Shown here one piece after another: positions 1-64,000 of a stretch of DNA of 64,000 bases (position 1 is the first letter of the stretch; each line of letters begins with the position of its first letter). The position numbers and the translations under genes are program-made. Origin of the DNA: Mycolicibacterium fluoranthenivorans (lineage in GTDB: Bacteria > Actinomycetota > Actinomycetes > Mycobacteriales > Mycobacteriaceae); NCBI RefSeq assembly GCF_011758805.1, contig NZ_JAANOW010000001.1, positions 2,294,001-2,358,000 of the forward strand, written 5' to 3'. The notes under the pieces were generated by a model, which worked only from the letters and a program-made list of their open reading frames with translations, was not told the origin of the DNA and did not search any database.

Positions 1-552
1 TTCGACCTGGTGGTCGGCCACGCCGTGCTGCACCACATCCCCGATGTGGAGCTCTCGCTGCGCGAGGTGGTCCGGGTGCTCAAGCCAGGCGGCCGGTTCG
101 TCTTCGCCGGGGAACCGACCAGCAAGGGCAATGTCTACGCACGCAACCTGTCCACCCTGACGTGGCATCTGTCCACCAACATCACCAAGCTGCCGGGCCT
201 GGAGGGCTGGCGTCGCCCGCAGGCCGAGCTCGACGAGTCGTCACGCGCCGCGGCGCTGGAGGCCGTGGTGGACCTGCACACGTTCGAGCCGTCGGATCTG
301 GAACGGATGGCCACCAACGCCGGCGCCGTTCAGGTCGCCACCGCCAGCGAGGAATTCACCGCCGCGATGCTCGGGTGGCCGATCCGCACCTTCGAGGCTT
401 CGGTGCCCCCGGGTCGATTGGGTTGGGGCTGGGCCAAATTCGCGTTCAACAGCTGGACGTCGCTGAGCTGGGTGGACGCCAACGTGTTGCGCCGGGTGGT
501 GCCGAAGGGCTGGTTCTACAACGTCATGGTCACCGGGGTCAAGCCGTCGTAG
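1..552 (+). CDS. SAM-dependent methyltransferase, C-terminal part (cut by window start)
   Basis: The reading frame is open from base 1, so the N-terminus lies outside the window. The visible 183 residues begin in the middle of a class I methyltransferase fold: FDLVVGHAVLHHIPD is the acidic strand-4 motif and VLKPGGRFVFAGEP is the strand-5 motif found in UbiE/BioC-type enzymes. The rest is an alpha/beta C-terminal region without membrane segments. The SAM-binding motif I must lie upstream. By gene order it corresponds to the Rv3038c-type methyltransferase; the substrate is unknown. The stop TAG at 550-552 abuts or overlaps the next methyltransferase gene, so the two are probably co-transcribed. 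Confidence 0.85.
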   Translation, partial: FDLVVGHAVLHHIPDVELSLREVVRVLKPGGRFVFAGEPTSKGNVYARNLSTLTWHLSTNITKLPGLEGWRRPQAELDESSRAAALEAVVDLHTFEPSDLERMATNAGAVQVATASEEFTAAMLGWPIRTFEASVPPGRLGWGWAKFAFNSWTSLSWVDANVLRRVVPKGWFYNVMVTGVKPS

Positions 553-614
553 CCTGGAGCGTCGAGGATGTCGCCTACCTGCGCAGCGACGCAGGCCGGG
601 CGGCACTTGTCGAG

Positions 615-1706
615 GTGGGTGGCTATCGGCTGACCGACTCCTCGCGGGTCGCTGATATCGCCTCCGCACGAACACGTTTCGGCGACCGAACGGCCGTGCT
701 GGTGGAGACGGTGCTCTTGCGCCGGCGCGCCGCGGCCAAGCTCGGCGACCCATCGGGATGGTTGTTCACCGATGACGCACTGCAGCAGTGCACCGCCGAA
801 CCGGTGGCCCGGCACCGCGCCCGGCGGCTGGCCGGGAGGCGCGTGCACGACGTCACCTGCTCTGTCGGCGCGGAGCTGGCCGCGTTACGGCACACCGCCG
901 CGCTGGTGCTGGGCAGCGATCTCGACCCGGTGCGACTTGCCATGGCCCGTAACAACGTTGGGGGAGTGGACCTGTGCCGTGCCGATGCGCTGGTGCCGGT
1001 CACCCGCGACACCGTCGTGGTGGCCGACCCGGCCCGACGCAGTGCGGGACGGCGGCGGTTCGACCCACGCGATTACACCCCGGCGCTGGACCTGCTGCTC
1101 GAGGCGTACCGCGATCGCGACCTGGTGGTGAAATGCGCGCCGGGAATCGATTTCGGCCGGCTCGGTGAGCTCGGCTTCCACGGTGAGATCGAGCTGTGCT
1201 CACTGGGCGGCAGCGTGCGCGAAGCCTGCTTGTGGTCGTCGGGCCTGGCGACCGCCGGACGGCGGGCCATCCTGCTCGACCGGGGCGAGGAGGTCACCGA
1301 CACCGATCCCGACGAATGCCGGGTGGCCCCCGTGGGCCGGTGGATCGTCGACCCCGACGGAGCCGTGGTGCGGGCCGGACTGGTGCGCCAGTACGGAACG
1401 CGGCACGGGCTCTGGCAGCTCGACCCCGATATCGCCTACCTGTCCGGGGACGAACTGCCGAACGGCGTGCGGGGTTTCGAGGTGCTCGCGCAGATCGGCT
1501 TCGACGTGAAACTGCTGCGCCGTGAACTCGCCGCGCGCGATGCCGGCGCGGTGGAGATCCTGGTGCGTGGTGTGGACGTGGACCCGGACGAATTGCGGCG
1601 GCGTCTCAAACCGCGGGGTGCCGCGCAGCTCAGCGTGGTGATCACCCGGCTCGGTACCGGGGCGCACAGTCACGCGGTGGCGTTCATTTGTCGGCCGTCA
1701 CGATAG
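615..1706 (+). CDS. Class I methyltransferase with THUMP-like C-terminal domain; start codon unclear
   Basis: The product has a SAM-binding motif (DVTCSVGAELAAL), an acidic motif II region (GSDLDPVRLAMA) and a VVADPARR strand-4 motif, followed by a C-terminal half of the THUMP-like type found in actinobacteria. Such domains suggest RNA modification, but no substrate is established; the order matches Rv3037c. The start is a puzzle. Recognisable coding sequence (WSVEDVAYLRSDAG) already begins at about 555, just behind the stop of the previous gene, yet no ATG, GTG or TTG exists in that frame there. The codon at 549 is GTA. The first ordinary start is the GTG at 615, used here, which would cost about 20 residues. 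Either a non-canonical start is used or a start was lost by mutation or sequencing error. Confidence 0.75.
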   Translation: MGGYRLTDSSRVADIASARTRFGDRTAVLVETVLLRRRAAAKLGDPSGWLFTDDALQQCTAEPVARHRARRLAGRRVHDVTCSVGAELAALRHTAALVLGSDLDPVRLAMARNNVGGVDLCRADALVPVTRDTVVVADPARRSAGRRRFDPRDYTPALDLLLEAYRDRDLVVKCAPGIDFGRLGELGFHGEIELCSLGGSVREACLWSSGLATAGRRAILLDRGEEVTDTDPDECRVAPVGRWIVDPDGAVVRAGLVRQYGTRHGLWQLDPDIAYLSGDELPNGVRGFEVLAQIGFDVKLLRRELAARDAGAVEILVRGVDVDPDELRRRLKPRGAAQLSVVITRLGTGAHSHAVAFICRPSR

Positions 1707-1767
1707 CGCCACAGGTACCCTGGCGGCGGCGGCGCCGATGCCGCCCTGGCCCCGGAGGATTCACCCG

Positions 1768-2454
1768 ATGCGCGTTCTGACGCTGGCTGTATCTCTTGTG
1801 CTGCTGGGGTCCGCCAGCACCGGGGTGGCCGCCGCCGCCCCACCGAAATGCTCGGATGTGGGTGGTACGGCCGGCGCCGGGGCGACCTGCGTCATCACGG
1901 CCAACGATCCGGCCTACACGCTCAACATCTCCTTCCCGACCGACTTCCCGAACCCGAACGCCGTCTTCGATTACGTGAAGCAGACCAGGGACGGGTTCAT
2001 CAATGTGGCCAAGACGCCCGACTCGCGCGGTATGCCCTACGAGTTGGACACCACCACCACCCAGTACAGCTCTGCGGTGCCCCCGCGCGGGACACAGACG
2101 GTCGTGTTCACCACCTACCAGAACGTCGGCGGCGCGCACCCGCTGACCTTCTACAAGGCGTTCAACTGGGATCAGGCCTACCGCAAGCCGATCACGTTCG
2201 AGACCCTGTTCCGCCCGGACACCCAGCCCCTGCCGGTGATCTTCCCGATCGTGCAGGCCGAGCTGGCCAAGCAGTCCGGACTGCCCGATCCGGTGTCACC
2301 CACGGCGGGTCTGGACCCCGCGAACTACCAGAACTTCGCGATCACCAATGACGCGATCATCTTCTTCTTCAGCCAGGGCGAGTTGCTGCCCGAAGCCGCC
2401 GGAGCCGTTCAGGTCTCGGTACCGCGCGGCCCGATCGACGCGATGATCGCCTGA
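1768..2454 (+). CDS. Secreted TB22.2-like protein (DUF3298/RsiV-like)
   Basis: A 228-residue exported protein. Residues 1 to about 25 form a Sec signal peptide with hydrophobic core LTLAVSLVLLGSAST and an Ala-rich cleavage region before PPKCSD. The mature part resembles the RsiV/DUF3298 fold (NAVFDYVKQTRDGF, then GGAHPLTFYKAFNWD and ITFETLF), as in the secreted M. tuberculosis antigen Rv3036c. Its biochemical role is not known. The start is fixed by a strong GGAGG at 1754-1758, nine bases before the ATG at 1768; an upstream in-frame ATG at 1738 has no comparable site. The gene ends one base before the convergent stop of the next gene. Confidence 0.85.
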   Translation: MRVLTLAVSLVLLGSASTGVAAAAPPKCSDVGGTAGAGATCVITANDPAYTLNISFPTDFPNPNAVFDYVKQTRDGFINVAKTPDSRGMPYELDTTTTQYSSAVPPRGTQTVVFTTYQNVGGAHPLTFYKAFNWDQAYRKPITFETLFRPDTQPLPVIFPIVQAELAKQSGLPDPVSPTAGLDPANYQNFAITNDAIIFFFSQGELLPEAAGAVQVSVPRGPIDAMIA

Positions 2455-2455
2455 T

Positions 2456-3745
2456 TCAGGCGGGCGCGAATCCGTACACCTGACCATCGCTGGTCGCCGT
2501 GATCACGCGACGGTCGTGGCCCACCGATACCCCGACCGGCCAACCGGTGGCCTCCGGCAGGGGATAACGGTTGAGGGTGTGTCCGTCGGCGGGGTCGAAG
2601 GCCAGCAGTGCCTGGCCGTTCGCCCCGTCCCGGGTGACGGTGTACGCCACGTGCTCGCCGGCCTGGCTCGAGGTGGACAGTGGTTCGACGTCCGAATGCG
2701 ACCAGGCGATCTTGCCGTCGGGGGTGACGCCGACGAGTGCGGCGCCCGGCCCGCCGCCGGACACGATGACACCCTGGGGTGACACCGACGGCGGTGTCTG
2801 CGGCTGATAGTCCAGTGGCACCGACCATTTCGGCTTACCGTCGGCGGTGTTCACCGCCCACAGCCTGCGGTCGCGGCCGTTGACGTAGGCGGTGCTGCCG
2901 TCGGCCGAGAGCACTGGGCCGGCGATCGGGCCGCCACCGACCGCGGTGCTCGTCCATTCCCGGGTCAACATGGGCGTGCGATCCGGCCGGTAGCGCAGTC
3001 CCACCAGAACCGGGGCGGCCGCGTTCGGCTCCCACAGGGTGGTCACCACGATGTCGGTGGCTGCCGAGAACGCGGGCGCCGCCGCCACCGGGCAGCCGCT
3101 GCGGCCCTGCGGGCAGTCCTGCAGGCCCCGTTGCGCATCGGTGGGGTCGACACCCTCCACGAGGTCCAGGGGTGTGCCGATGACGGTGCCGCGGTGCGCG
3201 TCGAAGACCAGCACCTGCCCCAGGTGGGTGATCACCAGCAGTTGGCCGGGGTCGAGCAGTCGCGGGGTGGTCGGCATCCCGATGACCGGCTGACGCCAGC
3301 GGATCCACTGCGTCGGGGGGAAGGACATGATGGCGCCGGGCTGGCCGATGTAAAGGTTGTCGAATCCGTCAATCAGCGGGCTGGACATCCCACCGCCCTG
3401 CCACAGCCGGGTGCACCACCGCTGGCGGCCGTTGTTGTCGCTCTCCCACAGCATCAGCGAGCAGCCGTCGGCGGTCTGCGCGTTGGCGGCCAGGTAACCG
3501 CCCGCGCCGAGCGCCACCTGGGCGCCGAGTCGGCCCTTGACCGATCGGCTCCACTCCAAGGTGAGGGTGTTCGCACCGTCGACCGGGGTGTAGCTGCTGT
3601 TGGCGGAGTCGGCGTACTGGGCCGACCAGCCCTGCGCGGCATGAGCCTCCACCCAGGTGTCGGTGTTTCCGCAGGCAGTCGCGGTCAGTACCGTGATCCC
3701 CAGCATGGCGGCAAGCCGGCGCATCGTCGTCGTGGAAGCAGGCAT
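2456..3745 (-). CDS. PQQ-repeat beta-propeller lipoprotein
   Basis: A 429-residue protein with a short N-terminal hydrophobic segment ending in LTATAC, a usable lipobox, so it is probably anchored to the outer face of the membrane. The body carries repeated propeller blades of the PQQ/quinoprotein type: VFDAHRGTVIG, LWAVNTADGKPKWSVPL and LLAFDPADGHTLNRYPL are typical blade cores. Such proteins usually act as binding or scaffold proteins, and enzymatic PQQ residues are not evident. It matches the position of Rv3035. An ATG at 3724 is an alternative start that still keeps the signal sequence. The gene is tail to tail with the TB22.2-like gene, with one base between the two stops. Confidence 0.82.
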   Translation of the reverse strand: MPASTTTMRRLAAMLGITVLTATACGNTDTWVEAHAAQGWSAQYADSANSSYTPVDGANTLTLEWSRSVKGRLGAQVALGAGGYLAANAQTADGCSLMLWESDNNGRQRWCTRLWQGGGMSSPLIDGFDNLYIGQPGAIMSFPPTQWIRWRQPVIGMPTTPRLLDPGQLLVITHLGQVLVFDAHRGTVIGTPLDLVEGVDPTDAQRGLQDCPQGRSGCPVAAAPAFSAATDIVVTTLWEPNAAAPVLVGLRYRPDRTPMLTREWTSTAVGGGPIAGPVLSADGSTAYVNGRDRRLWAVNTADGKPKWSVPLDYQPQTPPSVSPQGVIVSGGGPGAALVGVTPDGKIAWSHSDVEPLSTSSQAGEHVAYTVTRDGANGQALLAFDPADGHTLNRYPLPEATGWPVGVSVGHDRRVITATSDGQVYGFAPA

Positions 3746-3792
3746 CGAGGTCCGAGACTAGTCTGTGTCACCCTCGGATAGGCTGACCGGCC

Positions 3793-4530
3793 ATGACGAC
3801 GATGTGGGGCGCCCCCCTTCACAAGAGGTGGCGCGGTTCGCGGCTGCGTGATCCGCGTCAGGCGCGATTTCTGACCGCCGACTCGCTGCGCTGGGTGCTG
3901 AAGAACAAGGCCTACACCCCGTGGTACCTGGTGCGGTACTTCCGGCTGCTGAAGTTCAAGCTGGCCAACCCGCACATCATCACCCGCGGCATGGTGTTCC
4001 TGGGCAAGGGTGTGGAGATTCAAGCGACCCCGGAACTCGCCACGATGGAGATCGGCCGGTGGGTGCACATCGGGGACAAGAACACCATCCGGTGTCACGA
4101 GGGGTCGCTGCGCATCGGCGACAAGGTGGTGCTGGGCCGCGACAACGTCATCAACACCTATCTCGATATCGAACTGGGCGACTCCGTGCTGATGGCCGAC
4201 TGGTGCTACGTCTGCGATTTCGACCACAAGATGGACAGCCTGGAGCTGCCGATCAAAGACCAGGGCATCATCAAGAGCCCCCTGCGGATCGGACCGGACA
4301 CCTGGGTCGCCACGAAGGTGACCATCCTGCGTGGCACATCGATCGGCCGGGGTTGTGTGCTCGGTGCGCACGCGGTGGTCAAGGGTGATATCCCGGACTT
4401 CTCCATCGCGGTCGGTGCGCCCGCCAAGGTGGTCAAGAACCGCAAGGTGGCCTGGGACGCCTCGGCCGCCGACCGTGCCGCGCTGGCCGCGGCGCTGGCC
4501 GATATCGAGCGCAAGAAAGCCGCCCGCTGA
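3793..4530 (+). CDS. Left-handed beta-helix (hexapeptide repeat) acyltransferase
   Basis: A 245-residue protein with a mixed N-terminal region followed by imperfect hexapeptide repeats from about residue 80 to 215 (MEIGRWVHIGDKNTIRCHEG, LGRDNVINTY, IGPDTWVATKVTILRGTSIG). The family-typical ending GAHAVVKGDIPDFSIAVGAP is present. Enzymes of this LbH class form trimers and transfer acetyl or other acyl groups, usually to sugars. The likely orthologue is Rv3034c, so a role in cell-envelope or polysaccharide acylation is plausible but not shown. It is convergent with the accessory cluster that begins 19 bases downstream, and so marks the left edge of the conserved backbone. Confidence 0.83.
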   Translation: MTTMWGAPLHKRWRGSRLRDPRQARFLTADSLRWVLKNKAYTPWYLVRYFRLLKFKLANPHIITRGMVFLGKGVEIQATPELATMEIGRWVHIGDKNTIRCHEGSLRIGDKVVLGRDNVINTYLDIELGDSVLMADWCYVCDFDHKMDSLELPIKDQGIIKSPLRIGPDTWVATKVTILRGTSIGRGCVLGAHAVVKGDIPDFSIAVGAPAKVVKNRKVAWDASAADRAALAAALADIERKKAAR

Positions 4531-4549
4531 CGACGCCGGAAGGCGGGCG

Positions 4550-5818
4550 TCACACATCGCGGGCGAGCAAGTCCGTCCAGGTATCGCGACGGACCACCAG
4601 CCGCGCGGTGCCGCCGGTGACGAAGACCACCGGGATGCGCCGGGCCCCGTTGTACTGGTTGGACATCGTGTAGCAATAGGCCCCGGTCACCGGCACCGCC
4701 AGCAGATCTCCCACCGCGGGCCGTGCCAGTGGCACGCCGTCGATGAGCTGGTCGCCCGATTCGCAGTGCCGCCCGACCAGGCTGACCGGCGCGCCCCCGC
4801 CGACCCGGTCGACGATGGTGGCTTCGAACCGCTGCCGGTAGAGCGACACCTCGAGGTTGTCACCCATCCCACCGTCGACGGCGACGTGCGTGACGACGCC
4901 GTGTTTGACGGTGACCACGCGGTACAGCGTGCACGCCGCCGCCGCCACCATGCTGCGACCGGGTTCGACGATGATGCGACTACCCGGGGGGAGCAATGCC
5001 CGGGCCGCGGCCACCATCGCCTCGGCATACTCGCCCACGGTGGGCGGGGCTTCGTCGTAGGTGTAGCGCACGCCCAGCCCACCACCCAGGTCGTAGACAT
5101 CGAAGGTGCCGAGCGCGGCCAGCGGTGCGACGGCGGCCGCCAGCTGGTCGACGTTGAGCAGCTGGGACCCGACGTGAGTGTGGAGTCCGTCGCAACGCAG
5201 CACGGCGCTGCGTTCGATCCTTCTGATGGCGGTGCGGGCATCGCCGGGGGACAAGCCGAACTTGGAGCCGCTGTGGCCCGTGGCGACGGAGGCGTGGGTA
5301 TCCGCGGTGACCCCGGGTATCACCCGGACCAGGCAGGCTTGCACTCGCCCGGGCGGCACGAGGCGCTCCAACCGGTCGATATCGTCGAAATTGTCGACCA
5401 CCACCAAGCCGACTCCGTGGCCGATGGCCAACTCGAGTTCCTCGTCGGTCTTGGCGTTGCCGTGCAATACCATCCGGGACGGATCTGCTCCCGCCGCGAC
5501 GGCGGTGACGATCTCACCGCCTCCCGCGACGTCCAGGTGCAACCCTTCCTCGGTCATCAGTCGCTGAATTGCGGTGCAGGGAAACGACTTCGATGCGAAC
5601 GCCACATCTGATCGGGGCCAGCGGCTGCGGAACTCCTGCAGATAGTCGCGGGCCCGCCGGCGCAGCGCGGATTCGTCCACCACCATGGTCGGCGTCCCGA
5701 ATTCGGCGGCGATATCGTCGAGCCGGCAGCCTCCCACCATGATCATGCCGTCCTCATCGAGCTGGGTGTCGGCCGGAAAGAGCTGGAGAATCTCTGGCGC
5801 CGTGCTGGTTTCGTTCAC
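4550..5818 (-). CDS. Diaminopimelate decarboxylase-like PLP enzyme (fold type III)
   Basis: A 422-residue alanine-racemase-fold enzyme. Visible hallmarks of the LysA group are ASKSF with the PLP lysine, THVGSQ, the glycine loop YDLGGGLGV, EPGRSMVA, VDGGMGDN, CESGD, and GAYCYTMSNQYNG near the end. The family decarboxylates meso-diaminopimelate or related D-centre amino acids. The window shows no lysine genes, and the gene ends a catabolic-looking operon. It may therefore be a second LysA-type enzyme acting on an imported compound rather than the biosynthetic enzyme. The GTG start at 5818 has a GAGGAG site upstream and overlaps the stop of the NagB-like gene by four bases (GTGA), which indicates translational coupling. 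Confidence 0.82.
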   Translation of the reverse strand: MNETSTAPEILQLFPADTQLDEDGMIMVGGCRLDDIAAEFGTPTMVVDESALRRRARDYLQEFRSRWPRSDVAFASKSFPCTAIQRLMTEEGLHLDVAGGGEIVTAVAAGADPSRMVLHGNAKTDEELELAIGHGVGLVVVDNFDDIDRLERLVPPGRVQACLVRVIPGVTADTHASVATGHSGSKFGLSPGDARTAIRRIERSAVLRCDGLHTHVGSQLLNVDQLAAAVAPLAALGTFDVYDLGGGLGVRYTYDEAPPTVGEYAEAMVAAARALLPPGSRIIVEPGRSMVAAAACTLYRVVTVKHGVVTHVAVDGGMGDNLEVSLYRQRFEATIVDRVGGGAPVSLVGRHCESGDQLIDGVPLARPAVGDLLAVPVTGAYCYTMSNQYNGARRIPVVFVTGGTARLVVRRDTWTDLLARDV

Positions 5819-6573
5819 CGGTGTTCTCCTCGGAGTGAAAGGCCGGCGGCCGCGGCCCGGTCGGCGATCACGGTCACGGCGGGGTGCCGCTGCAGCATCG
5901 AAGCCGGTACGTGCGGGTCGATCGGACCGGAAACGGCGGCTGTCAGGGCCGCCGACTTGGCCGTACCTGCGGCCAGCAGGACGATGGACCGGGCCCGCGA
6001 GATGGTGCCCAGACCCTGGGTGATCGCGCGGTGCGGGACATCGGCCACAGTGCCGAAGAAGCGGGCATTGTCCTGGCGGGTCTGCTCCGACAGCTGCACG
6101 ACTCGGGTACCCGACTCCCATGCCGAGCCGGGCTCGTTGAAGGCCAGGTGTCCGTTGCTGCCGATCCCGGCGATCTGCACGTCCACACCGCCGAGCGCCT
6201 CGATCCGGGTGTCGAGGTTCGCCGCTTCGAGGTCGGGGTCGGGGGCCAGTCCGTCGGCTATCACGATGTTCTCCGTCCCGATCCCCAGCGGCGCGGCCAC
6301 CAGTGTGCGGACATAGGTTGCGTAGCTGTCCGGATCGTCGGGGCCGAGCCCGACGTACTCGTCGAGCGCGATGAGAAGCGCTGTGCGCAAGTCGATTTGT
6401 CCGCACGCGTGCCGACGGGCCAACTCACGATACAGCGGGATCGGGGTGTCGCCGGTGGCGACGCCGAGTCGCGGGCGATGAGCGGGCAGCCGGCGCAGAA
6501 CCGCGTCGGCTGCCGCGGCACCGAACTGATCCGTATCGACCACCAGCAGCCGCAAGGATGCAGACATCGTCAC
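5815..6573 (-). CDS. Glucosamine-6-phosphate deaminase/isomerase family protein (NagB/PGL-like)
   Basis: A 252-residue sugar-phosphate isomerase. It shows the phosphate-binding loop GVATGDTPIPLYREL, LDEYVGLGPDDPDSY (catalytic Asp plus the NagB-type second Asp region), the strand VQIAGIGSNGHLAFNEPGSA, and the lid segment QGLGTISRARSIVLLAAG. These are the NagB motifs in the right order. The family converts glucosamine-6-phosphate to fructose-6-phosphate and ammonia, or hydrolyses 6-phosphogluconolactone. The GHLAFNEP sequence favours the deaminase branch. The GTG at 6573 overlaps the upstream kinase stop by four bases; an ATG at 6567 is the alternative start. In context it would act after a phosphorylation step on an amino sugar. 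Confidence 0.8.
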   Translation of the reverse strand: MTMSASLRLLVVDTDQFGAAAADAVLRRLPAHRPRLGVATGDTPIPLYRELARRHACGQIDLRTALLIALDEYVGLGPDDPDSYATYVRTLVAAPLGIGTENIVIADGLAPDPDLEAANLDTRIEALGGVDVQIAGIGSNGHLAFNEPGSAWESGTRVVQLSEQTRQDNARFFGTVADVPHRAITQGLGTISRARSIVLLAAGTAKSAALTAAVSGPIDPHVPASMLQRHPAVTVIADRAAAAGLSLRGEHR

Positions 6574-8006
6574 GGGCCGACCTTCCCGACGGCCACCCGC
6601 AGCGCGTCGTGCCGGTCGGCGGTCGCCGCCCACCAGTCGGCCTGCGCACCTCGCGGTGTCATCCGGTGAAACTGTGGTCGATGGACGATCTCCTGGCCCA
6701 GGCTGTTCGCCGCGAACAGGGCCGCACCGATCGCCGAATGGTCGCGGCTGACACGGTCGACGAGCACCTCGCGTCCGGTGGCGTCGGCGAGGTCCTGCCA
6801 CAACAGCGGATGTGCGGCCGCGCCGCCGCCCAGCAGTACCGGGCCCCGTCGTTCGGTGGCCGCTTCCGCGATCGCGACGGCACGGCGCAGCTCGACCACC
6901 ACACCGGTGAGCAGGGCCCGCCCCACATGGCCGGCGTGCATGGACAGATCCAGCCCGTGCAGGGTCCCGGTCAGATCCGGATCCCACAGTGCGCCTTGCT
7001 CGCCCGGGGTGAGGTAGGGCAGGAAGATCGGTGCGCAGTGGTGCGGGACGTCGGCCGCTGCGGTCAGTAACTCGGTGGGCCCCGGCAGGCCGACCAGGCG
7101 GGCGATACCACCGAAGGCGGCGCCGACGGCGAGGATGTCCATCTCCAGACCCCAGCCCGGGCCGGCGAGCGGGGTGACCAGATACCGGTGTTGGGGATCG
7201 CGGACCGCGGTGTCACAGATGCCCATGACGACAGCGCTGGTCCCGGCGATCACGGCGACATCACCGTGGCGGTTGGCGCCGATGCCGAGCGCGCCCAGCA
7301 CGGAATCGGCGGCGCCGAGCACCACCGGCACCGTACCGCTCAGCCCGAATGCCGCTCGCCAGTCCGATGACAGTGGTGCCGAGGTGGACGCCGGCGCCAC
7401 CGCGGGTAGCCCCGGGACAGCCGACACCGCAACCATTTCGGCATCCCACGCACCATCGTCGAGGTTGAACACCCCGGTACCGGCGGCCGTGCTCGGATCG
7501 GTCAGCAGCTCACCGGTGAGGCGGGCGAACAACACGTCCTTGGCCGCGGCCGCCAGAACTCCGCCGCGGCCGAGCCGTTCCAGACGCCGGTGCATGGGGA
7601 TCAGATACCGGCCGTCCACCCGCTGGCCGGTCACCTGATAGAGGTGTTCGTCGCCGAGTGCGTCCCGCAACCGCGCGGCATCGGGTTCGGCTCGGCCGTC
7701 CTCCCAGGTGACTGCCGGTCCGGTCGGGTGACCGGCACCGTCGAGAGCCACCAGCGTCGGCAACATCGCCGACAACCCGATGCCGGCCCACCGCGACGGT
7801 GCCACGGCTTCGGCGACCTCGCCCAGCGCTACTTCCAGCGCATCCCACCAATCCTGTGGATTCTGCTCTGCGGCCAGAGGTTCGGGATGGTGGGTGGGGT
7901 AGCCGCGCCGCGCGGTGGCATGCACGGCCCCGTCGGGTCCGACAGCCACGACCTTCAGCGCGGACGTGCCCAGGTCGACGCCGAGGTACGCACGGTCGAC
8001 GGTCAC
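6570..8006 (-). CDS. FGGY-family carbohydrate kinase (xylulokinase/gluconokinase-like)
   Basis: A 478-residue ASKHA-fold kinase. The N-terminal phosphate loop is YLGVDLGTSALKVVAV. The sugar-binding region carries AVTWEDGRAEPDA in place of the xylulokinase WxDxR. The C-terminal adenosine motif is GPVLLGGGAAAHPLLWQDL followed by TGREVLV. Length and motif order fit the FGGY family, which phosphorylates pentoses, pentulosones, gluconate or glycerol. The true sugar cannot be read from the sequence. The GTG start at 8006 overlaps the stop of the aminotransferase gene by four bases. Together with the NagB-like product it suggests that the imported compound contains a sugar or amino sugar. Confidence 0.82.
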   Translation of the reverse strand: MTVDRAYLGVDLGTSALKVVAVGPDGAVHATARRGYPTHHPEPLAAEQNPQDWWDALEVALGEVAEAVAPSRWAGIGLSAMLPTLVALDGAGHPTGPAVTWEDGRAEPDAARLRDALGDEHLYQVTGQRVDGRYLIPMHRRLERLGRGGVLAAAAKDVLFARLTGELLTDPSTAAGTGVFNLDDGAWDAEMVAVSAVPGLPAVAPASTSAPLSSDWRAAFGLSGTVPVVLGAADSVLGALGIGANRHGDVAVIAGTSAVVMGICDTAVRDPQHRYLVTPLAGPGWGLEMDILAVGAAFGGIARLVGLPGPTELLTAAADVPHHCAPIFLPYLTPGEQGALWDPDLTGTLHGLDLSMHAGHVGRALLTGVVVELRRAVAIAEAATERRGPVLLGGGAAAHPLLWQDLADATGREVLVDRVSRDHSAIGAALFAANSLGQEIVHRPQFHRMTPRGAQADWWAATADRHDALRVAVGKVGP

Positions 8007-9367
8007 GGCGTACGCGCGGGCTGCCGGCCGGCTGCCACCACGGACAACGCATCGGCGGCGGCGTTCAGCGTCTCGTCGATATCACGGTCGTCGTGTACCA
8101 GCGAGACGAACAGATTCTCGAACTGCAACGGGTGGAACAACACTCCGCGTACCACCATCTCTTGATACCACCGGGTGAACAACGCCTCGTCGGCCTGGGC
8201 CGCCGCGTCTCGCCAGTTGCGGATGGGACCATCGGCGAACCAGAGCTGGAAGACAGTGCCCAGCCCCTCGACGTAGGCATCCAGACCTCGTTCGGTCGCC
8301 AGCGACGAGAGCCCTTCGGCCAGCCGGTAACCAAGCGCACGCTGCCGTTCATAGAGTCCCGGTTCGGCGAGCACATCCATGGTGGCCGACACCGCAGCGC
8401 ACTGTACGACGTTGGCGTTGTAGGTGCCCGAGTGCGAATACTGCCCGGACGCGACGAGCGCCATGGCTTCGGTGGTACCGCCGACGGCCGCGACCGGGAA
8501 CCCCCCACCGAGACCTTTGGCCAGCGTCGTCAGATCCGGCAGCACGCCGAACCACTCCTGGGCCCCGCCGCGGGCGAAGCGGAAACCGGTGATCACCTCA
8601 TCGAAGATGAGCAGCGCGCCGTGCTTGCGAGTCTCGCTGCGCAGCAGCTCGAGATAGCCGGGTTCAGGCAGGATGCAGCCGGTGTTGAACACTGCCGGCT
8701 CGGTGAGCACGGCTGCCACCTCGTCACCGCGACGGTCCATCAACTCGACGAAACTCTCCGGATCGTTCCACGTCAACACCTCCAGGGTGCTCTCCAGCTC
8801 GGCGGGCACTCCCGGTCCCATGGCCACCGGCCTCGGGTGATCGGCCGGACCCGCCAGATCGACGTCGACGTGATTCGACCAGTACACGGTGTCCTGCCAG
8901 CCGTGGTAATGCCCTTCGAACCGGACGACCAACCGCCGACCGGTGGTGGCCCGCGCCAATCGGACGGCCGTGCCGACCGCCTCGGAACCGGAGTTCGTGA
9001 ATCGCACCTGTTCGATTCCCGGTACCGCGGCGACGACCTTCTCGGCGGCGGTGATCTCCAGTTCATAGGGCAGCCCGAAGCAGGTGCCCAGATCCGCGAT
9101 CGCCTGCTGTACCGCCGTGGTCACCACGGGATGACGATGGCCGAGGATCATCGGTCCGAGTCCGAGCAGATAGTCGATATAGGTATTCCCGTCGACATCG
9201 ACCAGACGTGAGCCGGTGCCCTCGGCCATGAAGATCGGGTAGGGATTCCATCCGTTGCGTGGCAATCGGGCCGTCGACCCGGCCCCGCCGGGAATGGTCA
9301 GTTTGGCCCGCTCGAACAGGGCACGGGTGTTCGGCGTACGCGAAGCGAACGCCTCGTCGAATGACAT
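8003..9367 (-). CDS. Class III aminotransferase, glutamate-1-semialdehyde aminomutase-like
   Basis: A 454-residue PLP enzyme of fold type I. It has FTNSGSEAVGTAVRLARATT and the aromatic FEGHYHGWQD segment, FDEVITGFR with the Asp that holds the pyridine nitrogen, and TLAKGLGGGFPVAAVGG with the Schiff-base lysine. These match the HemL/GSAM branch of class III aminotransferases. Because it sits in a transport and degradation operon, it is unlikely to be the haem-pathway HemL; transamination or amino-group migration on an amino acid or amino sugar is more likely. The start ATG 9367 has an AAGGAA site. It is separated from the upstream peptidase gene by 41 bases, the widest gap in the operon. Confidence 0.83.
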   Translation of the reverse strand: MSFDEAFASRTPNTRALFERAKLTIPGGAGSTARLPRNGWNPYPIFMAEGTGSRLVDVDGNTYIDYLLGLGPMILGHRHPVVTTAVQQAIADLGTCFGLPYELEITAAEKVVAAVPGIEQVRFTNSGSEAVGTAVRLARATTGRRLVVRFEGHYHGWQDTVYWSNHVDVDLAGPADHPRPVAMGPGVPAELESTLEVLTWNDPESFVELMDRRGDEVAAVLTEPAVFNTGCILPEPGYLELLRSETRKHGALLIFDEVITGFRFARGGAQEWFGVLPDLTTLAKGLGGGFPVAAVGGTTEAMALVASGQYSHSGTYNANVVQCAAVSATMDVLAEPGLYERQRALGYRLAEGLSSLATERGLDAYVEGLGTVFQLWFADGPIRNWRDAAAQADEALFTRWYQEMVVRGVLFHPLQFENLFVSLVHDDRDIDETLNAAADALSVVAAGRQPARTP

Positions 9368-9408
9368 TGGTATTCCTTGATTCTGTGTGATGGGGCGGTA
9401 GAGGGGCA

Positions 9409-10599
9409 TCAGGGATGAGGTGTGGCGGGCACCGGCGCACCGAGCAGGGTCACCACCGTGCGGCGCAGGATCTCGGCGGTGGCAACGACATCCGGGATCG
9501 AGACCCACTCCTCGGCGGCGTGATAGTTCCCGCCTTCCGGGCCGAACAAGACGGTGGGGATGCCCGCGCTCTGCAGCAGCGCGGCGTCGGTCCAGGCGTT
9601 GAGCCCCGAAATCTGTGCCCGGGTCCCGTTGACCGCTTCGGTGGCGTCGGCAAGAGCGGTCAGCAGCGCGTCGTTGCCGGCGCCGGTGAACGGTTCGCGG
9701 TCCAGCCGCACCCTGACCTCACCCCGGAATCGCGGCTCGGATTCCGCGATCTCGGCGAAGATGGCTTCGATCTCGGACACCCGGTCGGCCAGTGTTTCGC
9801 CGGGCTGCGTGCCGATCTCGATACCCAGCACCACTTCGGCGGGGTACGTGGCGTAATCGGTTCCGCCGTGGATGGTTCCGGTGTGAAACACCGTGCGGCC
9901 GTTCCGCGGGTCGGGATTGGGCTTCCAGCGGGTCTCGTCGAGTTGGTGCAGCCGGGTGATGACCTCGGCCATGTGCACGATGGCATCCACCCCCTTGTCC
10001 GGGGCAGACCCGTGCGCCGGCTTGCCGAACACCACGATGTCGATCCAGCCGAAGCCCTGGTGTTCCCCGAAGATCTGGTGTGAGCCGTCGGGTTCCAACT
10101 CGATCGCCAGGTCGATCTCGTCGGCGTGGTGCGCGACGAGATGTTCGGTGCCGATACTGATTCCCTCCTCGTCGATCGCCAGCGCCACCAGGACGTTGCC
10201 GGCCAGCGGTACACCCGAGCGCACGAGGTCGGCGGCGGCGAGCATGGCGGCCGCGCACCCACCCTTGTCATCGGCGACGCCCACGCCGATCATTCGGTCA
10301 CCTTCGATGACCGGTGTGAGGGCGCGGTCGGACCAGGACGCGTAGCCGACGGTATCGCTGTGCGCGGTCAGGCAGATCGTCGGTCCGGGAGCGCTGCCGC
10401 GCAGCCAGGCCAGCACATTGGGCCGGCCGGGTTCGACCTCTTCGAGGGTGACCTCCAGCCCGGCGGCGGTGAGCCAGTCCTGCATGAATCGCGCGACCTC
10501 GCCCTCACCGGCGCCACCGGGGATGAGCCACGGTGTCACCGAGTCGATCCGGACCAGACTGTCGAGCAGTGCGATCGTCTCTTCACGGCTGACGGTCAT
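9409..10599 (-). CDS. M20 family metallopeptidase (ArgE/DapE/ACY1 type)
   Basis: A 396-residue zinc-dependent amidohydrolase. It has the first metal ligand in LTAHSDTVGY, the bridging Asp in GVGVADDKGGCAAAML, the general-base pair in LVALAIDEEGISIG, a dimerisation-domain segment (GFGWIDIVVFGKPAHGSAPDKG) and a late ligand region GPEGGNYHAAEEW. The family removes N-acyl groups or cleaves dipeptides, with relatives that include DapE and ArgE. It probably releases an amino acid from an imported N-acyl or peptide conjugate. The start ATG 10599 follows AAGGAGAA and lies 17 bases inside the end of the upstream ABC ATPase gene, so translation is likely coupled. Confidence 0.84.
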   Translation of the reverse strand: MTVSREETIALLDSLVRIDSVTPWLIPGGAGEGEVARFMQDWLTAAGLEVTLEEVEPGRPNVLAWLRGSAPGPTICLTAHSDTVGYASWSDRALTPVIEGDRMIGVGVADDKGGCAAAMLAAADLVRSGVPLAGNVLVALAIDEEGISIGTEHLVAHHADEIDLAIELEPDGSHQIFGEHQGFGWIDIVVFGKPAHGSAPDKGVDAIVHMAEVITRLHQLDETRWKPNPDPRNGRTVFHTGTIHGGTDYATYPAEVVLGIEIGTQPGETLADRVSEIEAIFAEIAESEPRFRGEVRVRLDREPFTGAGNDALLTALADATEAVNGTRAQISGLNAWTDAALLQSAGIPTVLFGPEGGNYHAAEEWVSIPDVVATAEILRRTVVTLLGAPVPATPHP

Positions 10600-11611
10600 C
10601 TGAGCTTCTCCTTCGGGTTGGATGAACTGTGGTGTCCCAGAAGTGGCACGCCACGGTGTGTTCGGCACTGATCGAATGCAATGCCGGGGGCTCGGTGGTG
10701 CAGCGCTGCGGAGCGCCGAGTGCCGCAAACAGCGGACAACGCGGCGCGAAGCGGCAGCCGGCGAATCGGGTGGTGGGGTTGGGCGGCTCGCCCGTGAGCA
10801 GCGCGCGGGGACGGTGGCGACTGCCGGGCTTGGGCATCACGTCGACCAGTGCCCGCGTATAGGGGTGCGCTGGGTGGTCGATGACCTGTGCCGCCACCCC
10901 TTCCTCGACGACACGACCCAGATAGAGCACCGCCACCCGATCGGCGAAGACGCCGGCCAATGCGAGGTCGTGGGTGATGAACAACGTGGCGATACCGAGG
11001 CGCTCGCGCAGATCCAGTAGCACCCGCAAGATCCCGGCGCGCAACGACACATCGAGCATGGATACCGGCTCGTCGGCGATGAGCAGTCGCGGCTCGATGG
11101 CCACCGCCGCGGCGATGGCCACCCGCTGTCGTTGGCCACCGGAGAGTTCGAACATCCGCCGCCCCGAAATCGCCTCGGGCAGACCGCACGAGGCAAGGGC
11201 TGCGACCGCCGCAGCGCGGCGATCGGCACTGTTCAGGTGGCGATGGTGGATGGCCACCCCCTCCGTGACCACGTCGAGCGCGGTGGCGTTGGTGGGCAGG
11301 CTCTCGAACGGGTCCTGGAAGATCATCTGGAAGTCGCGGCGCATGGTGCGCAACTGCCGGCCACCCAGATGGGTGATGTCGACCCCTCCGATCTCGATCG
11401 ATCCCGAGGTCGCATCCTGTAACCGCATGACCGTCCGCGCGATGGTGGTCTTACCGCAGCCCGATTCGCCGACAAGCGCCAGGATTTCGCCTTTGTGGAT
11501 GGTGAGGCTCACGCCGTCGACGGCGCGGGCGAGCATCCGTTTGCGACCGTGCCGGATAGGGAAATGCACATGCAGGTCCGAGATCTCGGCGATGGCTCGT
11601 TGTTCGGTCAT
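10583..11611 (-). CDS. Oligopeptide ABC transporter ATP-binding protein (OppF/DppF type)
   Basis: A 342-residue ATPase subunit. It has Walker [10 protein letters not shown], a Q-loop region FQMIFQDPFESLP, signature LSGGQRQRVAI, Walker B LLIADEPVSMLD and a switch His in FITHDLAL. The C-terminal oligo_HPY extension follows (HPYTRALVDVMPKPG, then paired cysteines in GCRFAPRCPLF). Such ATPases pair with a second ATPase to drive peptide-type importers. The ATG at 11611 overlaps the stop of the partner ATPase gene by four bases (ATGA). It works with the adjacent OppD-, OppC- and OppB-like subunits and the binding protein. Confidence 0.9.
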   Translation of the reverse strand: MTEQRAIAEISDLHVHFPIRHGRKRMLARAVDGVSLTIHKGEILALVGESGCGKTTIARTVMRLQDATSGSIEIGGVDITHLGGRQLRTMRRDFQMIFQDPFESLPTNATALDVVTEGVAIHHRHLNSADRRAAAVAALASCGLPEAISGRRMFELSGGQRQRVAIAAAVAIEPRLLIADEPVSMLDVSLRAGILRVLLDLRERLGIATLFITHDLALAGVFADRVAVLYLGRVVEEGVAAQVIDHPAHPYTRALVDVMPKPGSRHRPRALLTGEPPNPTTRFAGCRFAPRCPLFAALGAPQRCTTEPPALHSISAEHTVACHFWDTTVHPTRRRSSDDRQP

Positions 11612-12618
11612 CGGGCCACCCCCAACGTGAGCCCTCCGTGAGCCGGTATCCGATGGCAGGCGGTGAGGTGCGCGGCGTCACCGTCCACCAGTCGCAGTCC
11701 CGGGTCTTCGGTGGCGCACTCGGGCAGCGCCACCTCGCACCGATCGTGGAACCGGCATCCGTCCGGTGGATGGACGAGATCAGGCGGACTGCCGGGAATT
11801 CCGTTGATCGAGGTGGTTCCCGTTCCCGCTCGGGGAAAGCAGTCCAACAACTTTCGGGTGTACGGGTGGGCCGGGTCCGCCGAACCGGTGTCGCTGAACA
11901 TGCGTTCGGCTCGACCGCTTTCGACGATGCGCCCGGCGTACATCACTGCGGCCCGGTCGCACAGCTCGCCCAGCACCATCAGATCGTGGGAGATCACCAG
12001 CATGGCCAGGTCGAGTTCGTCGGCCAGTCGCCGGATGAGAGCCAGGATCTGTGCTTGGGTCATGACATCGAGCGCGGTGGTGGGTTCGTCTGCGATCACC
12101 AGTTCGGGCTCGCAGGCCAGCGCCATGGCGATCATGGCCCGCTGCTTCATGCCGCCGGAGAACTGATGCGGATAATCGGCGGCGCGGCCCGGCGTGATGC
12201 CCACTTGGCCGAGCAGGTCTGCGACACGCGCCCTGATCTGGCGCCTCCCGACGCCGGGCCGATGGGTGCGGATGGCCTCGCCGATCTGCGCACCTATCGG
12301 CATGACCGGGTTGAAGCCGTTCATCGCGCCCTGGAACACCATCGACAGCCGGCTCCAGCGCATATTGCGCAAGTGCTCGTCGTCAGCGGTCAGTACGTCG
12401 GTGTCGCCGAGGACCATACGGTCGGCGCTGACCTGGACGCTCGGCGGTAACAGCCGGGTGACCGCGAGTGCCAAGGTACTTTTGCCGCAGCCAGATTCAC
12501 CGGCGAGTCCGACCACCTCCCCGGAGTCGATGTCGAGGTCGACGCCGTCGACGGCATGCACATCGCCGCTATCGGACGGGTAGGTGACCGACAGGTTTCG
12601 GATCTGGAGCAGGTTCAT
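11608..12618 (-). CDS. Oligopeptide ABC transporter ATP-binding protein (OppD/DppD type)
   Basis: A 336-residue ATPase subunit with Walker [31 protein letters not shown], signature [12 protein letters not shown], Walker [13 protein letters not shown] and the switch region VISHDLMVL. The C-terminal oligo_HPY domain ([15 protein letters not shown]) carries the four-cysteine pattern around [14 protein letters not shown] that is common in this subfamily. It forms the second half of a heterodimeric ATPase with the OppF-like subunit. The start ATG 12618 overlaps the permease stop by four bases, as do most junctions of this operon. Confidence 0.9.
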
Positions 12619-13499
12619 GAGGTCGCCGCCAGTTTCGGGTTGAGGATGTGTTCGAGGGCCTGCCCGATCAGCGAAAAGGCCAGCACGACGGCGACGATGC
12701 CGATACCGGGTGGCAGGAAATACCACCAGTACCCGTTACCGACCGCGCCGGAGACGAAGGCGTTGTGCAGGATCTGGCCCCATGATGTGCGCGACGGGTC
12801 GCCGAGCCCCAGGAATGACAACGTCGCCTCGGCAAGGATGGATCCGGCGATCACCAGGACGGCATTGGCGATCACCAATGCCAGTACGCCGGGCAGGATC
12901 AACTTCCACAGCACACCCGACGACGACAATCCCACCGTGCGGGCCCGGGCCACCACTTCGCGTTCCCGTAGCTCGAGCGTCTGTGAGCGGACGATGCGGG
13001 CCGTCGTGGGCCAGCTGGTGACGGCGATGACCAGCACGATCATCGGAAGGCTTTGCCCCACCATGGCGCCGAGGGCGATCATCAGCGGCAGGTTCGGTAA
13101 CACCAGGAAGAAGTCGGTGATCCGCATCAAGATGGCATCGACGACACCGGTGAACCACCCGGCGAGAATTCCGACGACGGTCCCGATGAGGACGGTGACC
13201 AGGGTGGCGATCACGCCGATCTGCAGCGAGATCGGAGCGCCCGCGAGCACCTGGCGCAGGACGTCGCGACCCAGCTCATCGGTGCCCAAGAGATGGGTGG
13301 TGCTGGGGGCCTGCAGGATTCCGGTGCGGGACTGCGCGACCGCAGCACGGTCATACGGGGCCAGCACGGGACCGACGACGGCGATGACGATCACCGCGGC
13401 GGCCAGCACCAGGCCGATGCGGCCGAGCGCGTCGTGCCACAGTCGCGCCGGTAGGTTGCGCCAGCCAGATCCGGTGGTCGAGGGTTTCTTCTCGGTCAT
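12615..13499 (-). CDS. Oligopeptide ABC transporter permease (OppC/DppC type)
   Basis: A 294-residue inner-membrane permease. An N-terminal cytosolic stretch is followed by a first membrane segment (IGLVLAAAVIVIAVVGPVLA), a long external region including HLLGTDELGRDVLRQVLAGA (the OppC signature), and four or five more membrane segments. The cytosolic EAA loop that contacts the ATPase is seen as VVARARTVGLSSSGVLWKLILP cut into its parts (REREVVARARTVGLSSS, then LPGVL). Start ATG 13499 overlaps the OppB-like stop by four bases. It forms the channel with the OppB-like permease. Confidence 0.9.
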   Translation of the reverse strand: MTEKKPSTTGSGWRNLPARLWHDALGRIGLVLAAAVIVIAVVGPVLAPYDRAAVAQSRTGILQAPSTTHLLGTDELGRDVLRQVLAGAPISLQIGVIATLVTVLIGTVVGILAGWFTGVVDAILMRITDFFLVLPNLPLMIALGAMVGQSLPMIVLVIAVTSWPTTARIVRSQTLELREREVVARARTVGLSSSGVLWKLILPGVLALVIANAVLVIAGSILAEATLSFLGLGDPSRTSWGQILHNAFVSGAVGNGYWWYFLPPGIGIVAVVLAFSLIGQALEHILNPKLAATS

Positions 13500-14464
13500 G
13501 TCAGCCGTACTCTCGGGTCCAATGCGCGATAGAGGACATCGCTGCCGAAGTTGGCCAGCACCACGACGACGGCGAAGATCAGGAAGCATGCCTCCATCAC
13601 CGGGTAGTCGCGGCGCACCACGGACAGATAGATCAACTGCCCCATCCCCGGCCAGGAAAACACCGTCTCGACCTGGATCGTGCCGCCGACCGTGGCGCTG
13701 GCGTACAGGGTGGTCGCCGTGACGACCGGTAGCAGGGCATTGCGCACACCGTGCCGCCACAAGACCCGCCGCGGATGCAACCCCTTGGCTCGGGCGGTGG
13801 TCATGAAATCCTCCGACAGCGTGCTCACCAGTGAACTGCGGGTGATGAGTACGAACTGGGCGATGTCCACCAGCACCATCGCGGTGGTCGGAAGGACCAA
13901 ATGCCGTGCCAGGTCCGAGATCCGGGTCACAAAGGTGGGATAGATCGCGTCGGCGGTGTACATGCCGGCGATGGGCAGCCAGTTCAGTGCGACCGCGAAC
14001 ACGAAGATGAGCAACATGCCGATCCAGAACGTGGGCAGGCTCCAGAACACCAGTGACCCCACGACAAGCCCACGGTCGGCTCGGGTGCCCCGACGGGATG
14101 CGGCGAACACACCGATCAACACACCGAGCGCGATCACCAGGACGGTCGACACCGTCACCAGGATCACGGTGTTCACCAGCGCGTCGGCCACGATCGGGCC
14201 GACCGGGGCTGAATACGAGAAGGAGTATCCGAAGTCACCGTGCAGCAGGTGCGACACGTAGGTGGCGAACTGATCGATCAGCGGTCGGTCGAGCCCGTAG
14301 TACGTCCGCAGCCGGGCCACGGCAGCGGCATCGAGGTGCTGGCCCCGGGCGATATGGGTCACCGGGTCACCGGGCATCAAATGGAAGATGAGGAAGTTGG
14401 TCGTCAGCACAGCTCCGAGAGTGAGGAAGAGGTAGACGAATTTCGTTGCGAGATAACGCACCAT
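13496..14464 (-). CDS. Oligopeptide ABC transporter permease (OppB/DppB type)
   Basis: A 322-residue inner-membrane permease starting at ATG 14464. The N-terminus (YLATKFVYLFLTLGAVLTTN) is the first membrane helix. The OppB-type external segment FHLMPGDPVTHIARG and TYYGLDRPLIDQF follow, then five more helices. The EAA loop is FMTTARAKGLHPRRVLWRH, and the C-terminal TVFSWPGMGQLIYLSVVRRD is characteristic. It is 15 bases downstream of the binding-protein gene, so the order in transcription is binding protein, OppB, OppC, OppD, OppF. Confidence 0.91.
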   Translation of the reverse strand: MVRYLATKFVYLFLTLGAVLTTNFLIFHLMPGDPVTHIARGQHLDAAAVARLRTYYGLDRPLIDQFATYVSHLLHGDFGYSFSYSAPVGPIVADALVNTVILVTVSTVLVIALGVLIGVFAASRRGTRADRGLVVGSLVFWSLPTFWIGMLLIFVFAVALNWLPIAGMYTADAIYPTFVTRISDLARHLVLPTTAMVLVDIAQFVLITRSSLVSTLSEDFMTTARAKGLHPRRVLWRHGVRNALLPVVTATTLYASATVGGTIQVETVFSWPGMGQLIYLSVVRRDYPVMEACFLIFAVVVVLANFGSDVLYRALDPRVRLT

Positions 14465-14479
14465 CGCGTCGTGGCTACC

Positions 14480-16120
14480 TCAGGCGGGTTTCACGTCGAG
14501 GTAATTGGCCCTGGAGAAGTTCAACACCATGCCGCCCTTCATCGGTTCCCATCCGGTCCAGGTGTCGGTCCGGGTCCCGGTGAGCTTCTTCTGGTACCAC
14601 ATCACGATGTACGGACACGCCGCGTAGTGGATGGCCTGCATCTCCTGGACGAGCTTGACCCGGGCCGGTCGGTCCGTCGTGGTGTTCTGCCGGGCATAGA
14701 GATCGTCGTAGCGCGGGTCGGTCCAGAACGTGTCGTTGTTACCGCCGATCTGATCGGTGGTGGCAAGGCCGAGTAGATACGAGGGGTCGTACAGTCCGGA
14801 GTCCCAGCCCCACACCATGATGTCCCAGTCCGGGGCGTCGGTGTTGTACACCGTGGCCCCCATGCTGTCGGCATCGGTGGTCGACGGCTTGAGCCGGACT
14901 CCGATCGCCTTGGCGGCGGTGGTGAACAGTTCGGCCGCTTTGACGTCCACGGCCGTATCGGCTATCGACAGGATGCGAAACTCCAGGGGCGCACCATCTT
15001 TGGATTCCCGGATACCGTCGCCGTTGCGATCGGTGTATCCGGCCTCATCCAGCAGCTTGCGTGCCTTGTCCGGGTTGTTGTCCAGTACGGCCTCGGCGCC
15101 TGGGCTGTAGTGGAAATCGCCGAATGCGGGCGGTAACAGGTCGGTGCCCGGCTCGCCGTACCCCGACAGGGCGAGTTCAACGAGTTGTCGACGACTGACC
15201 GCACACGACAGTGCTTGCCGGATGGTCTGGTCGCGCAGCAACGGGTTGCCTTTCGATCCCGGCGCAGCCGAGCAGTTGAACCCGATCATGTGGAATGAGA
15301 ATGCCTCCATCTCAGTGCTTTTGACGTTCGAGGCGTCTTTCAAGCCGGTGTAGATGGTCGGGGGCACCTCGGCGACGATGTCGACATCGCCGGTGCGCAG
15401 CGCTTGTGTGACGATATCGTCGCTGCCGTACTTGGTCCAGGTCACCTTTTCAGCCGCGGGTTTGGGACCCCACCAGGCGTCGTTGCGGGCAACCGTGGCC
15501 ACGCTGCCCTTGTTCCATGACACGTAGGTGAACGGTCCGGTACCGACCGGCTTTTCGTTGGCGAACTTCGGCAGGTCGTCTTTGGAAACGCCCTCCCACA
15601 CATGTTTGGGGGCGATCGGGATGATGATGCCTGGCTCCAGGACTTGTGGCTCGGAGTAGGTGAGCCGCACCTGGGTGCCGCTCACCTTGGTCACGTCGAC
15701 GAGGTTCTTGAGGTAGGCGCCGTAGGTCCCGTAGTCGTTGTCGCGCACCATCAGGAAGGTGAACACGACGTCGTCGGCGGTGAAATCCTTGCCGTCGTGC
15801 CAGGTGACGCCCGAGCGCAGCGTGTAGGTGAAGGTGCGGTCACCGTCGGTCTTCTGCACATTGGTGGCCAGCGACGGGACGATATTCAGCTGCGCGTCGT
15901 AGGTCATCAGCTTGTCGTAGACCAGCTGCAGGACGTCATCGGATTGGGTCGAGTCGGCAGTGAACGGGTTGAGCGAATCGATGTCGGTGGTGGACCCGAC
16001 CCGGAGCACCGTGCGGGTGGCGGTTTGCGGGGCGCAACCAGCCAATGCGGCGGCGCCTCCCAGCGCGGCTGCCACCACCGCCGAGGTCCGCAGGAACTTG
16101 CGTCGATCCATAGCGTGCAT
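14480..16120 (-). CDS. Tat-exported peptide-type ABC substrate-binding lipoprotein (family 5)
   Basis: A 546-residue solute-binding protein, first gene of the operon. The N-terminus has a twin-arginine motif (DRRKFLRTSA), a hydrophobic stretch and LAGC, a lipobox. It therefore appears to be folded before Tat export and then anchored as a lipoprotein. The mature part is an SBP_bac_5 protein (TLRSGVTWHDGKDFTADDV is the family signature; ALSCAVSRRQLVELALSGYG also fits). The family binds di- and oligopeptides, opines, nickel chelates or oligosaccharides, so specificity is open. An AAGGAGAA site ten bases before ATG 16120 sets the start; ATG 16111 is possible. A 16-bp palindrome lies about 40 bases upstream. 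Confidence 0.88.
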   Translation of the reverse strand: MHAMDRRKFLRTSAVVAAALGGAAALAGCAPQTATRTVLRVGSTTDIDSLNPFTADSTQSDDVLQLVYDKLMTYDAQLNIVPSLATNVQKTDGDRTFTYTLRSGVTWHDGKDFTADDVVFTFLMVRDNDYGTYGAYLKNLVDVTKVSGTQVRLTYSEPQVLEPGIIIPIAPKHVWEGVSKDDLPKFANEKPVGTGPFTYVSWNKGSVATVARNDAWWGPKPAAEKVTWTKYGSDDIVTQALRTGDVDIVAEVPPTIYTGLKDASNVKSTEMEAFSFHMIGFNCSAAPGSKGNPLLRDQTIRQALSCAVSRRQLVELALSGYGEPGTDLLPPAFGDFHYSPGAEAVLDNNPDKARKLLDEAGYTDRNGDGIRESKDGAPLEFRILSIADTAVDVKAAELFTTAAKAIGVRLKPSTTDADSMGATVYNTDAPDWDIMVWGWDSGLYDPSYLLGLATTDQIGGNNDTFWTDPRYDDLYARQNTTTDRPARVKLVQEMQAIHYAACPYIVMWYQKKLTGTRTDTWTGWEPMKGGMVLNFSRANYLDVKPA

Positions 16121-16159
16121 CGCTCGAGTTCTCCTTCGTCTGCTCCAGGTGCAGAGGCA

Positions 16160-16175
16160 ACTGTGTATACACAGT
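16160..16175. promoter_or_regulatory. Perfect 16-bp palindrome, likely operator of the GntR regulator
   Basis: ACTGTGTATACACAGT is its own reverse complement over all 16 bases. It lies in the AT-richer gap between the divergent operon (start 16120) and the regulator gene (start 16345). HutC-type GntR proteins bind short palindromes with GT and AC half-sites of this kind. Binding here would block or direct transcription of the transport operon; this is inference from position and symmetry. A weaker repeat, GCATA and TATGC with five bases between, lies at 16287-16301 near the regulator. Confidence 0.6.
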
Positions 16176-16344
16176 ATTTTGAGTATCAATGTGATCGGGC
16201 GATTTCGTGAGTGTTTCGTTGACATCTCATCTTCTTGGGAAGGAATCGCCACTAAAACCGCATATCTGGGAGCTCATACGCATGCTGCATAGTTAGTATG
16301 CTCTGATCAGCACAGTGACGCGCGCGCGATCAGGAGGGGGGCGG

Positions 16345-17175
16345 ATGGCGACACCGCGAAGGGCCGGCCCGGCTGGAGGTGACCGGAAGCTGCGATACCA
16401 GCAGGTTCAGGAGTTGGTGCTGACCATCATGGCGGAGCGGGATCTCCGTCCCGGCGATCGTCTGCCGTCCACCACAGAACTCGCCGATATCGCCGACGTC
16501 AGCACCATCTCGGTGCGCCGGGCCCTTGATGAGCTGGAGCGGGCCGGCCGGATCAAACGGCACCAGGGGCTGGGGACCTTCGTCGCCGAGCCCCGTATTG
16601 CCGCCGACCCGACCCGGCCGGGGGAGTTGTTACAGACCCTGACCGACAATCAGGGGCGAGCGCCGTCGATGTCCACTTCCCTGATCGCCATATCGGTCGG
16701 GCTTCCCAGTGCGACGATCGCCGCCGCGCTGGGCGTGGATGCCGGTCAGCCGGTATGGGAGATCTGGCGCCGGCGCGACATCGGCGTCGGGACGATCGCC
16801 GACCGGATCCTCGAACGGGCCGTGCTGCCGTTGAGCAGGGTGCCCGCGATCGACCGGGAATGGTTGGCCGGCGGCCAGTCGCTGTACCGCTTTCTGCAGG
16901 AACGGTATGGGTTCACAGATGAGTACACCGAGCAGGCGTTCGAGGTCGACAGTCCCAGTGGCTGGGAGGCCGAACAGTTGGAGCTAGAGCCTGGTGAGCC
17001 GATGGTGCGCATTCGCGGTGTCAGCTTCGATGCGTCCGGACAGGCCTTCGACTGTTTCGAACAGTGTTATCGCGCAACGAAGTTCACCTTCTACACGGCC
17101 GGCCAGACCCGGCGCCGAATACTCGGTCCGTCAGAACTGTGCAACTGGTCGGTCGCGCCCCTGGGTGCTCCCTAG
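16345..17175 (+). CDS. GntR/HutC-family transcriptional regulator with UTRA domain
   Basis: A 276-residue regulator. The N-terminal winged helix (about residues 15-85) shows LRPGDRLPSTTELADIADVS, SVRRALDELERAGRI and HQGLGTFV, the GntR signature. The C-terminal part is a UTRA effector domain (VWEIWRRRDIGVGTIADRIL, LYRFLQERYGF, GEPMVRIRGVSFDASGQAFD). UTRA domains of this group usually sense sugar phosphates or amino acid derivatives, for example NagR with glucosamine-6-phosphate and HutC with urocanate. AGGAGG at 16332-16337, seven bases before ATG 16345, fixes the start; a GTG at 16315 lacks such a site. It is divergent from the ten-gene operon and is its probable repressor. Its stop shares CTAG with the convergent glycosyltransferase stop. 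Confidence 0.88.
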   Translation: MATPRRAGPAGGDRKLRYQQVQELVLTIMAERDLRPGDRLPSTTELADIADVSTISVRRALDELERAGRIKRHQGLGTFVAEPRIAADPTRPGELLQTLTDNQGRAPSMSTSLIAISVGLPSATIAAALGVDAGQPVWEIWRRRDIGVGTIADRILERAVLPLSRVPAIDREWLAGGQSLYRFLQERYGFTDEYTEQAFEVDSPSGWEAEQLELEPGEPMVRIRGVSFDASGQAFDCFEQCYRATKFTFYTAGQTRRRILGPSELCNWSVAPLGAP

Positions 17176-18413
17176 CGATCCGGCAGCGCGTGCTCGACGA
17201 TCGGCCGGCGCGGAAGTGGTTCGCGTTCACCGCGTTTGGCGGCGAGGTAGACCTGGGCGGTCTCGGCCGCGACGGTGTGCCAGTCGAAGTCGTGGTTGAG
17301 CCGCTCCCGCGCGGCGACGGCACGCCGCTGCGCGGCGGCGGGATCGTCGAGCACGGTGCGCACCGCTGTCGCCAGGGCGGCGACATCGTGCGGCGGGAAG
17401 GACACCCCGGTCTCGCCGTCGATGACGGCCTCGCCGAGGCCACCCACGTTGGAGGTGACCAACGGCGTCCCGGTGGCGGCGGCTTCCAGCGCCACGATGC
17501 CGAACGGCTCGTAGTGACTGGGCAATACGGCCGCGTCGACGGTGTGCAGCAGCTGCACCAGCTCGGCGTGGTCCAGGCGTCCGACGAAGTCGACCGCTTT
17601 GAGCACCTTGTGCTTACGCGCCTGCTCGCCGAGCCAGTCCCGCTGGGTGCCGTCGCCGGCGACGATCAGCCTGGTGCCCGGGTGCGTGCGCCGGATCCGG
17701 GGGAGTGCGGCGATCGCGTCCTGCACCCCCTTCTCGTACTCCAGCCGTCCCAGGAACAGCAGCCGGGCCGGCCCGTCGTGAACGGTGCGTCGCGCGAACG
17801 GCCATGCGGCCGAATCGATCCCGTTGCGGATGACATGCGTTTCGGCGAGGCCGGGACCGAACAGTTCGACGATCTCGTCGCCCATGGACGCCGAACAGGT
17901 GATCAGCGAATCGGATTCGCGCACCAGCCAGGACTCGGCCGCGTGCACCTGCCGGCTGATCGCGCCCGACACCCAGCCGGAGTGGCGGCCGGCTTCGGTC
18001 GCATGGATGGTGGAAACCAAAGGCACATCGAAGAATTCGGCTAAGGCGATGGCGGGGTGAGCGACCAGCCAATCATGGGCGTGCACGACGTCGGGGTACC
18101 AGGCGCGTTCACCCCGAGCGCCGAAGGCCAGCCCGGCGCGGGTCATGGAGTGGCCCATGGCCAGTACCCAGGCCATCATGTCCGTACCGAAATCGAATTC
18201 GTGCGGGTCCTCCGCGGCGGCGACCACGCGCACGCCCTCGCACATCTCGTCGGTGGACGGATGGGTACTCGGATCGGTACCGGTGGGCCGTCGGCACAGC
18301 ACGACGACCTCATGGCCGGCTTCGGCCAGGGCGGTGGCGAGGTGGTGTACGTGCCGGCCGAGTCCGCCGACCACCACCGGCGGGTACTCCCAGGACACCA
18401 TCAGGATCTTCAT
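17172..18413 (-). CDS. GT4-type alpha-glucosyltransferase of methylglucose lipopolysaccharide/glycogen synthesis
   Basis: A 413-residue GT-B glycosyltransferase. The N-terminus MKILMVSWEYPPVVVGGLGR is nearly diagnostic for the Rv3032 group. VHAHDWLVAHPAIALAEFFD, the acceptor region SWLVRESDSLITCS, LLFLGRLEYEKGVQDAIAAL and the donor site YEPFGIVALEAAATGTPLVTS with its E-x7-E follow. In mycobacteria this enzyme builds the alpha-1,4-glucan backbone of MGLP and contributes to glycogen (known for the family). The start at 18413 overlaps by ATGA the stop of the repeat-made micro-ORF, which in turn overlaps the GH57 gene. It converges with the GntR gene over a shared CTAG. Confidence 0.9.
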   Translation of the reverse strand: MKILMVSWEYPPVVVGGLGRHVHHLATALAEAGHEVVVLCRRPTGTDPSTHPSTDEMCEGVRVVAAAEDPHEFDFGTDMMAWVLAMGHSMTRAGLAFGARGERAWYPDVVHAHDWLVAHPAIALAEFFDVPLVSTIHATEAGRHSGWVSGAISRQVHAAESWLVRESDSLITCSASMGDEIVELFGPGLAETHVIRNGIDSAAWPFARRTVHDGPARLLFLGRLEYEKGVQDAIAALPRIRRTHPGTRLIVAGDGTQRDWLGEQARKHKVLKAVDFVGRLDHAELVQLLHTVDAAVLPSHYEPFGIVALEAAATGTPLVTSNVGGLGEAVIDGETGVSFPPHDVAALATAVRTVLDDPAAAQRRAVAARERLNHDFDWHTVAAETAQVYLAAKRGEREPLPRRPIVEHALPDR

Positions 18414-18511
18414 CGGTGCTCTCTGCTCTTCGCGCAAGCGCTCATCGGTGCCTTACTGCTCTTCGCGCAAGCGCTCATCGGTGCCTTACTGCTCTTCGCG
18501 CAAGCGCTCAT
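18410..18511 (-). CDS. Coupling micro-ORF of three 11-residue repeats
   Basis: ATG 18511 opens a 33-codon frame read leftwards whose product is two copies of MSACAKSSKAP and then MSACAKSREHR. The ATG overlaps the TGA of the GH57 gene (ATGA at 18508-18511), and its own TGA overlaps the ATG of the glycosyltransferase gene (ATGA at 18410-18413). The 33-base unit keeps frame, so each repeat adds 11 codons without breaking the chain. This is the arrangement described for mycobacterial interspersed repetitive units, where a small ORF bridges two operon genes. Whether a peptide accumulates is unknown; re-initiation to keep the downstream gene translated is the simpler role. Confidence 0.55.
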   Translation of the reverse strand: MSACAKSSKAPMSACAKSSKAPMSACAKSREHR

Positions 18512-18513
18512 CG
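18424..18513. repeat. 33-bp tandem repeat, 2.7 copies
   Basis: Copies start at 18424, 18457 and 18490. The first two are identical over 33 bases and the third matches for its first 24 bases. The plus-strand unit begins TGCTCTTCGCGCAAGCGCTC. The array spans the GH57 stop codon and ends about ten bases from the glycosyltransferase start. A related single unit occurs between ilvB and ilvN at 42821. The copy number could vary among strains and would change the micro-ORF by 11 residues per unit. Confidence 0.85.
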
Positions 18514-20052
18514 CGGCAACCTCCTGGCGTCGAGTGCGCCGAAGAGTCCGTCGGCGCGGTTCCAGTCATCGGCTAGGCGCTGGGCGTGATCACGACGGCC
18601 CGACGCCAGCGCCCCGGCGATCTCGCGGGTGGCGTGCGCATGCAGATGGGCCCGGTAGCGGGCGTATTCGGCCGCCGAGTCCTTGCTGACCATGAACGGC
18701 CAGTCGCTGGACACCGTGAGCAGGGTTTCGCGCAGGATCTGGTCGGCCACCCGGTCGCGGGTGTGTGGCGCGTCGGTCTGGTCCAGCGCCTTGTCCACCG
18801 CGGCCAGTGCGGTGTCGACCACCTCGGCGTTGAGGCGCACCAGGTCGGCCACCTTCTCGCCGTTCCAGACTTGCCAGTTCTTGCCGGAACCCCAAGAGCT
18901 GGGCGGCAATTCGACCGGCGCGCCGACGAACCCGTCCGTGATGGCGTCGGACAGCGTGCCGACCCGGACGCCGGCCTCGGGCAGTGCCCGCAGCAGTCGC
19001 TCCAGCCACAGCGGGCCCTCATGCCACCAGTGACCGAACAGTTCGGTGTCGAAGGCGGCCACCACATGCGCCGGGCGCCCGGTGCGGTCGGCCTCGTCGA
19101 TCAGCCTGCGCCGCACCACCTCCACGAAATCGGCCACATGAGTGTCCACCGCACGATCGGCGCGCTGCGGGTCGTAGGGGGCTTTCTCGGCGGAGGGCAC
19201 GTTGCGGCCGGTGACCCGTGCCGGCTTGAGGCCGGTCAGGTGGTCGTACGTGTGGAAGTCGCGGTAGGCGGCGTGCCCCGGGTAGCCGGATTTCGGTGAC
19301 CACACCCGGTAACTGACCTGCAGATCGCGGCCGAAGGCGACGACATTCGACGTGCCGACCGGACGGCCCACCGCCGTGTCACCGTGCAGGGACGGGCCGT
19401 CGACCATGAAATGACTGACACCGGCTGCGGCATAACCGGTTTCCATCCCCGGCGCATAGGCGCACTCGGGGGCCCAGATGCCGGTGGGGGTGTGAGCGAA
19501 CCGGTACTGGGCGTCGGCCAGGCCCTCGCGCAGCGCGAACTCGCGCAGCCGCGGGTTCAACAGGGGCTGGAACGGGTGGGCCAGCGGGCCACCGAGCAGT
19601 TCGATGGTGCCGGCGTCGATGAGCTGACGCAGCAGTGGGCTGGCACCGTGGGCCCACAGCGAGGTGAATTCGTCGAGGGCGCGCTCGGCCGCTTCGAACT
19701 CATGAATGCCGAACTGGCGCATGGCTTCTGGGGCGGCGAACGCGGTGCCCGAGGCGACGGTGGTGGCCTCCAGGGCGCGCAGCTGCCAGTTGGCCAGCCA
19801 GTGGTGCATCCCGGTCAGGCAGTACGGGTCGTCCAGCTGGGCGGTGACCACCGGGGTCATGCCGAGGCTGACCAGATGTCCGCGCCCTTCGGCGGCCAGC
19901 GTGCGCAGCACCCGCATCAGCGGCAGGTACGCCGCCGCCCACGACTGGTAGAGCCACTCCTCACCGACCGGCCAGCGGCCGTGGTGGGCCAGCCACGGCA
20001 GGTGGGTGTGCAGGACCAGGGTGAACAGGCCCGGGGTCTGCTCCCCACTCAT
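18508..20052 (-). CDS. GH57 family 1,4-alpha-glucan branching-type enzyme
   Basis: A 514-residue glycoside hydrolase family 57 protein. The N-terminus FTLVLHTHLPWLAHHGRWPV contains the family's first conserved motif (HTHLPW). ECAYAPGME carries the region of the catalytic nucleophile (APECAYAPG), and FDTELFGHWWHEGP is the motif with the acid/base Asp. The likely orthologue is Rv3031, implicated with Rv3032 and Rv3030 in making methylglucose lipopolysaccharide. Branching activity is the usual assignment for this subgroup. ATG 20052 overlaps the methyltransferase stop by four bases, and the 3' end lies in the 33-bp repeat, so the three genes and micro-ORF form one coupled unit. Confidence 0.9.
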   Translation of the reverse strand: MSGEQTPGLFTLVLHTHLPWLAHHGRWPVGEEWLYQSWAAAYLPLMRVLRTLAAEGRGHLVSLGMTPVVTAQLDDPYCLTGMHHWLANWQLRALEATTVASGTAFAAPEAMRQFGIHEFEAAERALDEFTSLWAHGASPLLRQLIDAGTIELLGGPLAHPFQPLLNPRLREFALREGLADAQYRFAHTPTGIWAPECAYAPGMETGYAAAGVSHFMVDGPSLHGDTAVGRPVGTSNVVAFGRDLQVSYRVWSPKSGYPGHAAYRDFHTYDHLTGLKPARVTGRNVPSAEKAPYDPQRADRAVDTHVADFVEVVRRRLIDEADRTGRPAHVVAAFDTELFGHWWHEGPLWLERLLRALPEAGVRVGTLSDAITDGFVGAPVELPPSSWGSGKNWQVWNGEKVADLVRLNAEVVDTALAAVDKALDQTDAPHTRDRVADQILRETLLTVSSDWPFMVSKDSAAEYARYRAHLHAHATREIAGALASGRRDHAQRLADDWNRADGLFGALDARRLPR

Positions 20053-20828
20053 GGTCTGATCGCGATCGCCACCAGGTCCAGGCTGTCATCGATGGGGCGC
20101 GCGTCGGTCAGATCGAAATCGTCGCTGCACACCGCGGCGACATCGGCCAGCAGCTCGGCAGACCACGGCGCGTCGGCGACCGCGCGGGCGATCTGCGCGT
20201 CGATGATCGATCCGCCGTGCCGGGCGTCGATGGCCGACAGGCCCGCACCGTGAAAAACCCCGAGCATCGCCTCCATCGCGAAGCCGCCCTCGGTGAGCAG
20301 TTCGGTCAGCTCGTCGGCATTGAGCTCGCGGGTGTGGAACGGGTTGAGCGGCGTATCGCGACCGGGGGAGAAGGTGATCCGGTTCGGGGTGGACATCAGC
20401 AGCACACCGCCGGGCCGGAGGACCCGGAAACACTCGGCCACGAACTGGCCCTGATCCCAGAGATGCTCGATGACCTGGAAGTTCACCACCACGTCCACGG
20501 AGGCGTCGGCCAGGGGCAGGTTGGCGAGATTCCCCAGGTGCATCTGCACCCGCGGGTAGCGGGCGCGGATGTGCGCCACCGCGGATTCGTCGTAGTCCAC
20601 CCCGATGACCTGGCGGGCGACACCGGCGATGAGGTCGGCGCCGTATCCCTCCCCGGGGCCGGCCTCCAGAACGTCGAGACCGGCGCAGCGCTCGGCGAGG
20701 CGCTGGTAGACGACCTCGTGCCGGCGAAACCAGTAATTCTCCTCGGCGAGGCCGGGGATGGTGCGTTCACCGGTCAGCGGCAGTGACGGCTGCGCGCCCG
20801 GGTTGTCGACCGAACCGAATGTGCTCAT
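20049..20828 (-). CDS. SAM-dependent methyltransferase of the MGLP locus
   Basis: A 259-residue class I methyltransferase. Motif I is VLEAGPGEGYGADLIAGVA, motif II is VIGVDYDESAVAHIRARYP, strand 4 is DVVVNFQVIEHLWDQG and strand 5 is FRVLRPGGVLLMSTPN. It occupies the Rv3030 position. In mycobacteria that gene is linked genetically to methylglucose lipopolysaccharide synthesis, which makes sugar O-methylation the likely reaction. It is first in the leftward set (methyltransferase, GH57, micro-ORF, glycosyltransferase). The promoter would lie in the gap shared with the rightward fixA gene. Confidence 0.86.
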   Translation of the reverse strand: MSTFGSVDNPGAQPSLPLTGERTIPGLAEENYWFRRHEVVYQRLAERCAGLDVLEAGPGEGYGADLIAGVARQVIGVDYDESAVAHIRARYPRVQMHLGNLANLPLADASVDVVVNFQVIEHLWDQGQFVAECFRVLRPGGVLLMSTPNRITFSPGRDTPLNPFHTRELNADELTELLTEGGFAMEAMLGVFHGAGLSAIDARHGGSIIDAQIARAVADAPWSAELLADVAAVCSDDFDLTDARPIDDSLDLVAIAIRP

Positions 20829-20935
20829 TGGAAGGCAGGCTAACCCGTGATGACGTGTTCGCGAACGGATGCCCGGCGACTGTGGGGTCTGAATGAGTGG
20901 ATTGACCAGTTATGGTGTCCTTGCGCGCCGTCGAA

Positions 20936-20951
20936 GTTACCGACCAGTAAC
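20936..20951. promoter_or_regulatory. Inverted repeat between the MGLP methyltransferase and fixA
   Basis: GTTAC and GTAAC arms flank six bases (CGACCA), giving a 16-bp dyad in the divergent promoter gap 20829-21024. Its shape is that of a TetR-type operator. Since fixAB serve acyl-CoA oxidation, a fatty-acid-responsive TetR repressor would make sense, but this is only inferred. The rest of the 196-base gap shows no further clear element beyond a possible leaderless-type AT-rich run. Confidence 0.35.
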
Positions 20952-21024
20952 CTGGTGGCCGTTACGCAATACGTGATATGCCCAGGCCGGCTGCCGGCCT
21001 CATCGAGGAGGACGAACCACAGTC

Positions 21025-21816
21025 ATGACGAACATCGTGGTCCTGATCAAGCAGGTCCCTGACACCTGGTCGGAGCGCAAGCTCACCGACGGCGACTTCA
21101 CTCTCGACCGGGAAGCGGCCGACGCCGTTCTCGACGAGATCAATGAGCGCGCCGTCGAGGAAGCGCTGCTGATCAAGGAGCGTGAGGGCGGCGACAGCAC
21201 CGTGACCGTGCTCACCGCTGGTCCCGAGCGTGCCACCGAAGCCATCCGCAAGGCCCTGTCCATGGGTGCCGACAAGGCGGTTCACCTCAAGGACGACGGT
21301 CTGCACGGTTCCGATGTCGTCCAGACCGGCTGGGCCCTGGCCCGCGCGCTGGGCACCATCGAGGGCACCGAGCTGGTCATCGCCGGCAACGAGGCCACCG
21401 ACGGCGTCGGCGGCGCGGTTCCCGCGGTCATCGCCGAGTACCTCGGCCTGCCGCAGCTGACCCACGTGCGCAAGCTGAACGTCGAGGGCGGCAAGGTCAC
21501 CGCCGAGCGTGAGACCGACGAGGGCGTCTTCGGCCTCGAAGCGACATTGCCGGCCGTGGTCAGCGTGAACGAGAAGATCAACGAGCCCCGCTTCCCGTCC
21601 TTCAAGGGCATCATGGCCGCGAAGAAGAAGGAAGTCACCGTCCTGACGCTGGCCGAGATCGGTGTCGAGGCCGACGAGGTGGGCGTGGCCAACGCCGGCA
21701 CCAAGGTGCTGTCGTCCACCCCGAAGCCGCCGAAGACCGCGGGCGAGAAGATCACCGACGAAGGCGAAGGCGGCACCAAGATCGCCGAGTACCTGGTCGC
21801 CCAGAAGTTGATCTAG
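21025..21816 (+). CDS. fixA: Electron transfer flavoprotein, beta subunit
   Basis: A 263-residue ETF beta subunit. TNIVVLIKQVPDTWSERKLT is the N-terminal signature. VTVLTAGPERATEAIRKALSMG and LVIAGNEATDGVGGAVPA form the nucleotide (AMP) site, and EVTVLTLAEIGVEADEVG is the C-terminal region. ETF takes electrons from acyl-CoA dehydrogenases in the cytosol and passes them to ETF-quinone oxidoreductase in the membrane. A GAGGAGGA site precedes the ATG at 21025. The gene is followed after 38 bases by the alpha subunit gene and both end at a strong terminator. It is the Rv3029c position. Confidence 0.95.
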   Translation: MTNIVVLIKQVPDTWSERKLTDGDFTLDREAADAVLDEINERAVEEALLIKEREGGDSTVTVLTAGPERATEAIRKALSMGADKAVHLKDDGLHGSDVVQTGWALARALGTIEGTELVIAGNEATDGVGGAVPAVIAEYLGLPQLTHVRKLNVEGGKVTAERETDEGVFGLEATLPAVVSVNEKINEPRFPSFKGIMAAKKKEVTVLTLAEIGVEADEVGVANAGTKVLSSTPKPPKTAGEKITDEGEGGTKIAEYLVAQKLI

Positions 21817-21854
21817 TAGCTGACCCCCTCAGACACACACTTAAGGACATATTC

Positions 21855-22811
21855 ATGGCTGAAGTACTTGTGCTCGTCGAGCACGCCGATGGTGCGCTGA
21901 AGAAGGTCAGCACCGAACTCATCACCGCCGCCCGTGTGCTGGGTGAGCCGTCTGCCGTCGTGGTGGCCGGTCCCGGCATCGCCGCCGGCCTGACCGACGG
22001 CCTGAAGGCCGCCGGTGCCGCCAAGATCTACGTTGCCGAGTCGGCCGATGTGGACAACTTCCTGGTCACCCCGAAGGTCGACGTGCTGGCCGCGCTGGCC
22101 GAGTCGGCTGCGCCGGCCGGTGTGATCATCGCCGCCACCGCCGAGGGCAAAGAGGTCGCCGGCCGGCTGGCCGCGCGTCTGGGGTCGGGTCTGCTCGTCG
22201 ACATCGTCGAACTCAAAGAGGGTGGCGTCGGCGTGCACAGCATCTTCGGTGGCGCGTACACCGTGGAGGCCCAGGCCACCGGCGAGCTCCCCGTGATCAC
22301 CATCCGTCCGGGTGCCGTCGAGGCCGCCCCGGCCGACGGGGCCGGCGAGGTCGTCAACGTCGAGGTCCCGGCCCAGGCCGAGAATGCGACGAAGATCACG
22401 TCTCGCGAGCCGGTCGTCGGTGGCGACCGTCCGGAGCTCACCGAGGCCAGTGTCGTGGTCGCCGGTGGCCGCGGTGTCGGTAGCGAGGAGAACTTCAAGG
22501 TCGTCGAGGAGCTCGCCGATTCGCTCGGCGCCGCCGTCGGTGCCTCGCGCGCCGCGGTGGACTCGGGCTACTACCCGGGTCAGTTCCAGGTCGGTCAGAC
22601 CGGTAAGACCGTGTCGCCGCAGCTCTACATCGCGCTCGGCATCTCCGGTGCCATCCAGCACCGGGCCGGTATGCAGACGTCCAAGACGATCATCGCGGTC
22701 AACAAGGACGAAGAGGCACCGATCTTCGAGATCACCGATCTCGGCATCGTCGGCGACCTGTTCAAGGTGACCCCGCAGCTCACCGAGGCCGTCAAGGCTC
22801 GCAAGGGCTAG
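21855..22811 (+). CDS. fixB: Electron transfer flavoprotein, alpha subunit
   Basis: A 318-residue ETF alpha subunit that carries the FAD. The N-terminal domain ([20 protein letters not shown]) pairs with the beta subunit. The C-terminal FAD domain shows [40 protein letters not shown] and [19 protein letters not shown], which are the ETF-alpha signatures. It forms a heterodimer with FixA and acts in beta-oxidation. It is separated by 38 bases from fixA. A Rho-independent terminator starts 20 bases after the stop. Confidence 0.95.
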
Positions 22812-22830
22812 TTCGTCAGCGCCAGCGAAA

Positions 22831-22862
22831 CTGCCCCGAAACCTCGGTTTCGGGGCAGTTTT
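22831..22862 (+). terminator. Rho-independent terminator after fixAB
   Basis: A perfect 13-bp stem (CTGCCCCGAAACC with GGTTTCGGGGCAG at 22846-22858) with a two-base (effectively four-base) loop is followed by four T residues. It closes the fixAB unit before the GNAT gene. Confidence 0.88.
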
Positions 22863-22950
22863 GCGTCTGCGAACGGTGTTCACGTGGCGTGCACAGACAC
22901 GTCACGCCTGCGATGCCACCTCGAGACCCGGCTGAGCGACCGTGCTGACT

Positions 22951-23817
22951 ATGAGCACCGCATCTGTACTCATACCGGCCGATGACACCGATCAGATGAC
23001 CGCTGGGGGTTCTGGGGCCTCCGTGGCCCACGGACCGCGCTACACCCTGTTGCTGTCCACCGACGCCGACGATATCGACGCCGCGCAGCGTCTGCGCCAC
23101 GAGGTGTTCACCTCCGAACCCGGCTTCACCCTCACGTCGGCGAGCCCCGGCTTCGAGGAGGGCCGCGACGCCGACCGCTTCGACCAGTTCTGCGATCACC
23201 TGCTGGTGCGCGAGGACGGCTCCGGTGACCTGGTCGGCTGCTACCGGATGCTGCCGCCGCCCGGCGCCATCGCGGCAGGCAGCCTTTACACCGCCACCGA
23301 ATTCGACGTCCGGGCGCTGGACCCGCTGCGTCCGTCGCTGGTGGAGATGGGGCGCGCGGTGGTGCGCGCCGATCACCGCAACGGCGGTGTGGTGCTGCTG
23401 ATGTGGGCCGGCATCCTGGCCTACCTGGACCGCTGCGGCTACGACTACGTCACCGGCTGTGTGTCGGTGCCCACCCATGTGGACGGCGAGGTGCCGGGCA
23501 GCCAGCTGCGTGGGGTCCGGGACTTCGTCCTGCGCCGCCACGGCGCGCCGGAGGAGTTCACCGTGCGTCCGTACCGGCCGGTGGTCATCGACGGCCGCAG
23601 CCTCGACGAGATCGAGCCGCCCGCCCGGGTCAGCGTGCCCGCCCTGATGCGCGGCTACGTGCGCCTGGGCGCCGAGGTGTGCGGTGAACCCGCGCACGAC
23701 CCCGACTTCGGCGTCGGTGACTTCCCGGCGCTGCTGGACAAACGCAAAGCCGACGTGCGGTACCTCAAGCGTCTGCGATCTGTGTCACAAGCCGGCGAGA
23801 TGGGCGGCCGAGCATGA
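22951..23817 (+). CDS. GNAT-family N-acyltransferase, OlsB-like (PF13444 type)
   Basis: A 288-residue acyltransferase. DAQRLRHEVFTSEPGFTL is missing only the first residue of the usual AQxLRYEVF motif. LLVREDGSGDLVGCYRML, VEMGRAVVRADHRNGGVVLL (the acyl donor loop) and YDYVTGCVSVPTH follow. This Acetyltransf_5 family includes OlsB, which puts a 3-hydroxyacyl chain on ornithine. The next gene, a PlsC-type acyltransferase, overlaps it by ATGA and resembles OlsA. A lyso-lipid then lipid acylation pair is therefore a good hypothesis. ATG 22951 is preferred over GTG 22942, three codons upstream; neither has a strong ribosome site. The order matches Rv3027c. Confidence 0.8.
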   Translation: MSTASVLIPADDTDQMTAGGSGASVAHGPRYTLLLSTDADDIDAAQRLRHEVFTSEPGFTLTSASPGFEEGRDADRFDQFCDHLLVREDGSGDLVGCYRMLPPPGAIAAGSLYTATEFDVRALDPLRPSLVEMGRAVVRADHRNGGVVLLMWAGILAYLDRCGYDYVTGCVSVPTHVDGEVPGSQLRGVRDFVLRRHGAPEEFTVRPYRPVVIDGRSLDEIEPPARVSVPALMRGYVRLGAEVCGEPAHDPDFGVGDFPALLDKRKADVRYLKRLRSVSQAGEMGGRA

Positions 23818-24734
23818 GCACACCGCACTCGTGGCTCCCGCAGGCCTCCTGCGACGCCAGTTGTATGCACGCCGGGTCCGCGCCGGTGGGCCCCCGGCCG
23901 TTGGTGTGGTTGCGGACCACGTTCCGGGTCACCGCGGCCCTGCTGCTGATCCTGGCGGTGCCCTTGCTGGCGGTGCCCCTGCCCGGCCGTTCCCACGTCC
24001 AGCGGGCTTACTGCCGGCTGATGCTGCGCTGTATCGGGGTGCGAATCACCGTGTCCGGTGGGCCGATCCGTAACCTGCGCGGCGTTCTGGTGGTCAGTGG
24101 GCACGTGTCCTGGGTGGACATCTTCGCGATCGGTGCGGTGATGCCGGGCTCGTTCGTGGCGCGGGCCGATCTGATCGACTGGCCCGCACTCGGTGCGCTG
24201 GCCCGGATCATGAAGGTCATCCCCATCGAGCGGGAGAGCCTGCGCCGGCTGCCGGCCGTGGTCAGCGCGGTCGCCGCCCGGTTGCGCAACGGGCAGACCG
24301 TCGTCGCCTTCCCGGAGGGCACCACCTGGTGCGGACTGGGTTACGGCGAGTTCCGGCCGGCGATGTTCCAAGCGGCGGTGGACGCCGCGCGACCCGTGCA
24401 GCCGCTTCGGCTGACCTACCACCACCGCGACGGCAGCCCGTCCACGGTGCCGGCCTATATCGGCGACGACACGCTGCTGGCATCGATCCGGCGCCTGGTC
24501 ACCGCCCGGCGCACGGTGGTGCACGTGCGGGTGGAATCGCTGCAGCTGCCGGGGACCTCCCGCCGCGATCTGAAAGCCCGGTGCGAGGCCGCCGTGCGCG
24601 GGGACGCGGGTCGGCGTGCGCACGGGAAGGCTTCAGGGGCGAGCGGAGCGACGGGGAAGGCTTCAGGGGCGAGCGCAGCGACGGGGAAGGCTTCAGGGGC
24701 GAGCGCAGCGACGGGGGAGATCGTGGCGGCCTGA
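23814..24734 (+). CDS. PlsC/OlsA-like 1-acyl-glycerol-3-phosphate-type acyltransferase
   Basis: A 306-residue membrane-associated acyltransferase. A hydrophobic segment ([20 protein letters not shown]) precedes motif [16 protein letters not shown], which keeps the HX4D catalytic pair. [15 protein letters not shown] contains motif II-like residues, and [15 protein letters not shown] is motif III. It transfers an acyl chain to a lysophospholipid or, if OlsA-like, to a lyso-amino-acid lipid made by the overlapping upstream gene. The C-terminus is odd: residues from about 271 on are three GKASGASxAT repeats encoded by 30-bp tandem DNA repeats, unlike the enzyme core, so the tail was added by a repeat element. 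Start ATGA overlaps the GNAT stop. Confidence 0.85.
24627..24716. repeat. 30-bp tandem repeat, three copies, inside a coding tail
   Basis: Units begin at 24627, 24657 and 24687 (AAGGCTTCAGGGGCGAGCGC type). Copies two and three are identical, and copy one differs by a single base. They encode GKASGASxAT in frame at the end of the PlsC-like gene. The core GAGCGCAGCGACGGGG is shared with the repeat array at 33692, so both belong to one dispersed repeat family. Confidence 0.85.
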
Positions 24735-24790
24735 CCAGCCTGGGCTGCGCGGGCAGGCGGCCGCCGGATGGCGGTTATCCTGGACAGGCT

Positions 24791-25975
24791 ATGACCGCCG
24801 TCTACCTCGACCACGCCGCCACCACCCCGATGCACCCCGCTGCCATCGAGGCGATGACCGCCGTGCTCGCGACGGTCGGTAACGCCTCCTCGCTGCACAC
24901 GGCGGGGCGTGCGGCACGGCGTCGGATGGAGGAGGCGCGCGAAGCGCTGGCCGGTGTGCTCGGCGCCCGGCCGTCGGAGGTCATCTTCACCGCAGGCGGC
25001 ACCGAAAGCGACAACCTCGCGATCAAGGGCATCTACTGGGCTCGCCGCGCGGCCGAGCCGCAGCGGCGCCGGATCGTCACGACGCCGGTGGAGCACCACG
25101 CCGTGCTCGATGCCGTCGAATGGCTGGTGGAACACGAAGGTGCCGAGGTGACGTGGCTACCGGTCACCGCCGACGGTTCGGTGTCACCCGAGGCGTTGCG
25201 CGCCGTGCTCGCCGAGCATGAGGATGTCGCGCTGATCACGGCGATGTGGGCCAACAACGAGGTGGGGACCATCCTGCCGGTCGCCGAATTGGCCGCTATC
25301 GCAGCGGAATTCGATATACCGATGCACAGTGACGCGATTCAGGTCGTCGGGCACGTTCCGGTCGATTTCGCGGCCAGTGGACTGTCGGCGCTGTCGATCG
25401 CCGCGCACAAGTTCGGCGGACCGACCGGGGTGGGGGCGCTGCTGTTGCGCCGCGATACCGCGTGCGTGCCCTTGCTGCACGGCGGCGGACAGGAGCGCGA
25501 TGTCCGCTCGGGCACACCGGATGTGGCCGGTGTGGTCGCGATGGCGGCCGCGGCGAAGGTGGCGGTCGATGATCTCGAGGCGGGCGGTGCCCGCGTGCGG
25601 GCGCTGCGCGACCGGTTGATCGACGGGGTGCGCGCCACCATCGAGGATGTGGATGTCAACGGTGCGCTCGGGGACGGCCGGCTGCCCGGTAACGCGCACT
25701 TCACGTTTCGCGGTTGTGAGGGTGACTCGCTGCTGATGTTGTTGGATGCCAAGGGAATCGAGTGTTCTACCGGCTCGGCGTGCACGGCCGGGGTGGCCCA
25801 GCCTTCGCATGTGCTGCTGGCGATGGGCGCCGATCCGGCCACCGCCCGCGGGTCACTGCGACTGTCGCTGGGACACACCAGCACCGATGCCGATGTCGAC
25901 GCCGCCCTGGACGCGCTGCCCGCCGCGGTGCAGCGGGCGCGGGCAGCGGCGCTGGCCAGCGCGGGGGTGCTGTGA
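24791..25975 (+). CDS. iscS: Cysteine desulfurase
   Basis: A 394-residue fold-type I PLP enzyme. [18 protein letters not shown] is the N-terminal signature. [15 protein letters not shown] binds PLP, and [13 protein letters not shown] has the His that stacks on the ring. [16 protein letters not shown] has the Schiff-base lysine, and [17 protein letters not shown] carries the catalytic cysteine on the mobile loop. It removes sulfur from cysteine for Fe-S clusters and tRNA thiolation. The start ATG 24791 follows TATCCT at 24776-24781. Its TGA overlaps by one base the ATG of mnmA, the tRNA thiolase that needs its sulfur, so the pair is a functional unit. Confidence 0.94.
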
Positions 25976-27042
25976 TGCGCGTCCTGGTCGCGATGAGCGG
26001 CGGAGTGGACTCCTCGGTGGCGGCGGCTCGGATGGTCGACGCCGGTCATGATGTCGTCGGGGTCCATCTGGCGCTGTCCAGCACGCCGGGCACCCTGCGC
26101 ACGGGATCGCGCGGGTGCTGTTCGAAGGAGGACGCCGGGGATGCGCGTCGCGTCGCCGACATCCTCGACATTCCGTTCTACGTCTGGGATTTCGCCGACC
26201 GTTTCAAAGAGGACGTGATCGACGATTTCGTCGACTCCTACGCACGCGGTGAGACCCCGAACCCGTGCGTGCGGTGCAACGAGAAGATCAAGTTCTCCGC
26301 GCTGTCGGCGCGGGCGCTGGCGCTGGGCTTCGACGCGGTGGCGTCCGGGCACTACGCCCGGTTGTCCGACGGCCGGCTCCGGCGTGCGGTGGACGCCGAC
26401 AAGGATCAGTCCTACGTGCTGGCCGTGCTGACGGCCGATCAGCTGCGGCACGCGCTGTTTCCGATCGGGGACACCCCCAAGCCGCAGATCCGCGAGGAGG
26501 CCGCCCGGCGTGGGCTGGCGGTGGCCGACAAGCCGGACAGTCACGACATCTGCTTCATCCCGTCCGGTGACACCCAGGCGTTTCTCGGGGCCAAGATCGG
26601 CATCCGGCCCGGTGCCGTCGTCGACGCCGGCGGCGCGGTGCTTGCCGAGCATGACGGGGTGCACGGTTTCACCATCGGTCAGCGCAAGGGCCTGGGCATC
26701 GCCGGACCGGGTCCCGACGGGGCACCCCGCTACGTCACCGGGATCGACGCCGCGAGCGGCACCGTGCGCGTGGGTCCGGCCACCGACCTCGACATCTCCA
26801 CCCTGCGCGGCGAGAAGCCGGTGTTCACGTCCGGCACGCCGTTCGTCGGGCCGGTCGAATGCGTGCTGCAGGTGCGTGCCCATGGCGGTCTGGTCGACGC
26901 CGTCGTCGAGGTGCGCGACGGTGAGCTGCACGCCGACCTGCGGACCCCGCTGCGCGGTGTGGCCGCCGGCCAGACGATGGTGCTCTACCGGCCGGATCCG
27001 GCCGGGGACGAGGTCCTCGGCAGCGCGACCATCGCGCGCTGA
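25975..27042 (+). CDS. mnmA: tRNA-specific 2-thiouridylase
   Basis: A 355-residue PP-loop enzyme. [15 protein letters not shown] is the ATP-binding loop. [15 protein letters not shown] has the first catalytic cysteine, [13 protein letters not shown] binds tRNA, and [12 protein letters not shown] has the second catalytic cysteine. The C-terminal beta domain ([17 protein letters not shown]) follows. It makes 2-thiouridine at position 34 of Lys, Glu and Gln tRNAs using sulfur relayed from cysteine desulfurase. It begins on the last base of iscS (TGATG), so translation is coupled. Two substrates, tRNA-Gln and tRNA-Glu, are in this window, though with CTG and CTC anticodons that would not be thiolated. 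Confidence 0.95.
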
Positions 27043-27096
27043 CGCTCAGCGAGGCCCGCATTCCCGCAGGTTAAGCCATCGAATACTGTTGGCCGC

Positions 27097-28110
27097 GTGA
27101 GTATTTTCGGCACTGCGACCGGTATCGGATCCTGGCCCGGCACGTCCGCGCGCGAGGCGGCCGAGGTGATCGTCGGCGAACTGCACGCGCTGCCGCACCT
27201 CGCCGAACTGCCCGGCCGCGGAATCGGCGCCGATCTGATCGGTCGGGCGGGCGCCCTGCTGGTCGATATCGGTATCGACACCGCCCCCCGCGCCTACCGC
27301 ATCGCCCCTGGTCGCAGCGCCGTACAGCGTCGTGCGGCGAGCCTGCTCGACGAGGATGTCGACGCGCTGGAAGAGGCCTGGGAGAAAGCCGGACTACGCG
27401 GCGTCCAGGGACGCACGGTCAAGGTGCAGGTGCCCGGACCGATCACCCTGGCCGCGCAGCTGGAGCTGTCGAACGGGCACCGCGCGATCACCGACGCCGG
27501 CGCACTGCGCGATCTGGCCGCATCCCTGGCCGAGGGGGTCGCCGTGCACCGTGCCACCGTGGCTCGGCGCATCGGGGCCGAGGTGGTGGTCCAGTTCGAC
27601 GAGCCGACGCTGCCCGCGGCGTTGGCCGGCCGGCTCAGCGGGGTGACGAGCCTGTCCTCGGTGCATCCCGTCGACGCGCCGGTGGCGGGCGCGTTGCTCG
27701 ACGAATGTGCCCGACGCGTCGGCGGTGCCGTCGTCGTGCATTGCTGTGCTCCCGACCTCCCGTGGAAGCTCTTGCGGGACAGCGTCATCGATGCCGTGGC
27801 CGTCGATGTCGCGGTGTTGGGCGCGGCAGATCTGGATGGGGTCGGGGAGTTCGTGGAATCCGGCCGCACGGTACTGCTGGGCGTCGTCCCGTCCACCGCG
27901 CCGACCACGCGGCCCACACCGGATCAGGTGGCGGCCGCCGCGGCGAAGGTCACCGACCGGTTGGGGTTTGCGCGCGCGGTACTGCGCGACCGGATCGGCA
28001 TCACACCGGCGTGCGGCCTCGCCGGCGCCACCGCGGACTGGGCGCGGACCGCGATCTCGCTGGCGCAGAAGGCCGCGGACGGACTGCATCAGGATCCCGA
28101 CGCGATCTAG
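27097..28110 (+). CDS. Cobalamin-independent methionine synthase-like protein (MetE C-terminal domain)
   Basis: A 337-residue protein equal to the C-terminal catalytic half of MetE. ATGIGSWPGTSAREAAEV is the first strand and loop. VQFDEPTLPAALAGR lies in the barrel, and VVHCCAPDLPWKLL plus GITPACGLAGATADWA hold the cysteines expected for the zinc site. Full MetE is over 700 residues, so this is the short form found in many actinobacteria (Rv3015c type). It may methylate another thiol or take methyl groups from a different donor. GTG 27097 lies seven bases after TACTGT, a leaderless layout. The PPE and ESX genes found next to it in M. tuberculosis are absent here. Confidence 0.8.
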   Translation: MSIFGTATGIGSWPGTSAREAAEVIVGELHALPHLAELPGRGIGADLIGRAGALLVDIGIDTAPRAYRIAPGRSAVQRRAASLLDEDVDALEEAWEKAGLRGVQGRTVKVQVPGPITLAAQLELSNGHRAITDAGALRDLAASLAEGVAVHRATVARRIGAEVVVQFDEPTLPAALAGRLSGVTSLSSVHPVDAPVAGALLDECARRVGGAVVVHCCAPDLPWKLLRDSVIDAVAVDVAVLGAADLDGVGEFVESGRTVLLGVVPSTAPTTRPTPDQVAAAAAKVTDRLGFARAVLRDRIGITPACGLAGATADWARTAISLAQKAADGLHQDPDAI

Positions 28111-28160
28111 CCCGCAAACATCGCTTCGCAGTATGGTGAGGTTCGAACGCGGGGGAGACT

Positions 28161-28835
28161 GTGGATCGAGCGAAGCGGGCCGTAGCAGCGAGCGCCACCG
28201 CGCTCGCCGCCTTGGTGCTGGTCGGCGGGCCGTCAGCGACCGTCGCGGCAGCCGCGCCGGGCGATTCGAGTCATTCGCACGGCGGCCAGCACGGCAACCG
28301 TGGTGGCGGCCATGGCGGTGAGCGTGGGCCCCGCAACGTTTCCGGTTACGGTCGAGCCGCCGATACCGCCACCGTCAGCCGCGCGCCGCAGACCGCGGCG
28401 AGTACCGGCGATTCCGAGCGGTCGACCGCGGCACCGACCCCGTCCATCGCTGGGGCGCGGAGCTCCTCCGGTTCGGATATGCCCCCCGCGGCACCGGCTT
28501 TCGTCGCCCCGGAGGTGACCTTCGGGGATGGCCGCACCCCCGGGGACGGGGCGCGCCAACCGGTCGTCTCGGCGCCGCAGCCCGGTGTCGCGATCGCCCT
28601 GCCGCCGGTGGTGATGGCGGTACCCGCGCCGCTCGGCATTGCGCCCGCGCCGGCACCGCCGAGTGCGCCGCTGGACCTGTCTGCCCTGCACGGCTGGGAC
28701 TCCGCCCGGCCCGGGCAGCCGATGACCTCGTGGTTCGGTCTCGCCGGCCTGCTGCTGATCCCGCTCGCCGGTGCGGCACTCGGTTACCGGCAGGCCCGCG
28801 CCGCCAAAGCCGCGTCCAACCTGGCCATTCGCTGA
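28161..28835 (+). CDS. Proline/alanine-rich exported protein with C-terminal membrane anchor
   Basis: A 224-residue protein of unknown function. It has a signal peptide (AVAASATALAALVLVGGPSA), then a His/Gly stretch (SSHSHGGQHGNRGGGHGG), a long Pro/Ala-rich low-complexity region, and a single C-terminal membrane helix (WFGLAGLLLIPLAGAALGY) followed by basic residues. The layout suggests a cell-wall-spanning tethered protein. The GTG at 28161 has GGGGGAGA upstream. The Gly/His cluster might bind metal, but nothing else supports that. The low-complexity middle makes family assignment unreliable. Confidence 0.65.
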   Translation: MDRAKRAVAASATALAALVLVGGPSATVAAAAPGDSSHSHGGQHGNRGGGHGGERGPRNVSGYGRAADTATVSRAPQTAASTGDSERSTAAPTPSIAGARSSSGSDMPPAAPAFVAPEVTFGDGRTPGDGARQPVVSAPQPGVAIALPPVVMAVPAPLGIAPAPAPPSAPLDLSALHGWDSARPGQPMTSWFGLAGLLLIPLAGAALGYRQARAAKAASNLAIR

Positions 28836-28897
28836 CGGGTTCGGGAAAAATCCGCATCAGTCGATACCATCGGTACCGGATAACGTAGGTTGGGCCC

Positions 28898-29809
28898 ATG
28901 GAGAACCCGCCCGATCTGCCCGGCGTGCAGCACCGCTATCTCGATCTCGGCGACGGCGTGACGATTCACGTCGCCGAAGCCGGTCCCGAAGACGGACCGC
29001 CGGTGATGCTGGTGCACGGGTTCCCGCAGAACTGGTGGGAATGGCGACGCCATATCGCGCCGCTGGCCGCCGACGGCTACCGGGTGTTGTGTCCCGATCT
29101 GCGGGGGGCCGGGTGGAGCTCGACTCCGCCGGGGGATCACTACTTCAAGAACGACCTGGCCGATGACCTGGCCGGTGTCGTCGATCGTCTCGGTGTCGGC
29201 CCGGTCCGGCTGGTCGCCCACGACTGGGGCGGTCCGGTCGCGACCATCTTCATGCTGCGCCATCCGGAGAAGGTGGCGTCGTTCATGGGCATCAACACCG
29301 CGGTGCCCTGGCTCAAACGAGACCTCACGGCCTTGGCCAACATCTGGCGGATGTGGTACCAGATTCCGATGATGCTCCCGGTCATCGGACCGCGGGTGAT
29401 CGCCGATCCGAAGATGCGGTTCTTCCGGCTCCTGGGTTCGTGGGTGGGCGGTGACTTCGAAACCCCGCAGGAGGACATGGATTTCTACCGGGCGTGCATG
29501 TCGCGGCCGGCGTACGCCCTGGCCGGCTCGAAGTGGTACCGCACCTTCCAGACCCGGGAGGCGGCGCGGTGGATGCGCGGCGAATACGACCGGTACCACG
29601 TCACGGTGCCGGTGCGCTGGCTGCACGGCACCGAGGATTCGGTGCTGACCCCGGAACTGCTGCGGGTGCTGCCCGAACACTGCTCGAACTTCGACCTCGA
29701 ATTGGTGCCCGGAGCGGGACACTGGATCATCGAGGAACGCCCGGAACTGGTGCTCGACCGGTTGCGCACCTTCCTGACCCTGGGTGCCGACGCGGGTAAA
29801 CCTGCCTGA
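28898..29809 (+). CDS. Alpha/beta hydrolase, epoxide hydrolase-like
   Basis: A 303-residue alpha/beta hydrolase. It has the oxyanion motif LVHGFPQNWWEWRRHI (HGFP as in epoxide hydrolases), nucleophile elbow VAHDWGGPVAT with Asp as nucleophile, an acid region around WLHGTEDSVLTPELL and the base His in PGAGHWIIEERPEL. Asp instead of Ser points to epoxide hydrolase or haloalkane dehalogenase rather than an esterase. HGFP and HDWGG favour epoxide hydrolase, several of which occur in mycobacteria. TAGGTT at 28886-28891 lies six bases before ATG 28898, so the mRNA is probably leaderless. Confidence 0.84.
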   Translation: MENPPDLPGVQHRYLDLGDGVTIHVAEAGPEDGPPVMLVHGFPQNWWEWRRHIAPLAADGYRVLCPDLRGAGWSSTPPGDHYFKNDLADDLAGVVDRLGVGPVRLVAHDWGGPVATIFMLRHPEKVASFMGINTAVPWLKRDLTALANIWRMWYQIPMMLPVIGPRVIADPKMRFFRLLGSWVGGDFETPQEDMDFYRACMSRPAYALAGSKWYRTFQTREAARWMRGEYDRYHVTVPVRWLHGTEDSVLTPELLRVLPEHCSNFDLELVPGAGHWIIEERPELVLDRLRTFLTLGADAGKPA

Positions 29810-29822
29810 ACGAGGTTGCTGC

Positions 29823-30221
29823 TCAATCTGTTTCGTCGAGCTGGCGGATCAACTTCTTGGATGCCACGAGCCGGAATGAGGCGTCGACGAGTTCGCGGAC
29901 CTCGGCCCAGTCGACCTTTCCCGCGGTCAGATCCAGGCCCAGCCAACCGAACGGCCCCATGTAGGCGGGGAAGAAGAACCGGCTGTCCGCCTCCAGTGCG
30001 CGGCGATCGGAATCGTCGACCTTGACCAGGAGTGAATAGGGATAGGCGACCATCCCGTCGGTGCTCTTGAGGTTGCCGCCGAACATCGCGAACATCTTCG
30101 GCGCGCAGAACACGGGCCGGCCCCATGAGACCTTCTCGAACGCGGCGGGAAAGCCCAGCGCGATCTCGCGGACCTCGGCCAGTCCGAAGTCGTCATCACT
30201 GAACATCACGGGGTGCGGCAC
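29823..30221 (-). CDS. MmcQ/YjbR family protein
   Basis: A 132-residue protein of the MmcQ/YjbR fold: ALGFPAAFEKVSWGRPVFCA, KMFAMFGGNL, YSLLVKVDDSDRRALEADSR, and a late WAEVRELVDASFRLVASKKL helix. The fold is CyaY-like and often loosely called DNA-binding; no enzymatic role is known. The start is uncertain among GTG 30221, GTG 30209 and ATG 30206. The gene diverges from an IdeR-box methyltransferase gene, with the box 26 bases upstream of its start. The box could therefore also act on this gene. Confidence 0.75.
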   Translation of the reverse strand: MPHPVMFSDDDFGLAEVREIALGFPAAFEKVSWGRPVFCAPKMFAMFGGNLKSTDGMVAYPYSLLVKVDDSDRRALEADSRFFFPAYMGPFGWLGLDLTAGKVDWAEVRELVDASFRLVASKKLIRQLDETD

Positions 30222-30246
30222 GGGGAGCAGTCTATTCCGCGGGCCA

Positions 30247-30265
30247 TTGAGTTAGGCTTACCTTA
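30247..30265. promoter_or_regulatory. Putative IdeR (iron) box
   Basis: TTGAGTTAGGCTTACCTTA matches the mycobacterial IdeR consensus TWAGGTWAGSCTWACCTWA at 17 of 19 positions by my count; the two mismatches are in the first half-site (positions three and four). It lies in the 66-base gap between divergent genes, 22 bases before the ATG of the methyltransferase gene. IdeR with Fe2+ represses at such sites, so the gene should be induced under iron limitation. Match count and position are seen; binding is inferred. Confidence 0.6.
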
Positions 30266-30287
30266 CTTACGCAGATGAGGAGGTTGT

Positions 30288-30893
30288 ATGCCCACATCGT
30301 GGCTCGACACCGTGGTGCGCCAGACCCGGCGCGTCAGCGATATGCCCTACCCGCACTGGGCCTCGATCTTCCTGAACAACCCGGTCCGGCGCGTCATCGG
30401 CCGGCCCGGCACCGTCATCGACGGGCTGATGCTCGGCGGTGACGAGCGGGTGCTGGAGATCGGACCCGGCCCGGGCTACTACAGCACCGAGATCGCCAAG
30501 CGGGTGCCGCACGGGCGCCTGCATCTGTTCGACGTGCAACCGCAGATGCTGGGCAAGGCACGCCGCGCGGTCGAGGCCGCGGGCTGCCGGAACGTCGAAT
30601 CCCATTCCGGCGATGCCGGCGCCGGGTTGCCGTTCCCGGAGGCCACCTTCGATGTGGCGTTCCTGGCGGCGGTGCTCGGTGAGGTACCCGACAAGGAGAT
30701 CTGCATCCGTGGGCTGGCGCGGGTGCTGCGCCCGGGTGGGCTGCTGGTGTTCGTCGAAGGATTCGGGGACCCGGACCGCCAGAGCGTGCAGACTCTGCGT
30801 GAACTGGTCGAGCCGCACGGTTTCGTGTTGCAGGGTTGGGAGGGCACCACCTGGCGCGATGTGGTGCGGTTCCGGCTCTGGCCGCCGCTGTGA
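30288..30893 (+). CDS. SAM-dependent methyltransferase under a putative iron box
   Basis: A 201-residue class I methyltransferase. Motif I is VLEIGPGPGYYSTEIAKRVP, motif II is RLHLFDVQPQMLGKARRAVE, strand 4 is FDVAFLAAVLGEVPDKE, and strand 5 is ARVLRPGGLLVFVEGFGDPD. The fold is that of UbiE/arsenite-type small methyltransferases, but the substrate is not apparent. AGGAGG is placed well before ATG 30288. The IdeR-type box immediately upstream suggests that it is made when iron is scarce, so a role in siderophore, quinone or lipid remodelling is possible. It precedes ligA but is not coupled to it. Confidence 0.82.
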   Translation: MPTSWLDTVVRQTRRVSDMPYPHWASIFLNNPVRRVIGRPGTVIDGLMLGGDERVLEIGPGPGYYSTEIAKRVPHGRLHLFDVQPQMLGKARRAVEAAGCRNVESHSGDAGAGLPFPEATFDVAFLAAVLGEVPDKEICIRGLARVLRPGGLLVFVEGFGDPDRQSVQTLRELVEPHGFVLQGWEGTTWRDVVRFRLWPPL

Positions 30894-33643
<2,750 letters not shown>

Positions 33644-33691
33644 GCGTGACACCTTGTCACAGCGGCAGGTGCGCGGCGAACCGGCGGGGGA

Positions 33692-33768
33692 GAGCGCAGC
33701 GACCGGGGGATGACCCGGCGGGCAGGAGCGCAGCGACCGGGGGATGAAAAGGGGTGGAGCGCAGCGAC
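33692..33768. repeat. Short interspersed repeats upstream of gatC
   Basis: A 22-base unit, GAGCGCAGCGACCGGGGGAT plus GA, occurs at 33692-33713 and again at 33726-33747, and its first 12 bases recur at 33757-33768. Spacing is 34 and 31 bases. The units fill the divergent gap between the ACT gene and gatC, and the last copy runs into TAGGCT (33769-33774), the presumed gatC -10 box. They share GAGCGCAGCGAC with the array at 24627 and resemble MIRU-type mycobacterial repeats. Confidence 0.8.
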
Positions 33769-33782
33769 TAGGCTTTCCAGTC

Positions 33783-34112
33783 GTGTCACAGATCTCCCGG
33801 GACGAGGTAGCCCACCTTGCGCGGCTGGCCCGGCTCGCCCTCACCGAGGGCGAGTTGGACAGTTTCGCCGGTCAGCTCGACGCCATCCTGGCCCACGTCG
33901 GCCAGATCCAGTCCGTCGACGTCACCGGCGTCGAAGCCACGGACAATCCGCTGTCGCGGCGGCCCGGACAGGGGGAGTCGGGTGGCTACGCCAATGTGAC
34001 GAGGCCGGATGAGGTCGTGCCGAGCCTCACCCAGGACCAAGCCCTTGCCGCCGCCCCGCGCGCCGAGGACGGTCGCTTCGCGGTGCCCCGCATCCTGGAA
34101 GAAGAAGAATGA
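33783..34112 (+). CDS. gatC: Glutamyl/aspartyl-tRNA amidotransferase subunit C
   Basis: A 109-residue subunit. [20 protein letters not shown] is the family signature, [20 protein letters not shown] and NPLSRRPG follow, and the C-terminus [14 protein letters not shown] is typical. GatC wraps around GatA and tightens the GatAB complex that amidates Glu-tRNA-Gln and Asp-tRNA-Asn. GTG 33783 is the family start. An in-frame ATG at 33744 would add residues coded by the repeats and is rejected. TAGGCT eight bases upstream suggests a leaderless mRNA. The stop overlaps gatA by ATGA. Confidence 0.93.
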
Positions 34113-35590
34113 CCGAGTTGATCCGCGAGAACGCCGCCACGCTGGGCGCCAAGATCGCCGCGGGGGAGGTCACCTCGACCGAGGTCACCACCGCGCACCT
34201 GGACCAGATCGCCGCGACCGATGAGCGCTATCACGCGTTCCTGCACGTCGGCGCCGAGCAGGCCTTGGCCGCGGCCGCCGAGGTCGACCGTCAGGTCGCC
34301 GCCGGTGAGCCGCTGCCGTCGCCGCTGGCCGGGGTGCCCCTGGCCCTCAAAGACGTCTTCACCACGATCGATGCGCCGACCACCGCCGGATCCAAGATCC
34401 TGGAAGGCTGGCGGTCACCGTTTGACGCGACGGTCACCGCGAAGCTGCGGGCGGCCGGTATCCCGATTCTGGGCAAGACCAACATGGACGAGTTCGCGAT
34501 GGGCAGCTCGACCGAGAACTCCGCGTACGGTCCCACCCGCAACCCGTGGGATGTCGAGCGGGTGCCCGGCGGCTCCGGCGGCGGCAGCGCCGCCGCGCTC
34601 GCGGCGTTCCAGGCCCCGCTGGCCCTCGGCAGCGACACCGGTGGCTCGATCCGCCAGCCGGCCGCTCTCACCTCGACCGTCGGCGTCAAGCCGACGTACG
34701 GGACCGTCAGCCGGTACGGGCTGATCGCCTGCGCGTCATCGCTGGACCAGGGCGGGCCGTGCGCCCGCACGGTGCTCGACACCGCGTTGCTGCACCAGGT
34801 GATCGCCGGCCACGACCCGCGCGACTCCACGTCGATCGACGTCCCGGTGCCCGATGTGGTGGGCGCCGCCAAGGCCGGCGCTCAAGGCGATCTGAAGGGT
34901 GTGCGGGTCGGCGTCGTCAAACAGCTGAGCGGCGAGGGCTATCAGGCCGGCGTGCTGACGTCGTTCCACGCCGCCGTCGAGCAGCTCACCGCTCTCGGCG
35001 CGGAGGTGATCGAGGTCGACTGCCCGAACTTCGACCACGCCATGGCGGCTTACTACTTGATCCTGCCCTCGGAGGTGTCGAGCAACCTGGCGCGCTTCGA
35101 TGCCATGCGCTACGGCCTGCGGGTCGGCGACGACGGCACCCACAGCGCCGAAGAGGTCATGGCGCTGACCCGGGCCGCCGGGTTCGGGCCGGAGGTCAAG
35201 CGCCGCATCATGATCGGCACCTACGCGCTGTCGGCGGGCTATTACGACGCCTATTACAACAAGGCCCAGAAGGTCCGCACGCTGATCGCCCGCGATCTGG
35301 ACCGGGCCTACGAGAAGGTCGACGTCCTGGCCACCCCGGCCACTCCGTCGACGGCATTCCGCCTCGGGGAGAAGGTCGACGACCCACTGGCCATGTACCT
35401 GTTCGACCTGTGCACCCTGCCGCTCAACCTGGCCGGGCACTGTGGCATGTCGGTGCCGTCGGGATTGTCGGCCGACGACGGGCTCCCGGTCGGACTGCAG
35501 ATCATGGCCCCCGCCATGGCCGATGACCGGCTCTACCGGGTGGGTGCGGCCTATGAGGCGGCTCGGGGATCGCTGCCGACCGCGCTGTAA
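34109..35590 (+). CDS. gatA: Glutamyl/aspartyl-tRNA amidotransferase subunit A
   Basis: A 493-residue amidase-signature enzyme. [14 protein letters not shown] holds the catalytic lysine. [18 protein letters not shown] holds the cis-serine, with GSGGGS in place of the common [21 protein letters not shown] holds the nucleophilic serine. It hydrolyses glutamine and sends ammonia to GatB to convert Glu-tRNA-Gln into Gln-tRNA-Gln. It is coupled to gatC by a four-base overlap. The usual partner gatB is separated from it by pfkA, as in M. tuberculosis. Confidence 0.95.
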
Positions 35591-35608
35591 ACGGGTTAGA
35601 TAGGCGGC

Positions 35609-36640
35609 ATGCGTATTGGCGTGCTGACTGGTGGTGGTGACTGTCCGGGGCTGAATGCCGTGATCAGGGCGGTGGTGCGGACCTGCGACCAGCGTTACGG
35701 ATCCACGGTGGTCGGGTTCCTGGACGGATGGCGCGGCCTGCTGGAGGACCGACGGATCCAGCTGGCCAACGATGATCGCAACGACCGGCTGCTGGGCAAG
35801 GGCGGCACCATGCTGGGCACCGCACGGGTCAATCCCGACAAACTGCGGGCCGGTCTGGACCAGATCAAGCAGACGCTGGAGGACAACGGCATCGATGTGC
35901 TCATCCCGATCGGTGGGGAGGGCACACTGACCGCGGCGCACTGGCTGTCCGAGGAGAACGTGCCCGTGGTCGGGGTCCCGAAGACCATCGACAACGACAT
36001 CGACTGCACCGACGTCACCTTCGGCCACGACACCGCACTGCAGGTGGCCACGGACGCCATCGATCGGCTGCACAGCACGGCGGAGTCGCACCAGCGGGTC
36101 ATGCTCGTCGAGGTGATGGGCCGGCACGCCGGCTGGATCGCGGTGAACGCGGGCCTGGCCACCGGCGCACACATGACCCTGATCCCCGAGCAGCCCTTCG
36201 ATGTCGAGGAAGTGTGCCGGCTGGTCAAGAAGCGGTTCCAGCACGGCTCCTCGCACTTCATCTGTGTCGTCGCCGAGGGCGCCAAACCCGCCGAGGGCAC
36301 CATGCAGCTCCGGCAGGGCGGCCTCGACGAGTTCGGCCACGAGCGATTCACCGGTGTGGCCCAACAGCTGGCCCTTGAGGTGGAGAAGCGCATCAAGAAG
36401 GAGGTGCGCGTCACGGTGCTCGGCCACGTGCAGCGCGGCGGCACCCCGACGGCGTATGACCGGGTGCTGGCCACCCGGTTCGGCGTCAACGCCGCCGACG
36501 CCGCCCATGCCGGTGAGTTCGGCATGATGGTGTCGCTGCGCGGGCAGGACATCGGGCGGGTGCCCCTGGCGGACGCGGTGCAACAGCTCAAGCTGGTGCC
36601 GCAGAGCCGCTATGACGACGCCGCGGAATTCTTCGGCTGA
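35609..36640 (+). CDS. pfkA: 6-phosphofructokinase (ATP-type residues)
   Basis: A 343-residue phosphofructokinase. [20 protein letters not shown] binds the nucleotide. [15 protein letters not shown] has Gly at the position that is Asp in pyrophosphate-dependent enzymes, so ATP use is favoured. [17 protein letters not shown] has the catalytic TIDND, and [15 protein letters not shown] and [19 protein letters not shown] follow. It commits fructose-6-phosphate to glycolysis. The gene sits 18 bases after gatA and 24 before gatB, so it is probably co-transcribed with tRNA amidation genes, a conserved but functionally unexplained arrangement. Confidence 0.93.
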
Positions 36641-36664
36641 GCTGCCCCCATTAGGATCGACGGC

Positions 36665-38167
36665 ATGTCTGTCGATACCGCCGAACTCCTGGATTACGAC
36701 GAGGTCATCGCCGCTTTCGATCCCGTCATGGGGATGGAGGTGCACGTCGAGCTGTCGACCGCGACGAAGATGTTCTGCGGTTGTGCCAACCAGTTCGGCG
36801 GCGAGCCCAACACGCAGGTGTGCCCGGTGTGCCTGGGTCTGCCCGGCGCGCTGCCGGTGCTCAACGGGTCGGCGGTGGAGGCGGCGATCCGGATCGGGCT
36901 GGCGCTGAACTGCGAGATCGCGCCGTGGGGCCGGTTCGCGCGGAAGAACTACTTCTACCCGGATCAGCCGAAGAATTATCAGATCTCGCAGTACGACGAA
37001 CCGATCGCCGTCGACGGGTATCTGGACGTCCCGCTGGACGACGGCACCACCTTCCGCGTCCAGATCGAGCGTGCGCACATGGAGGAGGACACCGGCAAAC
37101 TGACCCACCTGGGCAGTGACACCGGCCGGATCTCCGGGGCGACCACCTCGCTGGCCGATTTCAACCGCGCCGGGGTGCCGCTGATCGAGATCGTCACCCG
37201 GCCGATCGAGGGCACCGGAGAACGCGCACCGGAGATCGCCCGCGCGTATGTCACGGCGTTGCGTGATCTGCTGCGCGCACTGGACGTCTCTGATGTGCGG
37301 ATGGACCAGGGTTCCCTGCGCTGCGATGCCAACCTGTCGCTGAAACCCAAGGGCGCCAGTGAATTCGGTACCCGCACCGAGACCAAGAACGTGAACTCGC
37401 TCAAGAGTGTCGAGGTGGCGGTGCGCTACGAGATGCGCCGCCAGGCCGCGGTGCTGAGTGCCGGGGGCACCGTCACCCAGGAGACCCGGCACTTCCACGA
37501 GTCCGGCCACACCACACCCGGGCGCAGCAAGGAGACCGCGCAGGACTATCGCTACTTCCCGGAGCCGGACCTGGAGCCGATCGCGCCCGGTGCCGACCTG
37601 GTGGAGCGGCTGCGCACCACCATCCCGGAGCTTCCGTGGTTGGCGCGCAAGCGGATTCAGCAGGAGTGGGGCGTCTCCGACGAGGTGATGCGCGACCTGG
37701 TGAACAACGGTGCCATCGATATGGTGGCCGCCACCGTCGCGCACGGCGCCTCCAGCGAGGCCGCACGTGCGTGGTGGGGCAACTTCTTGGTGCAGAAGGC
37801 CAACGAGATCGGGGTGGCGGTATCCGATTTGGCCATCACGCCCAAGCAGGTGGCCGCGGTGGTCGAACTCGTCGACGGCGGCAAGTTGTCGAACAAGCTG
37901 GCCCGCCAGGTGGTCGAGGGCGTGCTCGCCGGCGAGGGCGAACCCGAGCAGGTGATGAATGATCGCGGACTTGTCGTGGTGCGCGATGATTCACTGATCC
38001 AGGCCGCGGTCGACGAGGCCCTGGCCGCCAATCCCGATGTCGCCGACAAGATTAGGGCCGGCAAAGTGGCTGCGGCAGGCGCAATAGTCGGCGCGGTGAT
38101 GAAGGCCACCAAGGGCCAGGCCGACGCCGCGCGGGTGCGCGAACTGGTGATCGCCGCGTGTAGTTAG
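36665..38167 (+). CDS. gatB: Glutamyl/aspartyl-tRNA amidotransferase subunit B
   Basis: A 500-residue Gat[21 protein letters not shown] and [19 protein letters not shown] include the zinc-type cysteines. [20 protein letters not shown] is the kinase-like signature, [13 protein letters not shown] and LIEIVTRP follow, and the C-terminal helical tail domain ([19 protein letters not shown]) binds tRNA. It phosphorylates misacylated Glu-tRNA-Gln and transfers the ammonia made by GatA. TAGGAT seven bases before ATG 36665 suggests its own leaderless promoter in addition to read-through from pfkA. Confidence 0.95.
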
Positions 38168-38182
38168 GTCAGCCCGCCGTCG

Positions 38183-39313
38183 TCACGTCTTGTCGGCGTT
38201 GCTGCGCGGGAAGCCGCCTCCCGACGGGAACAGCGGGAACACCACGTCGTCGAGTTTTTCGGCGTCACCTGAGGTCTTGTTGATCGTGCCGCCCCAGACG
38301 TTGCCGTCCGGGGACACCGCGAGCCCCCAGGCGTGGCCGTGCTGATCCTGGCGCACCACCTCGGGCTCACCGGTCACCGCTCCGGTGTCGGGGGCCATCC
38401 GCACGGCGACGGTCTGTTTGGTGTTCACCAGATTCACCAGGACGGCGCCGTCGAGGGCGGCGCAGCCGGCCACCCCGGGCCGGTCCGGCCAGGACCACAC
38501 CGTGGACACCTTGGAGTCCTTGGTGATCTTCTGCAGGCGATCGGCCGTCGGGGTGCGATCGGTGATGTAGAGCGACCCGTCGGCCGGATCGGTGCACATC
38601 GAACCGGCCGCGCCCATCCCGGACAGGGCGGTGGTGGGCGGGGCCTGGTCGACGGTGGTGGGTTGCTCGATGCGCAGGATCTTGCCCGCCAGCGAGGCCG
38701 GGTCGTTGGCCAGCGCCGGGTTCCCGGCGTCACCGGTCTGGACCACCAGCGTCGTCGGGCTGGTGAAGATCAGCGATCCCGCGTTGCCGGTGGTGCCCTT
38801 GGGGATTCCGGTCAGCAGCGGCTTGGGCACATCTCCGTCGGCGATGCGGATGACCCGGTTGTCGGTCGGGGTGCTGACGTAGGCGTACATCAGCCGGTCC
38901 TGTGAGTAGGTGGGGGACAGCACGATGTCGAGCAGGCCGCCGTCGCCGGACGGGTCGACGGGGATGACGACCTTGACCTTCGGTTCGGCCTTGGTCGACA
39001 CGGTCTTGACCGCGCCCGTCGTGCGTTCGGCCACCAGTGCGGACTGGCTGTCGGGAAGCATGATGAGGCCGCTGGTGCTCTCCAGGCAGCCCTGCATCAC
39101 ACCGGGGGCGGGGCACTCCTTGGGAAACGGCGCACCCGGCAGCGGCGGGGGAGGCGGCGGCGACGACGAGGGCGGGGCCTCCATTTGTGGCTCGGTGGTG
39201 AACGGCTGCGACTGGGCATCGTCGAACCGGGCGCATCCGACCGCTGCCACCATCACCGTGCACAGCACCGCAGCGCCTCGAAGCGCCGTCAGCGTAGGCC
39301 CGCCCTGTCTCAT
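38183..39313 (-). CDS. lppZ: Lipoprotein LppZ-like, sugar dehydrogenase-type beta-propeller
   Basis: A 376-residue lipoprotein. The signal segment ends in VAAVGC, a lipobox, followed by a proline-rich linker (PPSSSPPPPPPLPG). The mature part is a six-bladed propeller of the soluble glucose/sorbosone dehydrogenase type (LMYAYVSTPTDNRVIRIADG, GNAGSLIFTSPTTLVVQTGD, HGHAWGLAVSPDGNVWGG). Residues of the PQQ site are not clearly conserved, so a binding role is possible. Length and position match Rv3006 (LppZ). ATG 39313 gives the clean signal peptide. It is convergent with gatB. Confidence 0.85.
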   Translation of the reverse strand: MRQGGPTLTALRGAAVLCTVMVAAVGCARFDDAQSQPFTTEPQMEAPPSSSPPPPPPLPGAPFPKECPAPGVMQGCLESTSGLIMLPDSQSALVAERTTGAVKTVSTKAEPKVKVVIPVDPSGDGGLLDIVLSPTYSQDRLMYAYVSTPTDNRVIRIADGDVPKPLLTGIPKGTTGNAGSLIFTSPTTLVVQTGDAGNPALANDPASLAGKILRIEQPTTVDQAPPTTALSGMGAAGSMCTDPADGSLYITDRTPTADRLQKITKDSKVSTVWSWPDRPGVAGCAALDGAVLVNLVNTKQTVAVRMAPDTGAVTGEPEVVRQDQHGHAWGLAVSPDGNVWGGTINKTSGDAEKLDDVVFPLFPSGGGFPRSNADKT

Positions 39314-39462
39314 GCAGGCCAGACTACGGATGGATGCGCCGAACGCGCCAAGAAGGTGTCGGTCGCAACCCTGTGTCACGAGTGTGTATCGGTGTGGATA
39401 CGTGCGCGTTTGTGTCGCGCCAATACCGAGTTACGGCGTGTCTTGCATTTACCCTGGCAACC

Positions 39463-40284
39463 GTGACCGCTGAACCTCATGGCATGGCCGACTGGCAACG
39501 GCCGGCGTCGGCCCGGCTGGTCGACCCTGAAGACGACTTGCCCTCGTCGACGTACGGGGGCGATTTCGAGACGACGGCCATCCCGCGGTACGACACCGAG
39601 GGTTCCGCCAAACCGGAGCAGTCCGGTTATTCGCTGCTCGGCGAACCCGAACCCCTGCCCTATGTGTCCCCGGCGACGCCGAACCCCTACGCGGCCGCGC
39701 CGGCGGTGCCGACCGAGATCGGACCGCACGACGCCGACCAGCGCATCCGCGCGGCGGGTCGGCGCGGCACCACCGACCTGGGCCTGTTCCTGCTGCGTGC
39801 CGGGCTGGGTGTGCTGCTCGTCATCCACGGACTGCAGAAGGCGTTCGGTTGGTGGGGTGGGGCGGGCCTGAGCGGTTTCGAAGGTTCGCTCAACGAGCTG
39901 GGCTATCAGCACGCCGGCCTGATCACCTATGTCGCCGCGGGCGCGCAGGTCGGCGCGGGCGTGCTGCTGGTGCTCGGGCTGTTCACGCCGCTGGCCGCCG
40001 CGGCCGCGCTGGCGTACCTGATCAACGCGCTCCTGGCCGCCATCGCCGCGGCGCCCGACCACAGTTTCGTCAGCTTCGTCGTACCGTCGGGCCATGAGCA
40101 CCAGGTCACCCTCGTTGTGGTGGCGGCGGCGCTGACGCTGACCGGTCCGGGACGCTACGGGCTGGATGCCGGCCGGGGCTGGGCTCGTCGGCCGTTCGTC
40201 GGCTCGTTCCTGGCGCTGCTGCTGGGGATCGGTGTGGGCGTCGGCTTCTGGGTCCTGCTCAACGGCGCCAATCCGATCGCCTAG
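39463..40284 (+). CDS. DoxX family membrane protein
   Basis: A 273-residue protein. About 100 polar N-terminal residues precede a DoxX domain with four membrane helices: DLGLFLLRAGLGVLLVIHGL, LITYVAAGAQVGAGVLLVLG, AAAAALAYLINALLAAIAAA and HQVTLVVVAAALTLTGPG. A fifth helix is near the end. DoxX proteins in mycobacteria form a membrane complex with superoxide dismutase and a rhodanese-type partner that detoxifies radicals (known for Rv3005c). GTG 39463, seven bases after TACCCT at 39450-39455, fits a leaderless start; ATG 39484 is an alternative. Confidence 0.85.
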   Translation: MTAEPHGMADWQRPASARLVDPEDDLPSSTYGGDFETTAIPRYDTEGSAKPEQSGYSLLGEPEPLPYVSPATPNPYAAAPAVPTEIGPHDADQRIRAAGRRGTTDLGLFLLRAGLGVLLVIHGLQKAFGWWGGAGLSGFEGSLNELGYQHAGLITYVAAGAQVGAGVLLVLGLFTPLAAAAALAYLINALLAAIAAAPDHSFVSFVVPSGHEHQVTLVVVAAALTLTGPGRYGLDAGRGWARRPFVGSFLALLLGIGVGVGFWVLLNGANPIA

Positions 40285-40300
40285 AGCTCACGCCTAGGAC

Positions 40301-40690
40301 TCATTCGTACGGGTTGGGCACCCGGCCACCACTGGCCGCGGTGAGCAACGGCAACGTCGAGAAGGTCACTGCGGGCAGGACGATCTCACTGCCGGCGGTG
40401 AGACGTGCTCGCGCCCAGGAACTCCTGGTGAACCGCAGGCCGTCGATCTCTTCCCAGCGCACCGTGCGGCTGCCCAGCAGCGTGCGCACCCGCACGTGAT
40501 CCCGGTCGGCCACCGTGCGGTACCGGAAGATGGCCACCGCCAACAGGATCGGCATGATCAACAGCACGGCGGCATAGCCCGGCCACGCGAAGATCAGGGC
40601 GAGCAGACCCAGGGTGAAGAAGCCCACCCCGAAATAGGCCATCGGGGAGATGCGGATGACGACGTCGGTCTGCGCACGAGCGGAACTCAC
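40301..40690 (-). CDS. cfp6: Cfp6-like PH-domain membrane protein
   Basis: A 129-residue protein with two adjacent membrane helices (YFGVGFFTLGLLALIFAWPG and AAVLLIMPILLAVAIFRYRT) followed by a bacterial PH domain (VRVRTLLGSRTVRWEEIDGL, FTRSSWARARL, LPAVTFSTLPLLTAASGG). The C-terminal GRVPNPYE matches the M. tuberculosis culture filtrate protein Cfp6 (Rv3004). Function is unknown. Starts are uncertain: GTG 40690 or 40693 gives the extra beta strand VVIRISP, while ATG 40642 matches the shorter annotation. It is convergent with the DoxX gene and diverges from the ilv leader. Confidence 0.8.
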   Translation of the reverse strand: MSSARAQTDVVIRISPMAYFGVGFFTLGLLALIFAWPGYAAVLLIMPILLAVAIFRYRTVADRDHVRVRTLLGSRTVRWEEIDGLRFTRSSWARARLTAGSEIVLPAVTFSTLPLLTAASGGRVPNPYE

Positions 40691-40752
40691 CACGCCATCT
40701 TTGCACCGTGCCCGCCTCGCGAATCCGGGCGTCCGGGACCGGTCAGGGCAAT

Positions 40753-40782
40753 TTGACCTTTGACCAGTGCGCGGGCTACCGT
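40753..40782 (+). promoter_or_regulatory. Promoter of the ilv leader and operon
   Basis: TTGACC at 40753-40758 and TACCGT at 40777-40782 are separated by 18 bases, a good sigma-A-like pair. The -10 box ends eight bases before the ATG of the leader peptide, so transcription would start at or within two bases of that ATG and the leader would be translated from a leaderless mRNA. Confidence 0.6.
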
Positions 40783-40790
40783 CACTTGTT

Positions 40791-40862
40791 ATGCAGAAGT
40801 CCGAGATTTCCGTAGTACTTGGTTGGCGCGTTGATGCCGCGCTGGCCCTCACTCGGGCATAG
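40791..40862 (+). CDS. ilvB leader peptide (attenuator)
   Basis: The frame ATG to TAG encodes 23 residues beginning MQKSEISVVLGW. It contains Ile, Val-Val-Leu, and later Val, Leu and Leu, the end products of the pathway encoded downstream. Codons ATT, GTA, GTA and CTT stand in a row with one break; they are rare in this GC-rich genome, which would make stalling sensitive to charged tRNA. The peptide has no other apparent function. Its position directly before a hairpin set and T-tract, then ilvB, is the classic attenuation layout. Confidence 0.82.
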   Translation: MQKSEISVVLGWRVDAALALTRA

Positions 40863-40885
40863 CACACAGCATCGACGCGCCAACC
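40821..40885 (+). promoter_or_regulatory. ilv attenuator: leader hairpin
   Basis: GGTTGGCGCGTTGATGC at 40821-40837 pairs with GCATCGACGCGCCAACC at 40869-40885, almost perfectly over 17 bases. The left arm begins directly after the Val-Val-Leu codons, so a ribosome stalled there would cover it. The right arm touches the first bases of the terminator stem at 40884. A possible alternative pairing is CCCTCACTCGG (40846-40856) with the terminator 3' arm (40901-40912), which would act as antiterminator; a folding calculation is needed to rank the structures. Confidence 0.6.
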
Positions 40886-40919
40886 CTCGTACAGCGGACT
40901 CCGCTGACGGGGGTTTTTT
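40884..40919 (+). terminator. ilvB attenuator terminator
   Basis: CCCTCGT (40884-40890) pairs with ACGGGGG (40907-40913) around an inner stem CAGCGG/CCGCTG with an ACT loop, then six T residues (40914-40919). One G-U pair and one bulged A are present. It lies 52 bases before the ilvB start, so it must be read through for operon expression. Confidence 0.82.
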
Positions 40920-40970
40920 CTTGCCCAAGTACCAGAACCGACAGATAACCAACCCGACGAAGAGGACATC

Positions 40971-42821
40971 GTGAGCGCTCCCACCACGCGGCCCCCCGAG
41001 CCCGCCCAGCGCGCAAACTCACCCGTGGCTGCGGCCAATCCCGTGACGCAGCCGAAACATGTTGCGCCCGTTGAACTCACCGGCGCGCAGTCGGTGGTGC
41101 GTTCGCTGGAAGAGATCGGCGTCGAGGTGATATTCGGTATCCCCGGCGGAGCGGTCCTGCCGGTCTACGACCCGCTGTACGACTCGATGAAGCTGCGCCA
41201 TGTCCTGGTGCGGCACGAGCAGGGTGCCGGGCATGCCGCCAGCGGCTACGCCCACGCCACCGGCAAGGTCGGTGTGATGATGGCCACCTCGGGTCCCGGT
41301 GCCACCAACCTGGTCACCCCGCTGGCCGACGCCCAGATGGACTCCATCCCGGTGGTCGCCATCACCGGGCAGGTCGGCCGCGCCCTGATCGGCACCGACG
41401 CCTTCCAGGAAGCCGATATCACCGGCATGACCATGCCGATCACCAAGCACAACTTCCTGGTGCGCGACGGTGACGACATCCCGCGGGTGATCGCCGAGGC
41501 CTTCCACATCGCCCAGTCAGGGCGACCCGGCGCGGTGCTCGTCGACATCCCCAAGGACATCCTGCAGGGCCAGTGCACCTTCTCCTGGCCGCCGGTGATG
41601 GACCTGCCCGGCTACAAGCCGAACACCAAGCCGCACAGCCGCCAGGTGCGCGAGGCCGCCAAGCTGATCGCCGGGGCCCGCAAACCGGTGCTCTACGTCG
41701 GTGGCGGCGTCATCCGCGGTGAGGCGACCGCCGAACTGATGGATCTGGCGGAGCTGACCGGCATCCCGGTGGTCACCACCCTGATGGCCCGCGGTGCGTT
41801 CCCGGACAGCCACCCGCAGCACATGGGTATGCCGGGCATGCACGGCTCCGTCTCCGCGGTCGCCGCGCTGCAGAAGAGCGATCTGCTGATCGCACTGGGC
41901 ACCCGCTTCGATGACCGGGTGACCGGCAAGCTGGACTCGTTCGCCCCGGATGCCCTGGTCATCCACGCCGATATCGACCCCGCCGAGATCGGCAAGAACC
42001 GGCATGCCGACGTGCCGATCGTGGGCGATGTCCGCAACGTCATCACCGATCTGCTGGAGGTGCTGCGCCGCGACGGCACCAACGCGGCGTCGCTGAAGCT
42101 GGACAACTGGTGGGAATACCTGTCCAGCATCAAGTCGACCTACCCGCTGAGCTACGGCCCGCAGAGCGACGGCAGCCTGAGCCCCGAGTTCGTCATCGAG
42201 AAGCTGGGTCAGATCGCCGGACCCGACGCGCTCTACGTCGCCGGTGTCGGCCAGCACCAGATGTGGGCCGCCCAGTTCGTCAAGTACGAGAACCCCAAGA
42301 CGTGGCTGAACTCCGGCGGTCTGGGCACCATGGGCTTCGCCGTCCCGGCGGCCATGGGCGCCAAGTTCGGCCGGCCCGAGGCCGAGGTGTGGGCCATCGA
42401 CGGCGACGGCTGTTTCCAGATGACCAATCAGGAACTGGCCACCTGCGCTATCGAGGGTGCGCCGATCAAGGTCGCGCTGATCAACAACGGCAACCTGGGC
42501 ATGGTGCGGCAGTGGCAGACGCTGTTCTACGAGAAGCGGTACAGCCAGACGGATCTGTCGACGCACAGCCGCCGGATCCCGGATTTCCTGAAGCTGGCCG
42601 AGGCGTTGGGTTGCGTCGGATTGCGTTGCGAGCGTGAAGAAGACGTCGAAGACGTGATCAACCAGGCTCGTGCCATCAACGACCGGCCGGTGGTCATCGA
42701 CTTCGTCGTCGGCAAGGACGCCCAGGTGTGGCCGATGGTCGCCGCCGGTACGAGCAACGACGAGATCCAGGCCGCCCGCGGAATCCGGCCGCTGTTCGAC
42801 TCCGAAGAAGGGCACGCGTGA
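40971..42821 (+). CDS. ilvB: Acetolactate synthase, large (catalytic) subunit
   Basis: A 616-residue ThDP enzyme. [38 protein letters not shown] (with the catalytic Glu), [20 protein letters not shown], and the ThDP/Mg motif [18 protein letters not shown] through [18 protein letters not shown] identify it. It condenses pyruvate with pyruvate or 2-oxobutyrate, the first common step to Val, Leu and Ile. GTG 40971 follows AGAGGA. The roughly 30 N-terminal residues are low in similarity, as usual. Its stop overlaps a micro-ORF that leads into ilvN. Attenuation upstream provides end-product control. Confidence 0.95.
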
Positions 42822-42853
42822 TGAGCGCGTGCGCGAAGAACCGAGGAATCTGA
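42821..42853 (+). CDS. Coupling micro-ORF between ilvB and ilvN
   Basis: ATG 42821 shares its A with the ilvB TGA (TGATG), and the frame [10 protein letters not shown] ends at TGA 42851-42853, whose last base is the A of the ilvN ATG. The unit is 33 bases and its first six residues equal those of the repeat micro-ORF at 18410-18511. Without it, ilvB and ilvN would probably overlap directly. The role is presumably to carry ribosomes from ilvB to ilvN. Confidence 0.55.
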   Translation: MSACAKNRGI

Positions 42854-43359
42854 TGACCATCTCCACCCACACCCTGTCGGTGCTCGTCGAGGACAAACCC
42901 GGCGTCCTGGCGCGTGTCGCCTCGCTGTTCTCCCGGCGCGGATTCAACATCCAGTCCCTGGCCGTCGGCGCCACCGAGCAGAAGCACCTGTCCCGGATGA
43001 CCATCGTCGTCCAGGTCGAGGACTTCCCGCTCGAACAGGTCACCAAGCAGCTCAACAAGCTGATCAACGTGATCAAGATCGTCGAACAGGACGAGGCTGC
43101 GTCGGTCTCGCGCGAGCTCGCGCTGATCAAGGTGCGCACCGATGCGACCACCCGCAGCCAGGTGATTGAAGCGGTCAACCTGTTCCGTGCCAAGGTGGTG
43201 GATGTGTCCACCGAGTCGCTGACCATCGAGGCCACCGGGACGCCGGAGAAGCTCGAGGCGTTTCTGCGGGTGCTCGAGCCGTACGGTATTCGGGAAATCG
43301 TGCAGTCCGGCATCGTCTCGCTGTCGCGCGGACCGCGCGGGATCGGCACCGCCAAATAG
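42853..43359 (+). CDS. ilvN: Acetolactate synthase, small regulatory subunit
   Basis: A 168-residue regulatory subunit. HTLSVLVEDKPGVLARVASL is an N-terminal ACT domain, RRGFNIQSLAVGATE follows, and a second domain (ELALIKVRTDATTRSQVIEA, FRAKVVDVSTESLTIEATG) completes the family pattern. It stimulates IlvB and gives valine feedback inhibition. It starts on the last base of the micro-ORF stop. Gene order ilvB-ilvN-ilvC with short gaps shows one operon. Confidence 0.95.
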   Translation: MTISTHTLSVLVEDKPGVLARVASLFSRRGFNIQSLAVGATEQKHLSRMTIVVQVEDFPLEQVTKQLNKLINVIKIVEQDEAASVSRELALIKVRTDATTRSQVIEAVNLFRAKVVDVSTESLTIEATGTPEKLEAFLRVLEPYGIREIVQSGIVSLSRGPRGIGTAK

Positions 43360-43410
43360 CTTCCATCGACACAGCTTCAACACGACCGAAAACAAGAGAA
43401 GGAAAAGTAA

Positions 43411-44424
<1,014 letters not shown>

Positions 44425-44440
44425 GCTCTCCCAGCCCAAC

Positions 44441-44490
44441 GGCCAGTTATTGCACGACGAACTCGAAAGAGCGTGCAATAACTGGCCTTT
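44441..44490. terminator. Terminator after ilvC
   Basis: A 16-bp perfect stem, GGCCAGTTATTGCACG (44441-44456) with CGTGCAATAACTGGCC (44472-44487), is followed by TTT. The loop is 15 bases. The T-run is short. Because it lies between convergent genes it may serve both strands. Confidence 0.75.
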
Positions 44491-44496
44491 CGGCGT

Positions 44497-44922
44497 TCAT
44501 GGGGTGGCTTCGTGGCCGTCGCGGCCCTTGGTGCGACGGTCCTCTTTCATCTCCGCCTCGTACACGTGACGCTTGCCGTCCATGAGGTCGTCCCGGACCC
44601 GTTTCTCGTGCGCACGCAGGCGCGACCAGTAGTCGTCGTCGAATTCCTCGACCACCTGGAATGTCCAGCGGCCCCGGATGACGTTGCGGCCGACCATATC
44701 CTCGGCCAACCGGTCGGCGACTGCACCGTGCCCGGCCGCGCGCAGCTCGTCGCATGCCTGCCCGAGCAGCAGGTCGGCGTGACCCATCAGCTGGTGAAAC
44801 GAGTACAGGTGACCCCGCGCCCGTTCCACGTACTCGAGGGCTTCGGACACCTTGCCGACGGCCGCCACCGTCGCATCACCGGTACCCGGCGGCCGGGCAT
44901 GCGCATCGTCGAGAGTGCTCAC
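44497..44922 (-). CDS. Conserved hypothetical protein, helical
   Basis: A 141-residue protein without membrane segments, predicted mostly helical. EALEYVERARGHLYSFHQLM, HADLLLGQACDELRAAGHG, IRGRWTFQVVEEFDDDYWSR and ENLMD-like DDLMDGKRHVYEAEMKE are its features. It looks like an actinobacterial protein of unknown function that I recognise as conserved but cannot name. GTG 44922 lies after TATACC, compatible with a leaderless start. It is separate from the ilv operon, facing it over the terminator, and lies upstream of nothing obviously related. Confidence 0.7.
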   Translation of the reverse strand: MSTLDDAHARPPGTGDATVAAVGKVSEALEYVERARGHLYSFHQLMGHADLLLGQACDELRAAGHGAVADRLAEDMVGRNVIRGRWTFQVVEEFDDDYWSRLRAHEKRVRDDLMDGKRHVYEAEMKEDRRTKGRDGHEATP

Positions 44923-44953
44923 CGCAGGGGTATACCCACAATGTCCGGACGGC

Positions 44954-46381
44954 TCACGGGGTCAGGGCCGGCAGTTCCGCGATGCCGAACTCGCGCCTGA
45001 GCACCGTCGCGGCCGCGTAGTACCCGGCCATCCCGTGCACACCGCCGCCGGGCGGGGTGGCCGAGGAACACAGATACGCCTGCGGGATGGGCGTGCTCCA
45101 CGGATTCAGTCGCGGCGTCGGGCCGGCCAGCGCGCTGATCATGTTGTTGCCGCCCACCCCGATATCGCCGCCGACCAGATTCGCGTTGTGGTCGGCCAAG
45201 CGTGACGCCGGCACGCTGCGCGTCGCAACGACGATATCGCGGAAGCCCGGGGCGAACCGCTCGAAGATCCCGGTCACCGCCTCGGCCATATCGCGTGAAG
45301 AGCCATGCGGCACATGTGCATACGTCCACAGTGGGCGACGGCCCGCGGGGTCGATGCGACCGGGGTCGGCCACATGCGGCAGCGCGGCCAGCACCATCGG
45401 CCACTCGGCGTGCCGGCCCGCCGCGATCTCCGCCTCGGCCAGCGCCATCCGTTCCCGGCTGCCGCCGAGGTGAAGTGTCGGAGCCTGCGCCAGACGCTCG
45501 TCGCGCCAAGGGATTTCACCGGACAGCACGAAGTCGACCTTGGCCACTCCCGGCCCGTACCGGTAGCGCTGCAGGGCCCGGGCGTAGCCGGAGGGCAGGG
45601 TGTCACCGTAGAGGGACAGCAGTGCGGTGGGGGCGGTGTCGTAGAGCACCACACCGGCGGGCGGCGCGGTCACCTCCTCGCCGAGCACGAGCTCACCGCC
45701 ATGGGCGTGCAGGTCGGCCAGTAGCGCATCGACGATGGCCTGCGAGCCGCCGACCGGAATAGGCCAGCCCACCGCATGCCCGAGGGTGCTGAGCATCAGG
45801 CCTGCGCCACTGGACACCAGCGACGGCATCGGGGCGATGGTATGGGCGGCGACACCGCTGAACAGGGCCCGGGCGTCCTCGCCGCGCAGCGTGCTCCACA
45901 ATCGGCTGCCCTGGGCAAGCAGGCGAGGAGCCACCTTCGCCGCGGCGGAAAGCGGTGGCACCGAACGCTTGTTGCCGAGGATCAGCCGTACCACGGCGTC
46001 GCTGTCGTCGACCAACGGTCCCAGCAGCCGCCGCCACGACGGCCCGTGTTCGAGTTCGGCGCAGGTGCGGCCGATATCGCGATACCCGATCGCCGCGGGC
46101 CGGCCGGGCAGCGGGCTGGCGTAGGAGATCTCGGGCACCGCCAGCCGCACACCGCGGGCGGTCAGGTCGTAGTCGGCGAAGAACGGTGACGCCAGCGCCA
46201 GCGGATGCACCGCCGAACAGATGTCGTGGGTGATGCCGGGGAACTCGGCGTCGGGCAGGGTGCGCGCGCCGCCACCGGCGGTCGGCTGGGCCTCGATGAC
46301 CCGCACCGCGAGCCCGGCCCGGGCCAGGATGACGGCGGCGGACAGGCCGTTGGGTCCGGAGCCGACGACGGTGACGTCCAT
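44954..46381 (-). CDS. Phytoene dehydrogenase-like FAD-dependent oxidoreductase
   Basis: A 475-residue FAD enzyme. VTVVGSGPNGLSAAVILARA and the next glutamate form the Rossmann fold, and EAQPTAGGGARTL is the second FAD loop. The C-terminal PQAYLCSSATPPGGGVHGMA closes the FAD site as in the CrtI/CrtN-type NAD(P)/FAD family. It is likely to desaturate or oxidise a lipid or isoprenoid; no carotenoid genes are adjacent. The order matches Rv2997. ATG 46381 diverges from serA with 53 bases between the start codons. Confidence 0.82.
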   Translation of the reverse strand: MDVTVVGSGPNGLSAAVILARAGLAVRVIEAQPTAGGGARTLPDAEFPGITHDICSAVHPLALASPFFADYDLTARGVRLAVPEISYASPLPGRPAAIGYRDIGRTCAELEHGPSWRRLLGPLVDDSDAVVRLILGNKRSVPPLSAAAKVAPRLLAQGSRLWSTLRGEDARALFSGVAAHTIAPMPSLVSSGAGLMLSTLGHAVGWPIPVGGSQAIVDALLADLHAHGGELVLGEEVTAPPAGVVLYDTAPTALLSLYGDTLPSGYARALQRYRYGPGVAKVDFVLSGEIPWRDERLAQAPTLHLGGSRERMALAEAEIAAGRHAEWPMVLAALPHVADPGRIDPAGRRPLWTYAHVPHGSSRDMAEAVTGIFERFAPGFRDIVVATRSVPASRLADHNANLVGGDIGVGGNNMISALAGPTPRLNPWSTPIPQAYLCSSATPPGGGVHGMAGYYAAATVLRREFGIAELPALTP

Positions 46382-46434
46382 GGCACCAGAATGCCCGGTG
46401 TTTCGTCGATATTGCAGCCCACTATCCTTACCGC

Positions 46435-48021
46435 GTGAGTCTTCCCGTTGTACTGATCGCCGACAAGCTCGCCGAATCGACCGTCGCCGCCCTGGGTGAC
46501 CAGGTAGAGGTCCGTTGGGTGGACGGTCCGGACCGCCCGAAGCTGCTGGCCGCGGTCACCGATGCCGACGCGCTGCTGGTGCGTTCGGCCACCACCGTCG
46601 ACGCCGAGGTGCTGGCCGCCGCGCCCAAGCTCAAGATCGTCGCCCGGGCCGGTGTCGGCCTGGACAACGTCGACGTCGACGCCGCCACCGCGCGCGGTGT
46701 GCTGGTCGTCAACGCGCCCACCTCCAACATCCACAGCGCCGCCGAGCATGCGCTGGCCCTGCTGCTCTCGGCTGCGCGCCAGATCCCGGCCGCCGATGCC
46801 ACGCTGCGGGAGCACACCTGGAAGCGCTCGAAGTTCTCCGGCACCGAGATCTTCGGTAAGACCGTCGGCGTGGTGGGGCTGGGCCGTATCGGTCAGCTCG
46901 TCGCGCAGCGGCTGGCCGCCTTCGGCGCCCACATCACCGCGTACGACCCGTATGTCTCCCAGGCCCGTGCCGCGCAGCTGGGCATCGAACTGCTGCCGCT
47001 CGACGATCTGCTGGCGCGGGCCGATTTCATCTCGGTGCACCTGCCCAAGACCAAGGAAACCGCCGGTCTGCTCGGCAAGGAGAATCTGGCCAAGACCAAG
47101 CCGGGCGTGATCATCGTCAACGCCGCCCGTGGTGGCCTGATCGATGAGCAGGCGCTGGCCGACGCGATCACCAGTGGTCACGTGCGCGGCGCCGGGCTTG
47201 ACGTGTTCGCCACCGAACCGTGCACCGACAGTCCGCTGTTCGAACTGCCCCAGGTGGTTGTCACCCCACATCTGGGCGCCTCGACCGAAGAGGCCCAGGA
47301 CCGGGCCGGCACCGATGTGGCGGCCAGCGTGAAACTCGCCCTGGCCGGTGAGTTCGTACCCGATGCCGTCAACGTCGGCGGCGGTGCGGTCGGTGAGGAG
47401 GTGGCGCCGTGGCTGGACCTGGTGCGCAAGCTCGGGTTGCTGGTCGGCTCGCTGTCCGATGCCGCGCCGGTATCGCTGACCGTCCAGGTCCGCGGCGAAC
47501 TCGCCTCCGAGGATGTCGAGATCCTTCGCCTCTCGGCACTGCGCGGCCTGTTCTCGGCCGTCGTCGACGAGCAGGTGACGTTCGTCAACGCCCCCGCCCT
47601 GGCCGCCGATCGCGGTGTGACCGCCGAGATCTCCACCGCGACCGAGAGCCCCAACCACCGCAGCGTCGTGGATGTGCGTGCGGTCTACGCCGACGGCAGC
47701 GCACTCAACGTGGCCGGCACGCTGTCGGGCCCGCAGCAGGTGCAGAAACTCGTCCAGATCAACGGCCGCAACTTCGACCTGCGTGCCGAGGGTTTCAACC
47801 TGGTCGTCAACTACAGCGATCAGCCCGGTGCGCTCGGCAAGATCGGCACCGAGCTCGGTGGGGCGGATGTCAACATCCTGGCCGCCCAGCTGAGCCAGGA
47901 CGCCGGCGGTGAGAGCGCGACCATCATCCTGCGTCTGGATACCGATGTCCCCGAGAACGTGCGCGCCGCGATCGCCAAGGCGGTCGGCGCCACCACACTG
48001 AAAGTGGTTGACCTGTCGTGA
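46435..48021 (+). CDS. serA: D-3-phosphoglycerate dehydrogenase, long form
   Basis: A 528-residue enzyme. [20 protein letters not shown] and [19 protein letters not shown] bind the substrate and [22 protein letters not shown] and [20 protein letters not shown] hold the catalytic Arg, Glu and His. A domain between residues 320 and 450 is the extra allosteric domain typical of actinobacteria, and the C-terminal ACT domain ([20 protein letters not shown]) senses serine. It starts serine synthesis from 3-phosphoglycerate. GTG 46435 is six bases after TATCCT, so the mRNA is leaderless. It overlaps leuB by four bases. Confidence 0.95.
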
Positions 48022-49028
48022 AACTAGCTGTCATCGCCGGCGACGGTATCGGTCCCGAGGTCATCGCCGAGGCGCTCCAGGTGCTCGACACGGTGTTGCC
48101 GGGGGTGGAGCGCACCGAGTACGACCTGGGCGCGCGGCGCTACCACGCGACCGGTGAGCTGCTCACCGAAGAGACGATCGAGGAACTCCGCGGCTACGAC
48201 GCGATCCTGCTCGGCGCGATCGGTGATCCATCGGTGCCCAGTGGCGTGCTGGAGCGCGGTCTGCTGCTCAAACTGCGTTTCGCGCTGGATCACCACGTGA
48301 ACCTGCGGCCGGGCCGGTTGTACCCGGGTGTCACCAGCCCGCTGTCCGGTGTGACGGGTATCGACTTCGTCGTGGTGCGCGAAGGTACCGAGGGGCCCTA
48401 CACCGGCAACGGCGGAGCGCTGCGCGTCGGCACCCCGCACGAGGTGGCCACCGAGGTGAGTGTGAACACCGCGTTCGGCGTCGAGCGGGTGGTGCGGGAC
48501 GCGTTCGCGCGGGCCCAGTCCCGGCGCAAGCACCTGACACTGGTGCACAAGACCAACGTGCTGACCTTCGCGGGCAGCCTGTGGTCACGGGTGGTCGCCG
48601 AGGTCGGCGCGGAGTTCCCGGACGTCGAGGTCGCCTATCAGCACATCGACGCCGCCACCATCCACATGGTCACCGACCCGGGCCGGTTCGACGTGATCGT
48701 CACCGACAACCTGTTCGGCGACATCATCACCGACCTGTCGGCCGCGGTGTGTGGCGGTATCGGACTGGCCGCCAGCGGCAACATCGACGCCACCCGGACC
48801 AACCCGTCGATGTTCGAACCCGTGCACGGCAGTGCACCCGATATCGCCGGCAAGGGGATCGCCGATCCCACCGCGGCAGTGATGTCAGTCGCCCTGCTGT
48901 TGGCCCACATTGGCGAGGCCGCCGCCGCCGCGCGGGTCGACAAGGCCGTCGCCGAGCATCTGGCCACCCGCGGGGACGAGAAGCTGTCCACCGCGGCAGT
49001 CGGCGAGCGGATCCGCGCGCTGCTCTAG
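48018..49028 (+). CDS. leuB: 3-isopropylmalate dehydrogenase
   Basis: A 336-residue beta-decarboxylating dehydrogenase. [20 protein letters not shown] is the N-terminus. [20 protein letters not shown] contacts the substrate gamma-carboxyl, [14 protein letters not shown] has the catalytic Lys, and [20 protein letters not shown] and [20 protein letters not shown] bind metal and NAD. It oxidises 3-isopropylmalate in leucine synthesis. GTG 48018 overlaps the serA stop (GTGA), so serine and leucine genes are coupled in one unit, as in M. tuberculosis. leuC begins at 62738 on the same strand. Confidence 0.95.
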
Positions 49029-49067
49029 CGGGTTTCGAAAGGTCCCTGTCATGGAGCAGGCCGGCTG

Positions 49068-49691
49068 ATGGCCGACATCGCGACACTGCGCCGGCAGTGC
49101 TGGTTGTTCGCGGTCGGTTCGAGCCTCTTCGCGGTCGGCACGGCACCCGGATTCACCGCGGTCGCCGGGTCCGGCGCGACGAATGCCCTGTGCTTCGTCG
49201 GATCGTGGTTTTTCACCACGGCCGCGTGGATGCAGCTGCGGCTCTCCGAACGCGGGACCGCGTGGTGGTCCTCGGCCATCCAGTTCGCCGGCACCATTCT
49301 GTTCAACGTCAGCACCGGCGCCTCGGTGTGGGCGCACACGGTGCACGGCGAGCGGCGCTATGTGTGGGCCCCGGATGCCACCGGGTCGCTGGCCTTCCTG
49401 ATCTCGGGTGTGCTCGGGGTGATCGTGGTCGGCCTATGGGCGCCGAGATCGGTTGACTGGCAAGCGGAGTGGATCAACCTGGTGGGGTGCATCGCGTTCG
49501 GTGTGTCCGCGGTGGCGGCTTTCGTCACCAAGGCCGGGACGACCGAGGACATCGGGCTGGCCAACCTCGGCACCTTCGTCGGGGCGCTGTGCTTCCTGGT
49601 GGCGGCGCTGCTGATCCTGCCGGGCCGGCGCGGACTCAGACCGCGGCCAGCGCCTCCGTCGTCGACAGCGCCTGGGCCACACCGGAGATGA
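49068..49691 (+). CDS. Multi-pass membrane protein, possibly YrhK-like
   Basis: A 207-residue protein with about six membrane helices ([113 protein letters not shown]). The Phe/Trp-rich first repeats recall YrhK domains; function is unknown. The C-terminal 18 residues, Pro- and Arg-rich, are coded by DNA that also encodes the end of ahpD on the other strand (49636-49691). The true end may therefore have been extended. It follows leuB by 39 bases. Confidence 0.65.
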
Positions 49692-50169
49692 TGGAGGCCA
49701 GCCGGATCGCCTCGAAGATGACGGTGCGGTCGACGCCGGCATCACGCAGTACGGTTTCATGTGCGGCCAGGCAGTGCCCACATCCGTTGATCGCCGACAC
49801 GGCCAGCGACCACAGCTCGAAATCCTCTTTGGCGACACCCGGATTGGCGATGATGTTCATCCGCAGCCCGGCCCGCAGGTCGTCGTAACGCCCGTCGAGT
49901 TGGCCCTTCGTGCGGTAGAACACGTTGTTCATCCCCATGATCGCCGCCGCACCCAGCGCGGCGTGGTAGGCCTCGCCGGACAGGATGTCCAAGGCGTCCT
50001 CGGAGACCTCCCGAAGCAGGCGCTGCGATTTCGAGGCTGCGGCCGTCGCCACGAGTGCGCCCCACAGCTGCTGCTCGGACAGTTCGGTGCTGCGCGCGAT
50101 ACTGCCGAGGTTGAGCTTGAGGTCCTTGGCGTATTCGGGCAGCGCCTCTTTGACGTTGTCGAGCGACAT
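49636..50169 (-). CDS. ahpD: Alkyl hydroperoxide reductase AhpD
   Basis: A 177-residue peroxiredoxin-linked disulfide reductase, the same length as the M. tuberculosis enzyme. The redox centre [18 protein letters not shown] has the CxxC pair and the proton-relay His. It also has [18 protein letters not shown] at the N-terminus and [17 protein letters not shown]. AhpD recycles AhpC with electrons from dihydrolipoamide succinyltransferase. It lies two bases after the ahpC stop. The 3' end overlaps, tail to tail, the membrane-protein gene by 56 bases. This is not the usual ahpC location next to oxyR in mycobacteria. Confidence 0.93.
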
Positions 50170-50171
50170 GA

Positions 50172-50759
50172 TCAGACCGCCTCCGCCAGCAGTTCGCCGG
50201 CATCGATGGTGGGATCGCCCTTGCGCCAGTTGCAGGCGCACAGTTCATCGGACTGCAGCGCATCGAGGACCCGCAGTACCTCGTCGACATTGCGCCCGAC
50301 CGAACCCGCTGTCACAGAGACGAACTGGACCTCGTTGTTCGGGTCGACGATGAAGGTGGCACGGTCGGCGACACCCTCGGAGTTGAGTACACCGGTGGCG
50401 GTGGCCAGTTCGCGCTTGAGGTCCGACACCATCGGGAAGGGGAGGGTCTTGAGGTCCTCGTGCTGGGCGCGCCACTGGAAGTGCACGAACTCGTTGTCCA
50501 CCGAGACGCCGAGCACCTGGGCGTCTCGGTCTTCGAACTCGTCGTTGAGCTTGCCGAACGCCGCGATCTCGGTCGGGCAGACGAAGGTGAAATCCTTGGG
50601 CCAGAAGAACACGATCCGCCACTTGCCGGCGTGGTCGGCGCTGGTGACCTTGGTGAAATAGTCGTCGGGCTTCTTGGCGTCGACCTTGGAGAGGTCACCG
50701 CCGATGACGGCGGTGAGGTCATAAGCGGGGAACTGATCACCGATCGTGAGCAACGCCAT
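50172..50759 (-). CDS. ahpC: Alkyl hydroperoxide reductase AhpC (peroxiredoxin)
   Basis: A 195-residue 2-Cys peroxiredoxin. [20 protein letters not shown] has the peroxidatic Cys at residue 61. [20 protein letters not shown] has cysteines 174 and 176, the unusual triple-Cys set of mycobacterial AhpC. It reduces organic peroxides and peroxynitrite. ATG 50759 matches the family length and start [10 protein letters not shown]; the in-frame ATG 50771 is too near its ribosome site. No OxyR gene lies beside it; instead a reductase-like gene diverges. Overlapping inverted repeats occur at 50783-50807. Confidence 0.95.
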
Positions 50760-50782
50760 CTGAACGTCCATCCCTTCCAAAC

Positions 50783-50807
50783 TGGAACAATTCCAATATC
50801 TGTTGGA
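50783..50807. promoter_or_regulatory. Overlapping inverted repeats upstream of ahpC
   Basis: TGGAACAATTCCA (50783-50795; five-base arms, three between) overlaps TCCAATATCTGTTGGA (50792-50807; five-base arms, six between) within the AT-richer part of the ahpC leader, 24 to 48 bases upstream of the ATG. The symmetry and position suggest a peroxide-responsive regulator site (LysR/OxyR or Fur family), but no consensus was matched with confidence. Confidence 0.4.
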
Positions 50808-50945
50808 TTCGATTCTGCGCGCTCGGCCGCGGCTCGACAACACCTACCCTCGTGATTGTCGACACATGCGCGGGATGAAAAGCAATGTGTGATTGCTGGT
50901 TTCGGTGCGCCGATGACTTTTCCCGGAGTCCCGGGTCTGACCATC

Positions 50946-51563
50946 ATGGGATTGATTCAGATCGAACTCTTCGCCAGCCTCGACCTCGTCGGCCAGGCAC
51001 CGGGCGGCCCCGACGAGGATCCGGTGGGATTCGCCTTCGGGGGCTGGCAGGCCCCGCTGCTCGACGACATCACCGGTGCACAGGTGACTGCCGCATACGA
51101 CGGCACCGACGCCCTGTTGCTCGGAAGGCGGACCTATGACATCTTCGCGGCCTACTGGCCGCACCAGGACGGCGACTTCGCCGACCTGTTCAATCGCATC
51201 CCGAAGTACGTGGCCTCCCGCGGCAGGCCGAACCTCGACTGGCAGGGGTCGACACAGCTCGGCCCGGATCTCGCCGGCGCGGTGCGTGAGATCCGGGACC
51301 GGCACGAGCACGTCAGCGTCGTCGGCAGTCTGAATCTGGTGCAGACGCTGCTGCGCGAGAAGCTCTTCGACCGGCTCGATCTCTGGGTGCACCCGATCCT
51401 GCTCGGCTCCGGCAAGAAGATCTTCGACGGCGGTGCGGTGCCCTCGAACGTCACGCTGCTCGAACCGCCGGTGGCCGGCGCCAAGGGCACGGTGTTCCTG
51501 CGCTACGCCCTCGCCGAGGGGGTACCCGCAACGGGGGACATGAGCGCGGTGGACAACCATTAG
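50946..51563 (+). CDS. RibD C-terminal (dihydrofolate reductase-like) domain protein
   Basis: A 205-residue protein of the RibD_C/DHFR-like fold. IQIELFASLDLVGQAPGGPD is the first strand, DALLLGRRTYDIFAAYW and KYVASRGRPNLDWQGSTQL come next, and VVGSLNLVQTLLREKLFDRL plus LWVHPILLGSGKKIFDGGAV complete the nucleotide-binding core. Such proteins are NAD(P)H or flavin reductases of unknown substrate. ATG 50946 starts the domain cleanly; in-frame codons upstream to 50856 look non-coding. It diverges from ahpC with 186 bases between, so joint redox control is possible. Confidence 0.8.
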   Translation: MGLIQIELFASLDLVGQAPGGPDEDPVGFAFGGWQAPLLDDITGAQVTAAYDGTDALLLGRRTYDIFAAYWPHQDGDFADLFNRIPKYVASRGRPNLDWQGSTQLGPDLAGAVREIRDRHEHVSVVGSLNLVQTLLREKLFDRLDLWVHPILLGSGKKIFDGGAVPSNVTLLEPPVAGAKGTVFLRYALAEGVPATGDMSAVDNH

Positions 51564-51625
51564 CGACGCCGGAGCTGCAAAAAAGGTGATCAGGCGGCAT
51601 GATTGGTCGCGGTACGCTGTCAGTT

Positions 51626-51940
51626 ATGGCTGGTGAGAGCTTGTTCCTATCGCATAATGGGCTCGAGGCTGGAGCGGGTCGCTGCGATGATGCATCCGCT
51701 TCGGCATCATCGGGAGCACGGATTCTGCAGAGTGTCGTAGTCGAGCCGGGAATCTTCGGTGATTTTGACGCAGCACATAGTTTTCACCAGTTAGCCAGCG
51801 AGGTGCATGCGCATCACGTCGATAAGTTCGCCGCCCACGCCGATAATTTGACCGGCCTCGCAGGGAAAGGTGAGCGGGCAGCCGGAGCATTTACAGGTGC
51901 AGATGAGGCTTCGGCGGATGCTATCGGTCGGCAGATGTAG
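51626..51940 (+). CDS. DUF2563 family small protein
   Basis: A 104-residue mycobacterial protein. The pattern is ESLFLSHNGLEAGAGRCDDA, then a small hydrophobic turn (GIFGDFDAAHSFHQLASEVH), then a helical part (HVDKFAAHADNLTGLAGKGE, FTGADEASADAIGR). This matches DUF2563, a helical-hairpin family that looks like WXG100/ESX-type proteins and is usually encoded next to a larger protein with an ESX-like N-terminus, as here. TACGCT at 51612-51617 lies eight bases before ATG 51626, a leaderless layout. Codon use is less GC-rich than in the neighbouring genes. Confidence 0.75.
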   Translation: MAGESLFLSHNGLEAGAGRCDDASASASSGARILQSVVVEPGIFGDFDAAHSFHQLASEVHAHHVDKFAAHADNLTGLAGKGERAAGAFTGADEASADAIGRQM

Positions 51941-51972
51941 TCAGGCCTTCGGCTGACTGCGAGAACACTTAA

Positions 51973-53484
51973 GTGGGGGAGTTCCGACACTTTACCCGGG
52001 CTGAGCTTGCCGGCGAGGCGGGTATCGATCCATGGCAGATCGAGCAGGGATTGAAGGCCGGGGACCCGGCCAAGATCGATGCCATTGCCGATGGCGTGCA
52101 TCGTGCCGGTGTGGCGGCCGGCGAGGTCGACGGTGATTTCGAGGACGCGCGCAGGCAGTTTCGGGATGCATGGGTGTCCGACGGGGCGCGGAGTCCGATC
52201 GACGAATCTGCAGTCGTCCAGCGGATTCTGGCTTCGGTTGGGGCGCATCGAGATCAGCTGCGAACGATCGGCGTCAAGTATGAGCAGGTGGCCGCGGCGT
52301 TGGCCAAGGCTCAGCGCGCCGCAGATTCCGAGATCGGTGTGCTCGAGCAGCAGCTTCGCGCGGTCGACGCCCAGATGGATGCGATTGATCGGCTAGCGGC
52401 CACAGATCCGACCGCTGCGAAGAACACCATGAAGGGAGCGAGAGCGCTCGCGGTACATTTCGTCCTGAACGCCGGAGCCGAAGTTCTGGAGGATCGCGAA
52501 GCGTATTCCGCCGTCCTCTCAGAAGCGTCGACCGTGTTGAAGGCGAACGGCGCGCCGCAGATTCCCGAGATGCCGGCACCGGTCACGCCACAGCAAAGCG
52601 AGGACGACAAGCGCCGGCAGAATGAGATCGAAGCTTTCCAAAAAGTGTTCGGTCGCGCACCCGTGTCACAATCTGACTGGACCACAGCGGCGGCACTCGA
52701 TCCACACAGCTACGAAGCGAAGAATCAGGGTGTCCCGCCGAACATCGTTGTCGGCCGAATACAGCCTGTTCCTGGACAGGGAGTAGTACGCACCAATCTG
52801 TTCATACCCGGGGAAAAGGCATGGACTCCCGTCGGCGACAACCTCGGAGATAACCGTGGCTTCGACCCCAGTGCGGGACCCGAGGAATCGCGTGTCGCGA
52901 TCTACACCGACTATGACAACGGAATTGTGGTGGCCCGACAGAATCCTTCGGTGATGCAGACATCGGACGGGGCTCAGGTGCAGACGGGTCATCCCGATGT
53001 GCGCGTCAGCCAGAACCCCAACGGATCGGTACTTGTTCAGTACCGTGCCGCTGACCCGTTCTCGCCGGGCGGGGAGGAAATTGCCAAGTCGACACCGTGG
53101 AACGTCAACGGCGAGTACGTGATCAAACCGACACCAAATGGTCCTATCGTCGGTGGCACAGTCTCGGATTTCCCAGCAGTGGAGATTTATCACGATGATC
53201 GTGGGCGCGTCACTGATCTGGGTCATGTTATGCCACAGAACACTTCAGTATTTGGTCCGCTGGCCGGATTGCCGTTTTCCCAAACGATCGGGCCGGGCTT
53301 GATGGGTGAGTTTCCGGACACCGTAATTCCGGGGCTGTCTACCGGGCCCGCACCCGTGACTTTGCCTGGTGGCGCGCCACACGTGCCGTCGGCTATGCAA
53401 ATCCCTGTCCCGACGGTCATGCCCTACCCTTCGGTGACATTGGGGCCGGTAGAGTCCGCACCCAGTGTTCCGGTCGGCAAGTGA
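51973..53484 (+). CDS. Large protein with WXG100-like N-terminus and beta-rich C-terminus; unknown function
   Basis: A 503-residue protein that I recognise only as a mycobacterial family. Residues 1-190 are almost all helix (ELAGEAGIDPWQIEQGLKAG, FRDAWVSDGARSPIDESAVV, YEQVAAALAKAQRAADSEIG) with a Trp-containing turn like ESX substrates. About residues 200-220 form a Pro/Gln linker. Residues 235-430 are beta-rich (RVAIYTDYDNGIVVARQNPS, GSVLVQYRAADPFSPGGEEI). The tail is Pro/Gly-rich. No enzyme motif or signal peptide is visible. An ESX/type VII-exported effector or toxin-like protein is the best guess, with DUF2563 before it and two small membrane proteins after it. The GTG start at 51973 lacks a clear ribosome site. 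Confidence 0.65.
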   Translation: MGEFRHFTRAELAGEAGIDPWQIEQGLKAGDPAKIDAIADGVHRAGVAAGEVDGDFEDARRQFRDAWVSDGARSPIDESAVVQRILASVGAHRDQLRTIGVKYEQVAAALAKAQRAADSEIGVLEQQLRAVDAQMDAIDRLAATDPTAAKNTMKGARALAVHFVLNAGAEVLEDREAYSAVLSEASTVLKANGAPQIPEMPAPVTPQQSEDDKRRQNEIEAFQKVFGRAPVSQSDWTTAAALDPHSYEAKNQGVPPNIVVGRIQPVPGQGVVRTNLFIPGEKAWTPVGDNLGDNRGFDPSAGPEESRVAIYTDYDNGIVVARQNPSVMQTSDGAQVQTGHPDVRVSQNPNGSVLVQYRAADPFSPGGEEIAKSTPWNVNGEYVIKPTPNGPIVGGTVSDFPAVEIYHDDRGRVTDLGHVMPQNTSVFGPLAGLPFSQTIGPGLMGEFPDTVIPGLSTGPAPVTLPGGAPHVPSAMQIPVPTVMPYPSVTLGPVESAPSVPVGK

Positions 53485-53515
53485 GTGCGACGCCTCGCCC
53501 GAGAAAGGCTTGACG

Positions 53516-53830
53516 ATGAATACGGATGACGTTCGGGCCGGAACTGTGTGGGTTCGAGGTCTCCTTGCCGGTGCCATCCTCGGGGGGATCGGATGGGGCT
53601 TGTTTGCCGCGCTGACCGTAGGGGCGCGGGGTGATCAGTCCCATCTGAACGCGGTGTTCGGCCGGTATCTCACTGGCGCGGCAGGTATTTCATTGACTTG
53701 CCTGGCGATCTCTGGATTCCTTGCCCGGATACGGCACTTGTGCACACCGGCGGTTGCGTTGGCGGTCGCCCCGGTCAGTGGCTGGCTGTTTCTGGGCCTG
53801 CAATATCTGCAATCACTGGTGCTGAGATGA
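53516..53830 (+). CDS. Small membrane protein, three helices
   Basis: A 104-residue hydrophobic protein. VWVRGLLAGAILGGIGWGLF, LTGAAGISLTCLAISGFLAR and ALAVAPVSGWLFLGLQYLQS are membrane segments, and the N-terminus is polar and short. No family is recognised. ATG 53516 follows GAGAAAGG. It is 31 bases after the large ESX-like gene and on the same strand, so it could be an immunity or accessory partner. That idea rests on position only. Confidence 0.6.
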   Translation: MNTDDVRAGTVWVRGLLAGAILGGIGWGLFAALTVGARGDQSHLNAVFGRYLTGAAGISLTCLAISGFLARIRHLCTPAVALAVAPVSGWLFLGLQYLQSLVLR

Positions 53831-53890
53831 AGACGGAAGTCGGGGTTGCCGTACCGAGTGCTTGCAGGTCGGCTACGTCAAGGGGTGGTT

Positions 53891-54178
53891 ATGTCCTTCG
53901 AACGTGAGAATCGACGCGAGCCGAAGCGTATTCGGCGAGTTGATCCGAGGTTCTTGTTAGGCGGTTACGCGCTGGGGTTGGTGGCGATGTCGCCGGCTCC
54001 ACTGGTCTATTACTGGCTTCTGGCGCCGGTAGGTGCCTTGTTGGCCGCCGGTACGTGCGTGCTGGTGAGTCTGGCCCGTCCACGGTTTGCCGACGCGGCC
54101 TGCGGCGCGCTGTTGGCGGCCGTGTTCGGGCTCGTGACGGTGTTGGTCATGTTTTTCTTCGTGGGTGCTCGCGGTTGA
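53891..54178 (+). CDS. Small membrane protein, three helices
   Basis: A 95-residue protein with a very basic N-terminus (ERENRREPKRIRRVDPR) and three membrane helices (LLGGYALGLVAMSPAPLVYY, APVGALLAAGTCVLVSLARP, ALLAAVFGLVTVLVMFFFVG). The basic N-terminus would stay cytosolic. ATG 53891 follows AAGGGGTGG; an in-frame ATG 53846 is possible. It follows the previous membrane gene by 60 bases and ends the accessory module before the convergent MFS gene. No function can be assigned. Confidence 0.6.
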   Translation: MSFERENRREPKRIRRVDPRFLLGGYALGLVAMSPAPLVYYWLLAPVGALLAAGTCVLVSLARPRFADAACGALLAAVFGLVTVLVMFFFVGARG

Positions 54179-54208
54179 CGAGAATCGGGAAGCCGTAGGT
54201 CAGCCGAT

Positions 54209-55396
54209 CTACGTCATTGCTACGTGATCGGCGGGCACGAGCGGGATGGCCGCGACCGGGAACAGCGCGCAGACCGCGAAGGCCGCCGGATAGCCGAACA
54301 CACCGATCAGTGCGCCGAACAACGGTGCGGCGGCGGCGGACGCCAGGTGCTGGCTGGTGTTCTGGGTGCCCAGGGCGCGACCACTCCAGAACGGGCCGGC
54401 GATCTCTGCGATCGCCGTGAAGGCCAACCCGTTGTCGGACACCGTGATCACCGAGGCGATCACCACCAGTGCGACGCTGACGGGGGAGTGCAGCCAGTCG
54501 GTGACCGCGAGCAGCGCCATGGACGCCGCGGCGCCGGCGGCGATGGTGCGGATGGGTTTCAGCCGTGACCCGGCCACGTCCGACCACCGGCCGGCGGCGA
54601 TCCGGCCCGCGGCGCCCAGCACCTGGGCCGATGTCACCAGCAGGCCGGCCGAGGCCGCCGACCAGCCGCGCGTGGTCATCAGCCACACCAGGGTGAATGT
54701 CCAGACCACTGACTGCGGCACCACCAGGAGTACGGACACGGCGTGGATGCGCCAGAGCATCGATGATCCGCGATAGGGATTGGCCAGATGTTCGTCGGGG
54801 GCCTCGGCGCGCGGCGGCCGGGGCGGGTCGATGACACCCACCAGGCACATGCCCGCCGCCAACGCGCACACCACGGCAGGGAACAGCAATGCCGTTGCCA
54901 CGCCCTGTGATTCGGCCAGTCGCGGGATCACCAATGCGCCCAGTCCGACGCCCAGCGGGGTGGCGGTCTGCCGGATCCCCATCACCAGGCCGCGTTGTTC
55001 GGGCGGAAACCAGCCGACCACCAGCCGGCCACTGGCCGAATTGCTGCTGGCCGCGGCCATTCCGCCGATCAACAGAAACGCGCCGACGGCGACGAGTGAC
55101 TGCACCGAGGCCGCGGCGAATGCCGCCACCGCGGTCAGGGCCGAGCCCAGGCTCAACACCAGACGCTCGCCGAACCGGTCGACGACATACCCCCACAGAA
55201 TCAACGTCGTCACCATGCCCAGGCTGGGCATCGCCGAGAGCGTGCCCGCCCGGGCGAGATCGAGACCGCGTTCGGTGTGCAGTGTCGGGATCAGGAACGC
55301 GGCACCGTTGATGAAGACGTTGGCGCATGTGGTCGCGGTGAGCGCGATCACCAGCATGGACCAGCGACGGACGGTGCCTATCGTCGTGGTGGGCAT
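54209..55396 (-). CDS. MFS transporter
   Basis: A 395-residue major facilitator with twelve membrane helices. Loop 2-3 is GYVVDRFGERLVLSLGSALT, close to the GxxxDrxGrr motif. VVGWFPPEQRGLVMGIRQTA and the second-half loop AGRWSDVAGSRLKPIRTIAA follow. Family features suggest an efflux or metabolite exporter, but the substrate cannot be deduced. It sits in the Rv2994 position. ATG 55396 gives the full first helix. The 9+9+9 dyad at 55423-55449 lies between it and a divergent lipase-like gene, so a local regulator may control both. Confidence 0.87.
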   Translation of the reverse strand: MPTTTIGTVRRWSMLVIALTATTCANVFINGAAFLIPTLHTERGLDLARAGTLSAMPSLGMVTTLILWGYVVDRFGERLVLSLGSALTAVAAFAAASVQSLVAVGAFLLIGGMAAASSNSASGRLVVGWFPPEQRGLVMGIRQTATPLGVGLGALVIPRLAESQGVATALLFPAVVCALAAGMCLVGVIDPPRPPRAEAPDEHLANPYRGSSMLWRIHAVSVLLVVPQSVVWTFTLVWLMTTRGWSAASAGLLVTSAQVLGAAGRIAAGRWSDVAGSRLKPIRTIAAGAAASMALLAVTDWLHSPVSVALVVIASVITVSDNGLAFTAIAEIAGPFWSGRALGTQNTSQHLASAAAAPLFGALIGVFGYPAAFAVCALFPVAAIPLVPADHVAMT

Positions 55397-55422
55397 GCGG
55401 CCATGGTGCCATGCGCTTCCCA

Positions 55423-55449
55423 ATATATTGAACAAGTTTCTCAATATAT
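55423..55449. promoter_or_regulatory. Long inverted repeat in the MFS/lipase promoter gap
   Basis: ATATATTGA (55423-55431) and TCAATATAT (55441-55449) are perfect inverted copies with nine bases between. A direct repeat is also present: CAATATATTGAAC at 55421 and CAATATATGGAAC at 55442, 21 bases apart. This AT-rich element stands out in GC-rich DNA and lies 27 bases before the MFS start and 33 before the lipase start. It looks like an operator for a dimeric repressor; no regulator gene is adjacent. Confidence 0.5.
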
Positions 55450-55481
55450 GGAACACGGGACACCTGTCCTAGCCTGGCGTG

Positions 55482-56660
55482 GTGAACCTGTGCAGAGTGA
55501 CCGCCGTACTGCTGGCGTTCGGGATCGTGGCCGCCGCCCCGGCGGCCGCGACGACCGACCCCGACTGGTCCGGGCTGGACGCGCGCCACTACGACGCCCC
55601 GATTCCGGCGCCCGGCAACCTGATCACATCGGTGCCGCTGAATCCCGCGCTGAGCGTCCCGGGGGCGGCGCACGCGTATCGGATTCTGTATTCCACAGTG
55701 AACCAACATGATTCGCCCGCCGTCAGTACGGCCGCGGTGTTCGTGCCGCGCGGTGAGGCGCCCGACGGTGGCTGGCCGGTCATTGCGTGGGCGCACGGCA
55801 CGGTCGGTTTGGGCGATGACTGCGCGCCGTCCGTGCGGCCCCGCAGCGAACGCGACGACGAATACCTTTCGCACTGGCTCGAGCAGGGATACGTGGTGGT
55901 CGGGTCGGACTATGCCGGGCTCGGCACGCCCGGCCTGATGAGCTATCTCAACAGCGTGGCCACCGCACACGGCGTCGTCGACTCGGTGATCGCCAGCCAC
56001 CAACTGGATCTGCCGCTGTCGCCGAAATGGGCCATCGTCGGACAGTCCCAGGGTGGCGGGGCCGCGGTCAACAGCGCCCGCTGGGCCACCCAGTTCACCC
56101 GTGGCACCGGCTTGGACTACCGCGGCGTGGTCGCCACCGGGACACCGTTCAACGTCGAGAGCATCGTCACACAGGCCGGACCGCAGATGGCGCTGCCACC
56201 GAACCTGGGGCCGGCCGCCAACAGCTACACCGCCTACATCCTGGCGGGCCTGCGTGACGCCCGCCCCGACCTGGACATCGACAGCGTGCTCACCCCGGCC
56301 GGGCGCGATGCGGTGCACAAGGCGCAATCCCTCTGCAAGGGGCAGCTGGACCAGGCCTTGGCGGGGATGACGCCGCCCGCCTTCTTCGATGCGCCGCTGG
56401 CGACCCTGCCCGGTATCGCCGATGCGCTCGACGCCTATATGGGAACGCCCACCAGCGGCTATGACCGGCCGATCTTCCTCGGAGTGGGCCTGCAGGACAA
56501 GGACGTACCGCCCGCGCTGTCCATCCAGCTCGACGACCGGCTGCGGGCGCAGGGCCAGGACGTCACGCTCAAGATCTACCCGGACGCCGACCATTCGGGC
56601 ACGGTGTTGGCATCCATGGCGGACTCCACCCCGTTTCTGCAGGCCCAGCTCGCTCACTAG
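55482..56660 (+). CDS. Secreted alpha/beta hydrolase, secretory lipase-like (LIP family)
   Basis: A 392-residue exported hydrolase. A signal peptide (VTAVLLAFGIVAAAPAAATT) precedes a LIP-type fold: VIAWAHGTVGLGDDCAPS, nucleophile elbow AIVGQSQGGGAAVNSARWA (GQSQGG), and a late Asp/His pair in VGLQDKDVPPA and YPDADHSGTVLASMADSTPF. The family includes fungal secretory lipases and mycobacterial outer-envelope esterases. Substrate is probably acylglycerol or a wax-type ester. GTG 55482 lies six bases after TAGCCT; GTG 55479 is equally possible. It overlaps no gene but its stop lies inside the -10 box of the next gene. Confidence 0.83.
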   Translation: MNLCRVTAVLLAFGIVAAAPAAATTDPDWSGLDARHYDAPIPAPGNLITSVPLNPALSVPGAAHAYRILYSTVNQHDSPAVSTAAVFVPRGEAPDGGWPVIAWAHGTVGLGDDCAPSVRPRSERDDEYLSHWLEQGYVVVGSDYAGLGTPGLMSYLNSVATAHGVVDSVIASHQLDLPLSPKWAIVGQSQGGGAAVNSARWATQFTRGTGLDYRGVVATGTPFNVESIVTQAGPQMALPPNLGPAANSYTAYILAGLRDARPDLDIDSVLTPAGRDAVHKAQSLCKGQLDQALAGMTPPAFFDAPLATLPGIADALDAYMGTPTSGYDRPIFLGVGLQDKDVPPALSIQLDDRLRAQGQDVTLKIYPDADHSGTVLASMADSTPFLQAQLAH

Positions 56661-56669
56661 GCTGGACCA

Positions 56670-57452
56670 ATGCGTCTTGGTCGAATCGCCAGTCCCGATG
56701 GTGTCGCCTTCGTTGTGATCGAAGGCGACCCCAACTCCGACGCGGTGTGCCGCGAAATAGCCGAGCAGTACCTGTCCCGCAACCCCACCTTCACCGGCCG
56801 GAGCTGGCCGTTGGCCGATGTCCGGCTGCTGGCGCCGATCCTGGCCAGCAAGGTGGTCTGCATGGGCAAGAACTACGCCGCCCATGCCCGTGAGATGGGC
56901 GGCGAACCGCCGGAGGATCCGGTCATCTTCCTCAAGCCGAACACCGCCATCATCGGGCCGAACGTGCCCATCCAGCTGCCCGCCGACGCCCATCCGGTGC
57001 ACCACGAGGGTGAGCTCGTGGCGGTCATCGAACGGCCGTGCAAGGACGTACCCGCCGCCAAGGCCGCCGAGTACATCCTCGGTTACACCATCGCCAACGA
57101 CGTCTCCGCGCGCGATCAGCAGCGCAAGGACGGCCAGTGGATGCGGGCCAAGGGGCACGACACCTTCTGCCCGGTGGGACCGTGGATCGAGACGGCCGTC
57201 GACCCGTCGGGGCTGGACCTGCGTACCGAGGTCAACGGAAAGGTGCGCCAGGACAGCAATACCGCGCTGCTGCTGCACGATGTCGGGGAGATCATCGAGT
57301 GGGTGTCGGCGGTGATGACCCTGCTGCCGGGCGACCTGATCCTGACCGGGACGCCGGAAGGTGTCGGCCCCATCGAGGATGGGGACACCGTCAGCATCAC
57401 CGTCGAGGGTATCGGTACCCTCACCAATCCCGTTGTGCGCAAGCAGAAGTAG
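56670..57452 (+). CDS. Fumarylacetoacetate hydrolase family protein
   Basis: A 260-residue FAH-fold protein. VCMGKNYAAHAREMGGEPPE binds the substrate, and HHEGELVAVIERPCKDVPAA and YTIANDVSARDQQRKDGQWM (NDVSARD) hold the metal ligands. LLPGDLILTGTPEGVGPIED is the closing motif. Family members act as acylpyruvase, oxaloacetate decarboxylase or aromatic ring-cleavage hydrolases, so the substrate is open. It matches Rv2993c. The -10 box TAGGCT (56658-56663) overlaps the stop of the upstream gene, and ATG 56670 is six bases later. gltX follows after six bases. Confidence 0.86.
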   Translation: MRLGRIASPDGVAFVVIEGDPNSDAVCREIAEQYLSRNPTFTGRSWPLADVRLLAPILASKVVCMGKNYAAHAREMGGEPPEDPVIFLKPNTAIIGPNVPIQLPADAHPVHHEGELVAVIERPCKDVPAAKAAEYILGYTIANDVSARDQQRKDGQWMRAKGHDTFCPVGPWIETAVDPSGLDLRTEVNGKVRQDSNTALLLHDVGEIIEWVSAVMTLLPGDLILTGTPEGVGPIEDGDTVSITVEGIGTLTNPVVRKQK

Positions 57453-57458
57453 AGGCCC

Positions 57459-58919
57459 ATGTCGATTCCGTCCGTACGCGTCCGCTTCTGTCCCTCGCCC
57501 ACCGGCACCCCACACGTCGGGCTGGTCCGCACCGCGCTGTTCAACTGGGCCTACGCCCGGCACACCGGGGGCACCTTCGTATTCCGCATCGAAGACACCG
57601 ATGCCGCCCGTGACAGCCAGGAGAGTTACGAGGCGATCCTGGATGCGTTGCGCTGGCTGGGTTTGGACTGGGACGAGGGCCCCGAGGTGGGCGGCCCGCA
57701 CGAGCCCTACCGTCAGTCCCAGCGCGCCGAGATCTATCGCGACGTGATCGCCAGACTCCAGGCCGCCGGCGAGGTGTATGAGGCGTACTCCACTCCCGAG
57801 GAGGTGGAGGCGCGCCACCTCGCAGCGGGCCGCAATCCCAAGCTGGGCTATGACAACTTCGACCGCGACCTGACCGATGAGCAGCGCGCCGCGTTCGCGG
57901 CGCAGGGTCGTAAGCCCGTGCTGCGGTTGCGGATGCCCGACGAAGACCTCACCTGGAACGACCTGGTGCGCGGTCCGGTCAGCTTTCCGGCCGGCTCGGT
58001 GCCCGACTTCGCGATCACCCGGGCCACCGGAGATCCGCTGTACACCTTGGTCAATCCGGTCGACGACGCCTTGATGAAGATCACCCACGTGCTGCGCGGC
58101 GAGGACATCATGCCCTCGACGCCCCGTCAGATCGCGCTGTACCAGGCGCTGATCCGAATCGGCATCGCCGAGCGGGTTCCCGAGTTCGCCCACTTGCCAA
58201 GCGTTCTCGGCGACGGCAACAAGAAGCTGTCCAAGCGCGACCCGCAGTCGAACCTGTTTCTGCACCGGGACCGCGGGTTCCTGCCGGAGGGGTTGCTCAA
58301 CTACCTGGCGTTGCTGGGCTGGGGCATCGCCGACGATCACGATGTGTTCAGCCTGGCGGAGATGGTGGCCGCGTTCGACGTCGCCAACGTCAACTCCAAC
58401 CCGGCCAGGTTCGACCAGAAGAAGGCCGACAGCATCAACGCCGAGCACATCCGGCTGCTCACGCCGGAGGATTTCACCGCGCGGCTGAGCGCCTACCTGG
58501 CCGCGCACGGTCACTCCACCGGCCTCGACGAGGCGGGTTTCGCGGAAGCGGCGGCCCTGGTGCAGACGCGGATCGTGGTGCTCGGCGATGCCTGGGACCT
58601 GTTGAAGTTCTTCGACGACGGCTCCTACGCCCTGGACGAGAAGGCGGCCGCCAAGGAGCTCGGGCCGGATGCCGCGCCGGTGCTGGACGCGGCTCTGACG
58701 GCCCTGACGGACGTGGGCGAGTGGACCACGCCGAACATCGAGGCGGCACTGAAGACGGCGCTTCTGGAGGGTCTTGAGCTCAAGCCGAGGAAGGCCTTCG
58801 GCCCGATCCGGGTGGCGATCACGGGTGCGACGGTCAGCCCGCCGCTGTTCGAGTCGATGGAACTACTCGGTGCCGAGCGCAGTCTGGCCAGGTTGCGGGC
58901 GGTACGGGGTGGGGTGTGA
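57459..58919 (+). CDS. gltX: Glutamyl-tRNA synthetase (probably non-discriminating)
   Basis: A 486-residue class I synthetase. [20 protein letters not shown] has the HIGH-type motif (HVGL), [15 protein letters not shown] binds ATP and glutamate, and [18 protein letters not shown] is the KMSKS-type motif. The C-terminal helical domain reads the anticodon. With GatCAB in the window and no glutaminyl-tRNA synthetase visible, it must charge tRNA-Gln with Glu for later amidation (inferred, typical of mycobacteria). It lies six bases after the FAH gene and just before tRNA-Gln and tRNA-Glu. Confidence 0.95.
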
Positions 58920-58998
58920 AAACCGGCCCGGAATCTTTGGTAGTCTGCTCGTCGGTCCGGAAAGTGAAAGCGGGATGACCCCCGCCGAGTGATCCGGT

Positions 58999-59037
58999 CC
59001 AATATGCCCGTGACCAGCGGTGATGGGCATATATTGG
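58999..59037. other. Inverted repeat just before tRNA-Gln
   Basis: CCAATATGCCC (58999-59009) faces GGGCATATATTGG (59025-59037), nearly complementary with two extra bases in the right arm. The right arm includes the first three bases of tRNA-Gln. It may be a promoter dyad or a processing hairpin at the 5' end of the precursor. Nothing else is evident in the 115-base gap after gltX. Confidence 0.4.
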
Positions 59038-59106
59038 GGTATGGTGTAATTGGCAACACTAGGGATTCTGATTCCCTCATTCTAGGTTCGAGTCCTGGTA
59101 CCCCAG
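59035..59106 (+). tRNA. tRNA-Gln (CTG)
   Basis: A complete cloverleaf. Acceptor TGGGGTA (59035-59041) pairs with TACCCCA (59099-59105), G discriminator at 59106, and CCA is encoded at 59107-59109. The anticodon arm AGGGA-TT-CTG-AT-TCCCT puts CTG at 59068-59070. The T arm contains GGTTCGAGTCC. It would be charged as Glu-tRNA-Gln by GltX and amidated by GatCAB. Confidence 0.95.
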
Positions 59107-59169
59107 CCAATCCGGCGATTAGGTCAGCACAAGCTCCTCGGCTATGCTTTCTCACCGGATTAAGTTCTA

Positions 59170-59242
59170 GCCCCCGTCGTCTAGCGGCCTAGGACGCCGC
59201 CCTCTCACGGCGGTAGCGTGGGTTCGAATCCCATCGGGGGTA
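59170..59242 (+). tRNA. tRNA-Glu (CTC)
   Basis: A complete cloverleaf. Acceptor GCCCCCG (59170-59176) pairs with CGGGGGT (59235-59241) with one G-U end pair, discriminator A at 59242, and encoded CCA at 59243-59245. The anticodon stem CCGCC/GGCGG encloses CT-CTC-AC, so the anticodon is CTC at 59204-59206. It lies 63 bases after tRNA-Gln and before a strong terminator. Confidence 0.95.
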
Positions 59243-59251
59243 CCACCGAAG

Positions 59252-59286
59252 GTCCCGGGACTCAGACGAGTCCCGGGACTTTTTTT
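59252..59286 (+). terminator. Terminator after the tRNA genes
   Basis: A perfect 12-bp stem (GTCCCGGGACTC, 59252-59263, with GAGTCCCGGGAC, 59268-59279) with loop AGAC is followed by seven T residues. It ends the tRNA transcript right before the convergent DUF1501 gene, which ends at 59289. Confidence 0.93.
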
Positions 59287-59288
59287 CG

Positions 59289-60485
59289 TCAGAGGAACCC
59301 GATGCTCTTGCGCCCGGGACCCACCGACGGTTCCGGGTCACTCCCGAGCGTCTTGCTGAGCAACTCGTGATAGATGTCACGGAAATCGGTGGTGGTCTTC
59401 AGGTCCCCGTCGGCCAGATCGGTCAGGCTCGGTTCGTCGCCGTAGAAGCCGCCCTTGACCCGGGGGCCGGCGATGAACACCGGGCCGGAGGTGCCGTGGT
59501 CGGTGCCCTGGGACGCGTTGGCCTCGACGCGCCTGCCGAACTCCGAATACACCATCACCACCACATTGCGGCCGCGCTCGCTGCGCCGCATCTGCTTCAG
59601 GAAGGGCGCCAGCGCCGAGTCGAGGGCCGTCAGCAGGTGCTGATGGTCATCGCGTTCGTTGGCATGGGTGTCGAAACCCCCGAGCGTCACCATGTACACC
59701 TGGGTCGGCACGCCGGAGTGCACACACGTGGCCACCAGATCGAGATCCTCGGCCAACTGCTTGCCGGCATCGTCGATGGCGTCCGGGGACGGGCTGTCGG
59801 TGAAGCTGCTGAACGTCGAATCGGTTGCGGCGCAGTCGCGATAGTTCGCCCGCACCGCTGCCATCGAAGGGGTGTCGTGGGAGTCCGCGGTGCTCAACGC
59901 GCTCAGGGTGTCGGCGACATCGGTGGGAATGCGCGGAATTTTCACCGAAAGTCCTGTGGCGACGTGCTTCTCGCCGATGGCCAGCGGCGGCAGCACCGAT
60001 CCGACGTTGACCGCCCGCAGCGGGTCGTCGCCCCCTGCGTCGAGCCAGCGCCCGATCCAGCCCGTCGACACGGGCGCATCAGGCGAGGCGGTCTGCCAGA
60101 TGTCCATGGAGCGGAAGTGGCTGCGGTCCTGTTTCGGATACCCGGCCCCGCGCACGATCGCGAGCTCCTCGCTGTCCCAGATGTCCTTGAGGCCGGACAG
60201 CGCCGGGTTCAGGTGCAGGCGCCCGTCCAGGTCGAGTGTCTCGTGCGGTGCGAAGGAGAGGTCCCGGCGGGCGTCGTGATAGGCGTTGTCGTTGACGGGG
60301 ATCACCGTGTTGATCCCGTCGTTGCCGCCGTAGAGCGTGACGATCACCAGGATGCCGCTGTCCTTGGCGAGTGGGCGCTGCTGTCCCTGATCGAGCAGGT
60401 GCGGCAGCGTGACGGCGGTCCCGGCGAGCAGGCCGGCGGCGCCCACACTGGCGATCAGGAAGTTGCGGCGATTGAGCTCGGGCAT
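59289..60485 (-). CDS. DUF1501 family protein with Tat signal
   Basis: A 398-residue protein. The N-terminus NRRNFLIASVGAAGLLAGTA is a twin-arginine signal. The body is the DUF1501 alkaline-phosphatase-like fold: VIVTLYGGNDGINTVIPVND, RSHFRSMDIWQTASPDAPVS, VTLGGFDTHANERDDHQHLL, and VMVYSEFGRRVEANASQGTD with HGTSGPVFI. The family is exported or membrane-attached, metal-binding sulfatase/phosphatase-like, without a proven reaction. It is always, as far as I know, paired with DUF1800, which lies ten bases upstream here, and is probably co-transcribed with it. Confidence 0.85.
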   Translation of the reverse strand: MPELNRRNFLIASVGAAGLLAGTAVTLPHLLDQGQQRPLAKDSGILVIVTLYGGNDGINTVIPVNDNAYHDARRDLSFAPHETLDLDGRLHLNPALSGLKDIWDSEELAIVRGAGYPKQDRSHFRSMDIWQTASPDAPVSTGWIGRWLDAGGDDPLRAVNVGSVLPPLAIGEKHVATGLSVKIPRIPTDVADTLSALSTADSHDTPSMAAVRANYRDCAATDSTFSSFTDSPSPDAIDDAGKQLAEDLDLVATCVHSGVPTQVYMVTLGGFDTHANERDDHQHLLTALDSALAPFLKQMRRSERGRNVVVMVYSEFGRRVEANASQGTDHGTSGPVFIAGPRVKGGFYGDEPSLTDLADGDLKTTTDFRDIYHELLSKTLGSDPEPSVGPGRKSIGFL

Positions 60486-60495
60486 CTGTATCTCG

Positions 60496-61866
60496 CTAGG
60501 ACGTCAGGTATTCGGGCGTGTTGACGGCAGCGGCGACCAGCCGGACCGGGTTGTCGTGCAGCGGTTTCAGGGCGGCGGCGGTGCTGTCGGACCAGGCGCC
60601 GATGCCCAGCAGATAGCCGGCGGCGTCGACGCGGTCGGTCGGACCGGCCTCCTGGACGACCGAGAGGTCACCCATCGGGACGAACTTGTCGGCGGCCCAC
60701 ACCCGGGCGGCGGTGCTGGTGCTCGACAGCCACACCTGGCCTCGTGGCCAGCCGCCGACATCGTAGGGAAAGAACGGTCGCTGGCCCATGACGGTGAGGA
60801 CGACGTTGGTGCCCGCGACGGCGTCGGGACTGTCCAACGGCACGGCCAGCGAGCGCAGCATCCCGACGAGCCACTCGATCGGTTGGGTGACCATACTTCC
60901 GGCGCTCGCCGTGAACGCGGGGTCGAGGAAGACGGCCTTGGTGAGCGCCTTCAGATCTCGGTTCGGGCCGTAGGCCGCCACCAGGCGGTCCAGGACGTCG
61001 GGCGGAGCGGGAGTATCGGAGGCCAGCAGACGCCAGAGCTTTCCCGCCACGAAACCGGGTGAGCCAGGCTGGCTGAGCACGATGTCGCAGAAAGCGGTGT
61101 CGTCGTGGTTTCCGGTGACGCCGAACACCGTTTTCGGGGCGGTGTCGTGGTTTTCCGGTGCGATGACCGTCTGCGCACCCGGGATGACATAGCGGCCGGT
61201 GAGGGCGCGGGCACCTTCCTTGACATCGGCCTCGGTATAGCCGTTGTTGTGGCCGAGCGTGAACAGTTCCATGAACTCGCGCGACAGGTTCTCGTTCGGC
61301 GCGGCCTTGGTGTTGCGCACGGCATCGAGCCACAGCGCCATCGCCGCGTCGATGAGCATCGCGTAGGCCAGCTCGCGGAAGTCGCCGAGTTTGAGGGTGC
61401 GCAGCTTCTGGTTCTGCGCCGCCATGAGTTCGGCGGCGAGCACCTTCTCGGCCGACGTGGCGAAGTGGTTGTGCCAGACCAGCGTCAACTTCTCGTGGAT
61501 GGGCTCCTGCACGGCGGCCATCCGCCGGGTCCACCAGGCGCCCAGATCCAGCATCTGGCCGGACAACACCTTGATGAACTCGGTGCGCACCGGTAGAGGT
61601 GCGCTGTCGGGCGGGATCGGTGGTGTGACCGGCGTCGGGATGGGAGTGGCCAGCGCACCCGGATCGGAATCCGGGTCCATGTTCAGGGCCTTGTCCAGAT
61701 AGACCGACCAGTCCTGGCCGACGACCGCGTCGATCTGGGGACCGGACGCGCCGAAACCGGCCCGGCGCAGCATGCGTGCGGTGGCGAGCCATTGGGGTGA
61801 CTGCGAAGCCGTGGTACCTCCTCGGGCCGAACTCGGCGGCCGTCTCTCAAGGAAGGATAGAGCCAA
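60496..61866 (-). CDS. DUF1800 family protein
   Basis: A 456-residue protein. TARMLRRAGFGASGPQIDAV is the conserved N-terminal motif. LVWHNHFATSAEKV (HNHFA), NENLSREFMELFTLGHNNGY (ENLARElLELHtLG-type), YTEADVKEGARALTGRYVIP and VAGKLWRLLAS follow, which are DUF1800 hallmarks. Function is unknown. The start is doubtful: TTG 61866 is the first codon of the open frame with no ribosome site, and ATG 61776 would trim 30 residues but keep the family motif. It probably works with the DUF1501 protein, perhaps outside the membrane, though no clear signal peptide is visible. Confidence 0.8.
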   Translation of the reverse strand: MALSFLERRPPSSARGGTTASQSPQWLATARMLRRAGFGASGPQIDAVVGQDWSVYLDKALNMDPDSDPGALATPIPTPVTPPIPPDSAPLPVRTEFIKVLSGQMLDLGAWWTRRMAAVQEPIHEKLTLVWHNHFATSAEKVLAAELMAAQNQKLRTLKLGDFRELAYAMLIDAAMALWLDAVRNTKAAPNENLSREFMELFTLGHNNGYTEADVKEGARALTGRYVIPGAQTVIAPENHDTAPKTVFGVTGNHDDTAFCDIVLSQPGSPGFVAGKLWRLLASDTPAPPDVLDRLVAAYGPNRDLKALTKAVFLDPAFTASAGSMVTQPIEWLVGMLRSLAVPLDSPDAVAGTNVVLTVMGQRPFFPYDVGGWPRGQVWLSSTSTAARVWAADKFVPMGDLSVVQEAGPTDRVDAAGYLLGIGAWSDSTAAALKPLHDNPVRLVAAAVNTPEYLTS

Positions 61867-61958
61867 TCACACGTTTGCTAAAGTCGCGGCCCAACTGTGC
61901 AGGTTCACAGCTTTTTTGGAGCGAACGGTGTTTGCCCGATTCAGCAGTGCCCGGTGGT

Positions 61959-62660
61959 TCACAGCCGCCGGGTCAGCGCCTCGGATGCGGCCAACAGATC
62001 GGCAGCCCAGCGGGCTCCCGGGCGGCGACCCATCCGATCGATCGGACCCGACACCGACACCGCGGCGATCACCGCGCCGCGGCCGTCGCGCACCGGTGCC
62101 GAGACACTGGCGACCCCGGGCTCGCGTTCGGCTGCACTCTGCGCCCAGCCGCGCTTGCGGACTTCGGCAAGGGTGCGCTCGGTGAACATCGCCGACGGCA
62201 GCACCGCCTGTTGGGTCGCCGTATCGCTGAAGGCGAGCAGCACTTTGGCGCCCGATCCGGCGGTCATCGGCAACCGGGTGCCGATCGGCACGGTGTCCCG
62301 CAGCCCGGCCGGCGGCTCCAGCGCGGCTACACACACCCGTGCGGTGCCCTCGCGCCGATACAGTTGCACGCTCTCGCCGGTGATCTCACGCAGGCGAGGC
62401 AGCACCGCGGCGCCCGCGGCCACCAACGGGTCGTTGACATGTCCGGCGAGTTCGGTCAGGGCCGGGCCGAGTCGCCACCGGCCTTCCGGGTCGCGGGCCA
62501 GCAGACGATGTACTTCGAGGCCGGCGGCCAGACGATGTGCGGTGGCCCGCGGCAACCCGGTCCGCTCGCACAGTTCGGCAAGGCCGCAGGGTGATTCGGC
62601 CACCGTGTGCAGCACACCCACCGCTTTGTCGAGGACGCCGATGCCGCTATCCTGTCTCAT
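61959..62660 (-). CDS. IclR-family transcriptional regulator (adjacent to leuC)
   Basis: A 233-residue regulator. The N-terminal winged helix (GIGVLDKAVGVLHTVAESPC, LAELCERTGLPRATAHRLAA) binds DNA. The C-terminal effector domain includes TVPIGTRLPMTAGSGAKVLL, RKRGWAQSAAEREPGVASVS and AAVSVSGPIDRM. It matches Rv2989, which sits back to back with leuCD. IclR proteins of this type (NdgR/LtbR-like) control leuCD in actinobacteria and sense leucine or related intermediates. ATG 62660 diverges from leuC, with a dyad between them at 62666-62684. Confidence 0.9.
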   Translation of the reverse strand: MRQDSGIGVLDKAVGVLHTVAESPCGLAELCERTGLPRATAHRLAAGLEVHRLLARDPEGRWRLGPALTELAGHVNDPLVAAGAAVLPRLREITGESVQLYRREGTARVCVAALEPPAGLRDTVPIGTRLPMTAGSGAKVLLAFSDTATQQAVLPSAMFTERTLAEVRKRGWAQSAAEREPGVASVSAPVRDGRGAVIAAVSVSGPIDRMGRRPGARWAADLLAASEALTRRL

Positions 62661-62665
62661 AGGGA

Positions 62666-62684
62666 GATACTAGCGTTCCGTATC
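62666..62684. promoter_or_regulatory. Dyad in the iclR-leuC gap
   Basis: GATAC (62666-62670) and GTATC (62680-62684) are inverted with nine bases between, six bases from the IclR start and 53 from leuC. GAGATA also occurs on both sides of this stretch. IclR dimers bind such short dyads, so this may be the autoregulatory and leuC site. No T-box or leader peptide was seen before leuC. Confidence 0.4.
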
Positions 62685-62737
62685 GTGAGATAGCCAGCCC
62701 GTCACGGCAGGACGCCCCAACACGAATCGAGACTGTC

Positions 62738-64000
62738 ATGGAGCAGACCACGAAGCCGAAGACCCTGGCCGAAAAGGTGTGGGACGACCACGTTGTGGTG
62801 CCCGGCCCCGGCGAGGGAGCGGCCAAAGAACCCGACCTCATCTACATCGATCTGCATCTGGTGCACGAAGTCACCAGCCCGCAGGCGTTCGACGGTCTGC
62901 GGCTCGCGGGGCGCCCGGTGCGCCGGCCGGATCTGACGATCGCCACCGAGGACCACAACGTACCGACCATCGATATCGACAAGCCGATCGCCGATCCGGT
63001 GTCACGCACTCAGGTGGAAACGCTGCGCCGCAACTGCGAGGAGTTCGGTATCCGGTTGCACCCGATGGGCGATGTCGAACAGGGCATCGTGCACATCATC
63101 GGTCCGCAGCTGGGTCTGACACAGCCCGGTATGACGGTGGTGTGCGGTGACAGTCATACCTCCACCCATGGTGCGTTCGGTGCGATCGCCATGGGCATCG
63201 GCACATCGGAGGTCGAGCATGTGCTGGCCACCCAGACGCTTCCGCTCAAACCTTTCAAGACCATGGCGGTCAACGTCGACGGTGTGTTGCCCCCCGGCGT
63301 GAGCGCGAAAGACATCATCCTGGCGGTCATCGCGAAGATCGGCACCGGTGGCGGACAGGGGCATGTCATCGAATACCGGGGTAGCGCCATCGAATCGCTG
63401 TCGATGGAGGGCCGGATGACGATCTGCAACATGAGTATCGAAGCCGGTGCGCGGGCGGGCATGGTCGCGCCCGACGAGACCACCTACGAATTCCTCAAGG
63501 GTCGTCCGCACGCCCCGACCGGTGCCGACTGGGATGCCGCGGTGGCGGCCTGGAGTCGGTTACACACCGACGAGGGCGCCGAATTCGACACCGAGGTGTA
63601 CCTGGATGCCTCGACGCTCAGCCCGTTCGTCACCTGGGGCACCAACCCCGGGCAGGGCGTTCCGCTGTCGGCCACCGTGCCGGACCCCGAGCTGATGTCG
63701 GGTGACGATGAGCGTCAGGCTGCGGAAAAGGCATTGGAGTACATGGGCCTTCGGGCGGGTACCCCGATGCGCGAGGTGGCCGTGGACACCGTGTTCGTCG
63801 GATCGTGCACCAACGGGCGAATCGAGGATCTGCGGGTGGTGGCCGAGATCCTGGACGGCCGCCGGGTCGCCGACGGAGTGCGCATGCTCGTCGTCCCGGG
63901 ATCCATGCGGGTGCGCGCACAAGCCGAATCCGAAGGCCTGGGGGCGATCTTCACCGCCGCCGGTGCCGAGTGGCGGCAGGCGGGCTGTTCGATGTGTCTG
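62738..64000 (+). CDS. leuC: 3-isopropylmalate dehydratase large subunit (cut by window end)
   Basis: The frame runs open from ATG 62738 to the last base, 421 codons; the family length is about 470. [14 protein letters not shown] is the N-terminus. [20 protein letters not shown] and [20 protein letters not shown] bind the substrate. [20 protein letters not shown] has the first cluster cysteine (about residue 357), and QAGCSMCL, at the edge, has the other two. It carries an [4Fe-4S] cluster and isomerises 2- to 3-isopropylmalate with LeuD, whose gene should follow. It diverges from the IclR regulator gene. Confidence 0.94.

Follow-up and report, generated by a model that had tools for sequence, protein, structure and literature searches.

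Comparison with described catabolic systems

Fructosamine (frl/fra/gfr) operons unite an importer, a kinase, a sugar-phosphate deaminating or deglycating enzyme and a GntR-type regulator. The Escherichia coli frl operon follows this logic of parts, and the frl kinase family is PfkB. The Bacillus subtilis frl parts show a like logic (PMC12632257). The operon analyzed here, which lies in a 64,000-nucleotide stretch of the Mycolicibacterium fluoranthenivorans genome (the window), resembles these systems in its parts; however, it departs from them in the families of its kinase and deaminase and in its PLP enzyme, and the window carries a NagB where frl operons have an FrlB-type SIS deglycase. As in nag/dasR-type catabolism, the proposed route ends in a glucosamine-6-phosphate (GlcN6P)-deaminase-like protein and is accompanied by a GntR/UTRA regulator weakly nearest to DasR, but the operon has no NagA match listed, a GSAM-like PLP enzyme and a kinase of the FGGY family lie upstream, and its importer is of the peptide type.

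These features describe a cross-phylum catabolic core for which we found no pathway name; no paper describing the gene combination was found in one open-access literature library. Two of its enzyme families, the FGGY kinase and the GSAM-like PLP enzyme, are unusual for such a pathway. We propose, at a probability of about 0.57, that the cluster forms a mobile unit with its own regulator that takes up and degrades an amino sugar, either amino-acid-like or linked to a peptide. If so, it would give the FGGY family an amino-sugar role, add a new GSAM-family reaction and a natural D-amino-acid decarboxylase, and correct the automatic name glutamate-1-semialdehyde aminomutase for many relatives.

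A ten-gene operon and its divergent regulator

The ten operon genes span 4550–16111 on the minus strand, opposite a regulator gene on the plus strand:

2456–3745, flank-marker gene, PQQ_2 protein (Pfam)
4550–5818, minus, LysA-like PLP decarboxylase (fold III), predicted D-amino-acid decarboxylase (TIGR01048; alignment with Mtb LysA)
5815–6573, minus, predicted NagB-type glucosamine-6-phosphate deaminase (2bkv/2bkx match; TIGR00502)
6570–8006, minus, FGGY carbohydrate kinase, predicted amino-sugar kinase (PF00370/PF02782)
8003–9367, minus, GSAM-like class III PLP enzyme (aminomutase/aminotransferase/eliminase; hemL model, predicted structure)
9409–10599, minus, M20 family peptidase/deacylase (PF01546, PF07687)
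10583–11611, minus, Opp/Dpp-type ABC ATPase, F-like (NF008453, 277 of 408 bits, and related models)
11608–12618, minus, Opp/Dpp-type ABC ATPase, D-like (NF007010, 270 of 575 bits; NF008246, 270 of 541 bits)
12615–13499, minus, Opp/Dpp-type permease, C-like (PF00528, PF12911; Opp4C, 257 of 350 bits)
13496–14464, minus, Opp/Dpp-type permease, B-like (Opp2B, 252 of 350 bits)
14480–16111, minus, solute-binding lipoprotein, family 5 (SBP_bac_5; PF00496, 283 bits)
16160–16175, no strand, operator candidate, perfect 16-base palindrome ACTGTGTATACACAGT (genome-wide uniqueness, conservation)
16287–16301, minus, another conserved site resembling an inverted repeat, GCATACTAACTATGC, close to the regulator gene (intergenic alignment)
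16345–17175, plus, GntR/UTRA regulator (PF00392, PF07702)

NCBIfam models were run on all ten proteins, some queries carrying a few extra N-terminal residues, and Pfam on the regulator and seven of the ten (all except the B-like permease and the two ATPases). With the gene starts chosen in this analysis, seven of the nine junctions overlap, six by 4 bases and one by 17, and the two gaps measure 15 and 41 bases. Every gene that the first-pass annotation had listed for the enzymes, the transporter and the regulator is present on the strand it gave, within 4550–17175; the regulator, which it had placed facing the operon, is instead divergent, back to back with it. A glycosyltransferase gene (17172–18437) converges with the regulator gene. 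The location of the operon at MGLP is incidental.

The gene core recurs across phyla

A neighborhood search seeded with the FGGY kinase recovered a core of GSAM-like, FGGY and GntR genes in Actinomycetota, Chloroflexi and Dormibacterota, contradicting the possibility, raised in the first-pass annotation, that the genes are never found together elsewhere. All 17 loci retrieved from further genomes of this genus carry the GntR regulator, the binding protein, both permeases, both ATPases, the GSAM-like enzyme and the FGGY kinase together (some genes in L117 and L112 are split in two pieces), and the grouping is therefore far beyond chance. Among 36 non-repeated core loci, the GSAM gene accompanies the FGGY gene in 34, the exceptions (L018 and L022) being cut by contig ends; the pairing occurs in none of 57 control loci holding other FGGY kinases. 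The GSAM-like enzyme and the kinase are the most constant part of the unit.

At the level of sequence, two deaminase families exchange within this core: NagB is present in 19 of the 36 loci and an unrelated NagB-II-like SIS protein in 7 (26 with either), never both. At the same 60-bit threshold, the 57 control loci, which differ in taxa and are in some cases short, yielded one weak NagB match and no SIS protein. Ten core loci lack both deaminases over the stretch examined; three of these (L018, L020 and L022) are short or at a contig edge, and the other seven (L008, L009, L011–L014 and L110) belong to genomes with NagB or NagB-II elsewhere. Judged from its genes, the cluster is a conserved, mobile, self-contained unit. 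An MFS transporter gene and an LppX_LprAFG gene flank most loci; both are taken for host genes.

An operator-like palindrome accompanies the cluster

The regulator has both expected domains over cut-off (PF00392, 52.5 bits; PF07702, 86.7 bits). Its closest solved chain is DasR, a weak match (60 bits), and the other close solved chains are a GntR-family protein and YvoA; naming an effector from these likenesses was dropped because the matches are too weak. Upstream of the operon, the palindrome at 16160–16175 is the sole such site at two or fewer mismatches in the 6.4 Mb genome, and it is retained in relatives, some with paired changes. Across 240,718 bases from 16 non-mycobacterial loci, all seven matches at three or fewer mismatches fall in promoters of the cluster; three of the seven lie in the NagB-II–GSAM interval, and 60 shuffled palindromes gave at most two matches each in the same search. 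Near copies occur in 6 of these 16 loci; the site was not found in the other 10 or in L112–L116. We propose that the GntR/UTRA protein represses the unit through this palindrome and that repression ends when it binds a phosphorylated intermediate. With a single operator-like site, a single regulator and a single operon, the system offers a clean handle on the regulon. The first-pass view of a single co-regulated uptake and catabolic unit is supported.

Uptake, hydrolysis and the LysA-like decarboxylase

From these parts we infer the reactions, their order, the site of hydrolase action and the substrate. An Opp/Dpp-type ABC importer would bring the compound into the cell intact. Its set is complete and in order by NCBIfam and Pfam, with an SBP_bac_5 protein, two permeases and two ATPases; the binding protein, whose closest solved chain is the oligopeptide-binding AppA, has a twin-arginine-like RRKFLR and a lipobox-like LAGC motif, both read by eye. 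The importers of relatives also include an amino-acid permease at some loci or other ABC importers. Intracellular hydrolases would then release the amino acid part: M20 here, and an M17 peptidase plus a beta-lactamase-fold hydrolase in its place in relatives. Because LysA occurs in only 19 and M20 in 23 of the 36 core loci (one of these, L019, being a distant relative), the amino acid part is deduced from accessory genes. The earlier idea of a conjugate of an amino acid and an amino sugar fits through these peptidases.

The LysA-like enzyme would decarboxylate the amino acid part. The protein clears the curated lysA cut-off (TIGR01048, 359 versus 297.9 bits). The genome encodes its housekeeping LysA elsewhere, and the cluster copy has diverged from that paralog. 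In DAP decarboxylases, two arginines hold the distal carboxylate of DAP (PMC7857480, PMC8277567). The cluster enzyme retains the EPGR arginine and has lost the other: Glu323, invariant in 19 of 19 alignment rows, aligns with the specificity-helix arginine, R344 of Mtb LysA as counted in the alignment. This glutamate, in place of the DAP-carboxylate-binding arginine, sets the enzyme apart in comparison with the DAP decarboxylase LysA and D-ornithine/D-lysine decarboxylase; because it replaces the arginine for the distal carboxylate of DAP, we predict that its substrate is a D-amino acid ending in a basic group.

The same residue bears on a muropeptide-scavenging route, in which imported muropeptides are cut, DAP as the amino acid part is decarboxylated to lysine and the sugar enters metabolism through NagB. 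The Opp/Dpp importer, the M20 or M17 and beta-lactamase-fold hydrolases, the lysA-level score and the presence of NagB all suit such a route, as do matches of the L009 and L010 hydrolases to a D-aminopeptidase model (54 and 59 of 443 bits). Those hydrolases, however, score slightly higher on esterase or class C beta-lactamase models (66–70 bits, all far under cut-offs), a housekeeping LysA is already encoded in the genome, and no NagA, MurQ, lytic glycosidase or N-acetylmuramoyl amidase match is listed for the ten operon proteins among the best 25 NCBIfam models each or by Pfam for seven of the ten. Together with the change from arginine to glutamate, these points make the route rather unlikely. 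The first-pass hint of diaminopimelate is correspondingly weakened by that glutamate, and the M20 protein falls under the ArgE/DapE cut-off (TIGR01910, 197.5 of 217.6 bits). Streptothricin (gulosamine plus beta-lysine) was another substrate considered; it was set aside because evidence for it was lacking.

Kinase and deaminase-like proteins of the proposed sugar branch

On our preferred reading, the GSAM-like PLP enzyme would remodel the amino sugar in the region of its amine group, its product would be phosphorylated by the FGGY kinase, and NagB (elsewhere the NagB-II-like protein) would convert glucosamine-6-phosphate to fructose-6-phosphate and ammonia. The kinase lies under the cut-offs of all 12 NCBIfam models listed for it, including XylB (209 of 380 bits), GntK (143 of 649) and GlpK (76 of 590). 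We know of no FGGY kinase with an amino-sugar substrate. The word 'glucosamine' is absent from the main text of a review of the family (PMC3245297).

The window NagB best matches the solved glucosamine-6-phosphate deaminase 2bkv/2bkx (E 2.7e-46; 2bkv covers residues 34–243 of 252), and of the 13 distinct sequences among the solved matches listed, 12 bear the name GlcN6P deaminase or isomerase. It scores under the curated nagB cut-off (TIGR00502, 209 of 236.9 bits), as does the second NagB of the genome (199 bits). Four NagB-II-like SIS proteins (L010, L015, L016 and L019) reach 167–207 of 430 bits on NF046059, and those of L017, L021 and L023 were scored as NagB-II solely by tblastn likeness to L010 and L015. 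GlmS models equal or exceed NagB-II in two of three SIS proteins (L010, 217 versus 197 bits; L015, 182 versus 181), with matches spanning the isomerase half only; the best solved chain for the L010 protein is 8eol, a GlcN6P deaminase. The first-pass view that a NagB-type deamination closes the sugar branch is thus supported, with NagB-II-like proteins substituting in other lineages.

These assignments also weigh on a fructosamine-type route, in which the FGGY kinase phosphorylates an imported glycated amino acid or peptide and NagB or NagB-II, acting as a deglycase, splits it. The parts are alike (an amino-acid permease at some loci, a kinase, a SIS/NagB-type enzyme and a GntR-type regulator), and the L023 permease matches the FrlA model at 47 of 800 bits. 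The L010 SIS protein, the sole one with FrlB listed, is nonetheless nearer NagB-II than the FrlB deglycase model (197 versus 44 bits), and the kinase is FGGY, not PfkB. PLP enzymes moreover require a primary amine, and the amine of an N-substituted amino sugar is no longer primary. We regard this route as doubtful.

The GSAM-like PLP enzyme and its possible substrates

The GSAM-like enzyme falls in the GSAM branch of class III aminotransferases (NF000818, 413 bits, over the cut-off of 398) and misses the curated hemL cut-off (394 of 527 bits), which another gene of the genome passes with 609 bits. Compared with that HemL, the cluster enzyme has a longer loop of changed sequence following YHG. 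Full-length paralogs elsewhere, a point that the first-pass annotation had set against its own idea, exist for HemL, LysA and NagB, and the cluster's HemL-like and LysA-like copies have diverged from theirs. In a fold comparison of the predicted model, which is moderate in quality (mean pLDDT 75.3; loop 150–168 below 50), the top 14 rows are GSAM entries; the best GSAM scores 40.7, the 3-aminobenzoate synthase PctV 38.7 and other GSAM entries down to 38.4, so that PctV falls inside the GSAM range and the comparison does not set the two cleanly apart. R31, which we take to be GSAM Arg32, the residue binding the substrate carboxylate, is kept in 40 of 40 rows.

The first-pass annotation had also allowed an aminotransferase to process the freed amino acid. 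Such a side role is unlikely, because the GSAM-like enzyme and the kinase are so constant and the search of L016 (21 kb), L021 and L023 (7.7 kb each) found neither a peptidase nor a LysA relative next to the GSAM gene. In outline, its idea of an imported conjugate is partly supported.

Our boldest substrate candidate is muramic acid, with the GSAM-like enzyme as a PLP-dependent muramic-acid etherase. The idea is unlikely as it stands. Open-chain muramic acid resembles glutamate-1-semialdehyde in being an alpha-amino aldehyde whose carboxylate lies only a few bonds off. After deprotonation at C2, the 3-O-lactyl group would be lost by beta-elimination or replaced, leaving glucosamine for the FGGY kinase and NagB or NagB-II to take on to fructose-6-phosphate. 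If true, this chemistry, with the peptidases and the D-amino-acid decarboxylase, would be a second way of consuming bacterial cell-wall residues, independent of MurQ and spread among environmental actinobacteria.

The GSAM reaction turns an alpha-amino aldehyde into a 1-amino ketone and back. Glucosamine and 1-amino-1-deoxyfructose (isoglucosamine) form such a pair, and a more specific version of our preferred reading would make the PLP enzyme a 2,1-aminomutase that supplies glucosamine from isoglucosamine to the kinase and NagB. Membership of the GSAM branch and the window gene order GSAM–FGGY–NagB are consistent with this version, but isoglucosamine has no natural source fitting an oligopeptide importer, and the carboxylate-binding arginine is kept although the sugar has no carboxylate (it could serve a cosubstrate); we consider it improbable. 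That there is no single pathway, and that a peptide importer and amino-acid enzymes merely share an operon with a sugar branch, would suit the variation of LysA, M20, M17 and the hydrolase from locus to locus, but is very improbable given that GSAM, FGGY, GntR and NagB or NagB-II co-occur across phyla and the operator-like site appears in many loci.

By sequence alone, irrespective of the core neighborhood, at least 2,226 of 7,999 candidates scored reach E 1e-100 to the GSAM-like enzyme, and many relatives among the matches listed carry the automatic name glutamate-1-semialdehyde aminomutase. A plasmid collection holds 13 records with GSAM relatives at less than 60% identity, in Roseomonas, Azospirillum and Aureimonas. 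Three plasmid neighborhoods were inspected, of which the Azospirillum one carries no annotation. In the two annotated plasmid neighborhoods, the GSAM relative is accompanied by HAD phosphatase, GNAT, EamA and two-component genes, with no annotated NagB, GntR or LysA in either stretch. The Aureimonas plasmid stretch has an FGGY-family kinase gene about 10 kb from the GSAM relative.

Organization and conservation of the operon

The operon consists of ten genes, listed here in transcription order, and a regulator gene:

14480–16111, minus strand, family-5 binding lipoprotein
13496–14464, minus strand, permease (first of two)
12615–13499, minus strand, permease (second of two)
11608–12618, minus strand, ATPase (first of two)
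10583–11611, minus strand, ATPase (second of two)
9409–10599, minus strand, M20 peptidase
8003–9367, minus strand, GSAM-like PLP enzyme
6570–8006, minus strand, FGGY kinase
5815–6573, minus strand, NagB
4550–5818, minus strand, LysA-like decarboxylase
16345–17175, divergent from the operon, GntR regulator

The first-pass annotation described ten co-directional genes with mostly four-base overlaps, which holds: all ten lie on the minus strand, and 6 of the 9 junctions overlap by 4 bases and one by 17. The regulator, said to face the operon, is instead divergent from it.

Searching one genome per species with the kinase as seed found 158 relatives, of which the best 80 were taken as loci. In L001–L023, the kinase lies together with the GSAM-like gene or a contig end cuts the locus; L024–L080, whose FGGY kinases are of other kinds (identity no higher than 35%), served as controls. 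The GSAM-like protein was found at E 1e-150 or better in 18 of 198 genus genomes, and 3 of 396 genomes in a phylum sample have it (own genome counted in both; few candidates were scored per genome). We retrieved the surroundings of the 17 other genus matches (handles L1xx). The regulator, binding protein, both permeases, both ATPases, GSAM-like enzyme and kinase are present in 17/17, so the neighbourhood search proposed earlier does recover these genes together elsewhere. NagB is present in 16 (not L110), LysA in 14 (not L102, L103 or L111) and M20 in 13; L113–L116 have an M17 peptidase in place of M20 and also carry a beta-lactamase-fold hydrolase gene, which in L115 lies at a different position and is cut by the stretch end. 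An amino-acid permease gene separates M20 from GSAM in L106, L108 and L109. By gene content, the operon is a unit.

In L117, NagB, GSAM and permB (the first permease) each fall into two tblastn pieces, as does the binding protein gene in L112; decay or sequencing error is possible. The cluster is also kept in small actinobacterial MAG genomes of 1.4–1.9 Mb (L010–L014), which suggests a common natural substrate.

The MGLP neighbourhood hosts the same operon in L001–L005 and L103, and in L006, L007, L104, L105, L106, L108, L111 and L117 its neighbours include an MFS transporter and an LppX_LprAFG lipoprotein gene (Pfam on the L006 pair; other loci grouped with L006 by blastp). Because the same operon sits in different flanks, its location is incidental, and the MGLP setting is uninformative on its function.

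Two deaminase types and the proposed pathway

Seven non-mycobacterial loci (L010, L015, L016, L017, L019, L021 and L023) carry a SIS-domain protein, and no NagB match was found in their stretches. The L010, L015, L016 and L019 proteins score 167–207 bits over nearly the whole NagB-II model (curated cut-off 430); those of L017, L021 and L023 were assigned to the group because they resemble the L010 and L015 proteins. On L010, GlmS models reach 217 bits against 197 for NagB-II, and on L015 the two are equal, in both cases over the isomerase half of GlmS only; the proteins have 340–349 residues. An FrlB model reaches 44 bits in the one protein for which it is listed. The best solved chain for the L010 protein is 8eol, titled glucosamine-6-phosphate deaminase.

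Among the 36 core loci left after removal of four repeats, 19 have NagB, 7 the SIS protein, none both and 10 neither; the 57 controls show one weak NagB match and no SIS protein. Three deaminase-less loci are short or edge-cut (L018 and L020, <4 kb; L022, starting inside the kinase gene). The L011–L014 genomes encode a NagB-II-like protein elsewhere (200–209 bits; open frame of 348, separate from the longer GlmS frame), and those of L008, L009 and L110 encode NagB elsewhere (230–281 bits). That two unrelated proteins sharing a predicted activity replace each other is the strongest indication that the core would yield glucosamine-6-phosphate or a very close analogue.

GSAM, FGGY, GntR and NagB-II-like genes are all present in L016, L019, L021 and L023, with an amino-acid permease in three (the L021 and L023 contigs are short, and a distant relative of M20 is present in L019), which places the GSAM-like enzyme in a putative sugar branch; peptidases and LysA would form the conjugate branch. 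The GSAM-like enzyme would act first, followed by the kinase and NagB, under presumed GntR repression. We favor, with a probability of about 0.57, an uptake and catabolic unit for an amino-acid-like or peptide-linked amino sugar; against this count the accessory genes, which vary between loci, and the curated cut-offs, which both deaminase types miss. Each specific chemistry, such as an isoglucosamine 2,1-aminomutase or a PLP-dependent muramic-acid etherase, is improbable.

The GSAM-like and LysA-like enzymes

The GSAM-like protein is not the genome's HemL, which is a separate gene at C1:1150085 scoring 609 bits on the hemL model (cut-off 527; cluster copy, 394). By sequence and predicted fold it groups with GSAM and PctV (the latter a PLP enzyme acting on 3-dehydroshikimate); after YHG it has a rewritten loop that exceeds the corresponding loop of the genome's own HemL in length. 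R31, which we take to be the counterpart of GSAM's carboxylate-binding arginine, is kept in 40/40 rows, but transaminases also need such an arginine for their cosubstrate, so its conservation leaves the substrate unsettled. Identity to the window protein is 72% in L010 and 75% in L016, against 43% and 45% for the kinase, and is lowest in L017 (60%) and L021 (63%); the enzyme thus diverges more slowly than the kinase. Plasmids of Roseomonas (L084) and Aureimonas (L085) carry a GSAM relative <60% identical to the window protein beside HAD phosphatase, GNAT, alpha/beta hydrolase, EamA transporter and two-component genes, a grouping that resembles a small biosynthesis cluster for a surface amine or lipid; L085 also has an FGGY-family kinase gene ~10 kb away.

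The LysA-like protein scores 359 bits on the lysA model, above the cut-off of 297.9, and its closest relatives are actinobacterial LysA. Where Mtb LysA and own-genome LysA have an arginine in the specificity helix (DNIR), the cluster enzyme has a glutamate (DNLE), as do the 21 locus copies whose stretch was compared (three repeats; the L108 stretch came from another match and is left out) and 19/19 rows of alignment A3; the EPGR arginine and CE glutamate are both retained. According to PMC7857480, ornithine, arginine and carboxyspermidine decarboxylases use aspartates at this position to bind their basic substrates, and in a DAP decarboxylase the DAP carboxylate is bound by Arg343; PMC8277567 gives Arg249 and Arg285 the role of binding that carboxylate and has Glu315 bind the distal amine. 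Between-species matching of these residues is our reading of alignments. Taken together, the substitution, the retained residues and the published roles lead us to predict a D-amino acid substrate whose end is basic. The diaminopimelate hint in the first-pass annotation is weakened by the change in the specificity helix. A third lysA-model match in the genome (C3:162274–163464; 248 bits) has one TAG inside the match.

An operator-like palindrome

Alignment of mycobacterial loci revealed a 16-base palindrome in the GntR–operon gap (window 16160–16175), ACTGTGTATACACAGT. Other mycobacterial loci have the variant ACTCTGTATACAGAGT, with both sides changed together, and further copies differ on one side only. 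Of the M20-type mycobacterial loci, 18 of 20 (including four repeats) match it with one mismatch or none; L110 has it with three mismatches, and it was not found in L112 or L113–L116. The M. fluoranthenivorans genome contains it once, with no second site at ≤2 mismatches. A search of 16 non-mycobacterial loci (240,718 bases, 16,119 of them defined as cluster-gene promoters) found seven matches at two or three mismatches, all inside those promoters (L009, L015 (two), L017, L019, L021 and L023), those of L019, L021 and L023 between NagB-II and GSAM; no site was found in 10 of the 16. Sixty shuffled palindromes in the same loci averaged 0.15 sites inside promoters (maximum 2) and 1.53 outside. 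The operon and its regulator thus appear to form one regulon with an operator-like palindrome.

A second conserved inverted-repeat-like site, distinct from the main palindrome, adjoins the regulator gene (window 16287–16301). Elsewhere in the genome, two GntR matches on two contigs (C3:4212 and C5:416894) have identical scores and frame lengths, perhaps reflecting a duplicated stretch or a repeated contig end.
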